Virus record (IMG/VR): IMGVR_UViG_3300027980_000037 | Location: 1-60,939 of that record | From: a virus | Strand: one strand, 5' to 3' | Length of the DNA stretch: 60,939 nt | Shown here: piece by piece, positions 1 through 60,939 of the stretch | Position numbering within the stretch: position 1 is the first letter of the stretch | How the letters are laid out: every line of letters begins with the position of its first letter | Notes under the pieces: generated by a model | Seen by the model: only the letters and a program-made list of their open reading frames with translations | What the model was told of the DNA's origin: nothing | Database searches by the model: none | Made by a program: the position numbers and the translations under genes

Positions 1-152
1 TTGTGTGAAATGTGCAATGTCGCACATTTGTTCTATTGGAGTAGAAGCATGACCACAATCACCAAACTCGACAAAAAATCCTGCAAAGCAATCCAGCAAC
101 CGATTGAAGATGCTGTCAATGCAGCCCTTGAGCCTTTCGGTCTGAAGGCGGT
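1..152. repeat. Terminal direct repeat, left copy (assembly closure)
   Basis: Bases 1-152 match 60788-60939 except at one position (A at 26, C at 60813). This is the usual signature of a circular or circularly permuted genome cut at an arbitrary point, because the repeat cuts through a gene (start at 49, or 60836 in the right copy). The mismatch lies in a leader inverted repeat, so it may be real population variation or a read error. Confidence 0.9.
8..29 (+). promoter_or_regulatory. Leader inverted repeat made of two operator cores
   Basis: AAATGTGC (8-15) and GCACATTT (22-29) form a perfect 8-bp inverted repeat about 20 bases upstream of the start codon at 49. Each arm contains the CACATTT/AAATGTG core of the operator motif found at promoters elsewhere here. 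It can be read as an RNA hairpin or a dimeric protein site. In the right terminal copy (60795-60816) one base of the right arm is changed, which breaks one pair. Confidence 0.55.
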
Positions 153-453
153 TATCGGTGGCGGTAGTTACAACGAAACCGAACTGAAAACCAAACTGAC
201 AATTTCAGTGACCGACACTGACGTTCTGGAAGCGCAGGAACGTGCAGACTTTGCACTTTACAGCCGCAGCTACAACGTCACGCCGGAAGACTATGGCACA
301 GTGTTCCAGTATCAGGGTAAAGACTACGCCATTATCGGCTTCAACCCGCGCAGCCCTAAGTATGGCGTGAAGGTTCGCCGGTTGCATGATGGTCAGGTGA
401 TGAAGTTCACCGAGTCTGCCCTGCGTCACTGCCCTAGCAGAAAAGCCGCCTAG
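49..453 (+). CDS. Conserved-type phage hypothetical protein, 134 aa
   Basis: First gene of the rightward early block. The ATG at 49 is chosen over an in-frame TTG at 1 because GGAG lies about 10 bases upstream (36-39) and the longer form would read through the leader inverted repeat. The N-terminal half is lysine-rich and probably helical; the C-terminal half looks like a small beta domain. There is no membrane segment and no recognised catalytic motif. It is driven by the promoter at 60763-60791 across the circular junction and so is probably expressed early. Function unknown. Confidence 0.75.
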   Translation: MTTITKLDKKSCKAIQQPIEDAVNAALEPFGLKAVIGGGSYNETELKTKLTISVTDTDVLEAQERADFALYSRSYNVTPEDYGTVFQYQGKDYAIIGFNPRSPKYGVKVRRLHDGQVMKFTESALRHCPSRKAA

Positions 454-464
454 AGTGCAGCTTG

Positions 465-486
465 TAGTGTCGGTTCGCCGGCACTA
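465..486 (+). promoter_or_regulatory. Intergenic RNA hairpin with UUCG loop (copy 1)
   Basis: TAGTGTCGG (465-473) pairs with CCGGCACTA (478-486) around a TTCG loop. The 9-bp stem includes one internal T-G wobble. It lies between the stop of the first gene and the start at 528, with no U-tract, so it is not a normal intrinsic terminator. A covarying partner sits at 1499-1518. Possible roles are mRNA processing, stabilisation or protein binding. Confidence 0.6.
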
Positions 487-527
487 TCAGGTGCGCTTTT
501 GCATCGACAACAGAAGGAACAATTCTC

Positions 528-1487
528 ATGTCACATTTTACAGTTTTAGTAGTTGGTGATGATATCGACAAACAGCTTGAACCTTTCTTCGAGCAAGGTG
601 ATGAAGGCGACTACTTTATGGAGTTTGAACCTGAAGTAGAAAGCCGTGAAGAACTGATTGCCAGTTGGAAGCGTCATAACGCTGAAATTGAAGCCATTCC
701 AGCTCAGGAACGTTCCAGCTATCACCAGACCTATGACACGCCCGAAGAATACGCTGAAAAATATCACGGCTGGATTGAGCGTGATGGTCAGTGGGGCTAT
801 ATCAGCAACCCTCGCGCCAAGTGGGATTGGTATGTGGTTGGTGGTCGCTGGTCTGGCTCTCTGAAGTACAAAGAAGGCGGTGTCGGCACTATGGGGCATC
901 ATCGTGGTACTGGCGCGGAAATTGCCAAAATGAAAAATCCGGGCGATTGGGATGAAGAAACCAAGCGGCAGGTTGCTAACCGCCTGTGCGATTCCTGCAC
1001 TGTTGGTGATCTGGATATTGAAGGCATGAAGCAGGAAGCTATCGAAGCCGCCAACGACAAGTATGAATCTTTTGAGGCCGCTGTCGGTCTGGAAGGCGCA
1101 CCGCTTCCGTTTTCAGAGTTCCGCAAAGACTACCCTGATGGTGACGATGGTCTGAAAGCCGCCCGTGATTCTTACGGTTCTATCGAGTGGGTTAAGAAAT
1201 ACGAAGCAGCACAAAAAGAAGACAAAGTGCCGTTTTTGTTTTTAGGTGATGCGGTCGAATTTTTCTGCTGCCATAACGGCGGGCGTGAAGAATTTGTTCG
1301 CCGCGCTGCTGCCGAATCCTTCAGCACCTACGCTGTTCTGAAGGACGATGTGTGGTACGAAAAAGGTGAAATGGGCTGGTTCGGAATCAGCACCAACGAA
1401 GTAGAAGATTGGCAGTCCGAGTTTTTAGACTTGGTAGGAACGTTGCCAGCCGATACGACAATTACTGTTGTCGATTGCCACATTTAG
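528..1487 (+). CDS. Hypothetical phage protein with NPRAKWDWY...GGRWSG motif
   Basis: A 319-aa acidic cytoplasmic protein with AGAAGGA upstream of ATG 528. The segment NPRAKWDWYVVGGRWSG (about residues 94-110) is the hallmark of a widespread but uncharacterised family in phages and mobile elements. The N-terminus (MSHFTVLVVG) begins with a short beta strand, also usual for this family. The gene lies between two similar UNCG-loop hairpins. No enzymatic motif is visible and the function is unknown. Confidence 0.8.
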   Translation: MSHFTVLVVGDDIDKQLEPFFEQGDEGDYFMEFEPEVESREELIASWKRHNAEIEAIPAQERSSYHQTYDTPEEYAEKYHGWIERDGQWGYISNPRAKWDWYVVGGRWSGSLKYKEGGVGTMGHHRGTGAEIAKMKNPGDWDEETKRQVANRLCDSCTVGDLDIEGMKQEAIEAANDKYESFEAAVGLEGAPLPFSEFRKDYPDGDDGLKAARDSYGSIEWVKKYEAAQKEDKVPFLFLGDAVEFFCCHNGGREEFVRRAAAESFSTYAVLKDDVWYEKGEMGWFGISTNEVEDWQSEFLDLVGTLPADTTITVVDCHI

Positions 1488-1498
1488 TGCGCAGTGTG

Positions 1499-1518
1499 TA
1501 GCGTCCTACGGGGCGCTA
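1499..1518 (+). promoter_or_regulatory. Intergenic RNA hairpin with UACG loop (copy 2)
   Basis: TAGCGTCC (1499-1506) pairs with GGGCGCTA (1511-1518) around TACG. It aligns with the hairpin at 465-486: the same TAG-N-GTC 5' arm, the same T-G wobble, and a T-A pair replaced by C-G, with similar GCAG flanks. Both loops belong to the UNCG tetraloop family. It lies between genes of the same operon. Confidence 0.6.
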
Positions 1519-1555
1519 TGCAGTACGTTCTAAACCACAAACTAGGAGAAGTCTC

Positions 1556-2392
1556 ATGTGTGACCGCGAAAAAAACGGCTATCACGTTATCGAGAGCCAC
1601 CAAGCCGGCAGACATCTTATCGACATCATTGATGATGATGCCGGTAGCGTCGAATGCCCGTTAGATTGGGAAGATTCAGACAGCCTGATATTTGCCTCAT
1701 TCGAGAAGCGCAGTGTGCTGTCACAGTACAACCCGTTCACCAGCACAAACGAAGTACCAGGCTACGCTAAAAAGCATGGCATGACGGTTATCAGCCTGTT
1801 CAGGTATGAGCATGGCTTGGTTATGTATGCAGCCGGCGAGAGAAACCCGTTTGCCTGTAATTTTGACTCAGGCTGTGTCGGTTGGATTCTGATTAAGGAA
1901 GAAGATTTTCTGAAGCCAGCCAATGAAGTAGCTGAAGGCATCTGCCAGACAATCACCGATTGGTGCAACGGCTCGATCTACGGAATGATTACCTACGAGA
2001 AGGGTGAAGACGGTAGCTGGGTGGATTGTCAGGAAGATGTGTGGGGCTATATCGGTATCGACGGTATCTCTACCGAAGCAGAATCTTCTGTTCAGACCTA
2101 CGACGCTAAAGACCGGGCTGTTGCGCTTCAAAACTGGTTCGCATTCGGTACACCGGCTGGCATTCCATTCGGCCCACATAAACCATTCTGCACAGAATGC
2201 GGAAGCGATAGTGTTGTTGTTGACTCTACTTCTGAGTGGGATGCAGAGAAGGAGATATTCGTTCACTGCTCAGACTTCGATCACTGGTGGTGTGGTAACT
2301 GCAATGCTGATGGCAAGCGGCTGGTTGAATTCATGTATCAGTATCAAGCCGAACTAATTAAGGAAAAATGGGAGCATGGCAATGAACATTGA
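1556..2392 (+). CDS. Hypothetical protein with C-terminal zinc ribbon
   Basis: A 278-aa protein preceded by AGGAGAAG. Most of it is an acidic, aromatic-rich domain of unknown fold. Near the C-terminus CTECG and, some 30 residues later, WWCGNC provide four cysteines spaced like a zinc ribbon. No transmembrane segment is seen. The stop overlaps the next start by 17 bases, which implies coupled translation. Nucleic-acid or protein binding is possible but unproven. Confidence 0.75.
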   Translation: MCDREKNGYHVIESHQAGRHLIDIIDDDAGSVECPLDWEDSDSLIFASFEKRSVLSQYNPFTSTNEVPGYAKKHGMTVISLFRYEHGLVMYAAGERNPFACNFDSGCVGWILIKEEDFLKPANEVAEGICQTITDWCNGSIYGMITYEKGEDGSWVDCQEDVWGYIGIDGISTEAESSVQTYDAKDRAVALQNWFAFGTPAGIPFGPHKPFCTECGSDSVVVDSTSEWDAEKEIFVHCSDFDHWWCGNCNADGKRLVEFMYQYQAELIKEKWEHGNEH

Positions 2393-2813
2393 TGGATTCT
2401 ATAGAAAGAAATCAAAACCCAAAAAAGGCGTACCTACAACCTACGAAGGCATGACCAATAGAAGGGCTAGGTGGTGGATTGCTAGAGCAATCAAAATAAA
2501 ATCCTTACAGAAAAGCATTAATGAAGAACTAAAGGAGTGCGCTGTAGCTCTTGGAACTGGTATTCATCGTTCACGCGACCATGCTGGTATTGCTGTTCAG
2601 GTATCACGAACAGGAAGGCGTAAAGTAAAAGGCGCTGTTGATTATAAGTCTGCTTTCAATGAGCTTTGTGAAAGAAGTCAGCTTACTGATTACAGCAAGG
2701 AACGGCTAATGGAAAAACACCGTAAACCTGACCGCATTAACCACCCTACAAAATGTTTTTCTATTTCTGTTGGTGGAGATAGTGCAAAAAATCCGATTAG
2801 TTTGGCGGTGTGA
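2376..2813 (+). CDS. Basic hypothetical protein, 145 aa
   Basis: Starts inside the end of the preceding gene, with AAGGAAAAATGGGAG just upstream. The protein is lysine/arginine-rich, especially residues 8-50, consistent with nucleic-acid binding, but no known motif is present. An ATG at 2382 is a possible alternative start. It is part of the rightward early operon; the next gene begins one base after its stop. Confidence 0.7.
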   Translation: MAMNIDGFYRKKSKPKKGVPTTYEGMTNRRARWWIARAIKIKSLQKSINEELKECAVALGTGIHRSRDHAGIAVQVSRTGRRKVKGAVDYKSAFNELCERSQLTDYSKERLMEKHRKPDRINHPTKCFSISVGGDSAKNPISLAV

Positions 2814-2814
2814 T

Positions 2815-3519
2815 ATGAACAACATTAAACCTACGCTCGAAAATGTAATGCCGGCACTGGAAGATTGGCTGAACGATAACTTTCTTGGTGGCGCACAGCG
2901 AGACAACTGGAAGAACATCACCGAAGACAACTATCTTGGTGTGATTCTCTATAAGCCGACAGCGCGTGAATTCATGGTTGATTGTAGTAGTCGCGGCTTA
3001 ATCTATGTTGACGTTCTATGGCCTTTTTACAATGGCTGGAACGGCAAACAGATTGTTCGTCCAGAAGACTTGTTCGGCAGTAAGCACAGTGTCAAGGAAC
3101 GCGCCAGCACCAGCAAAACACGCTTCGATGGTGTTGGTATCTCCTGTGTCGGTCAGGCTGTCAAAAAGGTATACAACGCCACCTTCGACGATTGGAACTT
3201 ACTGAACCGTGAAGCAGCCAAGCGATGCCTGTTAGAGCGTCAGGGTGATGCTCTGGCTCAGTCGTTAGCCAGCACGATAGAAACCAGCGGGTCGCCTCGC
3301 CGGTTCAATGGTGGTGAGTGGCGCGTAGATATCTGCGATATTCCGGGCGCTAGTGGATCGCTAACCGTCCGTAACGCCGACCACATCGAGTTCTCTGGTT
3401 GGATGGATGAAACGGTAGCCCGTGAGTTTGTAGGGCTTCTGATGCGGATTAAAGCCGGCGAACTACAGAATCCTAAACCCGAGGGTGATTCGCACCTTCA
3501 GCAGAGTATGGAGCTATAG
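2815..3519 (+). CDS. Hypothetical protein, 234 aa
   Basis: Begins at ATG 2815, directly after the upstream stop, which suits translational coupling; a longer in-frame start at 2770 would overlap more and lacks a better ribosome site. It is soluble, mixed alpha/beta in character, with no recognised motif. A 26-codon membrane ORF follows its stop without a gap. Function unknown. Confidence 0.7.
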   Translation: MNNIKPTLENVMPALEDWLNDNFLGGAQRDNWKNITEDNYLGVILYKPTAREFMVDCSSRGLIYVDVLWPFYNGWNGKQIVRPEDLFGSKHSVKERASTSKTRFDGVGISCVGQAVKKVYNATFDDWNLLNREAAKRCLLERQGDALAQSLASTIETSGSPRRFNGGEWRVDICDIPGASGSLTVRNADHIEFSGWMDETVAREFVGLLMRIKAGELQNPKPEGDSHLQQSMEL

Positions 3520-3600
3520 ATGAAAACTAGTATCAAGTGGTTCAATGTTTTTGTATCAATCGCAATCGGTGTGACCTTCATTGTTTTTATTATTCCATGA
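3520..3600 (+). CDS. Micro-ORF: 26-aa single-pass membrane peptide
   Basis: The ATG abuts the preceding stop (TAGATG). The peptide has a short charged N-terminus (MKTSIKW) followed by about 19 hydrophobic residues ending in FIIP. This is the shape of a small inner-membrane phage peptide, for example an inhibitor or exclusion factor; that role is only inference. No separate ribosome site is seen, so expression would depend on coupling. Confidence 0.45.
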   Translation: MKTSIKWFNVFVSIAIGVTFIVFIIP

Positions 3601-3777
3601 TGGCGACAACTCCGAGGGGGCGGCTGCGGAGTGTCCTCTTGTCGGTAAATCTTCATGCAAGAAACCGGCGCAATAGACCAAGCCTTTATGCGGGTCGCCA
3701 TTTTTCCTACCTGGAAAACATGAGCCGTTGTAAATAAAGGTAAGCAGCCATAATGATCTGGCTGATGCTCCGAGACT

Positions 3778-3803
3778 AAGCCGGCTTTCGAGCCGGCTTT
3801 TTT
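3778..3803 (+). terminator. Intrinsic terminator
   Basis: AAGCCGGCT and AGCCGGCTT form a perfect 9-bp stem around TTCG, followed by TTTT. This is a strong Rho-independent terminator that ends the transcription unit starting at gene 49. Confidence 0.85.
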
Positions 3804-3908
3804 ATGTGCGATATGTTGCGCAAACCGGAAAACCGCCACCAAGTCATGCGGCTTTCAGTCTGGTTGTGTTAAGCAGAATCAGCCGTAAGTCTTTGATTTA
3901 GGTCGCTA

Positions 3909-3954
3909 TGTTATAATGTGTATACCAGTTAACGCTGGTGTGTTCTTTAACAAT
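3909..3954 (+). promoter_or_regulatory. Extended -10 promoter with rrn-like boxB/boxA leader
   Basis: TG-T-TATAAT (3909-3917) is an extended -10; no good -35 is seen. Downstream, ACCAG-ttaacg-CTGGT (3924-3939) is a small hairpin, and TGTTCTTTAACA (3941-3952) differs by one base from the enterobacterial rrn boxA TGCTCTTTAACA bound by NusB/S10. Hairpin-then-boxA is the order used in ribosomal RNA leaders. GGAGACT follows before ATG 3970. Antitermination is inferred. Confidence 0.6.
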
Positions 3955-3969
3955 CTATGGAGACTACTT

Positions 3970-4488
3970 ATGAGTCATGCAGACTATAAGCCTGTGCGCA
4001 AAGCACTGCCCGAAACACTTCCAGCTATCACTAGAGTGGAAGCAGAAAAAGCAGTTAAGCGGCTGTACCGGAAGTTCGGCAAGCTGGACAACGGATATCA
4101 AATGACACGATACACTTGGTCACGCGGTGTTCGCCGGTGCTGGATATCAACCAAACCAACATCAGGCCATTGGAAGGGTTGGGGAAGATTGATACACGAT
4201 GTATCACACAACATCTTTGCCCGTACTTATCCAAACAAACTGCCACATGACCCGCTGCACGTTCATTACGAAACGAAGATCGCAGAGTACGTGGCTGGTA
4301 CAGATTGGTTGGATGGTGGTCTAAAGCCCAAAGTGAAACCGAAGCCGACTAAGGAAGAAAAACGGCTTGCAGAGATCGTCAGAACGAAGGCGGCACTGAA
4401 ACGGTGGAACACCAAGCAAAGCAGGGCGCAGACCGCTATCAAAAAGTACAACACCAAACTGAAACGGCTCGAAGCCGCAGGAGTGTGA
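3970..4488 (+). CDS. Putative metal-binding protein with HDVSH...H...HYE histidines
   Basis: A 173-aa basic protein with a GGAGACT ribosome site; an upstream in-frame start at 3916 would run through the promoter leader. The central segment has HDVSH (about residues 77-81), then HDPLHVHYE about 15 residues later. This histidine pattern resembles an uncharacterised zincin-like phage/plasmid family. The C-terminal 60 residues are highly basic and probably coiled coil. Peptidase activity is not established. Confidence 0.7.
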   Translation: MSHADYKPVRKALPETLPAITRVEAEKAVKRLYRKFGKLDNGYQMTRYTWSRGVRRCWISTKPTSGHWKGWGRLIHDVSHNIFARTYPNKLPHDPLHVHYETKIAEYVAGTDWLDGGLKPKVKPKPTKEEKRLAEIVRTKAALKRWNTKQSRAQTAIKKYNTKLKRLEAAGV

Positions 4489-4489
4489 T

Positions 4490-4633
4490 ATGGAACAGGC
4501 TATGACACCTAGAGTGAAGGGTATCTTTCTGAAGAAGATCGAGCAGAAGCGCAAGCAGGGCGTTTCGGAAGCCAAAATAGAGAAGTGGCGAAAGGCTTGG
4601 TTTTATGCCGGCAGAGTGATACAAAGTAAGTAA
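4490..4633 (+). CDS. Small basic protein, 47 aa
   Basis: Begins one base after the upstream stop. It encodes a lysine/arginine-rich helical peptide (MEQAMTPRVKGIFLKK...) and ends 21 bases before an intrinsic terminator. Position, clean coupling and composition support a real gene. Nucleic-acid binding is plausible; function unknown. Confidence 0.55.
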   Translation: MEQAMTPRVKGIFLKKIEQKRKQGVSEAKIEKWRKAWFYAGRVIQSK

Positions 4634-4654
4634 CACCTTCCCCCTGTTTTATTT

Positions 4655-4678
4655 GCCCGCCTTGTGCGGGCTTTTTTT
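4655..4678 (+). terminator. Intrinsic terminator of the rightward block
   Basis: GCCCGC-cttgt-GCGGGC followed by seven T residues. It lies between the 47-aa gene and the convergent RusA-like gene, whose stop codon falls in the T-tract. Confidence 0.85.
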
Positions 4679-5045
4679 ATGCCGGGTCTATCAGAATTTC
4701 AGTGCCATGAGCCGTTGCGGTTCGGGTAACGTGCTGGAAATACTTTCGTTCAACAATGTGTTCGCTGGTATCGTCTTCGAGTATGCCGGCACGAACCAGA
4801 CCGTCCTGCAGCGCCTTGCATCCACCCCAAAAGTTATCTTCGTCGAGTATCTTAGCCGGCGCGTGAGTCGTGATCGTGATTCTGGCTCGCTTGAGTTTCG
4901 GCTGTCCTGTGCCGGCTTCGAGTGCAGCCAGGTACACCTGTTCATACCATGACTTTCGGTACGTCATTTGTTTGCGCCAGTGCATACGCATCAGCGCATT
5001 CATTGATTTAGGGTATTTCCCACGCACGTACAGTCGTAAAGTCAT
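4677..5045 (-). CDS. rusA: RusA-like Holliday junction resolvase
   Basis: A 122-aa protein matching the compact RusA endonuclease family that cuts four-way DNA junctions as a dimer. The acidic catalytic pattern is visible: ILDEDN (D68, D70), LQDGL (D81) and GILEDD (D91/D92), the usual spacing for RusA. Length is typical. It is the last gene of the leftward early operon and overlaps the HNH gene upstream. It probably resolves recombination or replication intermediates made with RecT/YqaJ. Confidence 0.82.
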   Translation of the reverse strand: MTLRLYVRGKYPKSMNALMRMHWRKQMTYRKSWYEQVYLAALEAGTGQPKLKRARITITTHAPAKILDEDNFWGGCKALQDGLVRAGILEDDTSEHIVERKYFQHVTRTATAHGTEILIDPA

Positions 5046-5382
5046 GTTCTAGTCCTGCCTTTTCAAATACATTGATGTCGGTTAGGTGGCATACCCATTC
5101 GAGCATTATCACCTGAGATTGATGCAGCGATTCCCATTCCCATACACCGCCGGCATAGGTATCGAGTCCGTAATGACCTTGATGCAGTTCTTTGGATAGC
5201 GGGATCACCAGCCAGTGATTCTGGCGTTGACCCATGCCCGGATTAGCGGCCCGACCAAAGGTATCAATGATCGAGCCGCCGTGACAATGAGCTATGGTTG
5301 CCGGCGCACCGGTTAGAAGGCAATTCAACTGTGCAACTGCATCCCAATGGCGCTTTTGTGCAGCGTCAGGGCTACGCGGCAT
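5008..5382 (-). CDS. HNH-type nuclease (DUF968/Ref-like)
   Basis: A 124-aa protein with the AHCHGG segment (about residues 31-36), followed by G-rich turns, NHWLVIPLSKELHQGHYG (histidines near 56 and 67) and a WEWES tail. This pattern matches small phage HNH nucleases of the DUF968/RecA-dependent Ref type. It overlaps rusA by 38 bases, so the two are translated together and probably act together in DNA processing. Substrate is inferred. Confidence 0.65.
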   Translation of the reverse strand: MPRSPDAAQKRHWDAVAQLNCLLTGAPATIAHCHGGSIIDTFGRAANPGMGQRQNHWLVIPLSKELHQGHYGLDTYAGGVWEWESLHQSQVIMLEWVCHLTDINVFEKAGLEHDFTTVRAWEIP

Positions 5383-5812
5383 GGCGTAGGGTATTGGTGA
5401 CTAGTTCCTGAGCCTTGATGTAGCTGGACTCCTGATAGGAGCCGCCAGCTAACAGAAGGTCTGCACCGGCTTCAGTGTACTCATTAGCAACCAGAAACAC
5501 GCGCCAGACAATCTGGAAATCGTCTTTGTGTTCCATTTCCAGCCGGATGCGTATGAAGGTCTTGGTTTCCAAATCCTGCTTTATCGGCATCTTGGTCTGG
5601 TCAAAGCCATTACACGCCATTGTGTAGACCGCTTGAGCCTCACCGTCGCCATATTCCTTGCGGATTTCTTCGACAGACTTGCCCCAATACTTATTCACCT
5701 GGACAGGGGAAAGCACCGGCAAATCCCAGCAATACTCTGGATGCCGTACTTTGTTCCGGTCTATCTCAACCGTAACTTCCTGTTCGTCGATGAAGTACAT
5801 ATCGTTAGCCAT
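5372..5812 (-). CDS. Hypothetical acidic protein, 146 aa
   Basis: Lies between the MazG-like and HNH genes with short overlaps on both sides. It is soluble and acidic, without membrane segment or known motif. The conserved context suggests a DNA-metabolism accessory role, but nothing in the residues shows one. Confidence 0.65.
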   Translation of the reverse strand: MANDMYFIDEQEVTVEIDRNKVRHPEYCWDLPVLSPVQVNKYWGKSVEEIRKEYGDGEAQAVYTMACNGFDQTKMPIKQDLETKTFIRIRLEMEHKDDFQIVWRVFLVANEYTEAGADLLLAGGSYQESSYIKAQELVTNTLRHAA

Positions 5813-6398
5813 TGATTTCTGTCTTCTCTACAGATCTCGCCATGAATTGTGGACAACTGTAACTGAAGGTGCTATCGCCTTCAACTGCAACCCTTACAGC
5901 CATAGCCGCAGACTGCACAGCTTCCTTGTACGTGTTCTCTGCAGTTTCTTCGCCGTACTCATGCTCTAGCATGGCTTTGTTTAGCTCGCCGGCTTCTTCG
6001 TTGAACGCTGTTAGCTGGTGTTTATTGTCTGGAAACTTTGACCGGGCTTTCACTAATTCGTTCTTAACGTGCTGCAAAAAACGATCATCCGGCGACATCC
6101 TGCAAATAACCATTTCTTCACCACCCAGCTCGAAGGCTTGCCAAAGAATCAGGGCTACATCGTGAGATAGGTGGTCAGTACCTTCGTGCTTCAGTGCTTC
6201 TGAAATAATCTTCTCAAGTTTCCTGATAGTCTCAAACTGGCTGTTTATCTTGTCGTGCAAACGCTGGTCTTTCTTACCCTTTAGCACATTCTTCAGCTTT
6301 ATATTTTCGAGCGTCAGGCGGTTCAGCTTCGCGCCAGCGATATTCAGTTTGCGTCGGAGTACGGCAACAATGCTCAGTGGCTGTTTGTTCTGTGTCAT
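5805..6398 (-). CDS. MazG-like NTP pyrophosphohydrolase candidate
   Basis: A 197-aa protein. Residues 1-75 are basic and coiled-coil-like. The C-terminal half is helical with FNEEAGELNKAML (EExxE, near residue 135) and a following EAVQSAAMAVR helix, as in all-alpha MazG/dUTPase-type NTP pyrophosphatases. The second acidic pair (ExxD) is not clear, so activity is uncertain. It could clear modified or canonical nucleotides, or lower the host alarmone level. Confidence 0.55.
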   Translation of the reverse strand: MTQNKQPLSIVAVLRRKLNIAGAKLNRLTLENIKLKNVLKGKKDQRLHDKINSQFETIRKLEKIISEALKHEGTDHLSHDVALILWQAFELGGEEMVICRMSPDDRFLQHVKNELVKARSKFPDNKHQLTAFNEEAGELNKAMLEHEYGEETAENTYKEAVQSAAMAVRVAVEGDSTFSYSCPQFMARSVEKTEING

Positions 6399-6547
6399 TT
6401 TCTTATATCTCTGTTTTGGAATTGAATGCCGCGCTTCGCGGGCCTGTTAGTTTTAAGTTCATCTGGTACTTTCTTTCCGGTTTCTTTTTCCCACCTTTCC
6501 CACCAGTTTGAACGATACGGAACTACCGGTCGGTATCCTTTCGTCAT
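6395..6547 (-). CDS. Small tryptophan-rich protein, 50 aa
   Basis: Starts with ATGA overlap to the upstream stop (6544-6547) and ends with ATGA overlap to the MazG-like start (6395-6398). It fills the gap between those genes exactly. The peptide is basic, with SNWWERWEKE near residues 13-22 and no membrane segment. The double overlap is good evidence for translation; function unknown. Confidence 0.65.
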   Translation of the reverse strand: MTKGYRPVVPYRSNWWERWEKETGKKVPDELKTNRPAKRGIQFQNRDIRK

Positions 6548-6846
6548 TCAGTGATATCCCAAGTCTTGAAACGAATACCGAAGTTAACCTGATCGACATA
6601 AAGCTCAGGATCGTCGTTAAACGGTTCGCCATTCTTTAGGTGGCTGATGTGTTCATACTCGACAAAGGTGTTCCACTTCATGTCCTGACGAACACGCAGC
6701 GTGAGTGTCGGGTTGTCACCACCATAGTCAGCAAACGTGCTACTTCCTACTTTGTGACCAACAGCCAGGTCAATTACCGGCGAACAAGCGCAACAGGTGA
6801 GTACCACAAAAACCAGAAAGTAGAATTTAATAGCTTCTCTGTTCAT
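6544..6846 (-). CDS. Exported small protein, possible outer-membrane/lipoprotein
   Basis: ATG 6846 begins two bases after the upstream stop. Residues 1-25 form a basic-hydrophobic signal peptide ending in a Cys cluster (LTCCACS), a poor but possible lipobox. The mature part has alternating-residue strands (TLTLRVRQ, FVEYEHIS, VNFGIRFKTW) like part of a small outer-membrane beta protein. A surface or superinfection-exclusion role is a guess. Confidence 0.6.
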   Translation of the reverse strand: MNREAIKFYFLVFVVLTCCACSPVIDLAVGHKVGSSTFADYGGDNPTLTLRVRQDMKWNTFVEYEHISHLKNGEPFNDDPELYVDQVNFGIRFKTWDITE

Positions 6847-6848
6847 AG

Positions 6849-7295
6849 CTAATTCCAAAGTTCGTCAAAATGAAAGCCTTCAACAAAGTTCTTAGTGACC
6901 AGCTTTCCATTCTTATCAACAAAGTAGAGCGTCGGCACATCAGCTTCTTCATATCGGCTGTATCCAATGAAACCTATATCTTCAACATGAGGCGCTATAA
7001 ACTCGAAGAATTCTTCTATCTCGCCGTTGTAGTTTTTGATATCGCCTTTACCAAGCAATGAATAGCTTCCGCTAATATCATCAAAAGTGAAGTTCCGGCA
7101 GCTGGTGTTGGGCGTGTAGTAGCTGCCATCGCTAAACAAATAGTTCCAACGCCCCGGCTTATCTGCCAGAGCCGTGTCGTGTTCATCGTCGGAAATAGGA
7201 ACAAAAAAACACATAGCCTTCAGTGTGTCGATAACGTCTTCCGGCGTGTTTTGTTTTAGGTCAACATTGACAAAGATTTCTGTGTACATACCCAT
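6849..7295 (-). CDS. Hypothetical protein, 148 aa
   Basis: TAATG junction: the ATG at 7295 shares a base with the upstream stop (a second ATG lies at 7289). It is soluble and acidic, with a strand-rich N-terminus (MYTEIFVNVDL). It looks like small phage proteins of unknown function; no active-site motif found. Confidence 0.65.
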   Translation of the reverse strand: MGMYTEIFVNVDLKQNTPEDVIDTLKAMCFFVPISDDEHDTALADKPGRWNYLFSDGSYYTPNTSCRNFTFDDISGSYSLLGKGDIKNYNGEIEEFFEFIAPHVEDIGFIGYSRYEEADVPTLYFVDKNGKLVTKNFVEGFHFDELWN

Positions 7296-7720
7296 TACGG
7301 CGCTTCCAGTATTGGTTTTCTTGAACTGGCGTATGTTGCTTTGTCGGCAAAATGACGTACAGCATGGTAGGTATACCAAGCACGGAACTTGCTCATTCCG
7401 TTTGCCCGGTTTATTTCACGGAACAGCTTATCTGCTGCTGACTTTGAATCCGGCGGGATCTCGCGCTCACGCATCAACTGGTACAGAGCATCGTGAACCA
7501 GTGAGCCGGTCAGAATGTCGGGAGTGTCTTTGCACGGCCCGCTTGCACCATCCCACGCATAGCCGGCACGAATGCACAGAGTGCCGTTATCATGCAGCTC
7601 GATAAATTCTGTGTTTATATGAGTGTTGGTCAACCCTTCGAGCAACGGGTGCTGAAACAGCACCCATTCCTGTAGCTGGTACTTATACCCGTTCTTGTAC
7701 TTTATTGATATTGGTGTCAC
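7295..7720 (-). CDS. DUF1353-like phage protein
   Basis: Contains AGYAWDGASGP, then SLVHDALYQLMR and a C-terminal Y-x-AVR helix, the signature of the DUF1353 family seen in many dsDNA phages. I choose GTG 7720 because AGGAGAAGGAAC lies directly upstream; an ATG at 7753 is in frame but lacks this site. Molecular role is not known; the family has conserved His/Asp residues that suggest a hydrolase-like fold. Confidence 0.65.
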   Translation of the reverse strand: MTPISIKYKNGYKYQLQEWVLFQHPLLEGLTNTHINTEFIELHDNGTLCIRAGYAWDGASGPCKDTPDILTGSLVHDALYQLMREREIPPDSKSAADKLFREINRANGMSKFRAWYTYHAVRHFADKATYASSRKPILEAP

Positions 7721-8006
7721 GTTCCTTCTCCTGTTTAAATAATTCTTCGTCACCGTCGATTCTCATGAGGTTTATTTCGGGGCAGTAAGGCAAATACTCG
7801 TCTGTTCCTTTTGCTATTTCTGTTGACTTAAAAAGAGGAATCTCTTTCCATAGTATCGGCGGGTCTACTCTCCAAATCTTATCGGCAAGAAGAAACCTAT
7901 CAGGCACATTACCTAGATACTCAATAGCCGTTACACTCTTTCCGTTGTTGCCGCACACTCCATCGTTGATAACAATGCAAAGGCATCCGGGTTCAATCGG
8001 TTTCAT
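7683..8006 (-). CDS. Hypothetical protein, 107 aa
   Basis: Soluble, with a strand-rich N-terminal domain (MKPIEPGCLCIVIND, about residues 1-60) and a charged, helical tail that overlaps the DUF1353-like gene. It resembles short conserved phage proteins that begin MKPI.PG..C. Function unknown. Confidence 0.65.
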   Translation of the reverse strand: MKPIEPGCLCIVINDGVCGNNGKSVTAIEYLGNVPDRFLLADKIWRVDPPILWKEIPLFKSTEIAKGTDEYLPYCPEINLMRIDGDEELFKQEKERDTNINKVQERV

Positions 8007-8298
8007 CTTTATTCACCAAAGTTAACCGGCGTTCAAGCTCTTTTATTTTGTCGCGCTGCCTTGCTGTTTTTTCTTCTAATAGGCGGTTTTTTTCTGACAG
8101 GCTTGTGACATGATCTTCTTCGCCGGTCTTAGGCTCAAACAGATTACGCAATGAATCGTCTTGGATGCACCGCGCACCGGTATTGAAATATCCATAACCA
8201 TCATTCTGTGTATAAAAAGCTGCTTTAAGGCACATTACCTCACCTTTTGTGCGGTAGTCCTGACCCCAATGGGCGCACTGTTTGCATATAGAACTCAT
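7993..8298 (-). CDS. Cysteine-rich protein with C-terminal coiled coil
   Basis: 101 aa. Residues 1-45 hold four cysteines (CKQC near the N-terminus, C near 23 and C near 44), a likely zinc site. Residues 63-95 form a charged heptad-like helix (EKNRLLEEKTARQRDKIKEL). It overlaps both neighbours. A small zinc-binding adaptor is a reasonable guess. Confidence 0.65.
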   Translation of the reverse strand: MSSICKQCAHWGQDYRTKGEVMCLKAAFYTQNDGYGYFNTGARCIQDDSLRNLFEPKTGEEDHVTSLSEKNRLLEEKTARQRDKIKELERRLTLVNKDETD

Positions 8299-9059
8299 TC
8301 CTGCCTCGCTTTCATGTATGGCGTGTAAAAGTGATGTGAGAACTTCTTAGCAGCTTCTTCGCTGTGATCCAGCTCACGCTTGCTGTCGAATCCACAGACC
8401 GCCTTCACAATACTGTCGATAGCTTCTTCTCTTTTATCGGATGGACGCAAAGCCTTGTAATCAAGGTAGTCCTGCTTCCATTCGCTTTCTTCGATGAACC
8501 ACTTCTGGAAATCATCATCTTGGTACAGCATGGCGGCTCGTTTGCTCTTACCACCGCCTTTGTTATCCGGCAGCTGACCTTCTTCTTCCTGCTTGCGAAT
8601 ACGGTCTGCATGGCCTTTGGCGAGCGTCTGATTGATAATCTTGCCGGTATCGTCGTACTCCATAAGGATTAAGCCAAACTGAAAGCCAGGTATCCCAGCT
8701 GAAGATTGGTCGGAGGTCTTCTGTGCCTTCCACCAGCTCATATCGTCATGCCCGAAATGCAGAGCAATTGAAGCGCCTTTAGCTTCCGACCAGTTGCGCC
8801 CCCACAGGAAGCATTCAGTAACGCGCTGCTCCCAGCCATCGTCACCGACAGGGTGAATGACGCACTGGTAGTGTTGACCGGATCGCTTGTTGCTGCGGGT
8901 CATGGTGGTGTCGAAGGCATCCAGCGCCTCACGGCTTTCTAGCAGAACAACAACCTTGAAACCGGCTTTACTGTTTTCTAACCAGCTATCAAGCTCACAG
9001 TCGCCGGCGAAGGCGGTGTAGTCGCTTACTTGCTTCTCGATGTCAGCGGTTTCGTTCAT
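8295..9059 (-). CDS. Hypothetical protein, 254 aa
   Basis: The largest gene in this operon. ATG 9059 follows AAGGATGG inside the end of the upstream gene. It has an alpha/beta N-terminal half (FKVVVLLESREALDAF; RVTECFLWGR) and a highly charged, helical C-terminal half. There are no Walker, HExxH or nuclease motifs. DNA metabolism is suggested only by the context with RusA, HNH and MazG-like genes. Confidence 0.65.
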   Translation of the reverse strand: MNETADIEKQVSDYTAFAGDCELDSWLENSKAGFKVVVLLESREALDAFDTTMTRSNKRSGQHYQCVIHPVGDDGWEQRVTECFLWGRNWSEAKGASIALHFGHDDMSWWKAQKTSDQSSAGIPGFQFGLILMEYDDTGKIINQTLAKGHADRIRKQEEEGQLPDNKGGGKSKRAAMLYQDDDFQKWFIEESEWKQDYLDYKALRPSDKREEAIDSIVKAVCGFDSKRELDHSEEAAKKFSHHFYTPYMKARQE

Positions 9060-9249
9060 CTGCCATCCTTGTTTCAAAATCGTTGTCGAACATTCCGTTA
9101 GCCACCTGTTCTTTGTGACTCAGGATCGCGCCACCAATTGTCGGACAGGCGCATCTTCGGCCCTTATAAACGTAGTGGTTGCAGTCTTCACAGATGGTCA
9201 ACGGTTCGCCGTACTTGGCGACAAGCTCTGGATCTGGTTTAGTCGCCAC
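9043..9249 (-). CDS. Small zinc-binding protein, 68 aa
   Basis: GTG 9249 is preferred because GGAGAAGAAAA precedes it. CEDC and CAC with another Cys/His nearby give a likely one-zinc knuckle. It overlaps genes at both ends, as throughout this operon. Function unknown. Confidence 0.6.
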   Translation of the reverse strand: MATKPDPELVAKYGEPLTICEDCNHYVYKGRRCACPTIGGAILSHKEQVANGMFDNDFETRMADERNR

Positions 9250-9478
9250 TTTTCTTCTCCGGCATAAGTGCTGACACAGCTTCAATCAATCGTTTCGCCG
9301 GAGCTGTCGCGCTGGCTATACATCTTCTGCACGGCTCAACTTTGTGTTTCAGTTCAAGTGTGTTTTGATAATTACTGTTTTCGATTATCGTGAAATTAAG
9401 ATGCGTTCCACACTTATCACAAACGAATTGATGATTAAGGATTTGTATTGGTGTTAAGGTTTTTATTTCATTCGCCAT
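9239..9478 (-). CDS. Small zinc-ribbon protein, 79 aa
   Basis: CDKC (about residues 20-23) and CRRC (about 50-53) are spaced as a zinc ribbon. The C-terminal helix is basic. It overlaps the HTH-like gene upstream by 16 bases. Confidence 0.65.
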   Translation of the reverse strand: MANEIKTLTPIQILNHQFVCDKCGTHLNFTIIENSNYQNTLELKHKVEPCRRCIASATAPAKRLIEAVSALMPEKKSGD

Positions 9479-9792
9479 GTTCTCGCCTTGTGGTTGGTTT
9501 CTTTACAGGGCCGCTCTCCGGTAGAGACTATCTTTCCGTCAGTCGATAAATCGTAGAGCCGCTTTTGCATGGTGTTGCAGCGGTGAACTGACATACCAAA
9601 CTGTTTATTGCATATCTCGACCAGTTCGCCGCAAGTGTGATTGGGTCGACCGCGAATCAGCTCAAGCATGAACTCGCGGTCTTTAGCACGGGTTGTCTTA
9701 TTGGTCTTCGCCTCTGCTTCATGGGAAGTAGGCGGGTCGACCTTCCGTGCTATTGGGTTGTCGAAATCAAGCTGCGTCTGGCGATGTTCCAT
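9463..9792 (-). CDS. Putative winged-helix DNA-binding protein
   Basis: 109 aa. An acidic/basic linker of about 35 residues is followed by a region (residues 36-100) with three predicted helices and a short wing: REFMLELIRGRPNHTCGEL, then HRCNTMQKRLYDLSTDGKI. This layout is common in small phage winged-helix proteins. It may regulate early promoters or aid replication; not demonstrated. Confidence 0.5.
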   Translation of the reverse strand: MEHRQTQLDFDNPIARKVDPPTSHEAEAKTNKTTRAKDREFMLELIRGRPNHTCGELVEICNKQFGMSVHRCNTMQKRLYDLSTDGKIVSTGERPCKETNHKARTWRMK

Positions 9793-9967
9793 CTTCAGCT
9801 TCTTTTTCGAGTTTGGCTTCAGCGATGTGTTTACACTCTTTGCCGCCGCCGAACTGAAAGGCTTTGCAATGGCACTGCCAGTCCGGGCGGTTTTCCATGT
9901 AAGTTACTTCGTAGCCAGCTTTGCTCGGATCGCTTGACGCGATAACTGTTTTGAAAAATCCTGACAT
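9767..9967 (-). CDS. SWIM-like zinc-finger protein, 66 aa
   Basis: The core CHCKAFQFGGGKECKHI has the C-x-C-x(n)-C-x-H arrangement of SWIM zinc fingers, which bind DNA or proteins. ATG 9967 is preceded by AAAGAGGTCAAGAG. The acidic tail ends by overlapping the next gene. The assignment rests on the metal-ligand pattern. Confidence 0.65.
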   Translation of the reverse strand: MSGFFKTVIASSDPSKAGYEVTYMENRPDWQCHCKAFQFGGGKECKHIAEAKLEKEAEDGTSPDAA

Positions 9968-10056
9968 TCTCTTGACCTCTTTGATAAACAAAAATCCTGC
10001 AGTGCAGGTATGTAACCGCGACTGTCGCGGGCTTTTGGTGTGTACTTTCTAACCAT
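9904..10056 (-). CDS. Possible 50-aa basic ORF
   Basis: Begins at an ATG overlapping the upstream stop (TGATG) and reads MVRKYTPKARDSRGYIPALQ before running 64 bases into the SWIM-like gene in another frame. The same 23-base stop/start junction recurs at 10604-10626, where it starts a clear gene, which supports this start. The overlap and short length keep confidence low. Confidence 0.35.
   Translation of the reverse strand: MVRKYTPKARDSRGYIPALQDFCLSKRSRECQDFSKQLSRQAIRAKLATK
9996..10030. promoter_or_regulatory. Two adjacent short hairpins
   Basis: CCTGC-AGT-GCAGG (9996-10008) and CCGCG-ACTGT-CGCGG (10016-10030). As minus-strand RNA the first is followed by ATTTTTG, so it could act as a weak attenuator inside the leftward operon. 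It lies in the only sizeable gap of that operon. Confidence 0.4.
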
Positions 10057-10076
10057 CACTCACACTCCTGTTCTAC
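10054..10076 (-). repeat. 23-bp direct repeat, copy 1
   Basis: This 23-base sequence is identical to 10604-10626. Both copies code for the same C-terminal EQECE, the stop, and a TGATG restart. It looks like a duplicated gene-end/gene-start junction. Confidence 0.8.
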
Positions 10077-10400
10077 CTCTGCGATGCCCATAGCCAGTAC
10101 AGCGTTCATGTATGCGTCGAGTTCTTCTGGTTCGTAGCCTTCACAGTAGTCGCCATATATAGGGTCTATTTCAACGATGTGCTTCTTGTGTAGACTGTGA
10201 TAGCGGCAGAAATAGTCGCATCCCATCTCCCGCAGCTTGTCTTTAATCGCGGCGAGTAATAGAGCGTCATACTCGCTACAGCGGCAACGCCATCTAATTT
10301 CCTGATTAGCTAGACAGTCCAAGTATTCGTTACCCGCAGGACATTCATCGCCTGATTCGTGAGCGCACCACCGCGCTACCTGTTCTCTGTTAGTGGTCAT
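10056..10400 (-). CDS. Cysteine-rich hypothetical protein, 114 aa
   Basis: ATG 10400 overlaps the upstream stop. It has many cysteines (CAHESGDEC, CRC, CDYFC, CEGY), suggesting one or more zinc sites. The C-terminal EVEQECE is shared with the gene ending at 10606. Function unknown. Confidence 0.6.
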   Translation of the reverse strand: MTTNREQVARWCAHESGDECPAGNEYLDCLANQEIRWRCRCSEYDALLLAAIKDKLREMGCDYFCRYHSLHKKHIVEIDPIYGDYCEGYEPEELDAYMNAVLAMGIAEVEQECE

Positions 10401-10606
10401 GGTTGCACTACACATTTACTATCTTCATGAAACGCCTTAACAGCAGCATCAATATCTGCATTTCGCCCTATTGAAAAACGTACACCGTTGAAGTTAAAGG
10501 TGATATAAGCCACATCGAACAATGCTGCTTTATCCTTTGCTTCTGTGACTGCTCTCCTTATATCAGTGCCAGCCATAAACTCTACCTCTATTACCATGTA
10601 TGACAT
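10397..10606 (-). CDS. Hypothetical protein, 69 aa
   Basis: ATG 10606 sits in a TGATG junction with the upstream stop. It is a small alpha/beta protein (AALFDVAYITFNFNGVRFSI) without metal ligands or membrane segment. Confidence 0.6.
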   Translation of the reverse strand: MSYMVIEVEFMAGTDIRRAVTEAKDKAALFDVAYITFNFNGVRFSIGRNADIDAAVKAFHEDSKCVVQP

Positions 10607-10626
10607 CACTCACACTCCTGTTCTAC
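10604..10626 (-). repeat. 23-bp direct repeat, copy 2
   Basis: Identical to 10054-10076, at the junction of two coupled genes. Confidence 0.8.
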
Positions 10627-10923
10627 TTTGGCGAGGGCTTTGCCTATGCGCCTCAGTTCTTGACCTGCCAAAGCCATGTAGTCGGCTTTATTCGTTGAAT
10701 ACCCCTCCACTTGCTCTGCAAGCCACACCCAAGAATCTTCATTCTTTTTCATCGTTGGGTGATCACCCTCTAATGCATCCCGCAGCGCATCCCGCTCTGC
10801 CTGTAGTGCGGCGCGTTCTTTTGCTTCCTCATTCAGCCGGCAGAACGGGCAGTAGTCGTGAATCGTTGAGGCAAAATCGTGTTTCCGGCAATCTGCCCGT
10901 ATCTTTTCCAGTTCATCGCTCAT
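10606..10923 (-). CDS. Small zinc-finger/coiled-coil protein, 105 aa
   Basis: ATG 10923 is preceded by GGAGAGTGG within the end of the upstream gene. Residues 8-30 have C, H, H and CPFC, a likely zinc site, and residues 30-55 are a charged helix (EEAKERAALQAERDALRDAL). The tail VEQECE is duplicated in a neighbour. This architecture is common in early phage operons. Confidence 0.65.
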   Translation of the reverse strand: MSDELEKIRADCRKHDFASTIHDYCPFCRLNEEAKERAALQAERDALRDALEGDHPTMKKNEDSWVWLAEQVEGYSTNKADYMALAGQELRRIGKALAKVEQECE

Positions 10924-10927
10924 AGAA

Positions 10928-11311
10928 CTACCACTCTCCATGCACAACAACCTGACCTACGTTGTAGCGGCGGCTACGGCGAATCATGCTGGCATCAAAT
11001 AACTTGGATTCGTGAAGGTCGGCTTCCCATTCTTCGATGGTGGTGCGGATCTCGGTCAGCAGCACGGCTTTGTCTGTGGCCTCAAGAGCGTCGAAACTGT
11101 CTGCCGCCGCCATGCCATGATGTTCGGCTGCGTATTCCTTCATATCGGCAATCAGGGCGCTTGGTAGGCAGTCTGCATAAGTACCATCGGACACTTCTGC
11201 GATCCATACCGGAACTTCAGGAAAAGACTGTCTGGCGGCTGTCAGGGCCTCCACCGGAGTAGGGTATTCGCCTTGAAAACCGTTGTTCGGGTTGTGGCTA
11301 AAGCTGTACAT
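10928..11311 (-). CDS. First gene of the leftward operon, 127-aa hypothetical
   Basis: ATG 11311 has GGAGACTTTCA upstream; a longer reading from 11368 would run across the operator and promoter. It is soluble and acidic (MYSFSHNPNNGFQGEY...). As promoter-proximal gene of the 4.7-11.3 kb operon it should be the most highly transcribed early leftward product. No function recognised. Confidence 0.7.
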   Translation of the reverse strand: MYSFSHNPNNGFQGEYPTPVEALTAARQSFPEVPVWIAEVSDGTYADCLPSALIADMKEYAAEHHGMAAADSFDALEATDKAVLLTEIRTTIEEWEADLHESKLFDASMIRRSRRYNVGQVVVHGEW

Positions 11312-11339
11312 TGAAAGTCTCCAATAAAAACCTCGATAA

Positions 11340-11390
11340 ATACTGCACCAAATGTGGACACCTTGCAAGTATTTTGATACAAACTATACT
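11340..11390. promoter_or_regulatory. Divergent promoters sharing a palindromic -35 and an operator
   Basis: TTGCAA (11363-11368) is its own reverse complement. Rightward it pairs with TATACT (11385-11390, 16-bp spacer) to drive recT. Leftward it pairs with CAGTAT (11345-11340, 17-bp spacer) to drive the early operon. The operator motif TCCACATTTGG fills the leftward spacer and touches the rightward -35, so one bound protein could switch both directions. Confidence 0.7.
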
Positions 11391-11425
11391 CATTCGCCCA
11401 CTTCCTACTTACCGGAGACTGAAAA

Positions 11426-12439
11426 ATGCCACAGATTTTAACGAACTTACCCGCCTTGTTAGCCGAACAGGGGCTTATTACAAGGTTCGAGAGCTGCACA
11501 ACAGACAAATCTATTCAATTTGCAGCAGAACAACATCACATTTCTCGTATTTTTAAGGAAAACGAGAAACTTGCTGAATGCACACCTGATTCTGTAAAGA
11601 CCGCTCTATTGAATGTAGCGTTCACCGGTCTTTCTTTAGACCCGACGCAGAAACAGGCTTATCTGATTGCATACGGCAAAGAGTGCCAGTTCATGCCTTC
11701 GTATCGCGGTATGTTGCACCTGGTATTTAAAGCCGGAACTATCAAAGATGTGCAGCCGGTACTGGTGTACGAAGGCGACACATTTGAAGTAGCGACCGTC
11801 AACGGCGAGCGCACTGTTAATCATGTCGAAGTAGCGACCGACAGAAGCCCCGCCAAGATCATCGCTTGTTACCTCATTACCAACTTCACCAACGGCGGCA
11901 GACACATACAGGTGAGCCGTAAGAGCGACCTTGAAGCCTTCCAGAAGGCGGCAACACATAAGCCGAATGGACAGCCAAAGAAAGGCACTGCCGGCATGGT
12001 TTGGAAAGGCGCATGGAAGGGTGAAATGTGCATCAAATCCACCATTCGCCGTGCTGAGAAATACTGGCCCAAAGACCCCGAAGGCTTCCTTGCTCACGCT
12101 TCCGCTGTCATGGAAATGTTTGACCCGGCTGATCCGAACTACACCTACGCAGACCCCGAAGATGTAACGCCCGTAGATGAAGAAGGCGAACCGGTACTGC
12201 TGATGTCAGAAGAAGATGTGCTGACCATTCATGCAGCCCTTACAGAAGGTATGGATGGCGTTGAAGGCTTGTCACCGGAAGACGCTTCTACGTGGATCAA
12301 CATGAAGGCGCAGGGTGAGGGCTACAACAGTATCGAACACGCGCCGGCAGAGCGTAAGGACGAGTTCAAGAATGCTCTGCTGGAACGCCTTATGGTGTAC
12401 CGCCAGAAGCATCAGGGCGCGCAAAATGCTAACTCCTGA
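11426..12439 (+). CDS. recT: RecT single-strand annealing recombinase
   Basis: 337 aa, somewhat longer than usual for RecT. The conserved core is visible: SVKTALLNVAFTGLSLDPT, then AYLIAYGKECQFMPSYRGML, and later KSTIRRAEKYWPK. RecT anneals complementary strands on 3' overhangs made by a partner exonuclease; the partner is the next gene, overlapping by 14 bases. GGAGACTGA (11414-11422) is the ribosome site. It is the first gene of the rightward recombination operon. The acidic C-terminal extension may mediate partner contacts. Confidence 0.88.
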   Translation: MPQILTNLPALLAEQGLITRFESCTTDKSIQFAAEQHHISRIFKENEKLAECTPDSVKTALLNVAFTGLSLDPTQKQAYLIAYGKECQFMPSYRGMLHLVFKAGTIKDVQPVLVYEGDTFEVATVNGERTVNHVEVATDRSPAKIIACYLITNFTNGGRHIQVSRKSDLEAFQKAATHKPNGQPKKGTAGMVWKGAWKGEMCIKSTIRRAEKYWPKDPEGFLAHASAVMEMFDPADPNYTYADPEDVTPVDEEGEPVLLMSEEDVLTIHAALTEGMDGVEGLSPEDASTWINMKAQGEGYNSIEHAPAERKDEFKNALLERLMVYRQKHQGAQNANS

Positions 12440-13109
12440 GCAACACGCTGAAGTCAGGCTCGGCATGATAACGAGCAGCCGTATCAATACTATTGTGTAC
12501 GGCGGTTACGCAGCACTTAATACGTTAGCAAACGAGCTGCGCAAAGAACGAGCCGGAAACGTCACGCCGCGACCGCTGGGTGTAACCAGTGGTGTGCCGG
12601 CGCTCGATTGGGGTGTCAATAACGAAGACTTTGCAGCTGCTGAGTTTTGGAACCGCCACCCTGAGTACGTTATGACCGACCCGAAATGGGTTAACTGGCA
12701 CAACAAAACCGAAACGGTTTTTTATCAGAACTGTGGGGCTTCACCAGACAGGGCGCTTGAGTCTATCGGTAAGCGACCAACACCGCTCGAAATCAAATGC
12801 CCGTATGACCCCGACATTCATAAGAAGTACCGCAACAGTATGACAGTGCCGCGTGAGTATCTGCCGCAAGTCTACTGGCAGATCATGGTTATGAATGCAC
12901 CCGGCAGTTGGTTTATCAGCTTTGACCCACGCGAAAACGCACAGAAGTACCGTTATTTTGAAGTGTATGTCATTCGTGACAACACATACGAAAGCATGAT
13001 TTTAAGCAAGGTGACTAAATTTCTTGAAACCTATCTTGCCGGCGAATCATTTGAACCGCAGTCACAAAACGCTGCATCACTGAAAGAAATGTTTGGAGCT
13101 AAAAAATGA
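12426..13109 (+). CDS. YqaJ/lambda-exonuclease-like recombination nuclease
   Basis: 227 aa. PD-(D/E)xK core: E-rich helix FAAAEFWNRHPE, GASPDRAL (about 104-111) and LEIKCP (E122, K124), followed by LPQVYWQIMVMNA. This matches YqaJ-type 5'-3' exonucleases that pair with RecT. ATG 12426 lies inside the end of recT; a longer frame from 12315 is an overlap artefact. It resects dsDNA ends for annealing and genome maturation or repair. Confidence 0.85.
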   Translation: MLTPEQHAEVRLGMITSSRINTIVYGGYAALNTLANELRKERAGNVTPRPLGVTSGVPALDWGVNNEDFAAAEFWNRHPEYVMTDPKWVNWHNKTETVFYQNCGASPDRALESIGKRPTPLEIKCPYDPDIHKKYRNSMTVPREYLPQVYWQIMVMNAPGSWFISFDPRENAQKYRYFEVYVIRDNTYESMILSKVTKFLETYLAGESFEPQSQNAASLKEMFGAKK

Positions 13110-13963
13110 GCGAAGTAGTAGAAGAAGTAAACAAAAATCAGTTGCCGGAAACCGTGTTCTTTTCTTTGGAGCAAGTGCCTAAAGCTCCCGACGCTAAAGA
13201 AAGTGCTGCCGTTCTTATTGAGTCGGTCGCCAACATGAAAGAAGTGACCAACGAAGAAGATGCAGCTATGGTCGGTGAGTTTGTTGCTCAGTGCCGCAAT
13301 CTGGCTAACTCTCTGGATAAGCTGCGGCTCGAAGGAACTTTGCCGGCTCGACAGATACAAGCTGTTGTTAATGGCGAATTCAACGAACTGATTGAACAGG
13401 TTCGTAATGCCGGCGAATACAGCGAAGGTTTGCTGACCCCATACTTGCAGGAAAAAGAACGGAAGCGTCTTGCCGCAGAAACCGCAGCCCGCGAAGAACG
13501 TGAACGAGTCGAGCGCGAAGAAGCTGAAGCACGACAGGCTATTGCTGATGCCGAAGCAGAAGAAGCCGCTGAAGCACAGCGTAAGGCTGACGCTGAAAAT
13601 GCCAGCACCACCGAAGAAACACCGGCAGAAGAACCGGCAGAACCGGAAGGCCCAACCCCCAAAGAGAAGGCAGAAGCAGCCAGAAAGCGGCTGGAAGAAC
13701 TCGGCAACCGTAAGCCGGCAACCACACAGGCTGTAGAAAAAGGTGTTCAGGGAGTCGCTGGCGCTACCGTGAAGGTCAAAGAAAACTGGACGTGGGAAAT
13801 CGACGATATCACCAAAGTGCCGGAAGAATATCTGGTTGACCCTGAGAAGCGCGTACAGAAGTCTGTGCTTACTACGATGGCGAAGGCTCAGAAAGCCAAA
13901 GCAAATGTGCCAGGTATCCGTTTCTTCGATAAAGGCGGCATCAATACGAGAGTTAAAAAATGA
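13106..13963 (+). CDS. Coiled-coil protein of the recombination module, 285 aa
   Basis: ATGA overlap with the exonuclease gene. Residues 1-110 are mixed helical. About 110-160 is a long charged coiled coil (KERKRLAAETAAREERERVE). About 160-200 is a proline/glutamate linker, and the C-terminal 80 residues form a small domain (TVKVKENWTWEIDDI...VPGIRFF). Proteins of this layout often sit beside RecT/YqaJ in phages and are thought to be accessory, but the role is not established. Confidence 0.7.
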   Translation: MSEVVEEVNKNQLPETVFFSLEQVPKAPDAKESAAVLIESVANMKEVTNEEDAAMVGEFVAQCRNLANSLDKLRLEGTLPARQIQAVVNGEFNELIEQVRNAGEYSEGLLTPYLQEKERKRLAAETAAREERERVEREEAEARQAIADAEAEEAAEAQRKADAENASTTEETPAEEPAEPEGPTPKEKAEAARKRLEELGNRKPATTQAVEKGVQGVAGATVKVKENWTWEIDDITKVPEEYLVDPEKRVQKSVLTTMAKAQKAKANVPGIRFFDKGGINTRVKK

Positions 13964-14373
13964 GACTTTCCCAGCTTATAGCGGGAATCTTGTTGGCACT
14001 TGTCGCTCATGCAGAAGAATGGCCGACAGCGGAAACCAGCTCTCGTCTGGTGGAAGCTGCTCGGCTGGTTGAGCAGCGCGGGCATGAAATGTACGGAGTT
14101 GAAGCCCGCACTGTGCTGGTTGAGTACGACGCTTCTATATCCAAAGACTACGGCGGCTTTGCTGACTGTGTTCCGTGGATCATCAGAATCAACCCGTACT
14201 ACGCAGCAATTGACCCGGACTTTTCTGTTGAAGCAACAATCCCGCACGAATACGCGCATCTGATTATGTGTTCTTTGTACGGAACAATGGGCAAAGACCC
14301 ACACAATGAAGAATGGCAAATGATAATGATTGGCTTAGGTGGCAACCCTTACCGCCATCCAAAAAAGAGGTAA
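13960..14373 (+). CDS. SprT-like zinc metalloprotease with signal-like N-terminus
   Basis: 137 aa with HEYAH (HExxH, about residues 91-95) and a distal HNEEWQMIMIGLGGNPYRH, as in SprT/Spartan domains where a third His follows. The first 18 residues (MRLSQLIAGILLALVAHA) look like a cleavable signal peptide. That is odd for this usually DNA-associated family and suggests periplasmic action. It overlaps the upstream gene by ATGA. Confidence 0.65.
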   Translation: MRLSQLIAGILLALVAHAEEWPTAETSSRLVEAARLVEQRGHEMYGVEARTVLVEYDASISKDYGGFADCVPWIIRINPYYAAIDPDFSVEATIPHEYAHLIMCSLYGTMGKDPHNEEWQMIMIGLGGNPYRHPKKR

Positions 14374-14377
14374 AGAT

Positions 14378-14848
14378 ATGAATGTGTTTCAAAAACTGTT
14401 GTTAAAAATGGCTGGTGTGAAGCTCACTTATGAGGTTCGGTCGTTCAAGCCAAACGCACGTAAAAAAACTTCCGGCAAACTTCTTGGTTCGTTTGAAGGC
14501 GACTACGGCGAAGCTGAACGGTTCTTTGTGGGCCGCCGGCTGGCTGCTGGGTGGCGCTTGAATCTGGAAGCTCATGCCGTTCTTAACTCTCGTCAGGAAG
14601 CTATCGGTATCAACGATCCATACGAAGAAACCGAAGAAGAAATCACGCTCACTGGTGATGGCCCTGAGTCTGAAGCAGATTACATCGTAGAGCCGCAAAC
14701 TCCGGCTAAGGTTACTGCTGTTACATGGCAGTCAAACCCCGAATGGGATGAATCTGATCATGAGTGCGACACCATCGGGCCTCTGAAAATCGTGGATGGT
14801 ACACCGTTACCGTCTTGTTCTAAGTGCTGGAAACCCATAGGAGTATAG
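14378..14848 (+). CDS. Hypothetical protein with C-terminal CxxC, 156 aa
   Basis: ATG 14378 follows AGAGGTAAAGAT. The N-terminal 85 residues are basic with a strand-helix pattern. The C-terminal part is acidic, with a possible zinc site formed by HECDTIG and PSCSKCW. It lies between the protease and SSB genes. Function unknown. Confidence 0.65.
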
Positions 14849-14850
14849 AT

Positions 14851-15303
14851 ATGGCTGGCGGCGTTAATAAAGTAATTCTTATCGGCAACTTAGGTGCTGA
14901 TCCAGAAGTTCACACATTCGATGATGGCGGCACAGTTGTTAATTTCAATGTTGCTACCAGCGAAAACTGGAAAGATAAAAAGACCGGGGAAAAGGTCGAA
15001 AAAACCGAATGGCATCGCGTCAAAGCATTCGGAAAGCTGGCTGAAATCTGTGCTGCTTATCTGAAGAAAGGCAGCAAGGTGTATGTCGAAGGTAAGAACG
15101 AAACCCGCAAGTACCAGAAAACCATTGAAGGTACTGAGGTTGACTTCTACACCACAGAAATCAATGCCCGTGAAATGCGTATGCTCGATAGCAGGGGCGA
15201 CAATCAGGGTCAGGGTGGCGACTATGCTGCTGCCAAGTCAGGCGATGCAAAGCCGGCGGTGGTAAGAGCAAGCGCTGAAATCGACGATGATATTCCGTTC
15301 TAA
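14851..15303 (+). CDS. ssb: Single-stranded DNA-binding protein
   Basis: 150 aa, typical bacterial/phage SSB. The OB fold covers about residues 1-108 ([61 protein letters not shown]). A short flexible linker leads to the acidic tip DDDIPF, which recruits host replication and repair proteins. Starting at ATG 14851 gives the normal N-terminus. It protects ssDNA during replication and RecT annealing. Confidence 0.95.
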
Positions 15304-15476
15304 TGAGCGTTAACCGTAGACACAAATGGATTTATCGTAACGGTTATATGGTATGCCGCTGTGGTGTTCGTTACAGGAAAGGAATGACTTATAAAGTATA
15401 CGAGCATCCCACTAAGGGTAATTCTTTTAATGCTGGTAATTGTGAGGCAAAGGAAAAAGAATGTTCCAAAAATTAA
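15303..15476 (+). CDS. Small cysteine-rich protein, 57 aa
   Basis: ATG shares a base with the ssb stop (TAATG) and the ORF ends inside the next gene. It is basic, with CRC near residue 18 and two later cysteines (NC, EC), a possible zinc knuckle. Coupled start and end support a real gene missed by length cut-offs. Function unknown. Confidence 0.6.
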   Translation: MSVNRRHKWIYRNGYMVCRCGVRYRKGMTYKVYEHPTKGNSFNAGNCEAKEKECSKN

Positions 15477-15928
15477 AAACATGGCTATCACCGAAGGTTC
15501 TCAACCTGTTGAACGACAGGATTTGTAACCGACCGGCTGATATTCTTATCGACGAAGACTACATGGAACGCTGGTATGTTATCCCTCGCAACCGGTGGTT
15601 CAATATCTATTTTCATCGGTTCTTTGGTAGCGATGCGCCAGTGCCTCACGATCACCCGTGGTGGTCTGTGTCATGGATTCTTCATGGCTGGTATATCGAG
15701 AACACACCGACCGGTAAGTTTGTCCGTATGCAGGGAGATATCACCTATCGACCAGCAGAAGGTCTTCACTGGATTCAGATAGACCAACCGGTGTGGACTT
15801 TGTTTATCACGGGCCGAAAGAAAAGAACCTGGGGTTTCCAATGTCCTAAAGGCTGGGTGAGTTTTGATAAGTACATTGCCAACAGGGGTGAAAGCCGGTT
15901 GGCGCGTGGCTGCGGAGAATACGAATGA
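15461..15928 (+). CDS. Cupin-like protein, 155 aa
   Basis: Contains PHDHPWWSVSWILHGWY and, about 30 residues later, GLHWIQI, giving the His-x-His and later His ligands of a small cupin barrel. Similar small cupins occur in phage genomes without known substrate. AAGGAAAAAGA precedes the ATG. Enzymatic activity (dioxygenase or isomerase-like) is not shown. Confidence 0.6.
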   Translation: MFQKLKTWLSPKVLNLLNDRICNRPADILIDEDYMERWYVIPRNRWFNIYFHRFFGSDAPVPHDHPWWSVSWILHGWYIENTPTGKFVRMQGDITYRPAEGLHWIQIDQPVWTLFITGRKKRTWGFQCPKGWVSFDKYIANRGESRLARGCGEYE

Positions 15929-16182
15929 ACGGAATAGATGTAATTTTCGACATTTTTATATGCGTCATGTACTGCATTATTTATTTTCAAAACAAGAAAA
16001 TGTCAAAAACAATCGAGCGATACCGCACTTGCAACAAGTATTATTGGATTGCTTTACACACCATCGGGAGCGGTGTGTCAACGAACAATGTGCCTATAAA
16101 CAAAGACTTCCCCAATGTTTCAGACTACGCAAGGCGGGTGCTGAAAGAAGTCGGCAAGTACCACGAAAAGTACAATAATTGA
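15925..16182 (+). CDS. Small membrane-anchored protein, 85 aa
   Basis: ATGA overlap with the cupin-like gene. Residues 5-22 (DVIFDIFICVMYCIIYF) form one membrane segment, followed by a basic cytoplasmic part (ERYRTCNKYYW; YARRVLKEVGKYH). It is last in the rightward operon; its stop overlaps the -35 of the next promoter. Function unknown. Confidence 0.6.
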   Translation: MNGIDVIFDIFICVMYCIIYFQNKKMSKTIERYRTCNKYYWIALHTIGSGVSTNNVPINKDFPNVSDYARRVLKEVGKYHEKYNN

Positions 16183-16206
16183 CTATATCCACATTTGGGT
16201 TATAGT
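16179..16206 (+). promoter_or_regulatory. Rightward promoter with operator between convergent units
   Basis: TTGACT (16179-16184), 16-bp spacer containing TCCACATTTGG, TATAGT (16201-16206). Both hexamers are close to sigma70 consensus. It points into the 3' end of the oppositely oriented giant gene, with no coding gene downstream on the plus strand. Confidence 0.6.
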
Positions 16207-16211
16207 CCAGA

Positions 16212-16333
16212 CTATGTGGGCAGCGCCACGACTAAGAATGGCGTGTTACGTTAGAACAGGTGTGCGAAGGCTTCCACTCTCGACATGACCTTGTTCTTGC
16301 GACTCTGAAGGCGGTCTATGGCCGCCTTTTTTT
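16212..16333 (+). ncRNA. Predicted ~120-nt small RNA antisense to giant-gene 3' end
   Basis: Bounded by the promoter at 16179-16206 and an intrinsic terminator at 16308-16333. It contains a possible hairpin (CGCCA...TGGCG, about 16224-16243), and about 80 nt are antisense to the last codons of the 3680-aa gene. No ORF with a ribosome site is seen. Prediction only; the terminator may also simply serve the upstream operon. Confidence 0.4.
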
Positions 16334-19300
16334 CGTCTGAATTCATCACATTGTTGTACTCGATTTGGCGTATCCGGTCATTGACCTTGCGGATTTCCTT
16401 CAGCATCTTGTTCAGATTGTTACGCGCAGCCAGCACACCGACTTTATCTTTGTATAGTGCTTTGGCTTCTTTACCAAGCCCCTGCTTCTTATAAGCATTG
16501 ATCGTGCGATAGATGTCGTTTGATTCTTCCAGCATTCCGTACATCTGGTTAGCGTACTTGGTGTAACGCGGGTTCGGGTTGCGCCAGAACCGTTTCACAA
16601 CAGGGTAGTCACGAATGTCTTTGGCGGTTTTGTCCGGGTATCCGAATGCGCCCCGCGTCATGTAGTCAGCCGCATCAAGGATATACATACCAGTTGCACC
16701 GAAGTAACCACGCAAAGCGTGTTCTAGGCGCTGCGGTGAGCGCAGCCACGCCGGCGCGCTGTCTGGCATAGCCTTTGCCATTTCACGCATGAACTCAGAT
16801 GTCCACGGGTTGTACTGAGCCTCTGGTATCCGGCCCTGCTCACTGAAGCCTACAATCGGGCTGTTCGTAAAGAAATCGAGGTTTGATTTCTGCTCCCATA
16901 TAGGCTTAATCAGCTGTGGTACAGGGTTGAAGGCGAAGGTTTCAAACATCATCGAAAGCCCACGCTCTTTCATCAGGTTCAAATCATCCCTGCCGGCAGT
17001 CTTGCGCCAGATACGCTCAGGCACTGTGGCAAACATAGCGCCCACTTCAAACGGTTTCGGGATACGGAAGTGTTCACCCTTGTTGTCATTAGCCATATCG
17101 CGACCGATCCAGATGTGCCAGTACAGGTCTTTATCCCACTCTGGAAGCCGTTCGTAATCGTCGTTATCCCAATTCCGGTACAGCAGAGCCAGTGACATAG
17201 CAGCCAGAATGAAGCCTTTGGTGGCGAATGCCTTCGGGTTATCCATCGCGCCGCGAGACAGGCGATACAAACCCTGCAACCTGGCATTAAAAAACGGAAC
17301 GGTAGCGACCAGAGCCATGACTGTCGGGTTGTCACCGACCATCGTGAAGTTCAACACATCACGCGCCTGATAAGCCGCTTCCGCTACCGAACCGCCAGCA
17401 CCGCGCACACGCTTATAAACAGCAACACGGTTGGCTTGCTCTGAAGCATTACCAACGCGCCGCCAGAACCGCCACATACCGGACGGTGAAACAATCGAAT
17501 TCATAAAGCTGTCAACGTGACCGCGAGGCACTTTCTTGGCGATCAGCTTACGAACATCATCTGAGTTGGTGTCATAGAAGCCACCGCCACCAGCACCAGC
17601 CGCCATAAGGGTCAGCATATCTTCATCTTCGTTCCAAGCTGACTTCATGCCTTTGACTGAATCGACAAATGGCTTCATACCAACGTCAGACTGTACCCAC
17701 GCAGCCAGTGTGTCACGGACGAAGTTAGCCATCATAAATGCAGGGTCAGTTGTAACCATTGTGGTCAGCAACCGTTTAGAACCGCCGAACAGCCCCATAA
17801 TGTTGTCGAACCGCTGAGTACCAACACCCTGCAGAGTGCGAAGCAGTAGCGGATCGTGAACGCGGTAGTAAACCCGCTGACCGTTCTGAAGCACCGTCAC
17901 AATGTTGTCGCCGGCTGGCGCGACCTTGCGGAACACCTTCAGCCACTGGTCGCGCTGCTCGGGAGTCATGCGCTGGACTACTTGCATACCGAAGGTATCG
18001 ACTTGCCCGGGCGCTGGCGTGTTACCAACAATGAGGCCCGCCTTGCGTAGCGCAGAAGCCATCTGCTGCAACGATATCTGAACCGCTTCTGTTTCAAGGT
18101 CGATCTTCTCTAATGCACCGCCATCATAAGCCAGCGCAACACGCTGCATGGCATGGTTGCGATAAGCCGCGTCCATCATGTAGGTCATGTTCATAACCAT
18201 GTTCTCGAAGACGTGACCGACTTTGCGCTCAGAACCCTTCAAGCGCATGATGCCGGAATTCACATTCGAGACACCGCCGCGCATACCACGCGGCTTCCTG
18301 CCTTCACCCTTGCTGTATTCGTCAAATTCGATTGACTCCATAGCTCGATGGAAAGGCACATACATATTGTTGATGAATGTTTTGCGAAGCTCGGCATCCA
18401 GTACGCCAGACTTCTCTAGCAGATCGAGGGCTTCGCTGTTCATCTTCATCCAATCCTTGTGGACTTTCTCGAAGATTGATTCGCCGTTTTCATCGAGGTA
18501 CTTATCCTTCAGTTCCAGAATTTCTTCGATGTCTTCCGGGTCAAACAGTTTTTCACGCTCAGTACCGTCTTTATTCTTCTCGTTCATCAACTGCTTCGCA
18601 CGTTTGGCAGCTGCGTACAGCTCCCATAAGTGCAACAGGTTGCCATCCTTGTGATCGGTGAGAGGCCGGAAGATTTCAATGATGCCCTTGCGCCCTGCTT
18701 TCGGCTGGAAAGAACCGTCTTTCAACTGAGGAATGCCGCCTATCATCACATAGGTCATTACCGACCGAATGTTTCTGGTAGCCAGCACAGCTTTGTATGG
18801 CGAGTAAGCAGCATCTAGGGTCTGACCAAAGGTATCGACTTCTAGCGCCCGCAGTGACTCGGCGTTATCAATGATGTTCTGTCGGATCGCCCGCCAATCC
18901 CAATTGGTCATGTTGCGGAACCAAATACGCATACGGTCGCGCAGTGTGTAATCTTCCTGCGGTTTAGCCAGGTACTTACCTGTCAGTGCTTCCATGCGAT
19001 CGCCACCAGTAGCTCGCTTGCTGTACATATTTCTGGTGTTGCCGTACTTCTTGTTGATGAAAGCCTTTGTGATATCTCGGAACTCTTTTACCGTTCCGAT
19101 TTTCAGATTAGATGCCACCGTATCGAAGGCATCATCAATAAGAATCATCGCTTTGTTAAGACCGTCGATGTTTCTCGGGTTGTGCTTTTTGTACTTCGGC
19201 TGGTACTTACTGGTGTACTGAAAAATCAGGTCTTTGCGTACCTGTTCCAACAACGCCTCACGGTTTGCACCAGATGGAGTTTTAAGGAACGATTTCAATT

Positions 19301-22300
19301 CGATTAGCCCCAAGAAGCTATTGTGCGGAGTGAGCATACTCAGGAAGCGGTCGATGTGCTGACCGACAGGTTCGTGACGATCTTCATACCGCTTGCTGAA
19401 GCGTGGCTTGAACGGTCTGCCGGCTGGGGTGGTCATGCGGCGAGAAAGGTCAATCAGGGCTTCGTCAGCACTCTTGTACTTCGTCTGGTTGCGAACAAAG
19501 CGACCAAGCACAATGTCTTCCATTGCCAGTGATATCAAGTCAATGGTGTCTGCTATATCTGCCTCACGCTCATTCTCGATGTAATCGCGGTCAGGATAGA
19601 TCTCGATGTCGCCCTGCTGGGCATCGGCATCAATAAACCGGGCTGCTTTGATTGTCTCAAAGATAAAAGAATCGAGCGCGTCTGTGTCCATCGGATCTTC
19701 GATAAACTTCTGCAACTCAAGCATTGCTGCCGGATTCTTTGCGCCTTCCAAGAACAGCCGGTCTGTCTGGCTGAGTGCTGGCATAGACATTTCCACCACA
19801 TTACCCTTGCTGAATACAGGATTGATTCGCTCGGCATCAGTCGATGGCCCGTATTCCTCGTAGATTTCTTCCATTGCTTTTGATATTTCGTCGCGGAAGG
19901 CATCAGGGTTTTCGAGTGTGGCGGTCTGGCTGGCAGACATGATGGTTTGCTGGTAATCCATGTTCGCTTTCGTGAGATCGCGAGCCGCCCGGATAATCAA
20001 CGCGTCAACTTCTTCTTCTGTGATTTCTTGATTGAATCCGATACGGCGAAGCGCCTGACGCATTGCTACCCGTGCGCGGGCAAGTATTCCTATATTGTTA
20101 TTGCCACGCTCAGTTAGGATCGCCAGTGTTTCTTTGGCTAAAACATCATTGTTTTCATTCGGGTTGCGCAGCTCTGCTTCTTTCCACGCATCAGCTACAC
20201 GCTTGTTTCCTGAGCGAGCCATACTCTTAACAGCTCCCAGCACATCATTGAACTCTGGAAGTTTTTCCAGACCGTAGTGACCAATGATTTCGTGAGAGGC
20301 TACGCGGGCAACATCATCTGCATTACGCAGATTGTCGGCTACCATATAAACCTTGTTCGTTCCCTCAAGGTACACGCCCTCAATAATGTCACTTGGTTCT
20401 ACGTCAAACGGTAGATCTGAGTTCGACTGCACAACCTCGATGTCTACAACACCACCGAACTGTGACTTGAATGGCGACAGGAACATATCAACCTGTTCTA
20501 CAGTCAGACCTTCCTCTACCTGTTCTGTGCCGGCAGACAAGAATTTGTGAGCGCGAGTGTCTGGAAGCGCACCTCTACCTCCGGTGCGTCGAACAGTTTT
20601 ACCGTTGTTTATCCAATCAGTGAATTGCATATCAAGGCGGTTTAATAGTCGCTTTATGTTGTCTGCAACCCCGTTTAAGGTTCTGTAATTCTCCCTGTTT
20701 GAGACAAGCACAATTCGGTTTGCGCCAGCCTTACCAAGCTCACGCATAATCAATGGCGCACCAGTTTCCATATCACCTCTACGCAAAAGACCAGCTTCAT
20801 CAAGGTCGTATGGCAGGAAGCCGGTAATCATGGCTCTTTGGTTGAGCATCAGAATTCCTTCCTGACCATCTAGGTTTTCTTGAACCCACGCTTCTATATC
20901 TTCTGCACTGTTAATCTTTGCCGGCGGTACTTCTTCAACCTCGCCAACAAAGCGACGTTCAATCAGCGGAATTGTTTCTTCGTTACCGGTTTCCTGCGGC
21001 CTTTCGACTTCCCTCTTGCTCTGGTCAACACCGGAGCCAGGATGAAAGAATGTGTACTTCGAGCCGCGAGCAACAACAATACTGCCTTTAAAGTTAAGAC
21101 CTGTCTGTGTTAGAGAAAGGTTTATAGATCTTGCGAGCTTTCTGTCGCTGTCACTCTGAGTTGTAATGCCGCCCGGATGATTGTGTGCCATCCAGAAATT
21201 CACGCCATTTGGATCACTCATTACTGCCGGAAAGAAAACTTCCGAATACATGGTGGTAGCAGATATGCCACCAACAGAAAGGCGAACAACAAACAACGGC
21301 TTGTTGTTTTTATCTGTAATCAATCCAAGCAACACTTCGTGCGACTTCTGACCGATAACGGCATGAAAGATGTCTGCAGCCTGTTGCGCGGTGTCCACTG
21401 TTTCGTGCGGATACTTAATCATCGACTGAACAGCGTTACCAACTGGCTGCTGATACAGGGTCGCCGGTGTTCCTTTTTCCGGCTTAATGATTGTTGGCTT
21501 CTTAGCCGCCGGCGGTGCTGATGGCACTGGCTGTGGTTTTGTTTCCGGTTTATTCAGAATCGCATAGACCTCTGTCTTTGACAGAATGTGGTCACGCCGG
21601 ATCTTCGCCGGATAAGCCGCTTTCGTTTTAGCCGGCGATACCGTGAACTGTGAAAGGTTTAGATTGCTGATGTCGATGGCATAAACTTCGCCACCAACCT
21701 TCGATATTTCGTCAGGCGATGAATAAAGGAACGTATTACCGTTTACCTGTTGGAACTGACCATCAGGCCCGACAGGGTGCATTAGAGAATCGACATACCA
21801 TATACGGCTTACGATATCCCCCTCGGCAAGTGATACCCGCGACACGGGTCGCTTGCTGAACAACTGGTTCTGCTTGCCTTTAGGCGCGTCGCCCCACTGT
21901 TCCTTCATGTAATCGTTGGTGGCAGAAAGCAGATCATCGAGGCTTGCCGGCTCAGAACCAAAGATATCTTCGGTGCTGCCCTTGCTTATCTCGTTGTTGA
22001 TACGCTCTGCCAGATGCGACAGGGCTGAACCCATGCGCTGACCGCTACGCATATTGGCATCAAGGAATCGTGCGAATCTGTCAGCTGTCGGGTCGATCTC
22101 GGTGAAGGCATCACGCTGTGCCAGGAATTCTTCGACAGTAAGACCAGCGCCCTTCGCTGAACGTATTGCCTCGATAGCGTCAGTCAACGGCGTAACGGCA
22201 TCCAGATCGCCCAGCTTGCCATTAGCTGCAGACTGCGCCCGCGCAAAATTCGGGGCTGCTTTGTTGAGCGCGGCAATGATGTTCTTAATGCCCGGGTCAG

Positions 22301-25300
22301 CTTCTTCAGCCATCAGGCTAAGGATTCGCTCGTTTCGGTATGCAGTCCAGAACACAGCCTGTTGCACTCGATCTGCAAGCTGCTTGGTCGGGCGACCGTC
22401 TTCGGTCATAAACGCTGCGCGCTCGGCCACCGGTATATTCTCGTTCATAAACTCAACCATGAACGGCATATTGCTGGCTGCTAACAGGTTGCCCTTATCA
22501 TCGGGGTTTAGCATCCCGATCATCTTTTCGCTTACAACATCTTTTGCTGCCTGTTCTGATGGCGAGAATGCTGCTTGCGCACTGACGTTACCTTCCTTGC
22601 CAAGATCTGCAAGTTCGGCATCAGACATTTCTTCTTGAATGACGCGAACAAGAACAGAGAATCCATAAACACTGTCTTTCTTGTCCTCGCCAAAATTAAA
22701 ACCGAACTGGCTCTCGTTTTTAATTATGTAATCGTGATACTCCTTTTGCAGCGCTTCGGTAGATTCGTTCTCGTCTTTACCGAAAGATGATTTGAACAAC
22801 ATCACACGACCGTTGCCGGAAACAACAACACCGTCTTTGGTTATCACGGGAGCGCCATCTTCGGCTGTTGTAGTAAAACCGACTCGCTCTGGCTGGAACT
22901 TCGATTTTGTTTCGTTTATCCATTGTTGTGTAGCGTCACGGCTGCGGTCACGTGGCTGCATTTCCTCTGGATAGTTTTTGTTCTTCTTGCCTGATATCAG
23001 GTTGCTTGCTACAAGGTCGCGAAGATCCCATATCTCCCACCTGGTACTAACCTTTCTTGAGCCAAAAAGAGTCTGCTGGTTGCTGCCTATGCCAGCCTTC
23101 ATTTCTTCTGAAGTAGAGTCAGAGCCAAAATTGTTAACACCAGAAAAAATTCCACGTGGGGCTGTCATTTGCGACTCTTGCCCACTGTCTATCCAATCTT
23201 TAAGCTCTGATATTTTTCCTTGATAAGATATGTTTTCACCACTCGGGTACATGGCTTTGTAGGCGCTCATTGCTGCTGCCTTACGGTTAAACCCGACTAG
23301 AACTTTAGTCTGAACGTAAGTCATTCCACCATCGTCAAGCTGGTCTACAAACCAAACCTTGTCAGACGTTTCAAGAGCATCGCCTATAATCACATCAATC
23401 TTCATGCGATCATGGCCCTTAGTGCCTTCGATGTTTCCGTAATGAGCCTTTAGGGTTTTACCGTATCTCTCACTCCCTTTCGGGTACTGCATACGCAATG
23501 TTAAGCCGGCTGCTTCCCACTCGATTGCGGGCTGCTCAAAGTTACCTTCAGTGCCGGCGTTCTGTTGTGACGTTGTAGGCTCTGGCTTGTCGTTCTCGGG
23601 GTTGAATGGAGAGGCTGCAGCGGCTGCATTAACAGAGCCTTTTTCCACATTCTGAATCTTGCCGGGTTCACGCTTAATGCCGCCAGTATCATTAGCGTCA
23701 TAATTGCTGTATTCAAAGTTGTCGCCAGCAACGTACTGCTTGCCATCGACATCAATTACCCTGCCGCTGTAATCCCACGGGCGACGAGCGCCTTTCTTGG
23801 TGTTGCTGGTTTCACCGAATCCTTCGATATCAGTGATGGTTTCTGCGTTCCAATCTTCAATTGGTGTCAACTCTGTATAGTGGACACTACGAATTTCATC
23901 TTGGTGTTCAATAACACGGCGAATAGCAACCATCGTGCCATCAATGTTCATAACCTTTACGGTTTCCAGCTTGCCGTGAAACATTTCAGCGTGTGGTCTA
24001 TCTGAATACTGCTCATACTCTGGCAGTTGATCCAAGTACGGTTGGATATCTGGAATACCAGCTTCTACGTCATAGGTCTTATTTAGCGCCATGTTGCCGC
24101 GCTTGTAGGTAACAAACATCTGAAAGTCTGTGTCTGTGTTTCCTGCAAGCTGTTCAAGAACCCACTGCGCGCTAACCTGTATCTGCGCGTTCTTGCGAAG
24201 CACTTTGTTGTAACGAGTGACAATGATAACGCCTTCAGCCTGATCCGAATGAATCACGAAGGCGATATCATCATTACTGAAAGTGCCGGCTTCTTTTTTG
24301 TTCTTCTTATTGGCTTTGAAGTCATTGTGTTTCTTTAGCCGGCGAAGCCATGAGTTACCGTCAGTGTCTTCTTCACTGTAGTACGGGCGCATTGCATCAA
24401 CTACTGCATTAGCGACCTCTACTTTAAACTCGTCAACAGTCTGTTCAGTAGGGGCTTTGGTTTCCGGTGCGAAAATTTCTTTTGAAGTTCCCCAACCACC
24501 ATCGCGATTCCACTCGTAGTTGCGAGCGACCACATATTTCTTCTTACCGTGCTGAACCCTAGTGCCTGTCCAATCACCACGCTGGCGACCTTTGTCGTAC
24601 TGCTCTATTTGCTGACCTACATCAATTGTTTCGCCTTCATAATCTTCCTGCGGAACAAGCTCCACATAGCGAATTTGTTTCGGGCCTCTCTCGCCCTGAT
24701 GTGTAATACCAGCCGCCGTAAACAAGCGACCACCAACCTCGACCGGCTTGTTTATCTTGCCCGTAGACAGCTTCACAGCATCGTGAGTCTTGTCGAGCTT
24801 CTTAACATCATTCGGTTCTAGCTTAGGTACGCTGTTATCAGCCTTCGTTTTTGCTTTAGGCTTGGCTTTAGGCTTGGCTTTCGGTTTCGGCGCGGCTTCG
24901 GTCTTGTTGTCTTCAGATGGGGTGAATGCCGCAACCAAAGCATCAGCTTCAGCTTTAGTTATCGGGCCGGTGTCTTTGCGAGCAATGCGAGTACCTGGCG
25001 ACATTTTCGCTTTCTTTGTATCGCCCCCCAATACATCTGCTTTTGTTTGCTCAATATGGCGACCGGTTTTAACCCATCCTTCCGGCAGCTCGCCTGTCAC
25101 ATCTGACTCAACATCAAGGTAAATCAATCCGGCGTTATACATATCGCCAGACATGGAAGTTTTGATTCCAGCTTTATTGAGAGAAACAACACCTTGTTTT
25201 ACTTTCGGGTTTACTACGTCACCCATAAAGCCGGTGAAATCTGTACCCTGCGCTTCTATGCTCGCAAGGTCTTTATCCAAAGATTCTTGTTCTGACCGGG

Positions 25301-27293
25301 CTGCTTCCGGCAAACGACTGTAGTCGATGTAGCGACGAAGACTGCTGGTTGCTTTAGCTCCGTATGCAGTGAGATATGTTTGGAACTCACCTTCAATAAA
25401 GTCAGCTTCTTTTTTGACCTCTTTCTGTGCAGCAGCCAGCCGCTTCCTGCCGGCTTCACTGGTTGGTTCTTTGCCTGTTTTCGGGTCGAAGCCAGAAGCT
25501 ACGGCAGACTCAAGCTGCTCGATCTTCGTTCTGCTCGATAGCACGTTTGACATGACCGACTGATGGAAGATTTCATTCTTCTGCTGGCTGTCGGGCCATT
25601 CGCCGCCAGCCGCCGTGTAATCGGATTTAAGGCTTTCGTCAGGCGATGGGAAGCTCGTCACATAGTCATAGCCGCCGGAAGTGTCCGGTGCTGCCCCTGT
25701 GGGCGCTGTATCGGGCAGAGTGACCGTATCACCGTCTGGCTGGCTATCAGGCTCAGGTTCGGTGTCTGGCGGCTGTACCGTGTTCCCTGTGTCCACCTGT
25801 GGCGCTGTATCAGGCTGCGGGGTCATGGGGATATCATCATCAGGCTCGGGCTGAGTTTCGCTCTCAGGGGCTGATTCTGGCGCTGCCTCGGCTTCCGGCT
25901 GGTTAGCCGGCTGGTTAGCCGGCTGGAATGTCTCAGGGTTGCTCATAGCCCGCGTGGCGAGCTGTGTCAGCTCTGTCAGGGCTTTAGCTGCGGTTGTATC
26001 CGTATCCTTTGGATCTGATGCCCTGTTCATCACATCAGCAACTGGCGCTATATCCAGCCCCTGATTAGCGAAAACGCGGGTAACTTCCTTAAACTTCCTT
26101 GCTAGGGCTGCTTCTGCGACCTTATTCGACTTATACGAGGCTTCACGCTCGGATACGTTGACATCGAATGTGCCGAAGCCGACACCCATAGCACCGCCGG
26201 CAATAGCGCCGCCAACCATTTCGTCGACAACACCATCCCATGTATCCAGATCGAGGTCGATCCCCTGCATGGTGACGTTCTGGATTGCCCGGGAAGAACC
26301 GGACTGACCGGCTTCCTGTACTGCTTCAGAGAGAAAACCAGCGCCAGCACCGCGAAGGCGGTTTGAAGCCCATACGCCAGAACCACCAAGCACCTTACCC
26401 AACACAGAGCCAAGCGGAGCGCCAAGCAGGGCCGACACACCAGTAACCTTGCTGGCAGCACTCTTTGAAAGCTCGTTAGCTAGTGTGTGTGAGGCGTACT
26501 GTACGCGCTCCATCGGTGACAGTTCGGGGGCTGACTGAAAGATTTCTTGGAAGCGCGGGTTAGCCCACAGATCTTCGGGGTCTGATTCCATGACCTGTCT
26601 GTAGACTTCAGCACCGGCGGCTGTGCCTTCGACAGCACCCTCACCAATACCGAAACCGACACCACCAAGCATACCGTCGACGATCCGCAGCTTCTTAGCA
26701 GCTGCAGCGCCTTTGGCTACCGTAGCTGCTGATGCGCCGGCTTTTGAACCAGCCTTAACAGCTGCATCAAGGGTCGCTCTGCCGAATGGGTTAGCAAATA
26801 ACTGCAGACCTTTGGTGACTGCACCACCAGCACCCATACCAAGCATAGTGCCAGGTATCGAACTTGCGCCGGCAAGCCCGACCTTATGCAAGCTCCAATC
26901 GTCGATCTCCCACGAACCGTCAGGGTTTACCTTAGTCCAATCTCGGCTGATTTCGTGCAGGGCATCTGCAGACATACCGCTGTACCAATGGTCAACGGCA
27001 CTCGAAGCGGCATCTTCCAACGCAGAGCCAGCGTCTTCCATACCACCCATACGCATGAGCCAGCCCATGCCTTCGCCAATCTGAGCGAAGCCACCCATGA
27101 CAGCCCTTCCGTAGTCGGAAGCACCAATATCAGGATCGTCTGATTGTGAGGATATTTGGGAACTGTAAGTGCTGCTTAAATAATCATCGAGCGGGGAGCC
27201 GCCTGATATTTGTTGTCCAGCAGATTCTGTTTTAGCCGGCGCACCTTCGCCGCCATACTGCTGTTTCAAATAATCGTCTAATGGCGATGCCAT
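16251..27293 (-). CDS. Giant polyvalent virion protein, 3680 aa
   Basis: Last gene of the late operon, after the internal virion genes, as for proteins carried in the capsid and ejected into the host. Visible parts: SPLDDYL repeated at 3-9 and 33-39; Ala/Gly-rich hydrophobic region (about 90-380); Pro/acidic linker (about 465-550); PKAK repeats (about 805-820); pyrophosphatase-like polyvalent domain (about 1262-1375); DdrB/ParB-like domain (YPEEMQPRDRSRD at 1441; to about 1720); RadC/JAB domain with HNHPGG at 2037 and downstream S and D; zincin-like HEIIGHY at 2334-2340; long C-terminal LPD38-like region (about 2780-3500); terminal coiled coil. Expected to protect incoming DNA and alter the host cell; those roles are inferred from polyvalent-protein families. 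Confidence 0.85.
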   Translation of the reverse strand: MASPLDDYLKQQYGGEGAPAKTESAGQQISGGSPLDDYLSSTYSSQISSQSDDPDIGASDYGRAVMGGFAQIGEGMGWLMRMGGMEDAGSALEDAASSAVDHWYSGMSADALHEISRDWTKVNPDGSWEIDDWSLHKVGLAGASSIPGTMLGMGAGGAVTKGLQLFANPFGRATLDAAVKAGSKAGASAATVAKGAAAAKKLRIVDGMLGGVGFGIGEGAVEGTAAGAEVYRQVMESDPEDLWANPRFQEIFQSAPELSPMERVQYASHTLANELSKSAASKVTGVSALLGAPLGSVLGKVLGGSGVWASNRLRGAGAGFLSEAVQEAGQSGSSRAIQNVTMQGIDLDLDTWDGVVDEMVGGAIAGGAMGVGFGTFDVNVSEREASYKSNKVAEAALARKFKEVTRVFANQGLDIAPVADVMNRASDPKDTDTTAAKALTELTQLATRAMSNPETFQPANQPANQPEAEAAPESAPESETQPEPDDDIPMTPQPDTAPQVDTGNTVQPPDTEPEPDSQPDGDTVTLPDTAPTGAAPDTSGGYDYVTSFPSPDESLKSDYTAAGGEWPDSQQKNEIFHQSVMSNVLSSRTKIEQLESAVASGFDPKTGKEPTSEAGRKRLAAAQKEVKKEADFIEGEFQTYLTAYGAKATSSLRRYIDYSRLPEAARSEQESLDKDLASIEAQGTDFTGFMGDVVNPKVKQGVVSLNKAGIKTSMSGDMYNAGLIYLDVESDVTGELPEGWVKTGRHIEQTKADVLGGDTKKAKMSPGTRIARKDTGPITKAEADALVAAFTPSEDNKTEAAPKPKAKPKAKPKAKTKADNSVPKLEPNDVKKLDKTHDAVKLSTGKINKPVEVGGRLFTAAGITHQGERGPKQIRYVELVPQEDYEGETIDVGQQIEQYDKGRQRGDWTGTRVQHGKKKYVVARNYEWNRDGGWGTSKEIFAPETKAPTEQTVDEFKVEVANAVVDAMRPYYSEEDTDGNSWLRRLKKHNDFKANKKNKKEAGTFSNDDIAFVIHSDQAEGVIIVTRYNKVLRKNAQIQVSAQWVLEQLAGNTDTDFQMFVTYKRGNMALNKTYDVEAGIPDIQPYLDQLPEYEQYSDRPHAEMFHGKLETVKVMNIDGTMVAIRRVIEHQDEIRSVHYTELTPIEDWNAETITDIEGFGETSNTKKGARRPWDYSGRVIDVDGKQYVAGDNFEYSNYDANDTGGIKREPGKIQNVEKGSVNAAAAASPFNPENDKPEPTTSQQNAGTEGNFEQPAIEWEAAGLTLRMQYPKGSERYGKTLKAHYGNIEGTKGHDRMKIDVIIGDALETSDKVWFVDQLDDGGMTYVQTKVLVGFNRKAAAMSAYKAMYPSGENISYQGKISELKDWIDSGQESQMTAPRGIFSGVNNFGSDSTSEEMKAGIGSNQQTLFGSRKVSTRWEIWDLRDLVASNLISGKKNKNYPEEMQPRDRSRDATQQWINETKSKFQPERVGFTTTAEDGAPVITKDGVVVSGNGRVMLFKSSFGKDENESTEALQKEYHDYIIKNESQFGFNFGEDKKDSVYGFSVLVRVIQEEMSDAELADLGKEGNVSAQAAFSPSEQAAKDVVSEKMIGMLNPDDKGNLLAASNMPFMVEFMNENIPVAERAAFMTEDGRPTKQLADRVQQAVFWTAYRNERILSLMAEEADPGIKNIIAALNKAAPNFARAQSAANGKLGDLDAVTPLTDAIEAIRSAKGAGLTVEEFLAQRDAFTEIDPTADRFARFLDANMRSGQRMGSALSHLAERINNEISKGSTEDIFGSEPASLDDLLSATNDYMKEQWGDAPKGKQNQLFSKRPVSRVSLAEGDIVSRIWYVDSLMHPVGPDGQFQQVNGNTFLYSSPDEISKVGGEVYAIDISNLNLSQFTVSPAKTKAAYPAKIRRDHILSKTEVYAILNKPETKPQPVPSAPPAAKKPTIIKPEKGTPATLYQQPVGNAVQSMIKYPHETVDTAQQAADIFHAVIGQKSHEVLLGLITDKNNKPLFVVRLSVGGISATTMYSEVFFPAVMSDPNGVNFWMAHNHPGGITTQSDSDRKLARSINLSLTQTGLNFKGSIVVARGSKYTFFHPGSGVDQSKREVERPQETGNEETIPLIERRFVGEVEEVPPAKINSAEDIEAWVQENLDGQEGILMLNQRAMITGFLPYDLDEAGLLRRGDMETGAPLIMRELGKAGANRIVLVSNRENYRTLNGVADNIKRLLNRLDMQFTDWINNGKTVRRTGGRGALPDTRAHKFLSAGTEQVEEGLTVEQVDMFLSPFKSQFGGVVDIEVVQSNSDLPFDVEPSDIIEGVYLEGTNKVYMVADNLRNADDVARVASHEIIGHYGLEKLPEFNDVLGAVKSMARSGNKRVADAWKEAELRNPNENNDVLAKETLAILTERGNNNIGILARARVAMRQALRRIGFNQEITEEEVDALIIRAARDLTKANMDYQQTIMSASQTATLENPDAFRDEISKAMEEIYEEYGPSTDAERINPVFSKGNVVEMSMPALSQTDRLFLEGAKNPAAMLELQKFIEDPMDTDALDSFIFETIKAARFIDADAQQGDIEIYPDRDYIENEREADIADTIDLISLAMEDIVLGRFVRNQTKYKSADEALIDLSRRMTTPAGRPFKPRFSKRYEDRHEPVGQHIDRFLSMLTPHNSFLGLIELKSFLKTPSGANREALLEQVRKDLIFQYTSKYQPKYKKHNPRNIDGLNKAMILIDDAFDTVASNLKIGTVKEFRDITKAFINKKYGNTRNMYSKRATGGDRMEALTGKYLAKPQEDYTLRDRMRIWFRNMTNWDWRAIRQNIIDNAESLRALEVDTFGQTLDAAYSPYKAVLATRNIRSVMTYVMIGGIPQLKDGSFQPKAGRKGIIEIFRPLTDHKDGNLLHLWELYAAAKRAKQLMNEKNKDGTEREKLFDPEDIEEILELKDKYLDENGESIFEKVHKDWMKMNSEALDLLEKSGVLDAELRKTFINNMYVPFHRAMESIEFDEYSKGEGRKPRGMRGGVSNVNSGIMRLKGSERKVGHVFENMVMNMTYMMDAAYRNHAMQRVALAYDGGALEKIDLETEAVQISLQQMASALRKAGLIVGNTPAPGQVDTFGMQVVQRMTPEQRDQWLKVFRKVAPAGDNIVTVLQNGQRVYYRVHDPLLLRTLQGVGTQRFDNIMGLFGGSKRLLTTMVTTDPAFMMANFVRDTLAAWVQSDVGMKPFVDSVKGMKSAWNEDEDMLTLMAAGAGGGGFYDTNSDDVRKLIAKKVPRGHVDSFMNSIVSPSGMWRFWRRVGNASEQANRVAVYKRVRGAGGSVAEAAYQARDVLNFTMVGDNPTVMALVATVPFFNARLQGLYRLSRGAMDNPKAFATKGFILAAMSLALLYRNWDNDDYERLPEWDKDLYWHIWIGRDMANDNKGEHFRIPKPFEVGAMFATVPERIWRKTAGRDDLNLMKERGLSMMFETFAFNPVPQLIKPIWEQKSNLDFFTNSPIVGFSEQGRIPEAQYNPWTSEFMREMAKAMPDSAPAWLRSPQRLEHALRGYFGATGMYILDAADYMTRGAFGYPDKTAKDIRDYPVVKRFWRNPNPRYTKYANQMYGMLEESNDIYRTINAYKKQGLGKEAKALYKDKVGVLAARNNLNKMLKEIRKVNDRIRQIEYNNVMNSDEKKAAIDRLQSRKNKVMSRVEAFAHLF
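16308..16333 (+). terminator. Rightward intrinsic terminator inside the giant gene's 3' end
   Basis: AAGGCGGTC-tat-GGCCGCCTT, a 9-bp stem with one wobble, followed by five T residues. It is embedded in the last codons of the convergent giant gene. It terminates the recT operon and/or the predicted small RNA. Confidence 0.75.
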
Positions 27294-27316
27294 AGCACTT
27301 CCTTATTGTTCCCTTC

Positions 27317-28468
27317 TCAGGGTATTGCTGGTTGTGCCACGCCGGATGCGCTAGGTTTAGCAACACCGATTTGGCTCTGTTCCTGTATCCACCGTTGTTT
27401 TTCGGGAGTGTCTTCCAGCCCGAATAAAGAATCCGCAGCTTTTGAAAGACGCGCACCTAGTGCGTTCTTTTCTTTGTCTGCAAGGCGCTGTCTTCCAGCG
27501 TCGAGATTTTTTTGCCTGTAGTCTCGCATCGGCTGAAGCACGTTATCCATTAACGCGCCGCCAATCATTCCAATAGGCGAGTTTCCAATAGTTCTGCCTT
27601 CTTCTGCTGGCATTACTTCCTGTGCTGCAGATTGTGAAGGGTCGATACCTGGTTCTGAAACATTCGGCTGTTTTGTGGTCGACAGAACCGGTGCTGGTTC
27701 TTCACCAGCATCAGTCATATATGGCTTGCCGGTTTCCTGCTCCTGATCGAGAATGGTTTTCCATTCTTTACCGGAAGCCAGATGTTCTTCTTTGGTTTCC
27801 TGACCGCCACCTTTCTTACCGCCACCTTTCTTACCACCCATTTGTGGCGGCGGTGTCAGCCCGGTCAAAATGCCAGCTTCAGCAACCATAGCGTTCAAGA
27901 ACTTCGGCTCACCGAATGAATATGGTTGCAGGATTGTGGCAGCACCTTCGGCTGTGTTGTCGTATCCAGACCAGCCTTCACGAACACCACGACGATACAG
28001 AGCCAACGCGATTCGAGAGTAATCTGATTTGAATGATGCTGTCTGTTGCGGCGTAGGCTCTAGCAGCTCGTCGTATTTACTACGAACATCGGCAAGCATC
28101 TTGTTTGTGGCTTGTTCGGCCCTAAACATGATGTCGTTGTCTTCTTTCGAGTCACTGCGAGCCAACCTCTTGTCTTCGATTGCAAGCTGCTTATCCAGCC
28201 GGCGGTCTGCCTCCGCCTGTTCTTTTGCGAACCGGCGTTCCCACTCTGCGTTTTTACGGTCTTCAGCCGCAAGCAACGCATCAGCATCAAGAGTAGCCTT
28301 GAGCCGCATACGGTTTTCAGCGCGGGTGTTTTCCAGATCAGCCTGACGCTCACGCCACTGGCGATCCCTCTCGCTTTCATCGCTACGCATTGATTGCGCA
28401 ACCATTTTGCTGCCGCCATCAGCCAGCGCGCCTAACGCATCAGACCACCTGTTCGGATCTCTAGCCAC
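27317..28468 (-). CDS. Internal virion/ejection protein candidate with coiled coil, 383 aa
   Basis: Residues 25-120 form an unusually charged coiled coil (ESERDRQWRERQADLENTRAE...). A helical middle, a GGKKGGGKKGG linker (about 210) and a second charged helix (about 325-350) follow. It lies directly upstream of the giant gene and overlaps the 228-aa gene by 8 bases. Position and composition match podoviral internal core proteins. Confidence 0.6.
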   Translation of the reverse strand: MARDPNRWSDALGALADGGSKMVAQSMRSDESERDRQWRERQADLENTRAENRMRLKATLDADALLAAEDRKNAEWERRFAKEQAEADRRLDKQLAIEDKRLARSDSKEDNDIMFRAEQATNKMLADVRSKYDELLEPTPQQTASFKSDYSRIALALYRRGVREGWSGYDNTAEGAATILQPYSFGEPKFLNAMVAEAGILTGLTPPPQMGGKKGGGKKGGGQETKEEHLASGKEWKTILDQEQETGKPYMTDAGEEPAPVLSTTKQPNVSEPGIDPSQSAAQEVMPAEEGRTIGNSPIGMIGGALMDNVLQPMRDYRQKNLDAGRQRLADKEKNALGARLSKAADSLFGLEDTPEKQRWIQEQSQIGVAKPSASGVAQPAIP

Positions 28469-29147
28469 TTTTCACCGCCTGTTCAATCGCTGCTTGCATA
28501 TTAGCAGGGCGCTGTTTTTTTTCTAGTTTTGAAGTTGTGTTCAGATTCGGGTTCATACCAATACCCTGCATTGATTTCTCGAAGCCATCTGGAACTTGAC
28601 CAGCCTGAGCCTCGTTGCTGATGTGAACAGCCGCCATATCTTCGGCTTCCATCATGTGCTGCTCACCGTCCTGACCGTTGAGCATATCTTCGCCCATCAT
28701 CTTGCGGGATTCGGTAAACGCTAACTTCAGCTGCTCTTGATATTCCTCGCTGTCTTTTTCAAACGGCAAGATGCCGGCATCAGCAGCCATATCCATCAGG
28801 ATTTCTGTCTGTTCAGCACCGGCATGGAAGATTTCATCACCCTCGATGTTTGCACCGGCTTGTGCGGCGCTATTGATGATCTGCTCACCAATGTTGTACT
28901 GAGCTTTGGCGATATTCACATACACAGGATTGTCAGGGTTATTCAAATACTGAAGCACCTGATCTGCACCAGAGCCTTCAACGTATTTGGCAAACTGATA
29001 CACCAGCTGGTTGTAAACTTCCTGCTGCTCAGGTGTTACTTCGCCTTCCGCAACTGGCTGTTCGCCAGGGGCTAAACCTGTCGGGCGAAGATCATCCGGC
29101 GACTTGCCGGATGGCGCTGGCAATAGTTCTTGTGGCTGATTATCCAA
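28461..29147 (-). CDS. Acidic internal virion protein candidate, 228 aa
   Basis: Acidic and glutamine-rich, mainly helical, without membrane segments. It overlaps both neighbours by 8 bases, so the four genes 27317-30445 are translated as a set. Its place between a hydrophobic 281-aa protein and the coiled-coil protein suggests a capsid-core or ejection component. Confidence 0.55.
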   Translation of the reverse strand: MDNQPQELLPAPSGKSPDDLRPTGLAPGEQPVAEGEVTPEQQEVYNQLVYQFAKYVEGSGADQVLQYLNNPDNPVYVNIAKAQYNIGEQIINSAAQAGANIEGDEIFHAGAEQTEILMDMAADAGILPFEKDSEEYQEQLKLAFTESRKMMGEDMLNGQDGEQHMMEAEDMAAVHISNEAQAGQVPDGFEKSMQGIGMNPNLNTTSKLEKKQRPANMQAAIEQAVKSG

Positions 29148-29985
29148 ACTTATTCACCTCTGGTTTCGCCATCTTCTGAACACCATTGTCGACCATAGTC
29201 GGTGGCAGTGCTGGCATAGGGTCGCCACCATAAGGACTACCGCCTTCGTGACTAACCTTCGAGTGATCCGTGAAACCTTCGACCGGCCCTTTCTTGTTCG
29301 CGCCATAAAACGTACCGCGTGAATAAGGGTCTGGCGACTTCGCCATCATGGAGCTGGCAACCTGAAGGCCCGTTGAAGCGGCAATCCATTTGCTTGTGGT
29401 GTCGAGATTGCCCCAGCTGCCGGCTACTTTCTGACCGGCGCTTTTAACAGCTTCCATAACACCCTTGCTGCCAACTTCTTTAACAACCTGATTGGTGGTT
29501 GCTTTGACAACTTCCTGACCGGCGTTCTTCGCCAGCTGACCACCAACTTGTTTACCAAGCTCACCACCAACACCAACAGTGCCTTGTGCTGAAGATGTTG
29601 CACCAACTTCAAGCGCCTTTTCTGCACCGGTTGCGGCCACCTGAGCGCCAGCACTAGCAGCTGCTTGTGTTCCTGCGAGCGCGGTATCTGTAATACCCTT
29701 GCCGGCGACACCAAGATTCTGAGCGAAGCTGCTGAATATGCCGGCATTACCGCTGGCGGTAGCACCGAAACCCGGCATTGATGCCAGCACACCGTTTGCA
29801 GCAGGGAAATAACTGAGCGCCACCCCGAAGGTAAAGTAAGCCGCCACCACCATGATCGCGATTTTCGCGATGGCAGGAATGTTGTTGATTACGCGCTTAA
29901 AGACATCACCAACCTTCTTTACAGCCCGCTTAACAGTGCCGACTACCTTCTTTCCTGCGCGCTTGACAAAATTACCGATTCCCAT
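29140..29985 (-). CDS. Membrane-active ejection protein candidate, 281 aa
   Basis: A very basic N-terminus (FVKRAGKKVVGTVKRAVKKVG) precedes a hydrophobic segment (IAKIAIMVVAAYFTFGVALSYF, about residues 38-60) and a long Ala/Gly/Val-rich stretch to about residue 210. Such amphipathic and hydrophobic proteins in the internal-virion cluster often form the trans-envelope ejection channel. The role is inferred from features and position. Confidence 0.55.
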   Translation of the reverse strand: MGIGNFVKRAGKKVVGTVKRAVKKVGDVFKRVINNIPAIAKIAIMVVAAYFTFGVALSYFPAANGVLASMPGFGATASGNAGIFSSFAQNLGVAGKGITDTALAGTQAAASAGAQVAATGAEKALEVGATSSAQGTVGVGGELGKQVGGQLAKNAGQEVVKATTNQVVKEVGSKGVMEAVKSAGQKVAGSWGNLDTTSKWIAASTGLQVASSMMAKSPDPYSRGTFYGANKKGPVEGFTDHSKVSHEGGSPYGGDPMPALPPTMVDNGVQKMAKPEVNKFG

Positions 29986-30445
29986 ATTTCTTACCCTGTT
30001 TTGGTCTTACCATCGTGAAAGCCGTAGCACATTCCTGTAGACCGGCTTCCTCAAACACCTGATCGTGCATTCCGTAAGCATAGGCGTGTGCAGTGCCTAT
30101 GGTTACTTCCGACACTGACGGAAGCGACCACGCCCAATCCAAAAAGCCCGCTGTCAACAAAGCCTGTGCTTTGGTGTTATCGGCAGTGAGAATAATTGTG
30201 GTCGCGTTCTTTTTGGCGGCGTTGTACCACAGAGGGTTTGCAGACCCTACAACAATACCTTCAATTTTGTGTTTGCCTTGAACAACCAAACAGCAAGCCA
30301 GTTTGTTAGCGATAGCATATTTTATGGTCGCCACCATATCCGCTTTCTTTGCTGGTATATCTTTGTATGGGCTAACACCTTTGGCGTTAGCCAGCATTTC
30401 AAAAAGCTGCCAGATGTCGGTTTCTTTTGCTTTTCTTAGAATCAT
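29972..30445 (-). CDS. GNAT-like acetyltransferase in the virion gene cluster
   Basis: 157-158 aa. The N-terminus MILRKAKETDIWQLFEML is the usual GNAT strand-helix start, and the order of strands and helices (ACCLVVQGKHKIEGIVVGS; VSEVTIGTAHAY; FEEAGLQECATAFTMV) fits the fold. ATG 30445 is in a TAATG junction, preferred over the longer frame from 30517. Podoviruses sometimes carry acetyltransferase-fold proteins among core genes; substrate unknown. Confidence 0.5.
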   Translation of the reverse strand: MILRKAKETDIWQLFEMLANAKGVSPYKDIPAKKADMVATIKYAIANKLACCLVVQGKHKIEGIVVGSANPLWYNAAKKNATTIILTADNTKAQALLTAGFLDWAWSLPSVSEVTIGTAHAYAYGMHDQVFEEAGLQECATAFTMVRPKQGKKYGNR

Positions 30446-31509
30446 TATCCACCACCACCCATCGGTGTTCCTTCGTACCCATATCCGCTCGGCGCTGATG
30501 CGCGCCCGGGCCACCACGTATCATCCCACAACGGCGAGTTTTCGTATTGGTGAGCCAGAAGATCAAGGTCAGCCCGATACCTGTCGGCTGCAATCTTGAT
30601 TGCTGCTTCTTCCTGCTGGGCATTCAGACCATCTGCGCTGTAGATCGCCCGCACTTCCTCGGAATATGAATTCTGGCGCTGTGATACAGATGCAAGGTAT
30701 TGCTGACCGTATGCGATAGAACCGTTCTCACGCATTGTGTCTAGCGTCTTCAAGTGGTCTGCTGTCGCAAGCGATGCAGCCTGACCAGCAAGTGTCATGT
30801 TCTGAGCGCCGCGTGATGCAGCCATCATCATTGCGCGACCAATAGACTGCTCATAGTACGGAGCCATGTCGCTTTGTCGTACAGACTGCGGCAGCATTTG
30901 CATGGCGGTTTGTACTTCGTAAGCAACAGGCTTTGGAACTGGTGTCAGCAGATCTTGAATTGATGATTCGCTACCATCGAAACCCTCGAAACCTGGCACA
31001 TTAGCCATATTGTCGATCAACTCGGTCATGGCTTGGTCGTAAGCTGGATTACCTTCCGCCCATTCTTCGCCGGCTGATGGCTCTGGCAGCGGCTGCGGGG
31101 TCACTGTGGCTTGTTCCGTTTGTGGGGTTGTTACTGTAGGAAGAACCGGTGCTGGCTGTGTAGGGTTATCGCCGCCGTAGTTTCCAACATCGCCAATACC
31201 TTCTAGGGTGGCTTTTTGGTTTTCCTCAGACTCTTTGGCTGATTTCTGCCACGGCAATTCAATACCGTTATTCTCGAAGAAGTTACCTGTAGTGGAACCC
31301 AGCCCGGATGATTGTGTAGAGACAGAAAGAACAGGCTTTGCTTCGGTACTGGTTTCGCCGGTAAGTTCCGGTTGTTTGTTCTCAGCATGGCGAGCTACAA
31401 CAGCATCTGCCGGCGAATTACCGCCACCAGAAGACGGTTGATTCAGGCCGGCTTTTTCGGCGGTCTTTTCAATCAATGGTTTAGCTTTGGAGATTCCTGC
31501 TGATAGCAT
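30445..31509 (-). CDS. Internal virion protein candidate, 354 aa
   Basis: The N-terminal 190 residues are low-complexity, Pro/Thr/Glu-rich and disordered. The C-terminal half is helical (QMLPQSVRQSDMAPYYEQ; SVSQRQNSYSEEVRAIY), ending in GTPMGGGG. It is first of the internal-virion set downstream of the lysis genes. It may be a core or scaffolded ejection protein; no homology recognised. Confidence 0.55.
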   Translation of the reverse strand: MLSAGISKAKPLIEKTAEKAGLNQPSSGGGNSPADAVVARHAENKQPELTGETSTEAKPVLSVSTQSSGLGSTTGNFFENNGIELPWQKSAKESEENQKATLEGIGDVGNYGGDNPTQPAPVLPTVTTPQTEQATVTPQPLPEPSAGEEWAEGNPAYDQAMTELIDNMANVPGFEGFDGSESSIQDLLTPVPKPVAYEVQTAMQMLPQSVRQSDMAPYYEQSIGRAMMMAASRGAQNMTLAGQAASLATADHLKTLDTMRENGSIAYGQQYLASVSQRQNSYSEEVRAIYSADGLNAQQEEAAIKIAADRYRADLDLLAHQYENSPLWDDTWWPGRASAPSGYGYEGTPMGGGG

Positions 31510-31673
31510 TGCATAACCCTCTGTTCATGCTGGATATAATACCGCGATTCCCATTTTTTAACAGCTTTAGCAAGCTCAGGGCTTCGATACCATTTTTTCA
31601 GCGCATCTTGTAATAGTCGGTGGTGAGACTGCGGAAGGGTGCGGCGCTGAAACTCGCTGTCTGCCTGTCTCAC
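31473..31673 (-). CDS. Small basic protein between spanins and virion genes, 66 aa
   Basis: GTG 31673 lies two bases after the o-spanin stop; the end overlaps the next start by 37 bases. It is basic and helical (LLQDALKKWYRSPELAKAVKKW). Tight packing supports expression; function unknown. Confidence 0.5.
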   Translation of the reverse strand: MRQADSEFQRRTLPQSHHRLLQDALKKWYRSPELAKAVKKWESRYYIQHEQRVMQCYQQESPKLNH

Positions 31674-31675
31674 AG

Positions 31676-32005
31676 CTACTCGACCTTAAAGCAGCTTTGT
31701 TCTTCATCCCGCTGCCATAGCCGGATGCACTCGAAGCGTCTGTTACAGGATAGCTGCTGGCTGTGCTTCTCTGCTATGACCGGCGGTAGGTCTTCCCAAG
31801 TTGCGCCTTTATCCGGCATAGCCGTAATCGGACATGGTTGCAGAAGTATGGCGGGTATCTGAACCCGTTGTACGTCCGTAACTTCGACGATCTGCGGCTC
31901 ACTCGGTCGGCTGCGCCATGTGCATCCCGTTAATGACGATATCAGGAATACGCTCAGAAGCGCACCACCAATCATCATCCGACATAAGGTTGTTTGCACC
32001 TTCAC
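31676..32005 (-). CDS. Outer-membrane spanin lipoprotein (Rz1-like)
   Basis: 109 aa. The signal peptide ends in the lipobox LTGC (LISSLTGC, about residues 21-28). The mature protein is Pro-rich, as usual for o-spanins. It starts inside the i-spanin gene in another frame, the classical overlapping Rz/Rz1 layout. With the i-spanin it fuses inner and outer membranes in the last step of lysis. Confidence 0.8.
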   Translation of the reverse strand: MKVQTTLCRMMIGGALLSVFLISSLTGCTWRSRPSEPQIVEVTDVQRVQIPAILLQPCPITAMPDKGATWEDLPPVIAEKHSQQLSCNRRFECIRLWQRDEEQSCFKVE

Positions 32006-32279
32006 TATTCTCTCTCATTTGTTGTGCGGCTTTTTGCGCACTGTTCAACCATTGCAGCATTACTTCTGCCATAACACTGCTTCGTTCTTGTTCCCGCTCA
32101 AACGCTGCAAGAATTTGATCTCGGTCATTGGTGATAACACCTAATGTAGCCGTAGCATTAACCAGCGCCTGATCTGCTACCGCCAGCTCGCCTGACAGGT
32201 TTTCGATCTTGCCGTTCTGATACCAAAGAGCTACACCAGCAGCTAAAAGAATCCCGGCTATTACTGCGTAGATATTCAC
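31899..32279 (-). CDS. Inner-membrane spanin (Rz-like)
   Basis: 126 aa: one N-terminal membrane segment (residues 3-19, YAVIAGILLAAGVALWY) then a periplasmic coiled coil (NGKIENLSGELAVADQAL...; DQILAAFEREQERSSVM). Its last 107 bases overlap the o-spanin gene out of frame. Together they bridge the envelope during lysis. Confidence 0.8.
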   Translation of the reverse strand: MNIYAVIAGILLAAGVALWYQNGKIENLSGELAVADQALVNATATLGVITNDRDQILAAFEREQERSSVMAEVMLQWLNSAQKAAQQMRENSEGANNLMSDDDWWCASERIPDIVINGMHMAQPTE

Positions 32280-32494
32280 TTAACACCCCGCGTATGTTCA
32301 TAAGCTGCAGCACCGATATAAACGATGATGTTGCCGGTACTAAAAACTGCTACCGCCGGCATACCAACAGCGTATGACGCATCACTTATCCAGATCGGCC
32401 CTAACAATGCGTAGCCAATCATAAACACCAGTGATGTGTACGCAAACCGTCTGCGATTTTTCCAAAGGTCTTTAGGTTGGTCAGTTGCAGACAT
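32276..32494 (-). CDS. Holin-like membrane protein, 72 aa
   Basis: Basic N-terminus (LWKNRRRFAY), two hydrophobic segments (about 18-36 and 43-63) and a short polar tail. Length and topology fit a two-segment holin. It lies between the endolysin-side genes and the spanins, overlapping the i-spanin start by ATGA. Holins open the inner membrane and set lysis timing. Confidence 0.65.
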   Translation of the reverse strand: MSATDQPKDLWKNRRRFAYTSLVFMIGYALLGPIWISDASYAVGMPAVAVFSTGNIIVYIGAAAYEHTRGVK

Positions 32495-32894
32495 ACTTCT
32501 TGCCCTCTGTTCGGTGTTTGTTACCGGTCAGGCGCTGGTATCGACGGTATTCACCCTCGATGCCCTTGAATTGATTGCCGCACAGATAGTCGTGAATCTC
32601 TGACTTGCTGTACTCGCTTGGCTTATTGTCTTTGTGCTTCTTGTGTTCTGCCAAAGCCCACGGAATGTTACGCAACACAAGATCATGCTCAACGGCTCTT
32701 GCTGACTGCTGTAGCGGCTCGATCTGCTTTAACACTTCCTGCTTGGTGGCGTAGTCGCCGTTATGAACCTCGGCAACAGTAGCCGGCTCAATAGTGTCTG
32801 GCACTTCGATCTTGTCAACGATCAGCCAGATCGCCGCAACAGCTGCAGCTATACCGCCCCAATCCTTTACTCGTTGTTTGGTTTGTTCAATCAC
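32481..32894 (-). CDS. Membrane-anchored lysis-cassette protein, 137 aa
   Basis: One N-terminal hydrophobic segment (GGIAAAVAAIWLIVDKI, about 13-29) and a long charged soluble domain ending in HRTEGKKYVCN. It sits between endolysin and holin. It could be an antiholin or a second holin-like factor; single-segment topology alone cannot decide. Confidence 0.5.
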   Translation of the reverse strand: MIEQTKQRVKDWGGIAAAVAAIWLIVDKIEVPDTIEPATVAEVHNGDYATKQEVLKQIEPLQQSARAVEHDLVLRNIPWALAEHKKHKDNKPSEYSKSEIHDYLCGNQFKGIEGEYRRYQRLTGNKHRTEGKKYVCN

Positions 32895-33364
32895 GATACA
32901 AGCTCGTAGTTGTGGATGAATTCAGATTCAGTGCCTTTGCCAAGAGGCGTGTTGTAATACTGCTTCCAGTACGCAGCCATACCTGTCACATCGTCTGCAT
33001 TCGGTATAGAAGCCGGTTGCCGGTAATAATGAACCCTGCACATAGCAGCCGCGTAGTAAAGGTTGCCGTGCATCAGATCTGCTTTCGGATTGCCGACAGT
33101 GCCGGCAATGTTCATCAGCGCACTTGCTGTGTCTGATTTGTATTTCAAGTAGTGTTCCCAAATATCGTCGTGGGTGGCTGGCTCCATCTGAAAAAAGCCT
33201 ACAGCTGGGCCATTGCCAAGCTGGTGCAGATACTCCAAACGGCTTTCCTGTGCGGCAGTACCCATCATCAGGTTTTCAGCTGCCGGTGAATAACGAATGT
33301 GAGGCGACAGCATTTTCAGCGCCGGCCTGACAACGTGCTTTCTGAACTGTTCTGAGTTAATCAA
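32891..33364 (-). CDS. Endolysin: lytic transglycosylase-like
   Basis: 157 aa. The segment MGTAAQESRLEYLHQLGNGPAVGFFQMEPATHDDIWEHYL resembles SLT-type muramidase domains: catalytic Glu in AAQES (about residue 38) and the GFFQ-x-EP motif. No signal peptide or SAR segment is visible, so export would rely on the holin. It sits with holin and spanins as a complete lysis cassette. Confidence 0.65.
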   Translation of the reverse strand: MINSEQFRKHVVRPALKMLSPHIRYSPAAENLMMGTAAQESRLEYLHQLGNGPAVGFFQMEPATHDDIWEHYLKYKSDTASALMNIAGTVGNPKADLMHGNLYYAAAMCRVHYYRQPASIPNADDVTGMAAYWKQYYNTPLGKGTESEFIHNYELVS

Positions 33365-33957
33365 TGTTCACCCTGCTTGAATATGAACTCGCGGATATTG
33401 ATGTGCAGTCTTTCGTTTTCACGAATCAGATCGTCGCGGTCGTTTTGTCGGATCTTTTCAATTTGTTCCTGCTGTTGAAGAAGCAATGTCCATAATTTTT
33501 GATCTACAGCATTTCTTGTACCCGCTTCATCATCAATAGAATCTTCAAGGTCTTTTTCGGTTTCGTTGACAATGGCAATAACCGCTACGGTATCTTCTTT
33601 CCGGTCGGTTCGCTCGGCAACTGCCATTTCCGCAACAGGCTTCACTACAAGCTGCGTGTAGGCAGCAAAGCCGCCGATCATAATGACGATAAACGTCAGA
33701 AAAACACCAGTCCACCCAATCAAAGTAGAGTTGTTAATGCCCTTGCTGCTGCTAACTGATTCACTTAGCCGGGTCTGTCCTTTCTGCACTTCGGATATGG
33801 CAGAAGTCATGCGGTCAATCGCACGTTCAGTCGTTCCGGCAAAGGCTTGAAACTCGGTGACTACCTTTGTGAGTTTGTTGCTTAACTCATTGGTAGTCGA
33901 GTACAGTTCCTCGATATGCTCGCCGTGCTTCTTACCGTTTATTTCAGGCTCAGACAT
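33361..33957 (-). CDS. Single-pass membrane protein with coiled coils, 198 aa
   Basis: N-terminal coiled-coil region (about 15-70), a membrane segment (LIGWTGVFLTFIVIMIGGFAAY, about 79-100) and a C-terminal charged coiled coil (about 125-190). It overlaps the endolysin start by ATGA. It could be part of the lysis module or a virion-linked membrane protein; function unknown. Confidence 0.55.
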   Translation of the reverse strand: MSEPEINGKKHGEHIEELYSTTNELSNKLTKVVTEFQAFAGTTERAIDRMTSAISEVQKGQTRLSESVSSSKGINNSTLIGWTGVFLTFIVIMIGGFAAYTQLVVKPVAEMAVAERTDRKEDTVAVIAIVNETEKDLEDSIDDEAGTRNAVDQKLWTLLLQQQEQIEKIRQNDRDDLIRENERLHINIREFIFKQGEH

Positions 33958-33971
33958 TTGATTTCCTTTGT

Positions 33972-34394
33972 TTATGCCAAAGTGTAAAGAGCCAAACCGT
34001 AATCGAGCATTTTGTTTGGTCTGTAGTTATTACTGGACGCTAGAACGATAGTGATCTTGTCTGAGCCTGATAACGAAAGGTCTTTGATGTAAATTTCCTC
34101 AAAACTTCCGGTAAAAAAATGAGCAGTACCGTCCTCAGAATCTAACGATGCCGAAAAAGAAAATAAATTAAGCTCTGGACTTATAGCAAAAAACGGGCCT
34201 TGACCGGCAGTTGCCCTTCCCATAACCCTCACAGAACCAGAAGCGCCCTCGCTAGGTTCATGCAGAAAGTAAAGCCAATGGTTAGCTCTGTCAGCGTGTT
34301 CCTGCTCAAGACGAACAGCGTAATCTGCCGGAGTATCATCAATCTGGTCGAACAACACAGAAACAAACGGCTTGTTTAATCTTTCATCCATCAT
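33972..34394 (-). CDS. Structural-type hypothetical protein, 140 aa
   Basis: Strand-rich soluble protein joined by TAATG to the 133-aa gene. It lies in the tail gene region after the hub. Absence of helices and of enzymatic motifs suggests a beta-sandwich virion component. Confidence 0.55.
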   Translation of the reverse strand: MMDERLNKPFVSVLFDQIDDTPADYAVRLEQEHADRANHWLYFLHEPSEGASGSVRVMGRATAGQGPFFAISPELNLFSFSASLDSEDGTAHFFTGSFEEIYIKDLSLSGSDKITIVLASSNNYRPNKMLDYGLALYTLA

Positions 34395-34795
34395 TAAGTC
34401 GGGTCTAAACTTCTGGTGATGTGCTGTGCCAGGTAGTTGTTTGATTCAATCAGAACAGACAGGCTTGGCGTTCCTTCTGCTATAGCCATGTTTAACTCTA
34501 AATCTATCCTTACAGCAGCCAAAGCACCGAAAAACTGAAACACTGTTCCTTCGTCGTAGTGTGTGGCAGACAGATCGAGCAGCTTTAGTTCTTCATCTGG
34601 AAGAACCCAGCCGCTTACCTCAAGCATCGGGCGTATGCGAAGCCGAATCTGACCGGCAGTAAAACTCCTGCTGCTCGGCATGATGTAGATGTTATGCCGG
34701 GTCTTCATAATGTGATCGGCTGATAACTCTTTAGTGATAGGAAAGTCTGCATTCACAGCGCCATCACAAACAAAGGTTTTAGCCCATGTGGTCAT
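34394..34795 (-). CDS. Structural-type hypothetical protein, 133 aa
   Basis: Strand-rich; TAATG coupling at both ends of this gene pair. Segments such as HNIYIMPSSRSFTAGQIRLRI and PSLSVLIES suggest a beta domain. Probably a tail or appendage component by position. Confidence 0.55.
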   Translation of the reverse strand: MTTWAKTFVCDGAVNADFPITKELSADHIMKTRHNIYIMPSSRSFTAGQIRLRIRPMLEVSGWVLPDEELKLLDLSATHYDEGTVFQFFGALAAVRIDLELNMAIAEGTPSLSVLIESNNYLAQHITRSLDPT

Positions 34796-35247
34796 TAGGC
34801 TATCGTGACCTCAACCAGAACCTGACCGGACATACCGGAAGCACCGCCAGCGCCATCTGTTATCACTTCGATAGGTGCTAGTGCCGCTACGGTGTTGGCC
34901 GCAGACGCTACCGCGCTGTTTACCGTGCCGGCAACATCTGTTGCTCCTACTTCACAGGCAGAATCAAGCGTCACTGCAACACCAGCTAACTCAAGGGTGA
35001 TTGCTGTTGCTGCTGTGTTATTCAGTAGATCATTGACAACGTGAACGCCGGTTATTTCGCCAGCAATCGGGGCAACAACCCATTGGCTTTTTGCTGTGTT
35101 TAGGTCTTCAAAGTGGCAAGGAATGTAATACTTTGCCAATTTGTCTAAACCAGCTTCTATGCCGGCAAACTGTGTCCGTATTTTCTGCGAAGCACCAGCA
35201 GAACCTGATGCCGGCTCGCCGCTGTCCGTAAATAAGTTGCTAGCCAT
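34795..35247 (-). CDS. Beta-rich virion protein candidate, 150 aa
   Basis: A helical N-terminal 45 residues is followed by an Ala/Thr/Val-rich beta domain (SQWVVAPIAGEITGVHVVNDLL...). It is similar in character to the 142-aa protein next to the capsid gene, suggesting decoration or tail-appendage use. It begins right after the hub gene. Confidence 0.55.
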   Translation of the reverse strand: MASNLFTDSGEPASGSAGASQKIRTQFAGIEAGLDKLAKYYIPCHFEDLNTAKSQWVVAPIAGEITGVHVVNDLLNNTAATAITLELAGVAVTLDSACEVGATDVAGTVNSAVASAANTVAALAPIEVITDGAGGASGMSGQVLVEVTIA

Positions 35248-38187
35248 TTAAGTTCTCCTGTCGATGTGGCGTTTCTCGAAGATGGCGGTCAATCCGCGCA
35301 GCGTATGCGCTGGGTCGCTGCTTGTTGAGCCACTAAACAAAGCCGCGAAGTTAACACCCTCACCTTCCATTTTAAGAGGATACAAACCGAACATCGGTTT
35401 ATCCCATGTAAACGAATCCCATGTAAAAGAATCCCATGTGCCGCCACCAGTGCCTGATGGAACTGATTTGGCAAGGCTCTTGGAATAATCGGGGTCATTC
35501 AAGTTGTAATTCCAAAGTACATCAAGCGTCACGGTAGAGCCGATGTGAGCGTCGAGTCTGGCCTGTTTGTATTTCTTCCACATCATAGGGTTTTTGGTGT
35601 GGGCAAACGCCAGACGGACATGGTAATCAATGTCTTCGCTGTCGAAGCTGTTACCTACCTGACCTTCGTATATCCAGCCATCATCTGATCCAAAGAACAT
35701 ACGCTCGCGACCAGTAACACCTTCTTCGCAGCAAACACAAACAACATTTTTTTTGTATTCGAGCCGCATGATGCCGGATATTTTTTTGTCTCTCCAACCG
35801 ATAGAAATAATTGTTCCATCGTCAAAGAAACAGCGATACAGATTCTTGCGGCGAAGGGTCATTGAACCAACCGCAGATATTTCACCGTCGATTATTTCGT
35901 TAATAACCGGCTGTATCTTCTGGCTAATTGAGTTGTCCAGATAGTCACCATACTTGTCTGTTGACTGCATGGTAGTAAAGCCACGATCATCGAAGAAAAC
36001 GCCTACGCCTATACGTCCTATAGAGTTAGGGTGTGCGCCGGCTTTAGGGTTGTATATCTCAAGGTCAAAATTGGCAGCTGAATCCCCGTTAAGCACGTAG
36101 GTTTGGTTGCGGGTAAATATAAACAGCAGCTTACCCACTTCTTCAAGGAAGCCAGTACCTTCGTTACCAACAGCATACTCTTGAGCGCCGGTAACAACGC
36201 GGAACTGAAGCGGATCTGAAAGAGAAGAATGCTGAACAGAGCCACCCGGGAACATTAAAAACAGGTGAAGCAAATGAACGCCAAGATGGTTTGGCGTATC
36301 GTTGGTCATTCCTGTTGTGATGAATGAAACTACCTCGTCGCCGTTCTGAGCATCGTCGCAATACTCGAATGCCCTACCAACACCGTTAACTCCGTAGAAC
36401 GAATATCTGGCTGCATGACCTGAGAAATTGTAATTTCTGAACTCGTACTCGCCGCCGGCTGGAAATGTTGGGGTTGCTGATGCGGTTGTCGGGTCTACTT
36501 CGGCAATCTTGACCGCGCTTACCTCGATGTCATTACCAACAGAGAAAACACCGCCTGTGATATTACTGACAACGAAATAGCCGGCAGCGTCCACGCCCCA
36601 GCTACCGCTGGTGGTTATTACTCGCTCTATGGTCGCTGTAGCGCCGGTAGTGCCATCCTCAATGGTTGTGCCTACCAATGGGGCTATTTGTGCAGTACCT
36701 GTGCCGGCAACAAAATAGATTTCTGTGTTGGGTGTTACTTCAGACCAGCCGCCGCCGCTTGATTTCCAGAGTATGCCCTTGCTGCCGTTGCCGCTGTCGC
36801 GGAACGCAAAAACAACGTCGTTGTAGAACCAGACACCTCGAATCGGGCCGCTACCATCGTTAACACCAACCTGACCAATGCCACTCAATGCGTTTACAGA
36901 GGCAAGCTCTAGGTATGAGGCATGAAGATCTGGGTCTGATTCGCCTTCTTTGACGTTACTACCGTTGCTGGTCATGCCGGTATCGACACCACCAATTTCC
37001 AGAACCTCACCTTGATTAAAGCCGCCAGAATCTTTGAATATCAAGTTTCCGTAATAATAACCACCGGTCGATGTTGATGTGGTCATGTCATAAGTAGTTT
37101 TTTCTGGTGGTGAAACGTATGTGCCATTGGTGTATTCACTCAACTGCATAGCGCCAATAAGAGTGTGATGGCTGTCGTTATCTATTTCCTCATTTATTGT
37201 TGAAAACCACGTGTTAGAGTACGTAGACCAGTTATATCCTTTGGCGTTTATAAGGAATCCAAACTGACCAGATCCGCTCACGCTATCAACGTGCATTGTT
37301 ATCGTGACATGGATACCTGGCAACACATCTGTAATCTGAGAATCAGAGGAATCGTATGAGGCTGCAACATCACAATTACCACTGCTATAAACAGCTGTTA
37401 CTCCATCATCGTAATAACTCTGTTCAATGCCGCCAACAACCTTCGCGTTAACCTGACCGTCGCCGGCACTGGCATCGTCTTGGCTTTTCCATGTAACCTC
37501 ACTGCCAACAGTTGTTATCTCAAAGCCAATGCCTTCAGCGGTAAGCCTGTCAGCTGCATCACGATCATCAAGAGCAAACCAGAAATCGAACTGCCATATT
37601 TCGCCGGCTTCAGCTGTGAATGTGGTTTCTGGAAGGCTAAATCCGTTAGATGCGTTTGCGGTATGCAAAGTACCGCCAGTAGGGTCACGAAAAGCCGTAA
37701 GGTTGACGGTATCGCCTAAACTGGTCAGATAACTGACATTGTTGGTTGTATCGTCCAGATCTCCGTATCGTTCCTTAGTCCAGTAGGTAGCCAACGCCTC
37801 TGAATAAAGCATTTCGTTTGATGTAACCGGAGCGAATGCCTGTGTAATAGCGAGCAGAGTGCCATCAGCACCACTGTCTGCACCGTCTATAACATCGCCG
37901 GCTGCAGGGTAGGGGTTTGGTATAGAGGTGCTGCTTTTCCACGGCATAATCCAGTAAGGCGCGTATGCGTCGCCCTCTGTCGTACCATCGTATTTGACGT
38001 AACCGGCTGTACGCTCGTAGCCGCCTTTGATGCCCATTTCATAATTGATAGCCGAAAGGCATTCGCCATTCGGGATGGTCATTTCACTTTCGATCAGGTT
38101 AAGGCCACCAGTTAAAGCGAAAGCATCTTGGTCTAAAGATACCTTTGCCGGCTTCTTTTTTAGTATGACGTTGCCAAGATTAGCCAT
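35248..38187 (-). CDS. Large tail hub/stabilisation protein, 979 aa
   Basis: ATG 38187 overlaps the adaptor stop by 8 bases; a longer reading to 38238 is an overlap artefact. It is all-beta with many repeated Gly/Thr/Asp turns. The C-terminal third (EVGKLLFIFTRNQTYVLNGDS; RIGVGVFFDDRGF) looks like the propeller of podoviral tail hub proteins. Directly after the adaptor gene, it probably forms the tail tube or hub below the connector. Confidence 0.65.
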   Translation of the reverse strand: MANLGNVILKKKPAKVSLDQDAFALTGGLNLIESEMTIPNGECLSAINYEMGIKGGYERTAGYVKYDGTTEGDAYAPYWIMPWKSSTSIPNPYPAAGDVIDGADSGADGTLLAITQAFAPVTSNEMLYSEALATYWTKERYGDLDDTTNNVSYLTSLGDTVNLTAFRDPTGGTLHTANASNGFSLPETTFTAEAGEIWQFDFWFALDDRDAADRLTAEGIGFEITTVGSEVTWKSQDDASAGDGQVNAKVVGGIEQSYYDDGVTAVYSSGNCDVAASYDSSDSQITDVLPGIHVTITMHVDSVSGSGQFGFLINAKGYNWSTYSNTWFSTINEEIDNDSHHTLIGAMQLSEYTNGTYVSPPEKTTYDMTTSTSTGGYYYGNLIFKDSGGFNQGEVLEIGGVDTGMTSNGSNVKEGESDPDLHASYLELASVNALSGIGQVGVNDGSGPIRGVWFYNDVVFAFRDSGNGSKGILWKSSGGGWSEVTPNTEIYFVAGTGTAQIAPLVGTTIEDGTTGATATIERVITTSGSWGVDAAGYFVVSNITGGVFSVGNDIEVSAVKIAEVDPTTASATPTFPAGGEYEFRNYNFSGHAARYSFYGVNGVGRAFEYCDDAQNGDEVVSFITTGMTNDTPNHLGVHLLHLFLMFPGGSVQHSSLSDPLQFRVVTGAQEYAVGNEGTGFLEEVGKLLFIFTRNQTYVLNGDSAANFDLEIYNPKAGAHPNSIGRIGVGVFFDDRGFTTMQSTDKYGDYLDNSISQKIQPVINEIIDGEISAVGSMTLRRKNLYRCFFDDGTIISIGWRDKKISGIMRLEYKKNVVCVCCEEGVTGRERMFFGSDDGWIYEGQVGNSFDSEDIDYHVRLAFAHTKNPMMWKKYKQARLDAHIGSTVTLDVLWNYNLNDPDYSKSLAKSVPSGTGGGTWDSFTWDSFTWDKPMFGLYPLKMEGEGVNFAALFSGSTSSDPAHTLRGLTAIFEKRHIDRRT

Positions 38188-38929
38188 TGTACTCACCGCC
38201 AACATGACCCGGGATTCCGACAAGCAAATCATCGTCAATAGCTGACAACGTATCCTGCTCGTTACCGAAGGTCTGGTCGGCAGAGAGTTGATTCATAAAC
38301 ATACTGTACTCAGCTGCCATGCTTTGCTGGATTCCTTGAGCCGCTTCCTTGCCGGCATACAGGATCGCAGCGCCACACACTATCGCCCTGTGGTATTCCT
38401 CTGGAATGTCAGGGGTATCGGTATCAGACGAAAGAAGCGTTGGTCTGCGCCAGAATTCACCGGTAATCGTGTAGGCTTCTTCTGACGGCACATCAAGTAC
38501 CAGGCTGTTGTCTGGTTTTATGGTGAAGTAGGTAGGAACACTGTTTTCTGAATGGTCGCCAGTTTCATAATGGCGGCGAAACACATTCCATTCGACGTAC
38601 ATCAGCTGGATTGCTTCATCAGTGTTTTTGTTGAGCCAGAAAGATGTCTTATCCCACCGCCTGACAGTGACAGATGTATTGCCATCGCCTGTGCCGTGGG
38701 TCGGTGGGATACGACTACCAACAGTCATGGTTTCAGAGTATTCAGTCCAAAGGAACTTCCAATCCTGATACTGATTGTTGATATGGTTGTTCGCCTGAGT
38801 GATCCAGCGAACAACATTGCCTAGCTGCGCGGTTTGACCAGCTACCGCCGATGGGATGCCGCTGCCGGCTTCTGCACCACCAACGCCTAGTTCTTCAGCT
38901 AACTCCTGACATAAAGCCAAATAGTTCAT
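38180..38929 (-). CDS. Head-tail adaptor (podoviral connector) protein
   Basis: 249 aa. The N-terminus MNYLALCQELAEELGVGG and VVRWITQANNHINNQYQDWKFLW are typical of short-tail adaptors that sit under the portal. The centre is beta (TGEFWRRPTLL), and the C-terminal helix (REAIVCGAAI-like) precedes an acidic tail. Gene order portal...capsid...adaptor...hub agrees. Confidence 0.7.
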   Translation of the reverse strand: MNYLALCQELAEELGVGGAEAGSGIPSAVAGQTAQLGNVVRWITQANNHINNQYQDWKFLWTEYSETMTVGSRIPPTHGTGDGNTSVTVRRWDKTSFWLNKNTDEAIQLMYVEWNVFRRHYETGDHSENSVPTYFTIKPDNSLVLDVPSEEAYTITGEFWRRPTLLSSDTDTPDIPEEYHRAIVCGAAILYAGKEAAQGIQQSMAAEYSMFMNQLSADQTFGNEQDTLSAIDDDLLVGIPGHVGGEYNG

Positions 38930-38944
38930 ACCGCGCCCTCATGT

Positions 38945-39379
38945 TTAAGCCGGCCCAAACCGATTGGTCAAAAGCAGTTCGATGTTTTTCTTCTTCGCGC
39001 CACGACCAGTAATAGGTTTAATGCCTTTGGTTTCTTCGACGATCTTCTTCACTTTCTGAGCTGTCAAATCTTCCAGACGCTCGCCAAGTGATTCGCGTGT
39101 TTCTTCCGGCTCGTCTTTCGTGCTGGTTGCGACGCTGGTGTTTGTATCCAAACCCTGCATACCGCTTTCAGTTTCTTCAGACTCTTTCTCGACAATGTTT
39201 CCTTCTGAGTTCGAGAAATCCGGGTACTTCTTCTGGAATTCGTCGATAGACATAAAGCGCTGCTCACGGGTGAGTTCAGCACCACCGCCTGTGAAGAATT
39301 TACCGTTTTGCGAGTAGGCAGCCATTGAGTCGCCGCGAATTGTTTCGTGTGGCTGGTTAAGATCCAGTTTTGCTGACAT
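38945..39379 (-). CDS. Hypothetical virion-region protein, 144 aa
   Basis: Acidic, disordered middle (about 55-95) and a C-terminal helical segment (RLEDLTAQKVKKIVEETKGIK...). It lies between the small capsid-region proteins and the adaptor. Possible head-completion or decoration role; no motif. Confidence 0.5.
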   Translation of the reverse strand: MSAKLDLNQPHETIRGDSMAAYSQNGKFFTGGGAELTREQRFMSIDEFQKKYPDFSNSEGNIVEKESEETESGMQGLDTNTSVATSTKDEPEETRESLGERLEDLTAQKVKKIVEETKGIKPITGRGAKKKNIELLLTNRFGPA

Positions 39380-39384
39380 TTTGG

Positions 39385-39618
39385 TTAATCCTCTAAATCG
39401 GGATTTTGTGCAGAACCCGCCATTCGCTCCCGAAACGAAAGGCCGGCTTCAATACTGCCGCCATTGGCAGTAGGCTTTGAATTAAGGGTTGGTCGAGTGC
39501 CAAGCAGATGATCGTTTTCGCCGCCGGCACATTGACCGGAGATCTGCTTAATGAAGCCTGACCGTGATGCTGAACGCATTCCTTCAGAATTGTCCAGATG
39601 TCTGCGCTTATCTGACAT
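39385..39618 (-). CDS. Small basic disordered protein, 77 aa
   Basis: ATG 39618 follows CGGGAGAAAAC and a hairpin. The protein is Gly/Ser/Asn-rich with a basic start (MSDKRRHLDN). Its leader is almost the same as that of the next upstream gene, suggesting a duplicated expression module. Function unknown. Confidence 0.6.
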   Translation of the reverse strand: MSDKRRHLDNSEGMRSASRSGFIKQISGQCAGGENDHLLGTRPTLNSKPTANGGSIEAGLSFRERMAGSAQNPDLED

Positions 39619-39641
39619 AGTTTTCTCCCGAAAAAGGTTCA

Positions 39642-39658
39642 GCCCCCTATAAGGGGGC
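39642..39658 (-). promoter_or_regulatory. Intergenic GC hairpin before a CGGGAGAAAA ribosome site (copy 1)
   Basis: GCCCCCT-ATA-AGGGGGC; on the minus strand followed by TGAACCTTTTTCGGGAGAAAA. It lies after the capsid genes. It may act as a partial terminator or 3'-end stabiliser that lowers expression downstream. Confidence 0.55.
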
Positions 39659-39682
39659 ATCCCCTGTCAGCAATCCAACGGA

Positions 39683-39865
39683 TTAGCCGAACCGGTGTCC
39701 ACCGGGCGCTTTCGATTTCGGATTGGCTTGGGGCTTCTGTGCCTTGCCGACAGAACCCATACCGCAAGAGGCAGGGTCTTTGTCGATCTTGGATTTCTCC
39801 GTAAGACCAGATGCCAGACCAGCTTTATCCTGAGAAGCGTGGTGGCGAGACTTATTGGTACGCAT
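39683..39865 (-). CDS. Small very basic disordered protein, 60 aa
   Basis: ATG 39865 follows CGGGAGAAAAATT. Lys/Ser/Gly-rich (MRTNKSRHHASQDKAGL...). Short basic proteins next to a capsid gene can be minor head proteins. It has the same leader design as the 77-aa gene. Confidence 0.6.
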   Translation of the reverse strand: MRTNKSRHHASQDKAGLASGLTEKSKIDKDPASCGMGSVGKAQKPQANPKSKAPGGHRFG

Positions 39866-39885
39866 AATTTTTCTCCCGAAAAAGA

Positions 39886-39911
39886 GCATTACCCCCCGAA
39901 GGGGGTGATGC
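39886..39911 (-). terminator. Strong hairpin with T-rich tail after capsid/decoration genes
   Basis: Minus strand: GCATCACCCCC-TTCG-GGGGGTAATGC, 11 pairs including one wobble, then TCTTTTT. It looks like an intrinsic (probably partial) terminator located just downstream of the capsid and decoration genes, comparable in place to the T7 terminator after gene 10. The next ribosome site follows at once. Confidence 0.6.
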
Positions 39912-39936
39912 TTGCGTTTACATGGAAGCTACCGGC

Positions 39937-40365
39937 TTACCACCACTCAATCGTGATGTTGGTAAAGCCCTGACCTGTCGGACTACCGACAGCAGCCTTG
40001 AACAGCAGTTCGAGCTGACTGATGTTTTCGCCTTGCGCCGATACATCAATCACACCATCGCCGCCGTAACCTAGGGTTGCAGCCGCAGTACAGTCAGATG
40101 GGCCGAAAGACACACCATCGGTGTCAGCCGTAGTTCCGAGATCCAGAGCAGCAAACTTATCCGCATCGGCCGCTGTGCCGATATGGATAGCCGCCGTACT
40201 GGTTGAACCGGCAAATATTTCGGTTGCCTGTACCGATACTTCCGCGATTTTGCACCGAGTCATGCCGGCGGGAACAGGGATAGCGGTCGCTTCGTTAGAA
40301 GCGCCGAAATCCACATTGCCGTAGCCATAAGTGATGCGAAGCGGTTGGTCGTAATGTGAACTCAT
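39937..40365 (-). CDS. Capsid decoration/head protein candidate, 142 aa
   Basis: All-beta, Ala/Thr/Gly-rich, starting 10 bases after the capsid gene stop. Segments such as ITYGYGNVDFGASNEATAIPV and GFTNITIEWW fit a beta sandwich. The place right behind the major capsid gene suggests an abundant head-surface protein; this is inference. Confidence 0.6.
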   Translation of the reverse strand: MSSHYDQPLRITYGYGNVDFGASNEATAIPVPAGMTRCKIAEVSVQATEIFAGSTSTAAIHIGTAADADKFAALDLGTTADTDGVSFGPSDCTAAATLGYGGDGVIDVSAQGENISQLELLFKAAVGSPTGQGFTNITIEWW

Positions 40366-40375
40366 ATCTTCACCT

Positions 40376-41326
40376 TTACCCTGCGCTAGTCCACTTCAGA
40401 ATACGAGTTTCGTCGTTACTGTATCCTGAGTGAATGATGCCAAAACCACCGAGGTAGTACCACGCAATACCCCGTGAACGACCGAAGTCGCCAGGAATCT
40501 TGCCGCGAATTTCTTCGGGGATCGCCAATGCTTCAGCAACAGTGTCTTCACCGAAGAAGAAAGCCCAATCAGATGCACTGTTCGTGGCAAATGACGTGGC
40601 TTCTTTAGCGATGTGAGTCTGTTCAATGAAGCGAGTACCTTCGTACCGGCCAATTTCACCATTCATAATCTTGGAGAAGCCGGTTTCGATGTACTTGTGA
40701 ATGTCTTCAAGGTTGTTCTTGAAAGACCGGTAGGTTGAAGGCCATGCGACGCAGTAGTAATCGTCGTCGGCGTAAGGCGGGATGTTCCGCTCTTTCATTT
40801 CGTCGACGATCAGCTTCACATGAACGTTCAGAAGCGCGCTGTTGTTGTTGGCTGCTACAGCACCATCATACTTGGTAGTAATGGTCGTACCGTTTTCGCC
40901 AACTACGCTGCCACCGGTAGCGTCGAACTGTGCGTGAGCAGCAGTGTCGAGTACCTTCTTGGCATCATTTTTCAGCACTTTGTGAATGATCTCTTTCACC
41001 GGCTGCTTGGACAGATCATCCAGTTTGCCAGTGTAGGGTACGCTGTTACCGTATTCGGTAATGGTCAGCTGACCCTGAGTGATCGAATAGTTTGTTTCAG
41101 GCATGGCTTCCTGTTCATTCAGTTCGCCACCCGCTGTTGCAACGTCAGAATAGACGTTCCAGTGGAACAGGTTGCCCTTACCAAGACCTTTGTCCGTCGC
41201 ATCTTTTGCATCACAGAATTGGCGAAAGCGCACAATCGGCTGTAATGCGGTGCGAAGAACATTGGTCAGCTCGTCGGTATACATATACCCACCGAGAGCG
41301 TTTACTGCCCAAAGTTGTCCTGCCAT
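40376..41326 (-). CDS. Major capsid protein, N4-gp56 type
   Basis: 316 aa. The N-terminal GQLWAVNALGGYMYTDELTNVLRTALQPIVRFRQF is characteristic of the N4-gp56 capsid family. The rest shows an HK97-like alternation (E-loop region GKGNLFHWNVYSDV; spine helix VKEIIHKVLKNDAKKVLDTAAH). It forms the icosahedral shell. It sits after the scaffold-like gene and before the decoration candidate, as expected. Confidence 0.85.
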   Translation of the reverse strand: MAGQLWAVNALGGYMYTDELTNVLRTALQPIVRFRQFCDAKDATDKGLGKGNLFHWNVYSDVATAGGELNEQEAMPETNYSITQGQLTITEYGNSVPYTGKLDDLSKQPVKEIIHKVLKNDAKKVLDTAAHAQFDATGGSVVGENGTTITTKYDGAVAANNNSALLNVHVKLIVDEMKERNIPPYADDDYYCVAWPSTYRSFKNNLEDIHKYIETGFSKIMNGEIGRYEGTRFIEQTHIAKEATSFATNSASDWAFFFGEDTVAEALAIPEEIRGKIPGDFGRSRGIAWYYLGGFGIIHSGYSNDETRILKWTSAG

Positions 41327-41355
41327 TTTATTGCTCCAAAATGGCTTACTTGCTT

Positions 41356-42759
41356 CTAATCTGCTAACCCTCGCGACTTGCGAAGTGAAGCTACATAAGC
41401 CGAGTTATCTGCCGATACCGACTCTGTAAGGACTTCGTGCCTCTGACTGTTCGAGGTTTGGGGCTGGGAAGGTACAGTGCGTTCCTTGTGCGCCAACCGG
41501 CCTTCAATATGGTTGGGGTTAGGAACCTGCTCTACTGGCACTTGATCCGGGTCTGTAGAGAAATCAAGCGGTGAAGGAACGTCGCCTTTCAATAAGGCTT
41601 TGGTGCGTTCCCCCGCCAATCGAACAACTTCTGTCATGGGTCGACCGAACATAATCGGTGCGTTTTTGACCTTCTCGATTTCTGCTTGAACCATTGTGAA
41701 CCCGTGGGGGTTTACGTTTGATGCCAGGTCAGCAAATTCGTCGACAAAAACTTGATTGGCGGCGATCCTGTCTTGTTCAACAAGATCTTCGTCAGTGGTA
41801 GCAGTCTGTTCCGACAAAGCCCGCTGCACTTGTTCCTGTACTGCGGTATTTATCGCTTCTTCCGTGATCGGGGTGGCGGTATGACCGCGCCCACTCATAA
41901 TCTTGGAAATGGCTGAAGTCAGTTTCTCCTGAGCTTCTTCCACCGAATCAGATTCAAAAAAACTTTCTGCCATTTCGGCAGCTAGTTCCTGCGCATCTGC
42001 TTCTACAGTGCCACCCTCACCGCCATTTGGTAGGTCAGGATAATCAGTACGAGTGCTGGACTGATTTAGTGGGTTGCCATTACGGTCTAACCCGGCTTTG
42101 AGATTCGCTTCCTGCTGTGCAAGAGTCGCTTCCCGCTCGTCGAGTGATTCGTGATACTCGCTAAGACTCGCCTGTAAGGTAGAGGCTCGCTGAAGTTTCT
42201 CGTCACCCGCCAGCTTAATTTGTAGTTCGCGAATACTGCCGGCGTTATCAATGTCTTCCTGAGTAACGTCGATTTTCTTCCCGTACACAGTGATAGTAGT
42301 AGTTTCACCATTATTGTCAACATTGCCGGATTCCGGCGCTGCCGGCGCTGCAGCTGCTGCAGCCACATCGTCGTGACCTTCCTCGCCAACCGCAGGGCCG
42401 GTAAGGCTTTCACGAACTTCTTCGCTAACATTTGGGTCGCCAAGTAATGCGTGAGCGCGCTGTTTCTCAAGGCGCTGTTCATCGGTCAATTCCGCATCAT
42501 CAATGTCAATTTCCTTGTTGACCTGTGATTTGCGTTTGCCGTAAATATCGCTCAAAGAGTCTTCACGGGCCTGGAAGCGGTCTGCTTCAAGATATGCCGC
42601 TGGTGTTTCTTCTTTGGCATCCAGTGACGCTGGATCGGTGTCGGTCGAAGTGACCGGCGTTCCATCGTCATTACGGTCTTCGGGGTTTTCCGGCTGGGTA
42701 GTACCCGTGGCTACTGCTGTATCAGCAGTTTCTTCGTTTTGAATGGCTGCATCGCTCAT
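41356..42759 (-). CDS. Capsid assembly scaffolding-like protein, 467 aa
   Basis: Acidic, Glu/Asp/Gln-rich, largely helical and disordered. The coiled-coil middle (about 185-235) and its place directly before the capsid gene are typical of scaffolding proteins of N4-gp56 phages. An Ala-rich run at about 130-145 is low complexity. Confidence 0.65.
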   Translation of the reverse strand: MSDAAIQNEETADTAVATGTTQPENPEDRNDDGTPVTSTDTDPASLDAKEETPAAYLEADRFQAREDSLSDIYGKRKSQVNKEIDIDDAELTDEQRLEKQRAHALLGDPNVSEEVRESLTGPAVGEEGHDDVAAAAAAPAAPESGNVDNNGETTTITVYGKKIDVTQEDIDNAGSIRELQIKLAGDEKLQRASTLQASLSEYHESLDEREATLAQQEANLKAGLDRNGNPLNQSSTRTDYPDLPNGGEGGTVEADAQELAAEMAESFFESDSVEEAQEKLTSAISKIMSGRGHTATPITEEAINTAVQEQVQRALSEQTATTDEDLVEQDRIAANQVFVDEFADLASNVNPHGFTMVQAEIEKVKNAPIMFGRPMTEVVRLAGERTKALLKGDVPSPLDFSTDPDQVPVEQVPNPNHIEGRLAHKERTVPSQPQTSNSQRHEVLTESVSADNSAYVASLRKSRGLAD

Positions 42760-43148
42760 TGTGTTGCCTCACTTTCCAGTTGTTCTGCTGACAGTATTTG
42801 CTTCTCAATCTCGTCACCACGCGAAAGTACCTGTGCGACAGTGAACAAAATTCCTTTACCGATAGTAACAGCGTACTTGGCTTCTTTTATGGCATCGAAA
42901 TCATCATCAGCTGCTTCGATGATTGCATTAGTTCCGCTTTGAACAAGATCGTGAGCGTAGGTTGTAATCATCTTGCCCACTGGGTCATTGTTAGCCCACT
43001 GCTCTACATCTAGCGACCAACGATAGTCTTCGAGGTCGCCAACAAGAAAGCCTTGTTTTGTTAATTCATCTTTGAAGTCTTCAAAGAGTTCGTTTTCTGC
43101 TACCGGAATTTCACCGGCTTTTTCTTCTTCTGATAGTGTTTTACTCAT
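42756..43148 (-). CDS. Acidic hypothetical protein, 130 aa
   Basis: ATGA overlaps at both ends with the portal and scaffold genes. Helical, acidic, no membrane segment. Probably an assembly factor for head or portal by context only. Confidence 0.6.
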   Translation of the reverse strand: MSKTLSEEEKAGEIPVAENELFEDFKDELTKQGFLVGDLEDYRWSLDVEQWANNDPVGKMITTYAHDLVQSGTNAIIEAADDDFDAIKEAKYAVTIGKGILFTVAQVLSRGDEIEKQILSAEQLESEATQ

Positions 43149-45445
43149 TGTGGCGCATTAGGGATATCGCCATATCTGTCGCGGTCTATTGTTCCTGCTT
43201 TATCGTTACCTGACAGATCGGTTGCACCCTCTCCGTTATTGCTGCTGACATTTGTGCTTGCGTTTTGCATACGGTCAAAAAGTTCCAACTCGAAATCGCG
43301 GTCTTTCTCACGAATCGAATTAGACAGTGCTTCCCGCTGCAAGAATAATTCACGGCGCTTCTGTTCGTTCTGTTCCTGACGAAGTGCCGCATCAATCTGT
43401 GAGCGCCGGCCTTCAAGCCAGATGCGCTGACCTTCTATGTTGCCTTTAAGCTGGATTTCCATTTTCTTGATCTCAGCATTCATTTGTGCAACTTGAAGTG
43501 TGGTGGTTGCGCCTATGTTGGCGACTTCAACTTTAACCTGACCTTCAATCTGTTTCTGCTCGATAATCTGAGTGAGCTGCTGTACCTGTTGTTCGAGCTG
43601 TTTAACTTTCGGGTCTTGATCGTCGTTGATGATGCTACCAAAGAAACGAGAACCGTCTTTGTAACCGACAGTACCCATAACCTCTTTGATAACTTCCTTC
43701 CTGTCCATTTCCTGTATTACGTCAGGGATGAACTTGCCGAGCATATCGAATGCAAGCGCAAGTTTCTCGATGCGCTTGGCAGGGCTGGTGCTGTTGAATC
43801 CGACATTCACGTTGACCTTGATGTTTTCCTGTAGCAGTTTAAGAACGCTGCCAGGTTCTTCTTCACCGACTTCGCTGCCAACCATGCGAAGCAGGGCAAC
43901 ATCTGATTCATAAAACGCTTCCAGAGCCACAAGCTGCAGCAGAACAGGGCGCATCCATGTTTCACTGAAAGTGCGTATTCCGAATTCTTTGATCTCGTTG
44001 GTATCTTCGCGGAGCATCTGCATACCGCCAACGGTTTCATTCATCTTCCGGTTGGTCTGGATGCTGCTGTTATCGAAGCTGCCAAGAACACCGTCGATAT
44101 CAGCGTTAATGTAATCTTGTTCACGATAGGAGCTGGCTGTGACATCACGGGTTTCGTGAACTTTTACGTCACTCTCAGGGTTTGTCATCATCGTGACAGA
44201 CGTTGCTGTGTTCCGCAGGATAGATCTGATATCAACACCAGAACCGCGACGAACAAAATATCGCTTGCCAAGCGCCAGCTTCACGTTGTCGTTGCGAAGG
44301 TTTGCTACATCGTTGGCTTCACCCTGCAGCTCCCTAATCAGTTCAGCATCAGATGCCGGGTATTGTTTGTGAGATTCGATGTTGGCAACGCCAAGCACAT
44401 ACGGGCGCATATTGTGGGCATATACTTCGCGCAGAGGCTTCGGGTCGGAAAGAATGATTTCAGTACCAAGCGTATCCCAAATGTAGTCAACGCCATCGAC
44501 TCTGGCGATATTGTGGTGAACCCATACAGTTTGGTAGTCATTGATAACGGTGGCGTTATCGTATTTATCCAGACGCTCACCTTCACGGGCTGCACGAATT
44601 GAATCCCAATCCTGCTGAAGCGCCGCTGTAAGCATCGCATCACTAAGGTTGCGATATTCGCCGGAAGCAATCTTCTGCTTGATATCCCCAATGTACATCG
44701 GGTCAAGCTCGATAACATAAGGGCTGTCGTTAATAGGGTCGCGCCAATCGGCGGCTGGGTCGAAGCGGATATTCTCGACCGGCTTCAAAACACAGTCGGG
44801 CCGATCTTCTTCGATAATGGTGTGTTCGGTGTCTGAATACAGGCTCTGCCCTGCTTCATCTTCAAAGCGGTCACGCAAGCGTATTTTCTTGCTCTTGAAG
44901 CGCCAGAATTGCTTGCTGATTACAACGCCTTGTGTGCGGGCATCCTGTGATGCGCCAACAACGGTCTGAAACCAGTACATCTTTGGATCGTCGAGGCGGG
45001 CATTCAAAAGGCTTTTGTGTATTGATGCAGCTTTAGTTTGCTGTGGGTTGTTTACGTCGACAGGCTCGCAGTCGACAACATCAGATGTTGAGAAGAAAGC
45101 GATAGCTGTAGCAGCTTCGCCCTTGCGAATTGCTGTTCGTGTTTTCGGGCGAAAGAACTTCGACCGCTTCTGAAATTGGTTGGTGTAGTATTTCGAGCCG
45201 TTTGGATGCTGGCTGTTAAAAGCACGAAGGTTGTCTTCCATGCGCCGGCGAATACTGGCATCAAAATAGTTTTCACTGGATTGGTAAGAATCGCGGCTAC
45301 GGCGCAGCCAATCATCATCCCCCGGCTGAAACGGGCTGTCTCCACCTGGCACTTGTTCTGCGCCGGCTGAAGTGTTTGATACCCGATCATCCGGCCCTAA
45401 CAACTTTGGCTGGTTTCTCTGGTTACGACTATTTAGCGCCGCCAT
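43145..45445 (-). CDS. Portal protein
   Basis: 766 aa, within the range for podoviral portals. Order: disordered N-terminus, alpha/beta body with wing (KSKKIRLRDRFEDEAGQSLYSD...), and a long C-terminal charged coiled coil (about 620-710; QLEQQVQQLTQIIEQKQIEG...), as in portal barrel extensions. It lies between the terminase and scaffold genes. It forms the dodecameric DNA gate at the packaging vertex. Confidence 0.75.
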   Translation of the reverse strand: MAALNSRNQRNQPKLLGPDDRVSNTSAGAEQVPGGDSPFQPGDDDWLRRSRDSYQSSENYFDASIRRRMEDNLRAFNSQHPNGSKYYTNQFQKRSKFFRPKTRTAIRKGEAATAIAFFSTSDVVDCEPVDVNNPQQTKAASIHKSLLNARLDDPKMYWFQTVVGASQDARTQGVVISKQFWRFKSKKIRLRDRFEDEAGQSLYSDTEHTIIEEDRPDCVLKPVENIRFDPAADWRDPINDSPYVIELDPMYIGDIKQKIASGEYRNLSDAMLTAALQQDWDSIRAAREGERLDKYDNATVINDYQTVWVHHNIARVDGVDYIWDTLGTEIILSDPKPLREVYAHNMRPYVLGVANIESHKQYPASDAELIRELQGEANDVANLRNDNVKLALGKRYFVRRGSGVDIRSILRNTATSVTMMTNPESDVKVHETRDVTASSYREQDYINADIDGVLGSFDNSSIQTNRKMNETVGGMQMLREDTNEIKEFGIRTFSETWMRPVLLQLVALEAFYESDVALLRMVGSEVGEEEPGSVLKLLQENIKVNVNVGFNSTSPAKRIEKLALAFDMLGKFIPDVIQEMDRKEVIKEVMGTVGYKDGSRFFGSIINDDQDPKVKQLEQQVQQLTQIIEQKQIEGQVKVEVANIGATTTLQVAQMNAEIKKMEIQLKGNIEGQRIWLEGRRSQIDAALRQEQNEQKRRELFLQREALSNSIREKDRDFELELFDRMQNASTNVSSNNGEGATDLSGNDKAGTIDRDRYGDIPNAPQ

Positions 45446-45447
45446 AC

Positions 45448-46002
45448 CTATTCCTCGCCTTTGATACCGATAGCTATGTGCCTGATTGCGCTACCATCTT
45501 CCTGCGGTACGTCTTTTACGTCAAGCAGCACGTTACCGTTCTGGACACCTCTGGTAAGCGTTTCATCGCGCTCTTTGTCGCGTTTCCTCTTATCGAAGTC
45601 GGTGATGTCCATTTGTGGTTCACCGTCCAGACCTCGAATCAGCTCAAGTCTGGTGTAACAGTCATAGTCGAATGCCTTTAGCGGCATACCATACCTTTCA
45701 AGGATTTCACCGCAGCCGCGCATTGCTTCTTTGCGCTCAGGGTCGTTCTGGATATCCTCGATCTTGATGATGTACCCGTAGCACATGGTAATGCGCTGGC
45801 TGAAGATTGTGATGATACCGCCCTGTTCGTCAGGGCTTATTACCCACCACCATTTAGGGTACAAACGGTTAATTTTTGCGCCAATATCCTTGCATAAGAT
45901 ACCAAGTGACGCATTGATCTGGTTTAGATGCTCAGGGCTTGTTACCCATTCCTTTTCGGCACGGCTGATGGCATCTTGGTCTATGCTTTTAGCATCGCTC
46001 AT
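45448..46002 (-). CDS. Hypothetical head-region protein, 184 aa
   Basis: Helical N-terminus, then a strand region rich in Trp and Ile (YPKWWWVISPDEQGGIITIF) and a charged C-terminus. ATGA overlap with the 459-aa gene. It belongs to the packaging/head gene cluster; specific role unknown. Confidence 0.6.
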   Translation of the reverse strand: MSDAKSIDQDAISRAEKEWVTSPEHLNQINASLGILCKDIGAKINRLYPKWWWVISPDEQGGIITIFSQRITMCYGYIIKIEDIQNDPERKEAMRGCGEILERYGMPLKAFDYDCYTRLELIRGLDGEPQMDITDFDKRKRDKERDETLTRGVQNGNVLLDVKDVPQEDGSAIRHIAIGIKGEE

Positions 46003-47378
46003 TTTTTATTATCCGGCTGGAAGAATTTGCGACCGCGAATCTCATAGTCTGGTTTGCGTTGGTCGCCCTGACTAAGAAGATCCGTTATTTGTTTTGTCGA
46101 TACTGATTTTTTCTTTACTGGCTTACGCGTGTTGGAAAGAGCATTTCGGTAACCAATGGCGATGTAACCCACGCGAACCGATTCATTAGCCACACTGAAA
46201 TTCATATCCAGACCGCCATCAGACATGATACCGGAGCAGCTGGCTATGCACTGCTGCTGACCGACACCCCTGCGCACACGAAGTATCTCGCTTTCGCTGT
46301 GATAGCTTTTTGCGGCAGAAGGAACAGCGCCTGACTTTGACCGGCCTGATGTGCAGAACTGTGAACCAAGATTGGTTACAGCGCCGATACTCATGCCGAT
46401 ATCATCGACATTCTCAGTGCCGGCTGGCATACCGTTTGAAAAAAGAATTGCCAGCTGTGTAGGGAATCCAGTGCGAGCCAAAACGTGCCGGCCAGTTTCT
46501 GTCGGTGTATCGAATTCACCGATATCTACTTCGTAATTTGAATTGAGTTTTACCCCAATACTGTAAACCAGAGCTTCGACAGTGCCTTCGCTCTTTGCTA
46601 TAGAGACACCGTTGCTGCCATACAAACCTGTGTAGAAGGCGTTTATCTCTGTGCTGTCATAAACGTAATGACTGATGCTTTCGTCAGGTCGCCATTCGGC
46701 GGCTGCGTTGCCACCATTTTTAGCGAATTGGTCGCGGATCGCCATACCCAATTCTTTGATGCTTGAGTTATTTACGTCCGGGTCTTTTTTGGCGACGCTG
46801 AACGAGAAGTTACAGCTGTTTCTCAGGTTGTTATTGTTGTTACCAACACCCATGTGTATAACGAAGTCAGGTTTAAATCCAAAAACTACAGCTTCTGTTG
46901 AGGAAACTGCAGCCGGCATGGTTGTTTCAACAACCTTTGTTTCAGCAATCCCTTTCAACATCATTAGCATGGTGTAAAGACGCTGGTCTGCATCGACAAC
47001 CGTATAGTTCAGCGTCACACCTCTAGATGTGCGTTCACTGTAATTGCCACGCGAAAGAAGGTTGCCGTTATCCTGTGGATCGAGCTGATTTACAGCTCCA
47101 TCAATAATCGCCTGTGCGTAAGTTCTGGTGGGCGAATTTTCATCGCGCATGGATGCGCCGACATTTGCTTGAGTGACGTTTGCAGATCCGTCGAATGCAA
47201 TCACTCCGACCGATGGCGCGAAGCCATCTTCTTCTGTATCGAGAGCAGAACACCCGGACGAAAAGGACAGGATTGCTAGAGGGTCGGGAGCGCTTTCGAT
47301 GGTTACATCGACTTCGCCTGTGCTTGTAGGCGGTTGCTCCGTTGTAAAACCGTGTCGTAAATGACGGTTTATAGGCAT
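45999..47378 (-). CDS. Beta-rich structural protein candidate, 459 aa
   Basis: Strand-rich with many Gly/Asn turns (GVGNNNNNLRNS; FSVAKKDPDVNNSS) and a basic tail (RKPVKKKSVSTKQ). It lies between terminase and portal genes. It could be a head fibre, vertex or tail protein. No family recognised. Confidence 0.55.
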   Translation of the reverse strand: MPINRHLRHGFTTEQPPTSTGEVDVTIESAPDPLAILSFSSGCSALDTEEDGFAPSVGVIAFDGSANVTQANVGASMRDENSPTRTYAQAIIDGAVNQLDPQDNGNLLSRGNYSERTSRGVTLNYTVVDADQRLYTMLMMLKGIAETKVVETTMPAAVSSTEAVVFGFKPDFVIHMGVGNNNNNLRNSCNFSFSVAKKDPDVNNSSIKELGMAIRDQFAKNGGNAAAEWRPDESISHYVYDSTEINAFYTGLYGSNGVSIAKSEGTVEALVYSIGVKLNSNYEVDIGEFDTPTETGRHVLARTGFPTQLAILFSNGMPAGTENVDDIGMSIGAVTNLGSQFCTSGRSKSGAVPSAAKSYHSESEILRVRRGVGQQQCIASCSGIMSDGGLDMNFSVANESVRVGYIAIGYRNALSNTRKPVKKKSVSTKQITDLLSQGDQRKPDYEIRGRKFFQPDNKK

Positions 47379-47425
47379 CTGTGTTGTCCTGCGCGGGTTT
47401 GGGTTAGCGTACTACAACAGCCAAA

Positions 47426-47692
47426 CTATTCAACGTAACGCGGCTCCGTTAAACCAAATTCCAGCTTAACGTGACGAAGCACCATGTCTGGTACTGCCCG
47501 CCAGTAAGGGTTTGGCTCACCATTGCGCTCAGGTTCTGCAAACCATGAAGTCACCATTGAACGGCTGTATCCGGTCAGTTTGATCAGAAATTCCGTGTAC
47601 TTGGTGTGGTCGTAGTCTTTGTGATCGACCGACTGCATAATGTTCCACAGCTCTACATTGTTATCGGGGTTGCCCCGTTTTTTATTAGCCAT
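47426..47692 (-). CDS. Small helix-turn-helix protein, 88 aa
   Basis: The sequence FLIKLTGYSRSMVTSWF followed by WRAVPDMVLRHVKLEFGL looks like a Cro/CI-type HTH with a recognition helix (S-R-S-M-V-T-S-W) and C-terminal helix. ATG 47692 is chosen; GTG 47698 is in frame. It lies after TerL in the late operon. It may regulate late genes or bind packaging DNA; not proven. Confidence 0.55.
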   Translation of the reverse strand: MANKKRGNPDNNVELWNIMQSVDHKDYDHTKYTEFLIKLTGYSRSMVTSWFAEPERNGEPNPYWRAVPDMVLRHVKLEFGLTEPRYVE

Positions 47693-47708
47693 ATCCACAT
47701 ATTACAGG

Positions 47709-49226
47709 TTAAACGCACTCTGGTTCAAGGTTCTCAATTGATTCGTAAATCGACTGATCTTCCTTTATAGGCACTGGCTGTGCGAAAGTGAATCCCAGCG
47801 CATCAGCAGCATCAGGGCTGGGAAGACCGCGTTTAGCCATTTCTTCCTTCCGCTCAAGCCGCATTATCATGTTGTTATCGTAGCCGTACTCAGGGCCGAT
47901 AAGATCCTCGAACAACTCGTTATCCTGCGGAATATCCGCAGATTTAAGCCATTCGCGCATACGCCACCACATTTCCATACGCGGGTTATAGAACGTCTTA
48001 GTGTCCAGTACCGCCTTCCGGTCGCCGGCATACACCGGTGTGACGTTAAAACCCAACTGCACCAGCTGCAGGAATACAGCGTGACCGTAGCCGTTAGCGT
48101 CAATGAAGATGCAGTCAGGATTCGCCTCGTTGATAAATTCAGCCAGGTATCCAGACAGCTTGTTCACATCAGCTTCACGCCAGCGCCTGATGTCGTTGAA
48201 TACCTTCGGGCCTTGCCTAATGAGCGCCACCGTCTGTGCATCACCATAGGAACCAACATCAATGCCCATCAACTTCGGTAAGTTAGCCGGTATGGTTTTG
48301 TCCTCGATCTCGCGTTCTTGTGCATCTTCAACACGGTCATTCGGGATAAGCTGCTTCGAGCCGGATTTAGGGAACTTGCCCAAGATACGGACGCGCACGA
48401 AGTCAGAGTCGATACCCCAATCTTCAATCCACTGGCGAAGCTGTTCGTTGTCAGCCATCTTGGCTTCACGGCTATCGACACGGAATGTGTGCCAGCGTTT
48501 GCGAAGAAGTGTCCAGCACTGCCGGAAGCGTCCGGTGTTACTGGTCGGGTTGCCAAAGCACAACCACATTGCCCCGGGCGTTGTCATTGCACCCTCTGCA
48601 GTCTCCCAAATGCTCGCGTCAATCTCTGAAGCCTCATCGAACAGCATGAGAACGTGGGCTTCGTGAGTACCGGCGAATGCTGAACTGTTGGCAGCACTCC
48701 ACGGTACAGCAGTAGCGAACCAAGTATCAGGGCGCTGTTTATGTTTGAGCTGGGTAGCTGTGTAATTAAACCAATGCCCGCAGATGCAGCAACCATGCCA
48801 TTTCGCAAGCTCACGCCATGTCTTAGTAGTAAGCTGGTTCTTGGTGTTGGCAGTAACCACGATCTGCGGGTTTGGTCTGGTGCTGATGAACCACAAAATA
48901 ATCCAGCTGGTCATGGCGGTTTTGCCGATACCGTGACCTGAAGCCACAGCCATTCGGATCGCTTTTTCTATGACCTTTTCGCCTTCCGGCGTTTCGTTCC
49001 AATCTTTCTGGATTAACTCGCCAAGCAGCGTCAGGAATTCACGCTGCCATTTGTCCGGGCCATCAGGATATTCTTCAAGGAAAGTGCCTTCCTCACCCCA
49101 CGGGAAAGCGAATTCAACGAACCCTAGAGGATCGTCGTAGTATTCTGCAATTGCTTCTGCAAGTTGGAGTTCTGCATCAGTCTCAGGAATATGATCGTCT
49201 GCAAAAACATCAATGGCTGGTTGCAT
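47709..49226 (-). CDS. terL: Terminase large subunit
   Basis: 505 aa. ATPase: Walker A SGHGIGKT (96-103) and Walker B VLMLFDE (192-198). Nuclease: GIDVG (D323), FIDANG (D376) and PDAADAL (D472/D475) give the acidic triad of the RNase H-like domain. It pumps and cuts DNA at the portal. The small subunit is about 9 kb away (57857), not adjacent as is usual. Confidence 0.93.
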   Translation of the reverse strand: MQPAIDVFADDHIPETDAELQLAEAIAEYYDDPLGFVEFAFPWGEEGTFLEEYPDGPDKWQREFLTLLGELIQKDWNETPEGEKVIEKAIRMAVASGHGIGKTAMTSWIILWFISTRPNPQIVVTANTKNQLTTKTWRELAKWHGCCICGHWFNYTATQLKHKQRPDTWFATAVPWSAANSSAFAGTHEAHVLMLFDEASEIDASIWETAEGAMTTPGAMWLCFGNPTSNTGRFRQCWTLLRKRWHTFRVDSREAKMADNEQLRQWIEDWGIDSDFVRVRILGKFPKSGSKQLIPNDRVEDAQEREIEDKTIPANLPKLMGIDVGSYGDAQTVALIRQGPKVFNDIRRWREADVNKLSGYLAEFINEANPDCIFIDANGYGHAVFLQLVQLGFNVTPVYAGDRKAVLDTKTFYNPRMEMWWRMREWLKSADIPQDNELFEDLIGPEYGYDNNMIMRLERKEEMAKRGLPSPDAADALGFTFAQPVPIKEDQSIYESIENLEPECV

Positions 49227-51818
49227 TTACACGCTCACACCGAAGCCTCGCAGCAACTTGAGAACGGCGGCATACATCATCGGGCCATCCATTGTTATTC
49301 CGTCCTTGCTGACAAAGGCGAATGAAATAGTAGGGGTTGATTGAGTGCCGCCAAACGAAGTGCTGCCAAGTTTCACAGTATCGTTTGGTACGCCGTTTAC
49401 GGCAGCATCGCCGGATTCGATGTTAAACCCGTTCACAAATGCGTCTGTTCGGCTGGTGCTTGCCGGATTCTGGCGGCGGCACATATAGAACTTCTTGTCC
49501 ATGACCTCGGTGGCGTAGTCGATCTCTGTGCTAACGAGGCGGGCCGCGTTGGTGTTCATACAGTATTCTGTTTCACCAAGACTCTTAGCCTCGAATGTTA
49601 CGCGCCAGCGAGCATTTGCAGCCGAACTGCACTCAAACATTTGCTCTGTAGCAAACTCGGCAATACCAATAGGCGTACCGTCATACACAAACACACCAAA
49701 CGCATAATTGCTGGCATCGACGCTTTCATCTGTCGGGTTGAAGCCGGTATCTACAAGTTGTCCAGCGCCATCACGACCACTCAGGTCATAGCCGTTGGCG
49801 TTGTGTCCGATATTAGCGTGAAGCGTACAGGCATCGCCGGTAATGATGCCGATTTCGTTGTAATCGAAACCGCTGCAACCAATCCAGAAGTCAGCCATGC
49901 CTTCGAGTGCGCCGAAGCTCGCCAGATCTTCTGCGAACTGTCGCAGAGCCGCTTTCTGTGCGTCGGTAGCGTCAGGGCAGTTCTCGGTGAAATCCAGACC
50001 GCTTGTGTTGGCATTAACATCGCGTGACAATTTTGAAGGTGTGGTTACTACATGACCGTAATCTTTTTGCTCACCGGCTATCTCGTTAACCAGTGCCATG
50101 AAATCTTCGATGTAATACTGGGTATCGTTTGGCGGGCTACCCTGACTGCCGCCGGTTACGATATCGTGCATGATTAACGCCATTGTCGAGCCGGTATAGC
50201 GAACAGTATGTTTCAACTGACGGTCTACCAAATGAGTATAGGTATCAATCGTGCCGCCATCTGATTCAACAATAAGGCCGGCAATTGTTCTCAGGTGGTT
50301 GTAGCCGCCGTTTTCGTAATCACGATTAGATATCGCCTGACAAATTTCTGGCGTTGAAGTCCTGCTGGTTTTAATACCAAGTTCGAGCAGAATACTAAAT
50401 AACACCCGCATCCATTCTTCACCGCCGTTGCGATAACCATTGCCCGGGAAAACAGCGTGATACGCACCACGCGACCAGCTTGTTCCAGCCGGTATTGCGC
50501 CAATGTAGCTATTTGGGTCGAGCAGGAAATCTTGGTTTCTGTTGATATCTGCAAGCAGATGGGTTCTGCAAGCGACGTAATCATCGTAGGTAGTGAGAAC
50601 ACCAGTACCCCACGAAGTAACGAGATCACCAACGACAGAAGCATCAGCCAAACCGCTGCTGCCACAATCGTAATCAATCGTGTGTGCATCAATCACGGTG
50701 TAAGCAACATCGGTGGCGTTGTAGCCAGCTGGCGTAGCGGCAGAAACCGTGATTGTTCCATCACCGGAAAGACCGTGAGGCGCACCAGTTTTCATAACCA
50801 TTCTGGCGGTTGTTCCAGAAGGGTTTGTTAGAGAGTCGCGCCAACCCTGCGGGAAATCGACACCTGCGGTTAAATTCGACCAATAGTGGGTTGAGTGAAC
50901 CGATAGCTCATGCCCCTGATCGTACAACGTTTGAAGCTGCTGCCATGTAAAAGCAGTACCAAGCTCGATGATTATGGCGTTGGCAATGATGCCAAAACAG
51001 GCTTTGTGGTCATGTTCGTTGAGTTTTTCTACGACAGTCTTGTTGTAGTCCGGGTCTGATGCGCTGACTGCACTGTTCTGCTGATCTAACGGCCCGTCTA
51101 TACCATCATCAAAATAGAAAATTGTTGAGGGGTTTTTTTTGCGGTTCAGTGTGAACCCGCCAAAGATACACTTGTAGTCTCCGTCTTCGCCCCAGCTAGA
51201 GAGAGGCCAGCCATTAGGTGTGCCGTTGCTATCACCTAATACAAGTCGAATTTGATCACAACCATCACTGGTAAGATCAATGACGCTTCCCTGAGTCCTG
51301 AATATCTCTCTGGATGGGTGATATCCAATAATTTTGTTATTTACATTCCATGGCATACCCCATAGGCAGTTCCATCCTGGCAACAAACCGTCATTCATGT
51401 AAAAACGAATTTCTTGAACGCCGCCACTTGAGCTATTGCGGAACTGAAGTGCTAAATAATCGTCGCTACTGAAGGTGGCGTATGACAACCATACCCAAGC
51501 ACCAAAAACATCGTAATTATCGTAAGTTATAATACCAGATGGGTTTGTCCATACAACACCCCAGCCGGAAGTGTCGGAAGCAAGTTGAAGGCCTTTGCCA
51601 AACAGGTTCGGGTTATCGACTTGCCGACTGTACGGCGAACCAAATAGCGCAAGGTTGGGGTCTGTAAGATCACCGTCGCAGATGATTGTGCCGTATTGAG
51701 ACACGATGTTGTTTCGATTGTCTCGCCCGTGCTGGGCGTGAAGTCTGGCAGGAAAAGACGCACTGCGCCGTGCGTCAAAGTGACCTATTGACCGTCGATT
51801 GATCGGCTTGTCGCCCAT
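49227..51818 (-). CDS. Tailspike with polysaccharide deacetylase domain, 863 aa
   Basis: N-terminal about 35 basic residues may be the virion anchor. Residues about 40-220 are a beta sandwich, possibly carbohydrate-binding. A NodB-type deacetylase follows: FYFDDG (about 233-238) supplies the metal-binding Asp pair and HELSVHSTH (about 302-310) the H-S/T-x-x-H ligands. A small beta domain (APHGLSGDGTITV; about 335-410) is inserted inside the catalytic domain. The C-terminal about 250 residues are another beta region. It probably removes acetyl groups from capsule or O-antigen during adsorption. Confidence 0.75.
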   Translation of the reverse strand: MGDKPINRRSIGHFDARRSASFPARLHAQHGRDNRNNIVSQYGTIICDGDLTDPNLALFGSPYSRQVDNPNLFGKGLQLASDTSGWGVVWTNPSGIITYDNYDVFGAWVWLSYATFSSDDYLALQFRNSSSGGVQEIRFYMNDGLLPGWNCLWGMPWNVNNKIIGYHPSREIFRTQGSVIDLTSDGCDQIRLVLGDSNGTPNGWPLSSWGEDGDYKCIFGGFTLNRKKNPSTIFYFDDGIDGPLDQQNSAVSASDPDYNKTVVEKLNEHDHKACFGIIANAIIIELGTAFTWQQLQTLYDQGHELSVHSTHYWSNLTAGVDFPQGWRDSLTNPSGTTARMVMKTGAPHGLSGDGTITVSAATPAGYNATDVAYTVIDAHTIDYDCGSSGLADASVVGDLVTSWGTGVLTTYDDYVACRTHLLADINRNQDFLLDPNSYIGAIPAGTSWSRGAYHAVFPGNGYRNGGEEWMRVLFSILLELGIKTSRTSTPEICQAISNRDYENGGYNHLRTIAGLIVESDGGTIDTYTHLVDRQLKHTVRYTGSTMALIMHDIVTGGSQGSPPNDTQYYIEDFMALVNEIAGEQKDYGHVVTTPSKLSRDVNANTSGLDFTENCPDATDAQKAALRQFAEDLASFGALEGMADFWIGCSGFDYNEIGIITGDACTLHANIGHNANGYDLSGRDGAGQLVDTGFNPTDESVDASNYAFGVFVYDGTPIGIAEFATEQMFECSSAANARWRVTFEAKSLGETEYCMNTNAARLVSTEIDYATEVMDKKFYMCRRQNPASTSRTDAFVNGFNIESGDAAVNGVPNDTVKLGSTSFGGTQSTPTISFAFVSKDGITMDGPMMYAAVLKLLRGFGVSV

Positions 51819-51822
51819 TGGC

Positions 51823-52119
51823 TTAACCTATGAGCGCGACAGTTGCACTACCAGTGCCGCCGGTGCTTTTGCAATCCAGTTCCAAACGCTGCGGGATCTC
51901 GATGCAGTACACGCCATCAGCGGTGAAGTTCAGACCGTCGATATCTTCAAAGTCTGTGGTAGCGCCTTCCGGTCGACCGCCAAACTGAATATCGTGACCG
52001 TTAATACCGGTGATGTAGATAGCCAGACAGTTCGATGTGCGCGCCGTTACCAGCGGAATTTCATCATCGTCATAGGCTTTGCTGCTAGATACCGACCAAG
52101 ATTTAATCTGTTTAGCCAT
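51823..52119 (-). CDS. Small beta-rich virion protein, 98 aa
   Basis: All-beta, Gly/Thr/Asp-rich, just upstream of the tailspike gene in transcription order. It may be an adaptor that joins the spike to the tail, or a small decoration protein. No known motif. Confidence 0.55.
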   Translation of the reverse strand: MAKQIKSWSVSSSKAYDDDEIPLVTARTSNCLAIYITGINGHDIQFGGRPEGATTDFEDIDGLNFTADGVYCIEIPQRLELDCKSTGGTGSATVALIG

Positions 52120-52177
52120 CGTTTTCCCCTGTGGGAATTGGTTGTCGGACTGATTACACCCCGAAAAGGCTTTTTAT

Positions 52178-52375
52178 TCAAGAGCCACCGGCTGTAAAGC
52201 CTTGTTCATAGCCTTCTTCGTGACCCTCGTTACGTGCGGCAAAGGTGCATTGCTGACAGGGTTTGACCTCTATACCACCACCAAGAGCGTTACCACCATC
52301 TAGCGTCGAACCGCAGCCGGAACAGACTATGTTGATAAGAACGCCCGCCGGCTTTATTTTTTCGCTGTCACTCAC
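52178..52375 (-). CDS. Small zinc-ribbon protein, 65 aa
   Basis: CSGC (about 18-21) and CQQC (about 40-43) form a zinc ribbon; the tail is acidic and Gly-rich. It overlaps the 75-aa membrane gene by 8 bases. Confidence 0.6.
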   Translation of the reverse strand: MSDSEKIKPAGVLINIVCSGCGSTLDGGNALGGGIEVKPCQQCTFAARNEGHEEGYEQGFTAGGS

Positions 52376-52595
52376 GGCCTTTAATCAGAACCTTGCGCTT
52401 GATGCTGTAAATATCCAAGCTGGTTCTTTCCTCGATTTCATCAATCGCCCAAATAATCAGGATAAGCCACCACACGGTTATGATCGCGATACCGACAGAG
52501 ATATCATCAACCTTTATGTCTGCGCCTTTCCACCAAGTCACAGCGGCAGAAATAAGCATGATTACCAAACCAATACCAAAGTACCAATAGTACAT
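52368..52595 (-). CDS. Two-segment small membrane protein, 75 aa
   Basis: ATG 52595 has AAGGAG directly upstream. Two hydrophobic segments (about 2-18 and 30-49) and a charged tail. A second holin, antiholin or inner-membrane effector are possible; it is 20 kb from the lysis genes. Confidence 0.6.
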   Translation of the reverse strand: MYYWYFGIGLVIMLISAAVTWWKGADIKVDDISVGIAIITVWWLILIIWAIDEIEERTSLDIYSIKRKVLIKGRE

Positions 52596-52605
52596 ATCAC
52601 TCTCC

Positions 52606-52701
52606 TTACGAAAGCGTTGATGTAACACCAAGAATAAGCACAACTACAAACGCCATTGCGACAATCAATGTCAAGCACAACTGTCTGCTTGTAGCTCGCA
52701 T
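52606..52701 (-). CDS. Micro-ORF: 31-aa single-pass membrane peptide
   Basis: TGATG overlap with the upstream stop. Residues 8-28 are hydrophobic (CLTLIVAMAFVVVLILGV) after a basic start (MRATSRQ). The next gene's ribosome site follows its stop. Coupling and topology support expression; function unknown. Confidence 0.5.
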   Translation of the reverse strand: MRATSRQLCLTLIVAMAFVVVLILGVTSTLS

Positions 52702-52892
52702 CAGTCTTCACCCATAAAATCTTTGTAGTCTTCTTCAGACAATTCGATGATATTCAGAATCGTGACAGCAGCTCCGTCATTCTCACGACCGGCAGCTTCA
52801 GCGATCCGCTTCATTGACGGATGCTTTGGGCCATTCAAAACAAACTGACCGGAACCGGTTGTGCCTAAATAGCTGATGAAAAAATATCTCAT
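52701..52892 (-). CDS. Small hypothetical protein, 63 aa
   Basis: Joined by ATGA/TGATG overlaps on both sides. A strand N-terminus (MRYFFISYLG) and an acidic helical tail. No metal ligands or membrane segment. Confidence 0.6.
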   Translation of the reverse strand: MRYFFISYLGTTGSGQFVLNGPKHPSMKRIAEAAGRENDGAAVTILNIIELSEEDYKDFMGED

Positions 52893-53056
52893 TTATGTGT
52901 CCTCATATCGTCGAGCGCACCTTGTTTTCGTTCTTCACTCAACAGCATTTCTTTGATGCGTTGTAAGTTTATTGGGTGTATTTGGTTTGGTGGTATTTCC
53001 TGACTGAAGCCTTTTAGTATTTTTTTGATGTGTTCTTCTGTCAGCTCGTCAGTCAT
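52889..53056 (-). CDS. Small helical protein, 55 aa
   Basis: Starts inside the end of the 100-aa gene and ends in an ATGA overlap with the next start. Charged and helical (LTEEHIKKILKGF; LQRIKEMLLSEERK). It fills what would otherwise be a 156-base gap. Function unknown. Confidence 0.6.
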   Translation of the reverse strand: MTDELTEEHIKKILKGFSQEIPPNQIHPINLQRIKEMLLSEERKQGALDDMRTHK

Positions 53057-53351
53057 TGGTGAATTCCATCATCTTCATATTGAAGTCGTATTCCATCATC
53101 CACCCTGAATACTTTTGGCTCAAGTAATTTCTGCAAGTGCCATCGTATTCCTCGCGCTCGGCAGACAAGCGGCTGGTGTTCCAGAAAATAACAGCCCTGC
53201 CAGGTATCGGCGGCGGCAATTCAGACATGGGTTTCCACGGCATAGAGCGTTGGTGTTCTGTTATCGCCCTCGATCTCTCGAAGGTCTTTTCGTTGTTATC
53301 GCCGTACACTTCTTTGTCCACTGGTCGCGGGAAATCGCCCTTACCTGACAT
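53049..53351 (-). CDS. Hypothetical protein, 100 aa
   Basis: Contains WKPMSELPPPIPGRAVIFWN, a motif of short phage proteins of the DUF551-like kind (W-x-P-M-x-E-x-P). Soluble. Overlaps its neighbours at both ends. Role unknown. Confidence 0.6.
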   Translation of the reverse strand: MSGKGDFPRPVDKEVYGDNNEKTFERSRAITEHQRSMPWKPMSELPPPIPGRAVIFWNTSRLSAEREEYDGTCRNYLSQKYSGWMMEYDFNMKMMEFTND

Positions 53352-53766
53352 TTGTGGGCCTCGGTTTTAGGTTTGATGTGTTTTTATAAGAAAGCACTGC
53401 GCCGCATCCGTCACAACAAAGAACACTGCCTCTCTTGACCGGAGTGCTGTCAGCATGAAGCGCCCACTTTGATTTAACTTCAAAGACGGTTGCAAATTTT
53501 CTACGAAGGTATTTAAACGCGACCTTGCCGCAGTCTTTGTGAATGATATCTATGTATGAGCCATCGGCGTAGACGTTCCAGTTGTAAGGTCTGGTGATTC
53601 TTGGGAATGGCTGGTACTCGCGGGTAAACGGGTTCATCGCGAAGATAGTACCCCATTCCTCAACCTCTACTTGGTGAGGCGAAGCTATTCTTGAGCTGTC
53701 ATAAGCAACTGTATTTTTAAACAGCCGAACAGCTAATTTTTCGTCTTCTAGTTCTTGGCTAGTCAT
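53341..53766 (-). CDS. Hypothetical protein with C-terminal zinc site, 141 aa
   Basis: An N-terminal helix is followed by a strand-rich domain. HKDC in the middle and CCDGC near the C-terminus may bind zinc. It lies near the start of the late operon. Confidence 0.6.
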   Translation of the reverse strand: MTSQELEDEKLAVRLFKNTVAYDSSRIASPHQVEVEEWGTIFAMNPFTREYQPFPRITRPYNWNVYADGSYIDIIHKDCGKVAFKYLRRKFATVFEVKSKWALHADSTPVKRGSVLCCDGCGAVLSYKNTSNLKPRPTNVR

Positions 53767-53837
53767 TTCTTGTTGTTATTTTACCGGCGAAGCCGGTCGA
53801 AATTTTTTGAAGCTTCGCATTTCATATTTTATCCCGG

Positions 53838-54065
53838 CTAACTGTAACGGCGGCGATACGCTTTCTCGTCGACCTTCCAGCCATTTTTCGCCATGTGACG
53901 GTCTTTGACCGCTTGCCATTCCGCAAAACTATTACCGTAAGAAACGACAGCCTCATTACACGCAACAAAATCCGCAACCCTCGGCGGCGATGTAGCCAAG
54001 CGGGCCGTGATCGCAACCGACGCTACCGACGCAACTACAAGCTTTAAGAAATTCCTACGATTCAT
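53838..54065 (-). CDS. Small exported protein with Tat-type signal, 75 aa
   Basis: MNRRNFLKLVVASVASVAITA: twin-arginine RRNFLK followed by a moderately hydrophobic stretch and an A-x-A-like site, a textbook Tat signal. The mature part is only about 45-50 residues (FAEWQAVKDRHMAKNGW...). It is the first gene after the late promoter at 54176-54204. A phage product routed to the Tat pathway is unusual; function unknown. Confidence 0.65.
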   Translation of the reverse strand: MNRRNFLKLVVASVASVAITARLATSPPRVADFVACNEAVVSYGNSFAEWQAVKDRHMAKNGWKVDEKAYRRRYS

Positions 54066-54175
54066 TTTTTTATCCGAAATTTTGTATACGGCTGTTCGGA
54101 CTCTTACCGCAGCCGCCTAACGCAACCCAGCCCATTGCTGCTGCTCTCTGGAACTGGCGAGTTCCACTACAACCG

Positions 54176-54204
54176 AATATATCCGCATTTATAGCCAGTG
54201 TCCA
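54176..54204 (-). promoter_or_regulatory. Late-operon promoter overlapping an operator copy
   Basis: Minus strand TGGACA (54204-54199), 17-bp spacer, TATATT (54181-54176). The -35 is part of CCAAATGTGGACA, the same motif found at the early promoters. It points into the operon that begins at 54065 and runs to 16251. Confidence 0.6.
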
Positions 54205-54449
54205 CATTTGGGGGGAGAAAACCGAAAAAATGGGCGTGGGTGTTATGGGGAACCCTTATTTAGTAAGAGAGAAGGTTCATTCGATTCCGATTGGCTGGCG
54301 GGTTTTTGCGGGCTGCTTCGGTGGGGCTGTTGTTCACACTGCATGGCGCTCTGCTGCTGCTGGCTGCTCTGCTGCTGCTGATGTGATGCCACAGTATGCA
54401 CATTGTCGATCGGTGTCGCTGTGGCTGCTCTCGTTGGCTGTGGTTGGTG

Positions 54450-54481
54450 GATGCCAGGTCGAATGAGTGATGCCAGGTCGA
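54450..54481. repeat. Tandem GATGCCAGGTCGA repeats
   Basis: Two perfect 13-bp copies (54450-54462, 54469-54481) 19 bp apart, between the terminator of the last early cassette and the late promoter. The position corresponds to that of the GTAGCTCAACGGT repeats in the neighbouring cassettes. Confidence 0.7.
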
Positions 54482-54496
54482 TGCTGTGACTTCAGG

Positions 54497-54524
54497 GCAA
54501 AAGAAAGCCCGCGCTAGGCGGGCT
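54497..54524 (-). terminator. Intrinsic terminator
   Basis: Minus strand AGCCCGC-ctagc-GCGGGCT followed by TTCTTTT. It ends the unit containing 54558-55561. Confidence 0.85.
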
Positions 54525-54557
54525 GTGAGTTGGTAGCTGATGAATGCTGTTAGCGGC

Positions 54558-54821
54558 TCATGCCTCACCGCCTTCGAGCTGCTCAGTGATGCTGTCGATG
54601 CTGTCGCTCAGGTGTTGATACAGGTCGGCCCGCTTGTAGCTGTCCGGGCATGATAGCTTGCGCCTCACGTGGGCGGTCACACTGCCCCGCGAATGAGTAA
54701 GACCCTTCATTTCGAGGCTGATGGCGTGTTTCCACTGTAAAAGCTGAAAAAGAGGTATCTCAACCACCACACCGTTAAAGTCATAGATGCCCACATTGCT
54801 TGCTAATAGTTGCTGTGACAT
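54558..54821 (-). CDS. Hypothetical protein, 87 aa
   Basis: Last gene of the third early cassette, ending about 30 bases before the terminator. Mostly helical with a central cysteine and basic patches (VTAHVRRKLSCPDSYKRADL). Two bases separate its start from the preceding stop. No function recognised. Confidence 0.65.
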   Translation of the reverse strand: MSQQLLASNVGIYDFNGVVVEIPLFQLLQWKHAISLEMKGLTHSRGSVTAHVRRKLSCPDSYKRADLYQHLSDSIDSITEQLEGGEA

Positions 54822-54823
54822 GA

Positions 54824-55144
54824 CTAGTACCCCGCAGCTTCAGCACGATAGTCGCGCTGGCGATGGCTGATATCTTGAAAATCAGGATAGCCGTACTCAT
54901 TAAGCGGCATTGGATTGGTGGCAACGACCTGATGCAGCGTCGAAGACAGGCGACCATCGCAATCACTGCCATCACGCTCGATAAATCGCGTCAGCTCCTG
55001 CCCATCGTCAGACAGCTCCCAAGTAATCCGCGAGGCACTGTAGCCCTCGTCGGTACGCTCGAAAGTAGAATGCTCAAGGCTTTGCCCCGGCTCGATTGTT
55101 AGCGTTACCACGCCATTGTTGTAGGTTTTAAATCTCATGCTCAT
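54824..55144 (-). CDS. Hypothetical protein, 106 aa
   Basis: Starts with AGGGGT upstream (a second ATG six bases later is possible). The N-terminal half is strand-rich (VVTLTIEPGQSLEHSTFER), the rest polar. It follows the 27-aa membrane ORF and may be coupled to it. Confidence 0.65.
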   Translation of the reverse strand: MSMRFKTYNNGVVTLTIEPGQSLEHSTFERTDEGYSASRITWELSDDGQELTRFIERDGSDCDGRLSSTLHQVVATNPMPLNEYGYPDFQDISHRQRDYRAEAAGY

Positions 55145-55148
55145 ACCC

Positions 55149-55232
55149 CTATGGTAATAACAGAATGATTAGAAGCACTGCCAGCACGAAGCTGGCAGTA
55201 CCCCAATGGATTACAGGCGGGCGCTTGCTCAT
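55149..55232 (-). CDS. Micro-ORF: 27-aa single-pass membrane peptide
   Basis: ATGA overlap with the DUF2958-like stop. MSKRPPVIHWG is followed by a strongly hydrophobic stretch (FVLAVLLIILLLP). An inverted repeat (CTGCCAGC/GCTGGCAG) lies inside it. It is probably translated by coupling; function unknown. Confidence 0.5.
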   Translation of the reverse strand: MSKRPPVIHWGTASFVLAVLLIILLLP

Positions 55233-55561
55233 GCGCTTTCCTTGATGTGCCAAGTAATGCCCTTGCTAGACATTGCCTCGCCCAACGTCAGGTCACACTC
55301 GGTATCAGTAATAACGCCGGAGAATTGGTCAAGCTCAGAGGCTGGCAGATATCCCAGCTCAGGAAAGCCTAATCCAAGATCGCAAAGCCCGAACAGCATC
55401 GTAGCGCCATTGATAAGCTCGGCGTGTACGATGTGCCATTCCGCTGATGCTACTTCAAAGCGCACAATGACCGGACGGTCATAGTTAGCCACCTCGGGAT
55501 TGTCTGCAGCGCCAGCACAAAATAGCTGAGTTGAGAGTGAATCGGATATGTATGATTTCAT
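55229..55561 (-). CDS. DUF2958-like protein
   Basis: 110 aa, ATG 55561 preceded by GGAGACTGACACA. The central MLFGLCDLGLGFPELGYLPASELDQF matches the DUF2958 pattern (FGL...ELGY-x-ELE) known from plasmids and phages, often near RadC and antirestriction-type genes. Its cassette has its own promoter and GUGGU hairpin. Role unknown. Confidence 0.65.
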   Translation of the reverse strand: MKSYISDSLSTQLFCAGAADNPEVANYDRPVIVRFEVASAEWHIVHAELINGATMLFGLCDLGLGFPELGYLPASELDQFSGVITDTECDLTLGEAMSSKGITWHIKESA

Positions 55562-55579
55562 TGTGTCAGTCTCCAAGTA

Positions 55580-55633
55580 GCCCACACCACACGGGCCTTA
55601 TACACACTTTAATTTATGTGCAGCTACTGTCAA
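55580..55633 (-). promoter_or_regulatory. Cassette 3 promoter and GUGGU hairpin
   Basis: TTGACA (55633-55628), 16-bp spacer with a diverged operator (TGCACATAAAT), TAAAGT (55611-55606). Then GCCCGU-GUGGU-GUGGGC (55596-55580) as minus-strand RNA, with two G-U pairs that would be A-C mismatches on the other strand. GGAGACTGA follows at once. The -10 is weak. Confidence 0.55.
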
Positions 55634-55701
55634 GTGGTTTATTTTCGGAGATTCCGGGCAGCCTGGGCGATGGTGTGACATCACATATATCTTACTTCGG
55701 G

Positions 55702-55746
55702 GCTGTAGCTCAACGGTTCGCTTCCTTTTTGCTGTGGCTCAACGGT
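55702..55746. repeat. GTAGCTCAACGGT-type repeats, pair 1
   Basis: GCTGTAGCTCAACGGT (55702-55717) and GCTGTGGCTCAACGGT (55731-55746), 29 bp apart, directly downstream of the radC terminator and upstream of the cassette 3 promoter. Confidence 0.75.
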
Positions 55747-55751
55747 CAGGC

Positions 55752-55778
55752 AAAAAAAAGCCCCTGACTAGCAGGGGC
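55752..55778 (-). terminator. Intrinsic terminator of the radC cassette
   Basis: Minus strand GCCCCTG-ctagt-CAGGGGC followed by eight T residues; 18 bases after the radC-like stop. Confidence 0.9.
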
Positions 55779-55795
55779 GAGAGACTGCGACAAGT

Positions 55796-56257
55796 TCAGA
55801 ACTCGCCACGCATTGCCAGCGACACTGTGCTGTCGGGCGTGACAATGAAATGATCGAGAACTCGCACATCTATCAGTTCCATAGCATCACGGATACGGCG
55901 GGTAATGCTTTTATCTGATGCTGATGGCTCAGGCACACCGGACGGATGATTGTGTGCCAGCACGATAGCGGCAGCGTTCAGGTCGATAGCACTGCGTACC
56001 AGCTCACGCGGGTATACCGTGGTCGCATCAATAGTGCCTTTGAATTCTTCGCGGAACTCAAGAACACGGTGGCGATTGTCGAGATACAGCACACCAAACA
56101 CTTCCTGCTTACGGTGGGCGAGATTCGCCTTTAAGAAATCACGGCTGGCTGCTGGTGATTCGATTGCAACGCCCTTCTCGATGCCGCAAAGCTTTAAGTA
56201 CGCTGCTGCGACTTCTTCGATATTGGCTGCTTGTCCTGCTTTGTTGTATAGCTTCAT
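55796..56257 (-). CDS. radC: RadC-like JAB/MPN protein
   Basis: 153 aa. JAMM motif HNHPSGVPEPSASD with H102, H104, S112 and D115, plus the LEFREEF segment that may supply the Glu. It lacks the usual N-terminal HhH region, as in the short RadC proteins of phages and plasmids. A second RadC-type domain is present in the giant virion protein. Its own promoter, hairpin and terminator flank it. Biochemical role of RadC is still unclear; counter-defence is a hypothesis. Confidence 0.8.
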   Translation of the reverse strand: MKLYNKAGQAANIEEVAAAYLKLCGIEKGVAIESPAASRDFLKANLAHRKQEVFGVLYLDNRHRVLEFREEFKGTIDATTVYPRELVRSAIDLNAAAIVLAHNHPSGVPEPSASDKSITRRIRDAMELIDVRVLDHFIVTPDSTVSLAMRGEF

Positions 56258-56274
56258 TGTCAGTCTCCAAAATG

Positions 56275-56328
56275 CCCGCTACCACAGCGGGGTTATAAAC
56301 ATAGTATCAATTGTGGATAGTGTTGCAA
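56275..56328 (-). promoter_or_regulatory. Cassette 2 promoter and GUGGU hairpin
   Basis: TTGCAA (56328-56323), 16-bp spacer with operator variant TCCACAATTGA, TACTAT (56306-56301). Then CCCGCU-GUGGU-AGCGGG (56291-56275 region) and GGAGACTGACA before the radC start. Confidence 0.65.
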
Positions 56329-56397
56329 GTTCTTTTTTTCAGGTAGTGGTAGCCAGGACGATTCAGTGACGCGAGCCTTCCTTCTCACATTGTGGCA

Positions 56398-56454
56398 GTA
56401 GCTCAACGGTGGGTCAGTCGCTCAACGGTCTACCTCTTGGCTGTAGCTCAACCG
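56398..56454. repeat. GTAGCTCAACGGT-type repeats, triplet
   Basis: GTAGCTCAACGGT (56398-56410), GTCGCTCAACGGT (56417-56429) and GTAGCTCAACCG (about 56443-56454). Spacing is about 20 and 25 bases. They lie between the cassette 1 terminator and the cassette 2 promoter. Confidence 0.75.
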
Positions 56455-56460
56455 CCAGAC

Positions 56461-56499
56461 AAAAGAATGCCCCGCTACCGTTGGGGGCGATAGCGGGGC
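56461..56499 (-). terminator. Intrinsic terminator of cassette 1
   Basis: Minus strand GCCCCGCTA...TAGCGGGGC, a 9-bp stem with a 13-base loop, then ATTCTTTT; 31 bases after the 265-aa gene. Confidence 0.75.
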
Positions 56500-56529
56500 G
56501 TGGGGTTGCCGCAGGACGCGGCAGGGAGA

Positions 56530-57327
56530 CTAACTGTTTGCAGCTTTCGGCGTGATATCTTCGAGCCTGTGCAGTTCTTCAATCAGGCTTTCTTTCTGCT
56601 CTGGTGTGCATTCAAGGATATGCCGCGCCAGTTCATCAGTGCTGATATCGCCGCTGTCGAGTATCCGGCGCAAGGCGAACTCACTGTCACATTCGATAGC
56701 GACACAGGCTTCAGTCAGATTGTTATGAGTATCAACGGCCTGTTGACTGCCGCCAGCAAACAACACCAGCCGCACAACATACTTCGCATCCGGCAATACC
56801 TTCCCACCAGCGTCTGTGATATCACGCTTGTCCATATCGCTCAGTGATTCAGCGGTGCATTCTTCGATGTAGTATTCACCTGAAGCCAGCATGAATACCG
56901 ATTCCGGCGGCTTGAACTCGGGATAGTGGTTTGTGTCGGGGTCGATGCCGTACTTCTCGTACAGCTTCGGCAGGGCTTCGGGCGGGTATCCACCAACCTG
57001 CGTCCATTCGTAAGTACGGGTATCCAGCACGAAGAAACCTGCATCCCCATGACTGCGTTTTTCCTGATATTCAGTCATTAACAGTTCTGATACCAGTGGT
57101 GTTTTACCGCCAAACACACCGAGGCTCATATTGTCGGCATAGCCGCAGTGCTGGTGACAAACACCTACCAGCCGCGCATAAGCATAGGCAAAGTCATTGC
57201 CCCGGCTCTCCATCAGCTTGCGGTGAATGTCCAGAATCATCGGCACAGCGTAACCGCCCCAATGCAGATATATTTCCTGACTGACGTTTTCACCATCAGT
57301 TACTACGATTATTGCTCTATCACCCAT
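56530..57327 (-). CDS. Hypothetical protein with YLHWGG motif, 265 aa
   Basis: Begins with MGDRAIIVVTD and QEIYLHWGG, a start shared by an uncharacterised phage/plasmid family. The remainder is acidic with alternating helices and strands; no Walker or metal motif is evident. ATG 57327 has TGGAGAA upstream. Second gene of cassette 1, after the zinc-ribbon gene. Confidence 0.7.
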   Translation of the reverse strand: MGDRAIIVVTDGENVSQEIYLHWGGYAVPMILDIHRKLMESRGNDFAYAYARLVGVCHQHCGYADNMSLGVFGGKTPLVSELLMTEYQEKRSHGDAGFFVLDTRTYEWTQVGGYPPEALPKLYEKYGIDPDTNHYPEFKPPESVFMLASGEYYIEECTAESLSDMDKRDITDAGGKVLPDAKYVVRLVLFAGGSQQAVDTHNNLTEACVAIECDSEFALRRILDSGDISTDELARHILECTPEQKESLIEELHRLEDITPKAANS

Positions 57328-57353
57328 GAGTATTCTCCAGTTAAGGGTTGTGG

Positions 57354-57611
57354 TTAAAATTCTTCCATCATTGAAGCAGCACCATCTAGGTCACTGCCAA
57401 GAACGTCATACAATGAACCAGCCTTCATTGCTGTATCAGGGTTATGAGGCTCGTTGGTGCATTTGCTGTTAGGGTCACTATTGAACTCGTTGCCGAAAAC
57501 ACCGCAGCCATTCTTTCTGAATAGCTTGTTTGCTTGCTCAATAGGAAGGTCTACATCATGCAGGGAGTCGATATCCCACGGCTCGCCACAGTGTCTGCAA
57601 TAAATATCCAT
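57354..57611 (-). CDS. Zinc-ribbon phage protein, 85 aa
   Basis: MDIYCRHCGEPWDIDSLHD starts a family common in phages; CRHC plus later cysteines (KNGCGVF, SKCTNE) give a zinc site. ATG 57611 with GGAGACTGATA upstream; a longer frame from 57737 runs across the promoter. First gene of cassette 1. Function unknown. Confidence 0.75.
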   Translation of the reverse strand: MDIYCRHCGEPWDIDSLHDVDLPIEQANKLFRKNGCGVFGNEFNSDPNSKCTNEPHNPDTAMKAGSLYDVLGSDLDGAASMMEEF

Positions 57612-57629
57612 TATCAGTCTCCATTTATG

Positions 57630-57682
57630 CCCGCCACCACGGCGGGATAGCTTCAGATTACCAAATGTGGACACCATTGCAA
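57630..57682 (-). promoter_or_regulatory. Cassette 1 promoter and GUGGU hairpin
   Basis: TTGCAA (57682-57677), 16-bp spacer with operator TCCACATTTGG, TAATCT (57660-57655). Then CCCGCC-GUGGU-GGCGGG (57646-57630), 6 perfect pairs, and GGAGACTGATA before ATG 57611. Confidence 0.65.
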
Positions 57683-57740
57683 GCGTTATTTTTGAGCAGG
57701 TTTCAGCCGGCAACCCAGAGCCAGCAATGACTATCACTGG

Positions 57741-57775
57741 CGTAGGTCAACAGTAGATCAGTCGTGGGTCAACAG
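57741..57775. repeat. Diverged GTAGCTCAACGGT-type repeats
   Basis: CGTAGGTCAACAG (57741-57753) and GTGGGTCAACAG (57764-57775), 22 bp apart, upstream of the cassette 1 promoter. The core GTCAACAG differs from CTCAACGG, so membership is less sure. Confidence 0.5.
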
Positions 57776-57836
57776 CCCCGGGGTCGGCAAGGATACCTGG
57801 TATATCAGTAGTGGCAGATGTTGACTAAGTGATTGA

Positions 57837-57854
57837 TTCGCAAGGTCTTGCGAA
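57837..57854. repeat. Perfect inverted repeat after terS
   Basis: TTCGCAAG-gt-CTTGCGAA, 8-bp arms, two bases beyond the terS stop. It lacks a T-tract, so an operator or packaging/replication protein site fits better than a terminator. An operator core (CCACATTTG) lies next to it at 57862-57870 inside the last terS codons. Confidence 0.6.
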
Positions 57855-57856
57855 AA

Positions 57857-58648
57857 TCAGTCCACATTTGAATCGTGGTCAACCGTCACGGGCCGGCGAC
57901 CACCCATTGTTTTGCGTCGTTGAACCGCCCTTTCCATAGCGTCGGCGGTGTTCACTATCACGTTCACATCACTGGTGTCGTTCAACAGCCCGATGGATTT
58001 AGCCAATGAATCCAACGCTTTCTGCGGGTCAACTGTCTTCAGCTTGATAACGGTGGTGCGTATCGTGTCGCCGGAGTCTGTCACAATCTCTTTCACGGTT
58101 AGATCAACAGACCGTAAGCGGCGCTGTACCTCTACTGGCAGCTTGGTTACGTCTGTAATCATTAGCTGCCCGTTATCGTCGGACTCGAAATAGTCCACCA
58201 CATTAGCCTGAGCGTGGTTGTACCAGTCGCGCATGATGGCTTCGGCGGCTATCTTCGCGGAATCTGCTCGCCGGCTAACTTTTTTGTGAATCGAGTCTAG
58301 GAATTGGCTTATCTGTGGGTGACGCAGGACACGCCACGCCTCTGTATAGCACGTAGCGCGTGAGGCTTTGGGATACACAGTGGCATAGGCTTCAGCGGCA
58401 TTGTGACCGTTTGACAGGTAGTGTTGAGCTACTTCGGTGTATTTAGCCAGAGTATCTGGTCTTAGCTGTCTTGTTGTACTGGCTTGAATGGTGTTAGGTG
58501 GTAGGGCTTTGTTGTTTACAGGCGGGGGCAGGGCTTCGCCGGCTTCACTAGCGTCACGCTTTGCTATACGAACATTGGTTTCATCCTCGAATTTTGCAAT
58601 AAGGTCTTCAAGGCTTGATTTAGAAGTGTTTCGGCGCTGTTGGCTCAT
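57857..58648 (-). CDS. terS: Terminase small subunit candidate
   Basis: 263 aa. The middle has a helix-turn-helix-type region, NGHNAAEAYATVYPKASRATCYTEAWRVLRHPQISQFLDSI (about 78-118), typical of TerS: A-x-AY...P-x-A...A-x-x-LL-x-x-P-x-V. The C-terminal part is strand/helix (VQRRLRSVDLTVKEIV) as in small terminases. It would bind the packaging site and load TerL. Unusually far from terL; length is on the long side. Confidence 0.7.
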   Translation of the reverse strand: MSQQRRNTSKSSLEDLIAKFEDETNVRIAKRDASEAGEALPPPVNNKALPPNTIQASTTRQLRPDTLAKYTEVAQHYLSNGHNAAEAYATVYPKASRATCYTEAWRVLRHPQISQFLDSIHKKVSRRADSAKIAAEAIMRDWYNHAQANVVDYFESDDNGQLMITDVTKLPVEVQRRLRSVDLTVKEIVTDSGDTIRTTVIKLKTVDPQKALDSLAKSIGLLNDTSDVNVIVNTADAMERAVQRRKTMGGRRPVTVDHDSNVD

Positions 58649-58779
58649 GGTAAAGACGTAGCCCTCGCACTGGTTAGGTGGTCAACGGGCTTCGCCGGGT
58701 GTGCCGCGTTAAGGGTTGCGACACTGCACAGGTAGGGGTATGAGTTATGGAGACTGATACTGTCTGTGCGTGAAGCCAT
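58645..58779 (-). CDS. Small protein linking P-like gene and terS, 44 aa
   Basis: Starts by TAATG with the upstream stop and ends by ATGA with the terS start, so it exactly bridges the two genes. Peptide: MASRTDSISLHNSYPYLCSV..., small, with Ala/Pro/His-rich tail. The two precise junctions argue for translation; a longer overlapping frame (to 58905) is not needed. Function unknown. Confidence 0.55.
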   Translation of the reverse strand: MASRTDSISLHNSYPYLCSVATLNAAHPAKPVDHLTSARATSLP

Positions 58780-59357
58780 TATACACCAATTTCGGATAGT
58801 TGTGACTCTAATTTCTGTCGGTATGCCGGCAGTTCGTTTTCCTGCTCTGTGTCGGTAGGGTAACGGGCGTGATATTTCTCTGCAAGTGACATAACAGTTT
58901 GCCACGCGGTGTCACATTGTTCCTGTGACCAAGCGGCCTTCTTCCTAAGATTTTGGAAGCCGATATGAACCATTAGCTTCTTACCCTCAGTCTCGAATAG
59001 CCCAAACAGGATTTTCGGCGCTTCAATCTGCAGGGTTTCCGGCTTGGGCGTGAATTCGTCATGCTGTGTAGATCTGCCATAGCCCAGCAGCTTCGGGATT
59101 GATGGCGGGTAGTCGCTGCCTTCCAGTGCGGCAACATGAACGGCCCGGACAATCTGGTGCGGCTGCATGGCTTCAATCTGTGCCATAGCACTAGGGTTAT
59201 CTTCCGGTACTTCGCCATTGTTGCTGATCCATTGGTTGCCGTACATACCACCAAGATGCAGCCAAAGCCATTGGCTCTGCGTGAAGCCGGCGGGAATTTC
59301 GGTTTCGATACCTGGCGCTTTCATCTGAACTTCCCGCTTATCCCTATCTTCAGCCAT
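58779..59357 (-). CDS. Replication protein P-like (helicase loader) candidate
   Basis: 192 aa. WLWLHLGGMYGNQWISNNGEVP... then QIEAMQPHQIVRAVHVAALEG-SDYPPSIPKLLGYG matches the pattern of P-type phage loaders (W-x3-L-x-x-M-Y-G-x-x-W...PPSLPEF). The C-terminal helices could contact DnaB. It follows the O-like initiator gene with one gene between. It would recruit the host helicase since none is encoded here. Confidence 0.6.
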   Translation of the reverse strand: MAEDRDKREVQMKAPGIETEIPAGFTQSQWLWLHLGGMYGNQWISNNGEVPEDNPSAMAQIEAMQPHQIVRAVHVAALEGSDYPPSIPKLLGYGRSTQHDEFTPKPETLQIEAPKILFGLFETEGKKLMVHIGFQNLRKKAAWSQEQCDTAWQTVMSLAEKYHARYPTDTEQENELPAYRQKLESQLSEIGV

Positions 59358-59629
59358 TCAGGGTGTTTATCTTTTTCACGTGGCTTCGCCTGTTCTGTGT
59401 TGTGTTTTTCCCTAGCAAACAGGAGTTTTGCTATCGACAGCTTATGGTTCAGTTTGTACGCAAGGTTATTATCATCAAGGTTTGACCAATGGTTGATAAC
59501 CAGACATTCGGGAATTCTGACCATAGGTAGTGTCTCGGGTATAGGCTTGAGTTCGTAATACTCGCCTTCCTTCAGCCCCAGCATTTCAGCCTGATATTTG
59601 TACAGGTACAGTCTGGTCTGGAAACTCAT
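59321..59629 (-). CDS. Hypothetical protein between O-like and P-like genes, 102 aa
   Basis: Overlaps the initiator stop by ATGA and the P-like start by 37 bases. Basic C-terminus (REKDKHPEWLKIGISGKFR). It is part of the replication module by position. No motif seen. Confidence 0.6.
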   Translation of the reverse strand: MSFQTRLYLYKYQAEMLGLKEGEYYELKPIPETLPMVRIPECLVINHWSNLDDNNLAYKLNHKLSIAKLLFAREKHNTEQAKPREKDKHPEWLKIGISGKFR

Positions 59630-60684
59630 TGCAGCCGCCTTTGCCTACTGGCTATCTGGCTGGCTGCTCCATTCTGTAGCCGGCTTTGAGCATTGGGCTT
59701 CTGTTTTTCTGCCGGTGGCGGTTCAATGCTGTATTCCTCGTTGTACCGGCTGTTGAAGAATGTGGCGGCTTGCAGGGTTTTATCAGTACCCAGCTTTCCA
59801 GAAACTAGGCAGTGCTGGTAGTAGATGCTGGTGTATTCCATCAGGGCTTCCAGCGTGACATTGCCGGCTTGTATCTCACGCCTAGCAAATCGCTCTGCAT
59901 CATTCCAGCGTTGGCCGCCATAGCGTTTTGGGTAGATAGGGCGAAGTTTTGCCCACATTTCTTGCCACGCTTGTTCCGTAATCTTTTGAACCTTGCCTTT
60001 GCCTTTGCCTCTGCCTCTGCTTGTCGTGACATTTTGGGACATTTGCGTGACATTTTTGCAGGATTCATCTAAACAATTGATTCCAGTCCCGTTTTTGTTG
60101 TGCCAGTTTTTATGGCAACTGCAACAAAGCCAACGAACCTCAAGGGCTTTTGCGTAATCGTCGTGATGCGCTGCAATACTGTCAGAATCATCACCACAAT
60201 CTTCACAAAACTTGGGTCTGGTTAAAATACCACCAGCTATAGCCATAGCAACCAACTCATGTGCAGCTTGTTTGGTTCTAGGCACTTCCGCTGGCTTAGA
60301 TACACTGCCTTTAGCCCTTTGTCGGCGTTTGCGTATCCTGTTTGCCTCACGCTTTTCAGCTTGGTTTTGAATCTCGCGGTAAGTTTGGTAGTTAACAACT
60401 CGGTAGCCGCAATTGTCACCACATCCCGGTCTAATTGGAATAATCCTGCGCCCTTCCTCGGCCTCGTTCTTACTCTGTGGGTCTGGTGACATCAATGTGT
60501 CCATGTGACCGCGGAGACTGTCCAGATCGTGCGGGTAGTTGATTAGCCGGTGCAGTGATTCGAGCGATTTATCCACCAGCCCTTCACGGTCTGCCAGTAC
60601 CAGCAAATCCATGAAAACGTGCCTTGTGCCGTAGTCGGCGGCAAGGCTTGAGAACATGATGTCCTCGAAAATCTTTACATACAT
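59626..60684 (-). CDS. Replication initiator (O-like) with inserted zinc/HNH domain, 352 aa
   Basis: Residues 1-125 match phage replisome-organiser N-termini: KIFEDIM...HVFMDLLVLADREGLVD, TLMSPDPQSKNEAEEGRRI, YRVVNYQTYREIQ, and a basic RIRKRRQR. Residues about 155-200 are an inserted domain, CEDC (160-163), HHDDY (173-177), WLCCSCHKNWH (C187/C190, H191, H195), like HNH-type zinc modules. The C-terminal part (WAKLRPIYPKRYGGQRW...ATFFNSRYNEEY) is the usual final domain. Ribosome site GGAGACTGA. Confidence 0.65.
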   Translation of the reverse strand: MYVKIFEDIMFSSLAADYGTRHVFMDLLVLADREGLVDKSLESLHRLINYPHDLDSLRGHMDTLMSPDPQSKNEAEEGRRIIPIRPGCGDNCGYRVVNYQTYREIQNQAEKREANRIRKRRQRAKGSVSKPAEVPRTKQAAHELVAMAIAGGILTRPKFCEDCGDDSDSIAAHHDDYAKALEVRWLCCSCHKNWHNKNGTGINCLDESCKNVTQMSQNVTTSRGRGKGKGKVQKITEQAWQEMWAKLRPIYPKRYGGQRWNDAERFARREIQAGNVTLEALMEYTSIYYQHCLVSGKLGTDKTLQAATFFNSRYNEEYSIEPPPAEKQKPNAQSRLQNGAASQIASRQRRLQ

Positions 60685-60787
60685 AGTAGTCAGTCTCCTT
60701 TAACCAATATCCTGATTTTACGCTGTTTTTCTGTTTTTGTCACTCAAATAGCGTGACATTGGTTGCATACTACACCAAATGTGGATA
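60685..60787. promoter_or_regulatory. Divergent control region at the genome junction
   Basis: Rightward promoter TTGCAT (60763-60768), 17-bp spacer with CCAAATGTGGA, TATTGT (60786-60791), driving gene 49 across the junction. Leftward, TAGTAT (60773-60768) can serve as -10 for the initiator gene, with the operator just upstream of it; its -35 is not clear. Two more operator cores follow in the leader. This is the second divergent control point beside 11340-11390. Confidence 0.6.
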
Positions 60788-60939
60788 TTGTGTGAAATGT
60801 GCAATGTCGCACCTTTGTTCTATTGGAGTAGAAGCATGACCACAATCACCAAACTCGACAAAAAATCCTGCAAAGCAATCCAGCAACCGATTGAAGATGC
60901 TGTCAATGCAGCCCTTGAGCCTTTCGGTCTGAAGGCGGT
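60788..60939. repeat. Terminal direct repeat, right copy with truncated gene
   Basis: Right copy of the 152-base terminal repeat. It contains the leader and first codons (from 60836) of the gene that is complete at 49-453. The fragment is not a separate gene; joining the ends restores a normal promoter-leader-gene order with the promoter at 60763-60791. Confidence 0.9.

Follow-up and report, generated by a model that had tools for sequence, protein, structure and literature searches.

Three Neighboring Candidate Accessory Units Preceded by Similar Leaders in a Phage Genome From a Metagenome

Three Minus-Strand Units Follow One Plan

The genome of a phage from a metagenome (IMG/VR virus record IMGVR_UViG_3300027980_000037; the window analyzed here is this whole stretch of 60,939 bases) contains three neighboring minus-strand units (57.8–56.5, 56.46–55.76, and 55.75–54.5 kb) with the same plan: GTTGASCNAC repeats, a predicted sigma70-like promoter, a hairpin with a GTGGT loop, GGAGACTGA followed by ATG, one or more genes and an intrinsic terminator. 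The cargo genes behind the three leaders are unrelated to one another. We lean toward the explanation that these are three insulated accessory (moron-like) transcription units whose leaders are duplicates of one ancestral sequence.

The terminators of units 1, 2, and 3 (56469–56499, 55760–55778, and 54506–54524, respectively, minus strand) are the top three minus-strand matches of a terminator scan, confirming the three adjacent minus-strand units, each closed by an intrinsic terminator, of a preliminary description of this DNA. The shared plan proposed there holds for the repeats, the GTGGT loop, GGAGACTGA and the terminators, which are present in all three units, but not fully for the operator, intact in unit 1 only, or for the hairpin, which is weak in unit 3.

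Both genome ends carry an exact repeat of 126 bases (about 152 bases with one mismatch). As this terminal repeat is common to both ends, the sequence probably represents a complete, circularly permuted genome. Family matches identified RecT, a RecE-like exonuclease, SSB, a RusA-like resolvase, the small and large terminases and the major head protein. No integrase or repressor family was recognized among the ORFs scanned, and lysogeny is therefore without support from the family evidence. The cassettes sit between the small terminase gene (57857–58648) and a gene with a Tat signal (53838–54065) that precedes the large-terminase region. This interval is the boundary between the replication operon, at its small-terminase end, and the operon of the Tat protein and the large terminase.

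The Leaders Are Similar and Share Upstream Repeats

The leaders were compared by local alignment, with scores set against 500 dinucleotide-preserving shuffles. The score was 47 for units 1 and 2 and 48 for units 2 and 3, the shuffle maximum being 28 in both cases (0 of 500). The similarity between units 1 and 3 is weak (local score 25, reached in 4 of 500 shuffles). A global alignment showed conservation from the repeats across the promoter down to GGAGACTGA. Since the scores for units 1 and 2 and for units 2 and 3 lie far above those of the shuffles, though the cargo is unrelated, the three leaders most likely descend from one ancestral sequence. Common descent alone, without selection, could account for their likeness.

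The upstream repeats were located by motif count. Two GTTGASCNAC copies are found in unit 1 (57742–57773), three in unit 2 (56398–56452) and two in unit 3 (55705–55743), all on the minus strand. The window holds 10 copies against 1.13 expected, a count reached in 0 of 100 shuffles, and 7 of the 10 fall within the three cassette leaders. The GTTGASCNAC core has been kept while the surrounding DNA diverges. These repeats, which lie upstream of the −35 box, would bind a putative phage or host regulator.

Promoters and the Operator Palindrome

The predicted promoters, all on the minus strand, are TTGCAA-N16-TAATCT in unit 1 (57655–57682, read from the sequence), TTGCAA-N16-TACTAT in unit 2 (56301–56328, from sequence and alignment) and TTGACA-N16-TAAAGT in unit 3 (55606–55633, from a consensus scan). 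Their −10 boxes lie at 57660–57655, 56306–56301, and 55611–55606, and the predicted starts were placed 7 nt downstream of these, near 57648, 56294, and 55599. For units 1 and 2 the placement is by eye and homology; of the three promoters the consensus scan picks only that of unit 3, and it showed no excess over shuffles (8 found, 10.2 expected). Each promoter would start an mRNA with its 5′ end about 3 nt before the hairpin.

The genome has five copies of the operator palindrome CCAMATKTGG (at 11348, 16189, 54202, 57661, and 60775) against 0.27 expected. The palindrome lies between the predicted −35 and −10 boxes at four of the five sites and overlaps the predicted −35 box at 54202. Among the cassettes, a motif scan found it intact only in the promoter spacer of unit 1 (57661–57670, minus strand). 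In the spacer of unit 2 it is decayed to CCACAATTGA, and the spacer of unit 3 holds nothing recognizable as an operator. A promoter spacer holding the operator or a diverged form, as described earlier for every unit, is thus seen in units 1 and 2 but not in unit 3. Control of all units by a single regulator, also suggested earlier, is not supported by the operator because this is intact in unit 1 only; the repeats are common to all three units. Unit 1 may additionally be repressed through the five-site operator regulon of the phage. The CCAMATKTGG pattern had eight matches in viral contigs, each a single palindrome copy without GGAGACTGA in the locus.

The GTGGT Hairpin and the Start Signal

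Hairpin search and folding gave CCCGCC-GTGGT-GGCGGG in unit 1 (57630–57646) and CCCGCT-GTGGT-AGCGGG in unit 2 (56275–56291), both on the minus strand, with energies of −11.5 and about −9.5 kcal/mol, respectively, and predicted pair probabilities near 1. The GTGGT-loop hairpin of unit 3 (55579–55597, minus strand) is weak, with three G-U pairs and about −6 kcal/mol. Its pair probabilities reach up to 0.06 in the predicted ensemble, where an alternative fold of −12.5 kcal/mol is predicted to displace it. A GTGGT-loop hairpin had been claimed for each unit and is indeed present in all three, but another fold is expected to prevail over the one in unit 3, so that the three units may not all share an RNA function.

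In every unit the base of the hairpin falls at approximately position +3 of the predicted mRNA, and GTGGT is the commonest loop (three cases) among the 89 strong hairpins with a 5-nt loop in the genome. The innermost stem pair, C-G in unit 1, is T-A in unit 2; both sides are altered and the loop is unchanged. This two-sided change, a single event, speaks for selection on pairing. 5′-terminal stem-loops can stabilize bacterial mRNA, and the hairpin may act mainly as such a stabilizer or as a spacer.

The sequence GGAGACTGA stands just before the first ATG of each unit (57614–57622, 56260–56268, and 55566–55574 in units 1, 2, and 3, minus strand) and would give strong translation initiation. Five gene starts of the phage are preceded by it. 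As it also stands ahead of recT (11414, plus strand) and a 352-aa replication-like gene (60698, minus strand), GGAGACTGA is, judged from these positions, a start signal used across the phage genome and not specific to the cassettes.

Cargo Genes

All cargo genes lie on the minus strand. Unit 1 encodes an 85-aa Cys-rich protein (57354–57611) without a family match in Pfam or PHROGs, and a 265-aa protein (56530–57327) with a partial homolog on the Salipiger plasmid pPABY8. The zinc ribbon previously ascribed to the former was not confirmed by Pfam, and an AlphaFold model of the latter made without an alignment was unusable (mean pLDDT 35). Unit 2 encodes a RadC-like JAB-domain protein of 153 aa (55796–56257; Pfam PF04002, E = 1.5e-42; TIGR00608 above cut-off; PDB 2qlc, 5e-18), in which the metal-binding motif HNHPSG…SASD is intact and the N-terminal HhH part is missing. 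In unit 3, a DUF2958 protein of 110 aa (55229–55561; Pfam, 2.7e-9) is followed by a hydrophobic, membrane-like ORF of 27 aa that overlaps its stop codon (55149–55232), a 104-aa protein without a family match in Pfam or PHROGs (54824–55138) and an 87-aa protein (54558–54821) with a weak match to phrog_19182, a family of unknown function. Apart from the zinc ribbon, the cargo is as first described, with the 265-aa gene, radC, and DUF2958 plus three others, radC and DUF2958 being backed by Pfam.

Both RadC and DUF2958 are known from mobile elements, and on pPABY8 a DUF2958 gene lies ∼3 kb from the gene for the partial homolog of the 265-aa protein. This pairing is consistent with accessory genes of mobile elements. 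Searches with PADLOC, NCBIfam, Pfam, and PHROGs gave no counter-defence function for the cargo. The proposal of a counter-defence platform is not borne out by any of these family collections, and such a role is a guess from the type of cargo.

Possible Explanations for the Repeated Layout

The anatomy of the units and the homology of their leaders support the earlier view that the units are self-contained and moron-like and have a leader in common. The terminators, as read from the sequence, would insulate each unit from its neighbors, and duplication of the leader followed by recombination between the copies could have allowed cargo genes to be added or swapped. A less probable reading, which still deserves some weight, is that the leaders are duplicated remnants of a promoter/terminator segment copied twice during gene acquisition, without coordinated control or a function for the hairpin. 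An operator intact in unit 1 only, a weak hairpin in unit 3 and the general use of GGAGACTGA as a start signal of the phage would all agree with such remnants, but the three leaders have the same loop, the stem of units 1 and 2 has been kept by two-sided change and the GTTGASCNAC core is retained amid diverging DNA. The invariant GUGGU loop, with a stem that ends only 4–7 nt before GGAGACTGA, would also suit a hairpin that is the target of a protein or an antisense RNA, that is, a translational operator and not a stabilizer. We consider this unlikely; the start signal lies outside the stem, no binding protein was identified and the conservation of the loop may reflect descent.

It is quite improbable that the units form a dedicated counter-defence platform, in which one phage regulator acting through the repeats and/or the operator would activate the anti-host-defence genes of all units early in infection. 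The presence of RadC and DUF2958 on mobile elements and the neighboring genes on pPABY8 fit this idea, but no cargo protein matched a counter-defence family in the four collections searched, the operator is not common to the units and no regulator was identified. Similarly little likelihood is given to a phage-specific regulon in which a putative regulator of the GTTGASCNAC repeats (possibly of the GUGGU hairpin) would activate accessory, possibly counter-defence, genes, with the duplicated leader as a recombination joint for cargo exchange. That the leaders are single-stranded-DNA promoters of the Frpo/ssi type, as in the leading regions of conjugative plasmids, seems hardly credible. The cargo resembles that of mobile elements and there is a hairpin near each promoter, but DNA folding of either strand of each promoter region gave structures no more stable than those of shuffles (z +0.7 to +1.9). 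This candidate was rejected, as no predicted fold placed the promoter inside a duplex mimic.

Comparison With Known Systems

Phage morons have their own promoter and terminator and are inserted between modules. The units described here resemble them in that each has a predicted promoter, a terminator and a position at a module boundary (small terminase/late genes), but differ in that three units share one homologous leader. The radC RNA motif (Rfam RF01754) is a predicted structured 5′ leader found upstream of radC and other mobile-element genes. A covariance-model search of the RNA families in Rfam, including RF01754, gave no match even at E up to 1; unlike that motif (RF01754, PMC2864571), the leaders are thus without an Rfam match. 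Repeated promoters before small accessory genes are also seen for the Frpo/ssi single-stranded-DNA promoters of plasmid anti-defence islands (PMC11541004), but no duplex mimic is predicted from the promoter strands of this phage.

In view of the closest parallel, the earlier statement that no described phage system was known with this exact layout was too strong. In cluster K mycobacteriophages, start-associated sequences (SAS) precede many unrelated genes, and about half of them have an upstream element (ESAS) that holds a sigma70-like promoter and an inverted repeat (PMC3203893, PMC11373665), so that a promoter and an inverted repeat stand before different genes. As with the SAS, a short repeat that includes the ribosome-binding site is placed directly before unrelated gene starts, here GGAGACTGA at five starts. 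The element read at the gene starts of this phage is GGAGACTGA and not the 13-bp GGGATAGGAGCCC of the cluster K phages, even with up to two changes. The inverted repeat accompanies the promoter in the ESAS, whereas the hairpin of the present units is downstream, in the predicted mRNA. Unlike SAS/ESAS, these units also have upstream repeats and a terminator, and there are far fewer copies. By this comparison the three-unit leader is analogous to SAS/ESAS and not a member of that system, to which it is unrelated in sequence. The layout is real, and other phages were already known to carry repeated elements of a similar kind at gene starts.

A leader duplicated before units with their own terminators is a plausible route to the independent expression of accessory genes. 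If expression bears this out, this phage, which is not related to the mycobacteriophages, would have the same solution as they do, a portable gene-start module copied ahead of unrelated accessory genes. With modules of this kind, accessory genes are marked by the leader and not by protein sequence, which would help to find host-takeover genes undetected by family searches.

Searches for the Leader and for Related Phages

The leader was absent from all other viral contigs, species genomes, phage records, and plasmids searched. The hairpin and start sequence, part of the combined pattern earlier proposed for a search of relatives, were looked for in viral contigs and species genomes and no leader was found. 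Scans with GTGGT…TGGAGACTGA gave 15 matches in viral contigs, none with the leader architecture as judged by inspection in printed context, and 34 in species genomes, all with stems of at most two pairs. The leader DNA of unit 3 had no match in phage records, nor that of unit 2 in plasmid records, and RadC homologs in the radC neighborhoods of viral contigs and plasmids were without such a leader.

Relatives of the phage were sought with the TerS, TerL, 863-aa, and 352-aa proteins as queries. This gave a near-identical fragment (G001), a second contig (G002) and more distant ones, none with the same interval in the collections searched. G001 is the same phage (99.985% identity), and its contig stops before the cassettes. 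The large terminase of G002 is 65% identical, and the gene order is kept up to the Tat gene. Directly upstream of that gene G002 has other, tightly packed genes without a promoter-sized gap, and its contig stops ∼1.1 kb further on. Since G002 carries these other genes upstream of the Tat gene, the cassette interval is, by this comparison, variable at its near edge.

Putative operator palindrome and nearby predicted promoters

Five copies of the palindrome CCAMATKTGG are found in the window, at 11348, 16189, 54202, 57661 and 60775, all of them adjoining predicted promoters, which points to a putative phage-wide operator. At 11363–11390, a self-complementary TTGCAA motif could be used as the -35 element by both of two divergent predicted promoters, for recT on the plus strand and for a 127-aa gene on the minus strand.

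Within 16179–16333 on the plus strand, a predicted promoter graded as good (TTGACT-N16-TATAGT) contains the palindrome inside its spacer and is followed ≈100 nt downstream by a strong intrinsic terminator (16307–16329) with a T run. The pair is a candidate for a small RNA under operator control, which would be antisense to a 3680-aa ORF (16251–27293, minus strand) at that ORF's 3' end, or it could simply represent the end of the recT operon. The relative G002 has an ORF related to the 3680-aa one but longer. The recT/SSB operon gene at 15461–15928 (plus strand) matched a PHROG family annotated as cysteine dioxygenase (E = 5.8e-45).

Terminase region

In the region 47712–58648 (minus strand), ≈8.6 kb lies between the small and large terminase genes. 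This interval contains the three cassettes, a number of small genes including the Tat-signal gene, and the gene for an 863-aa protein that weakly matches polysaccharide deacetylase. At 54450–54487, a 19-bp sequence (GATGCCAGGTCGAATGAGT-like) occurs as two direct repeats, after the third cassette terminator and upstream of the Tat/late operon promoter; they are alike in kind to the cassette repeats but differ in sequence.
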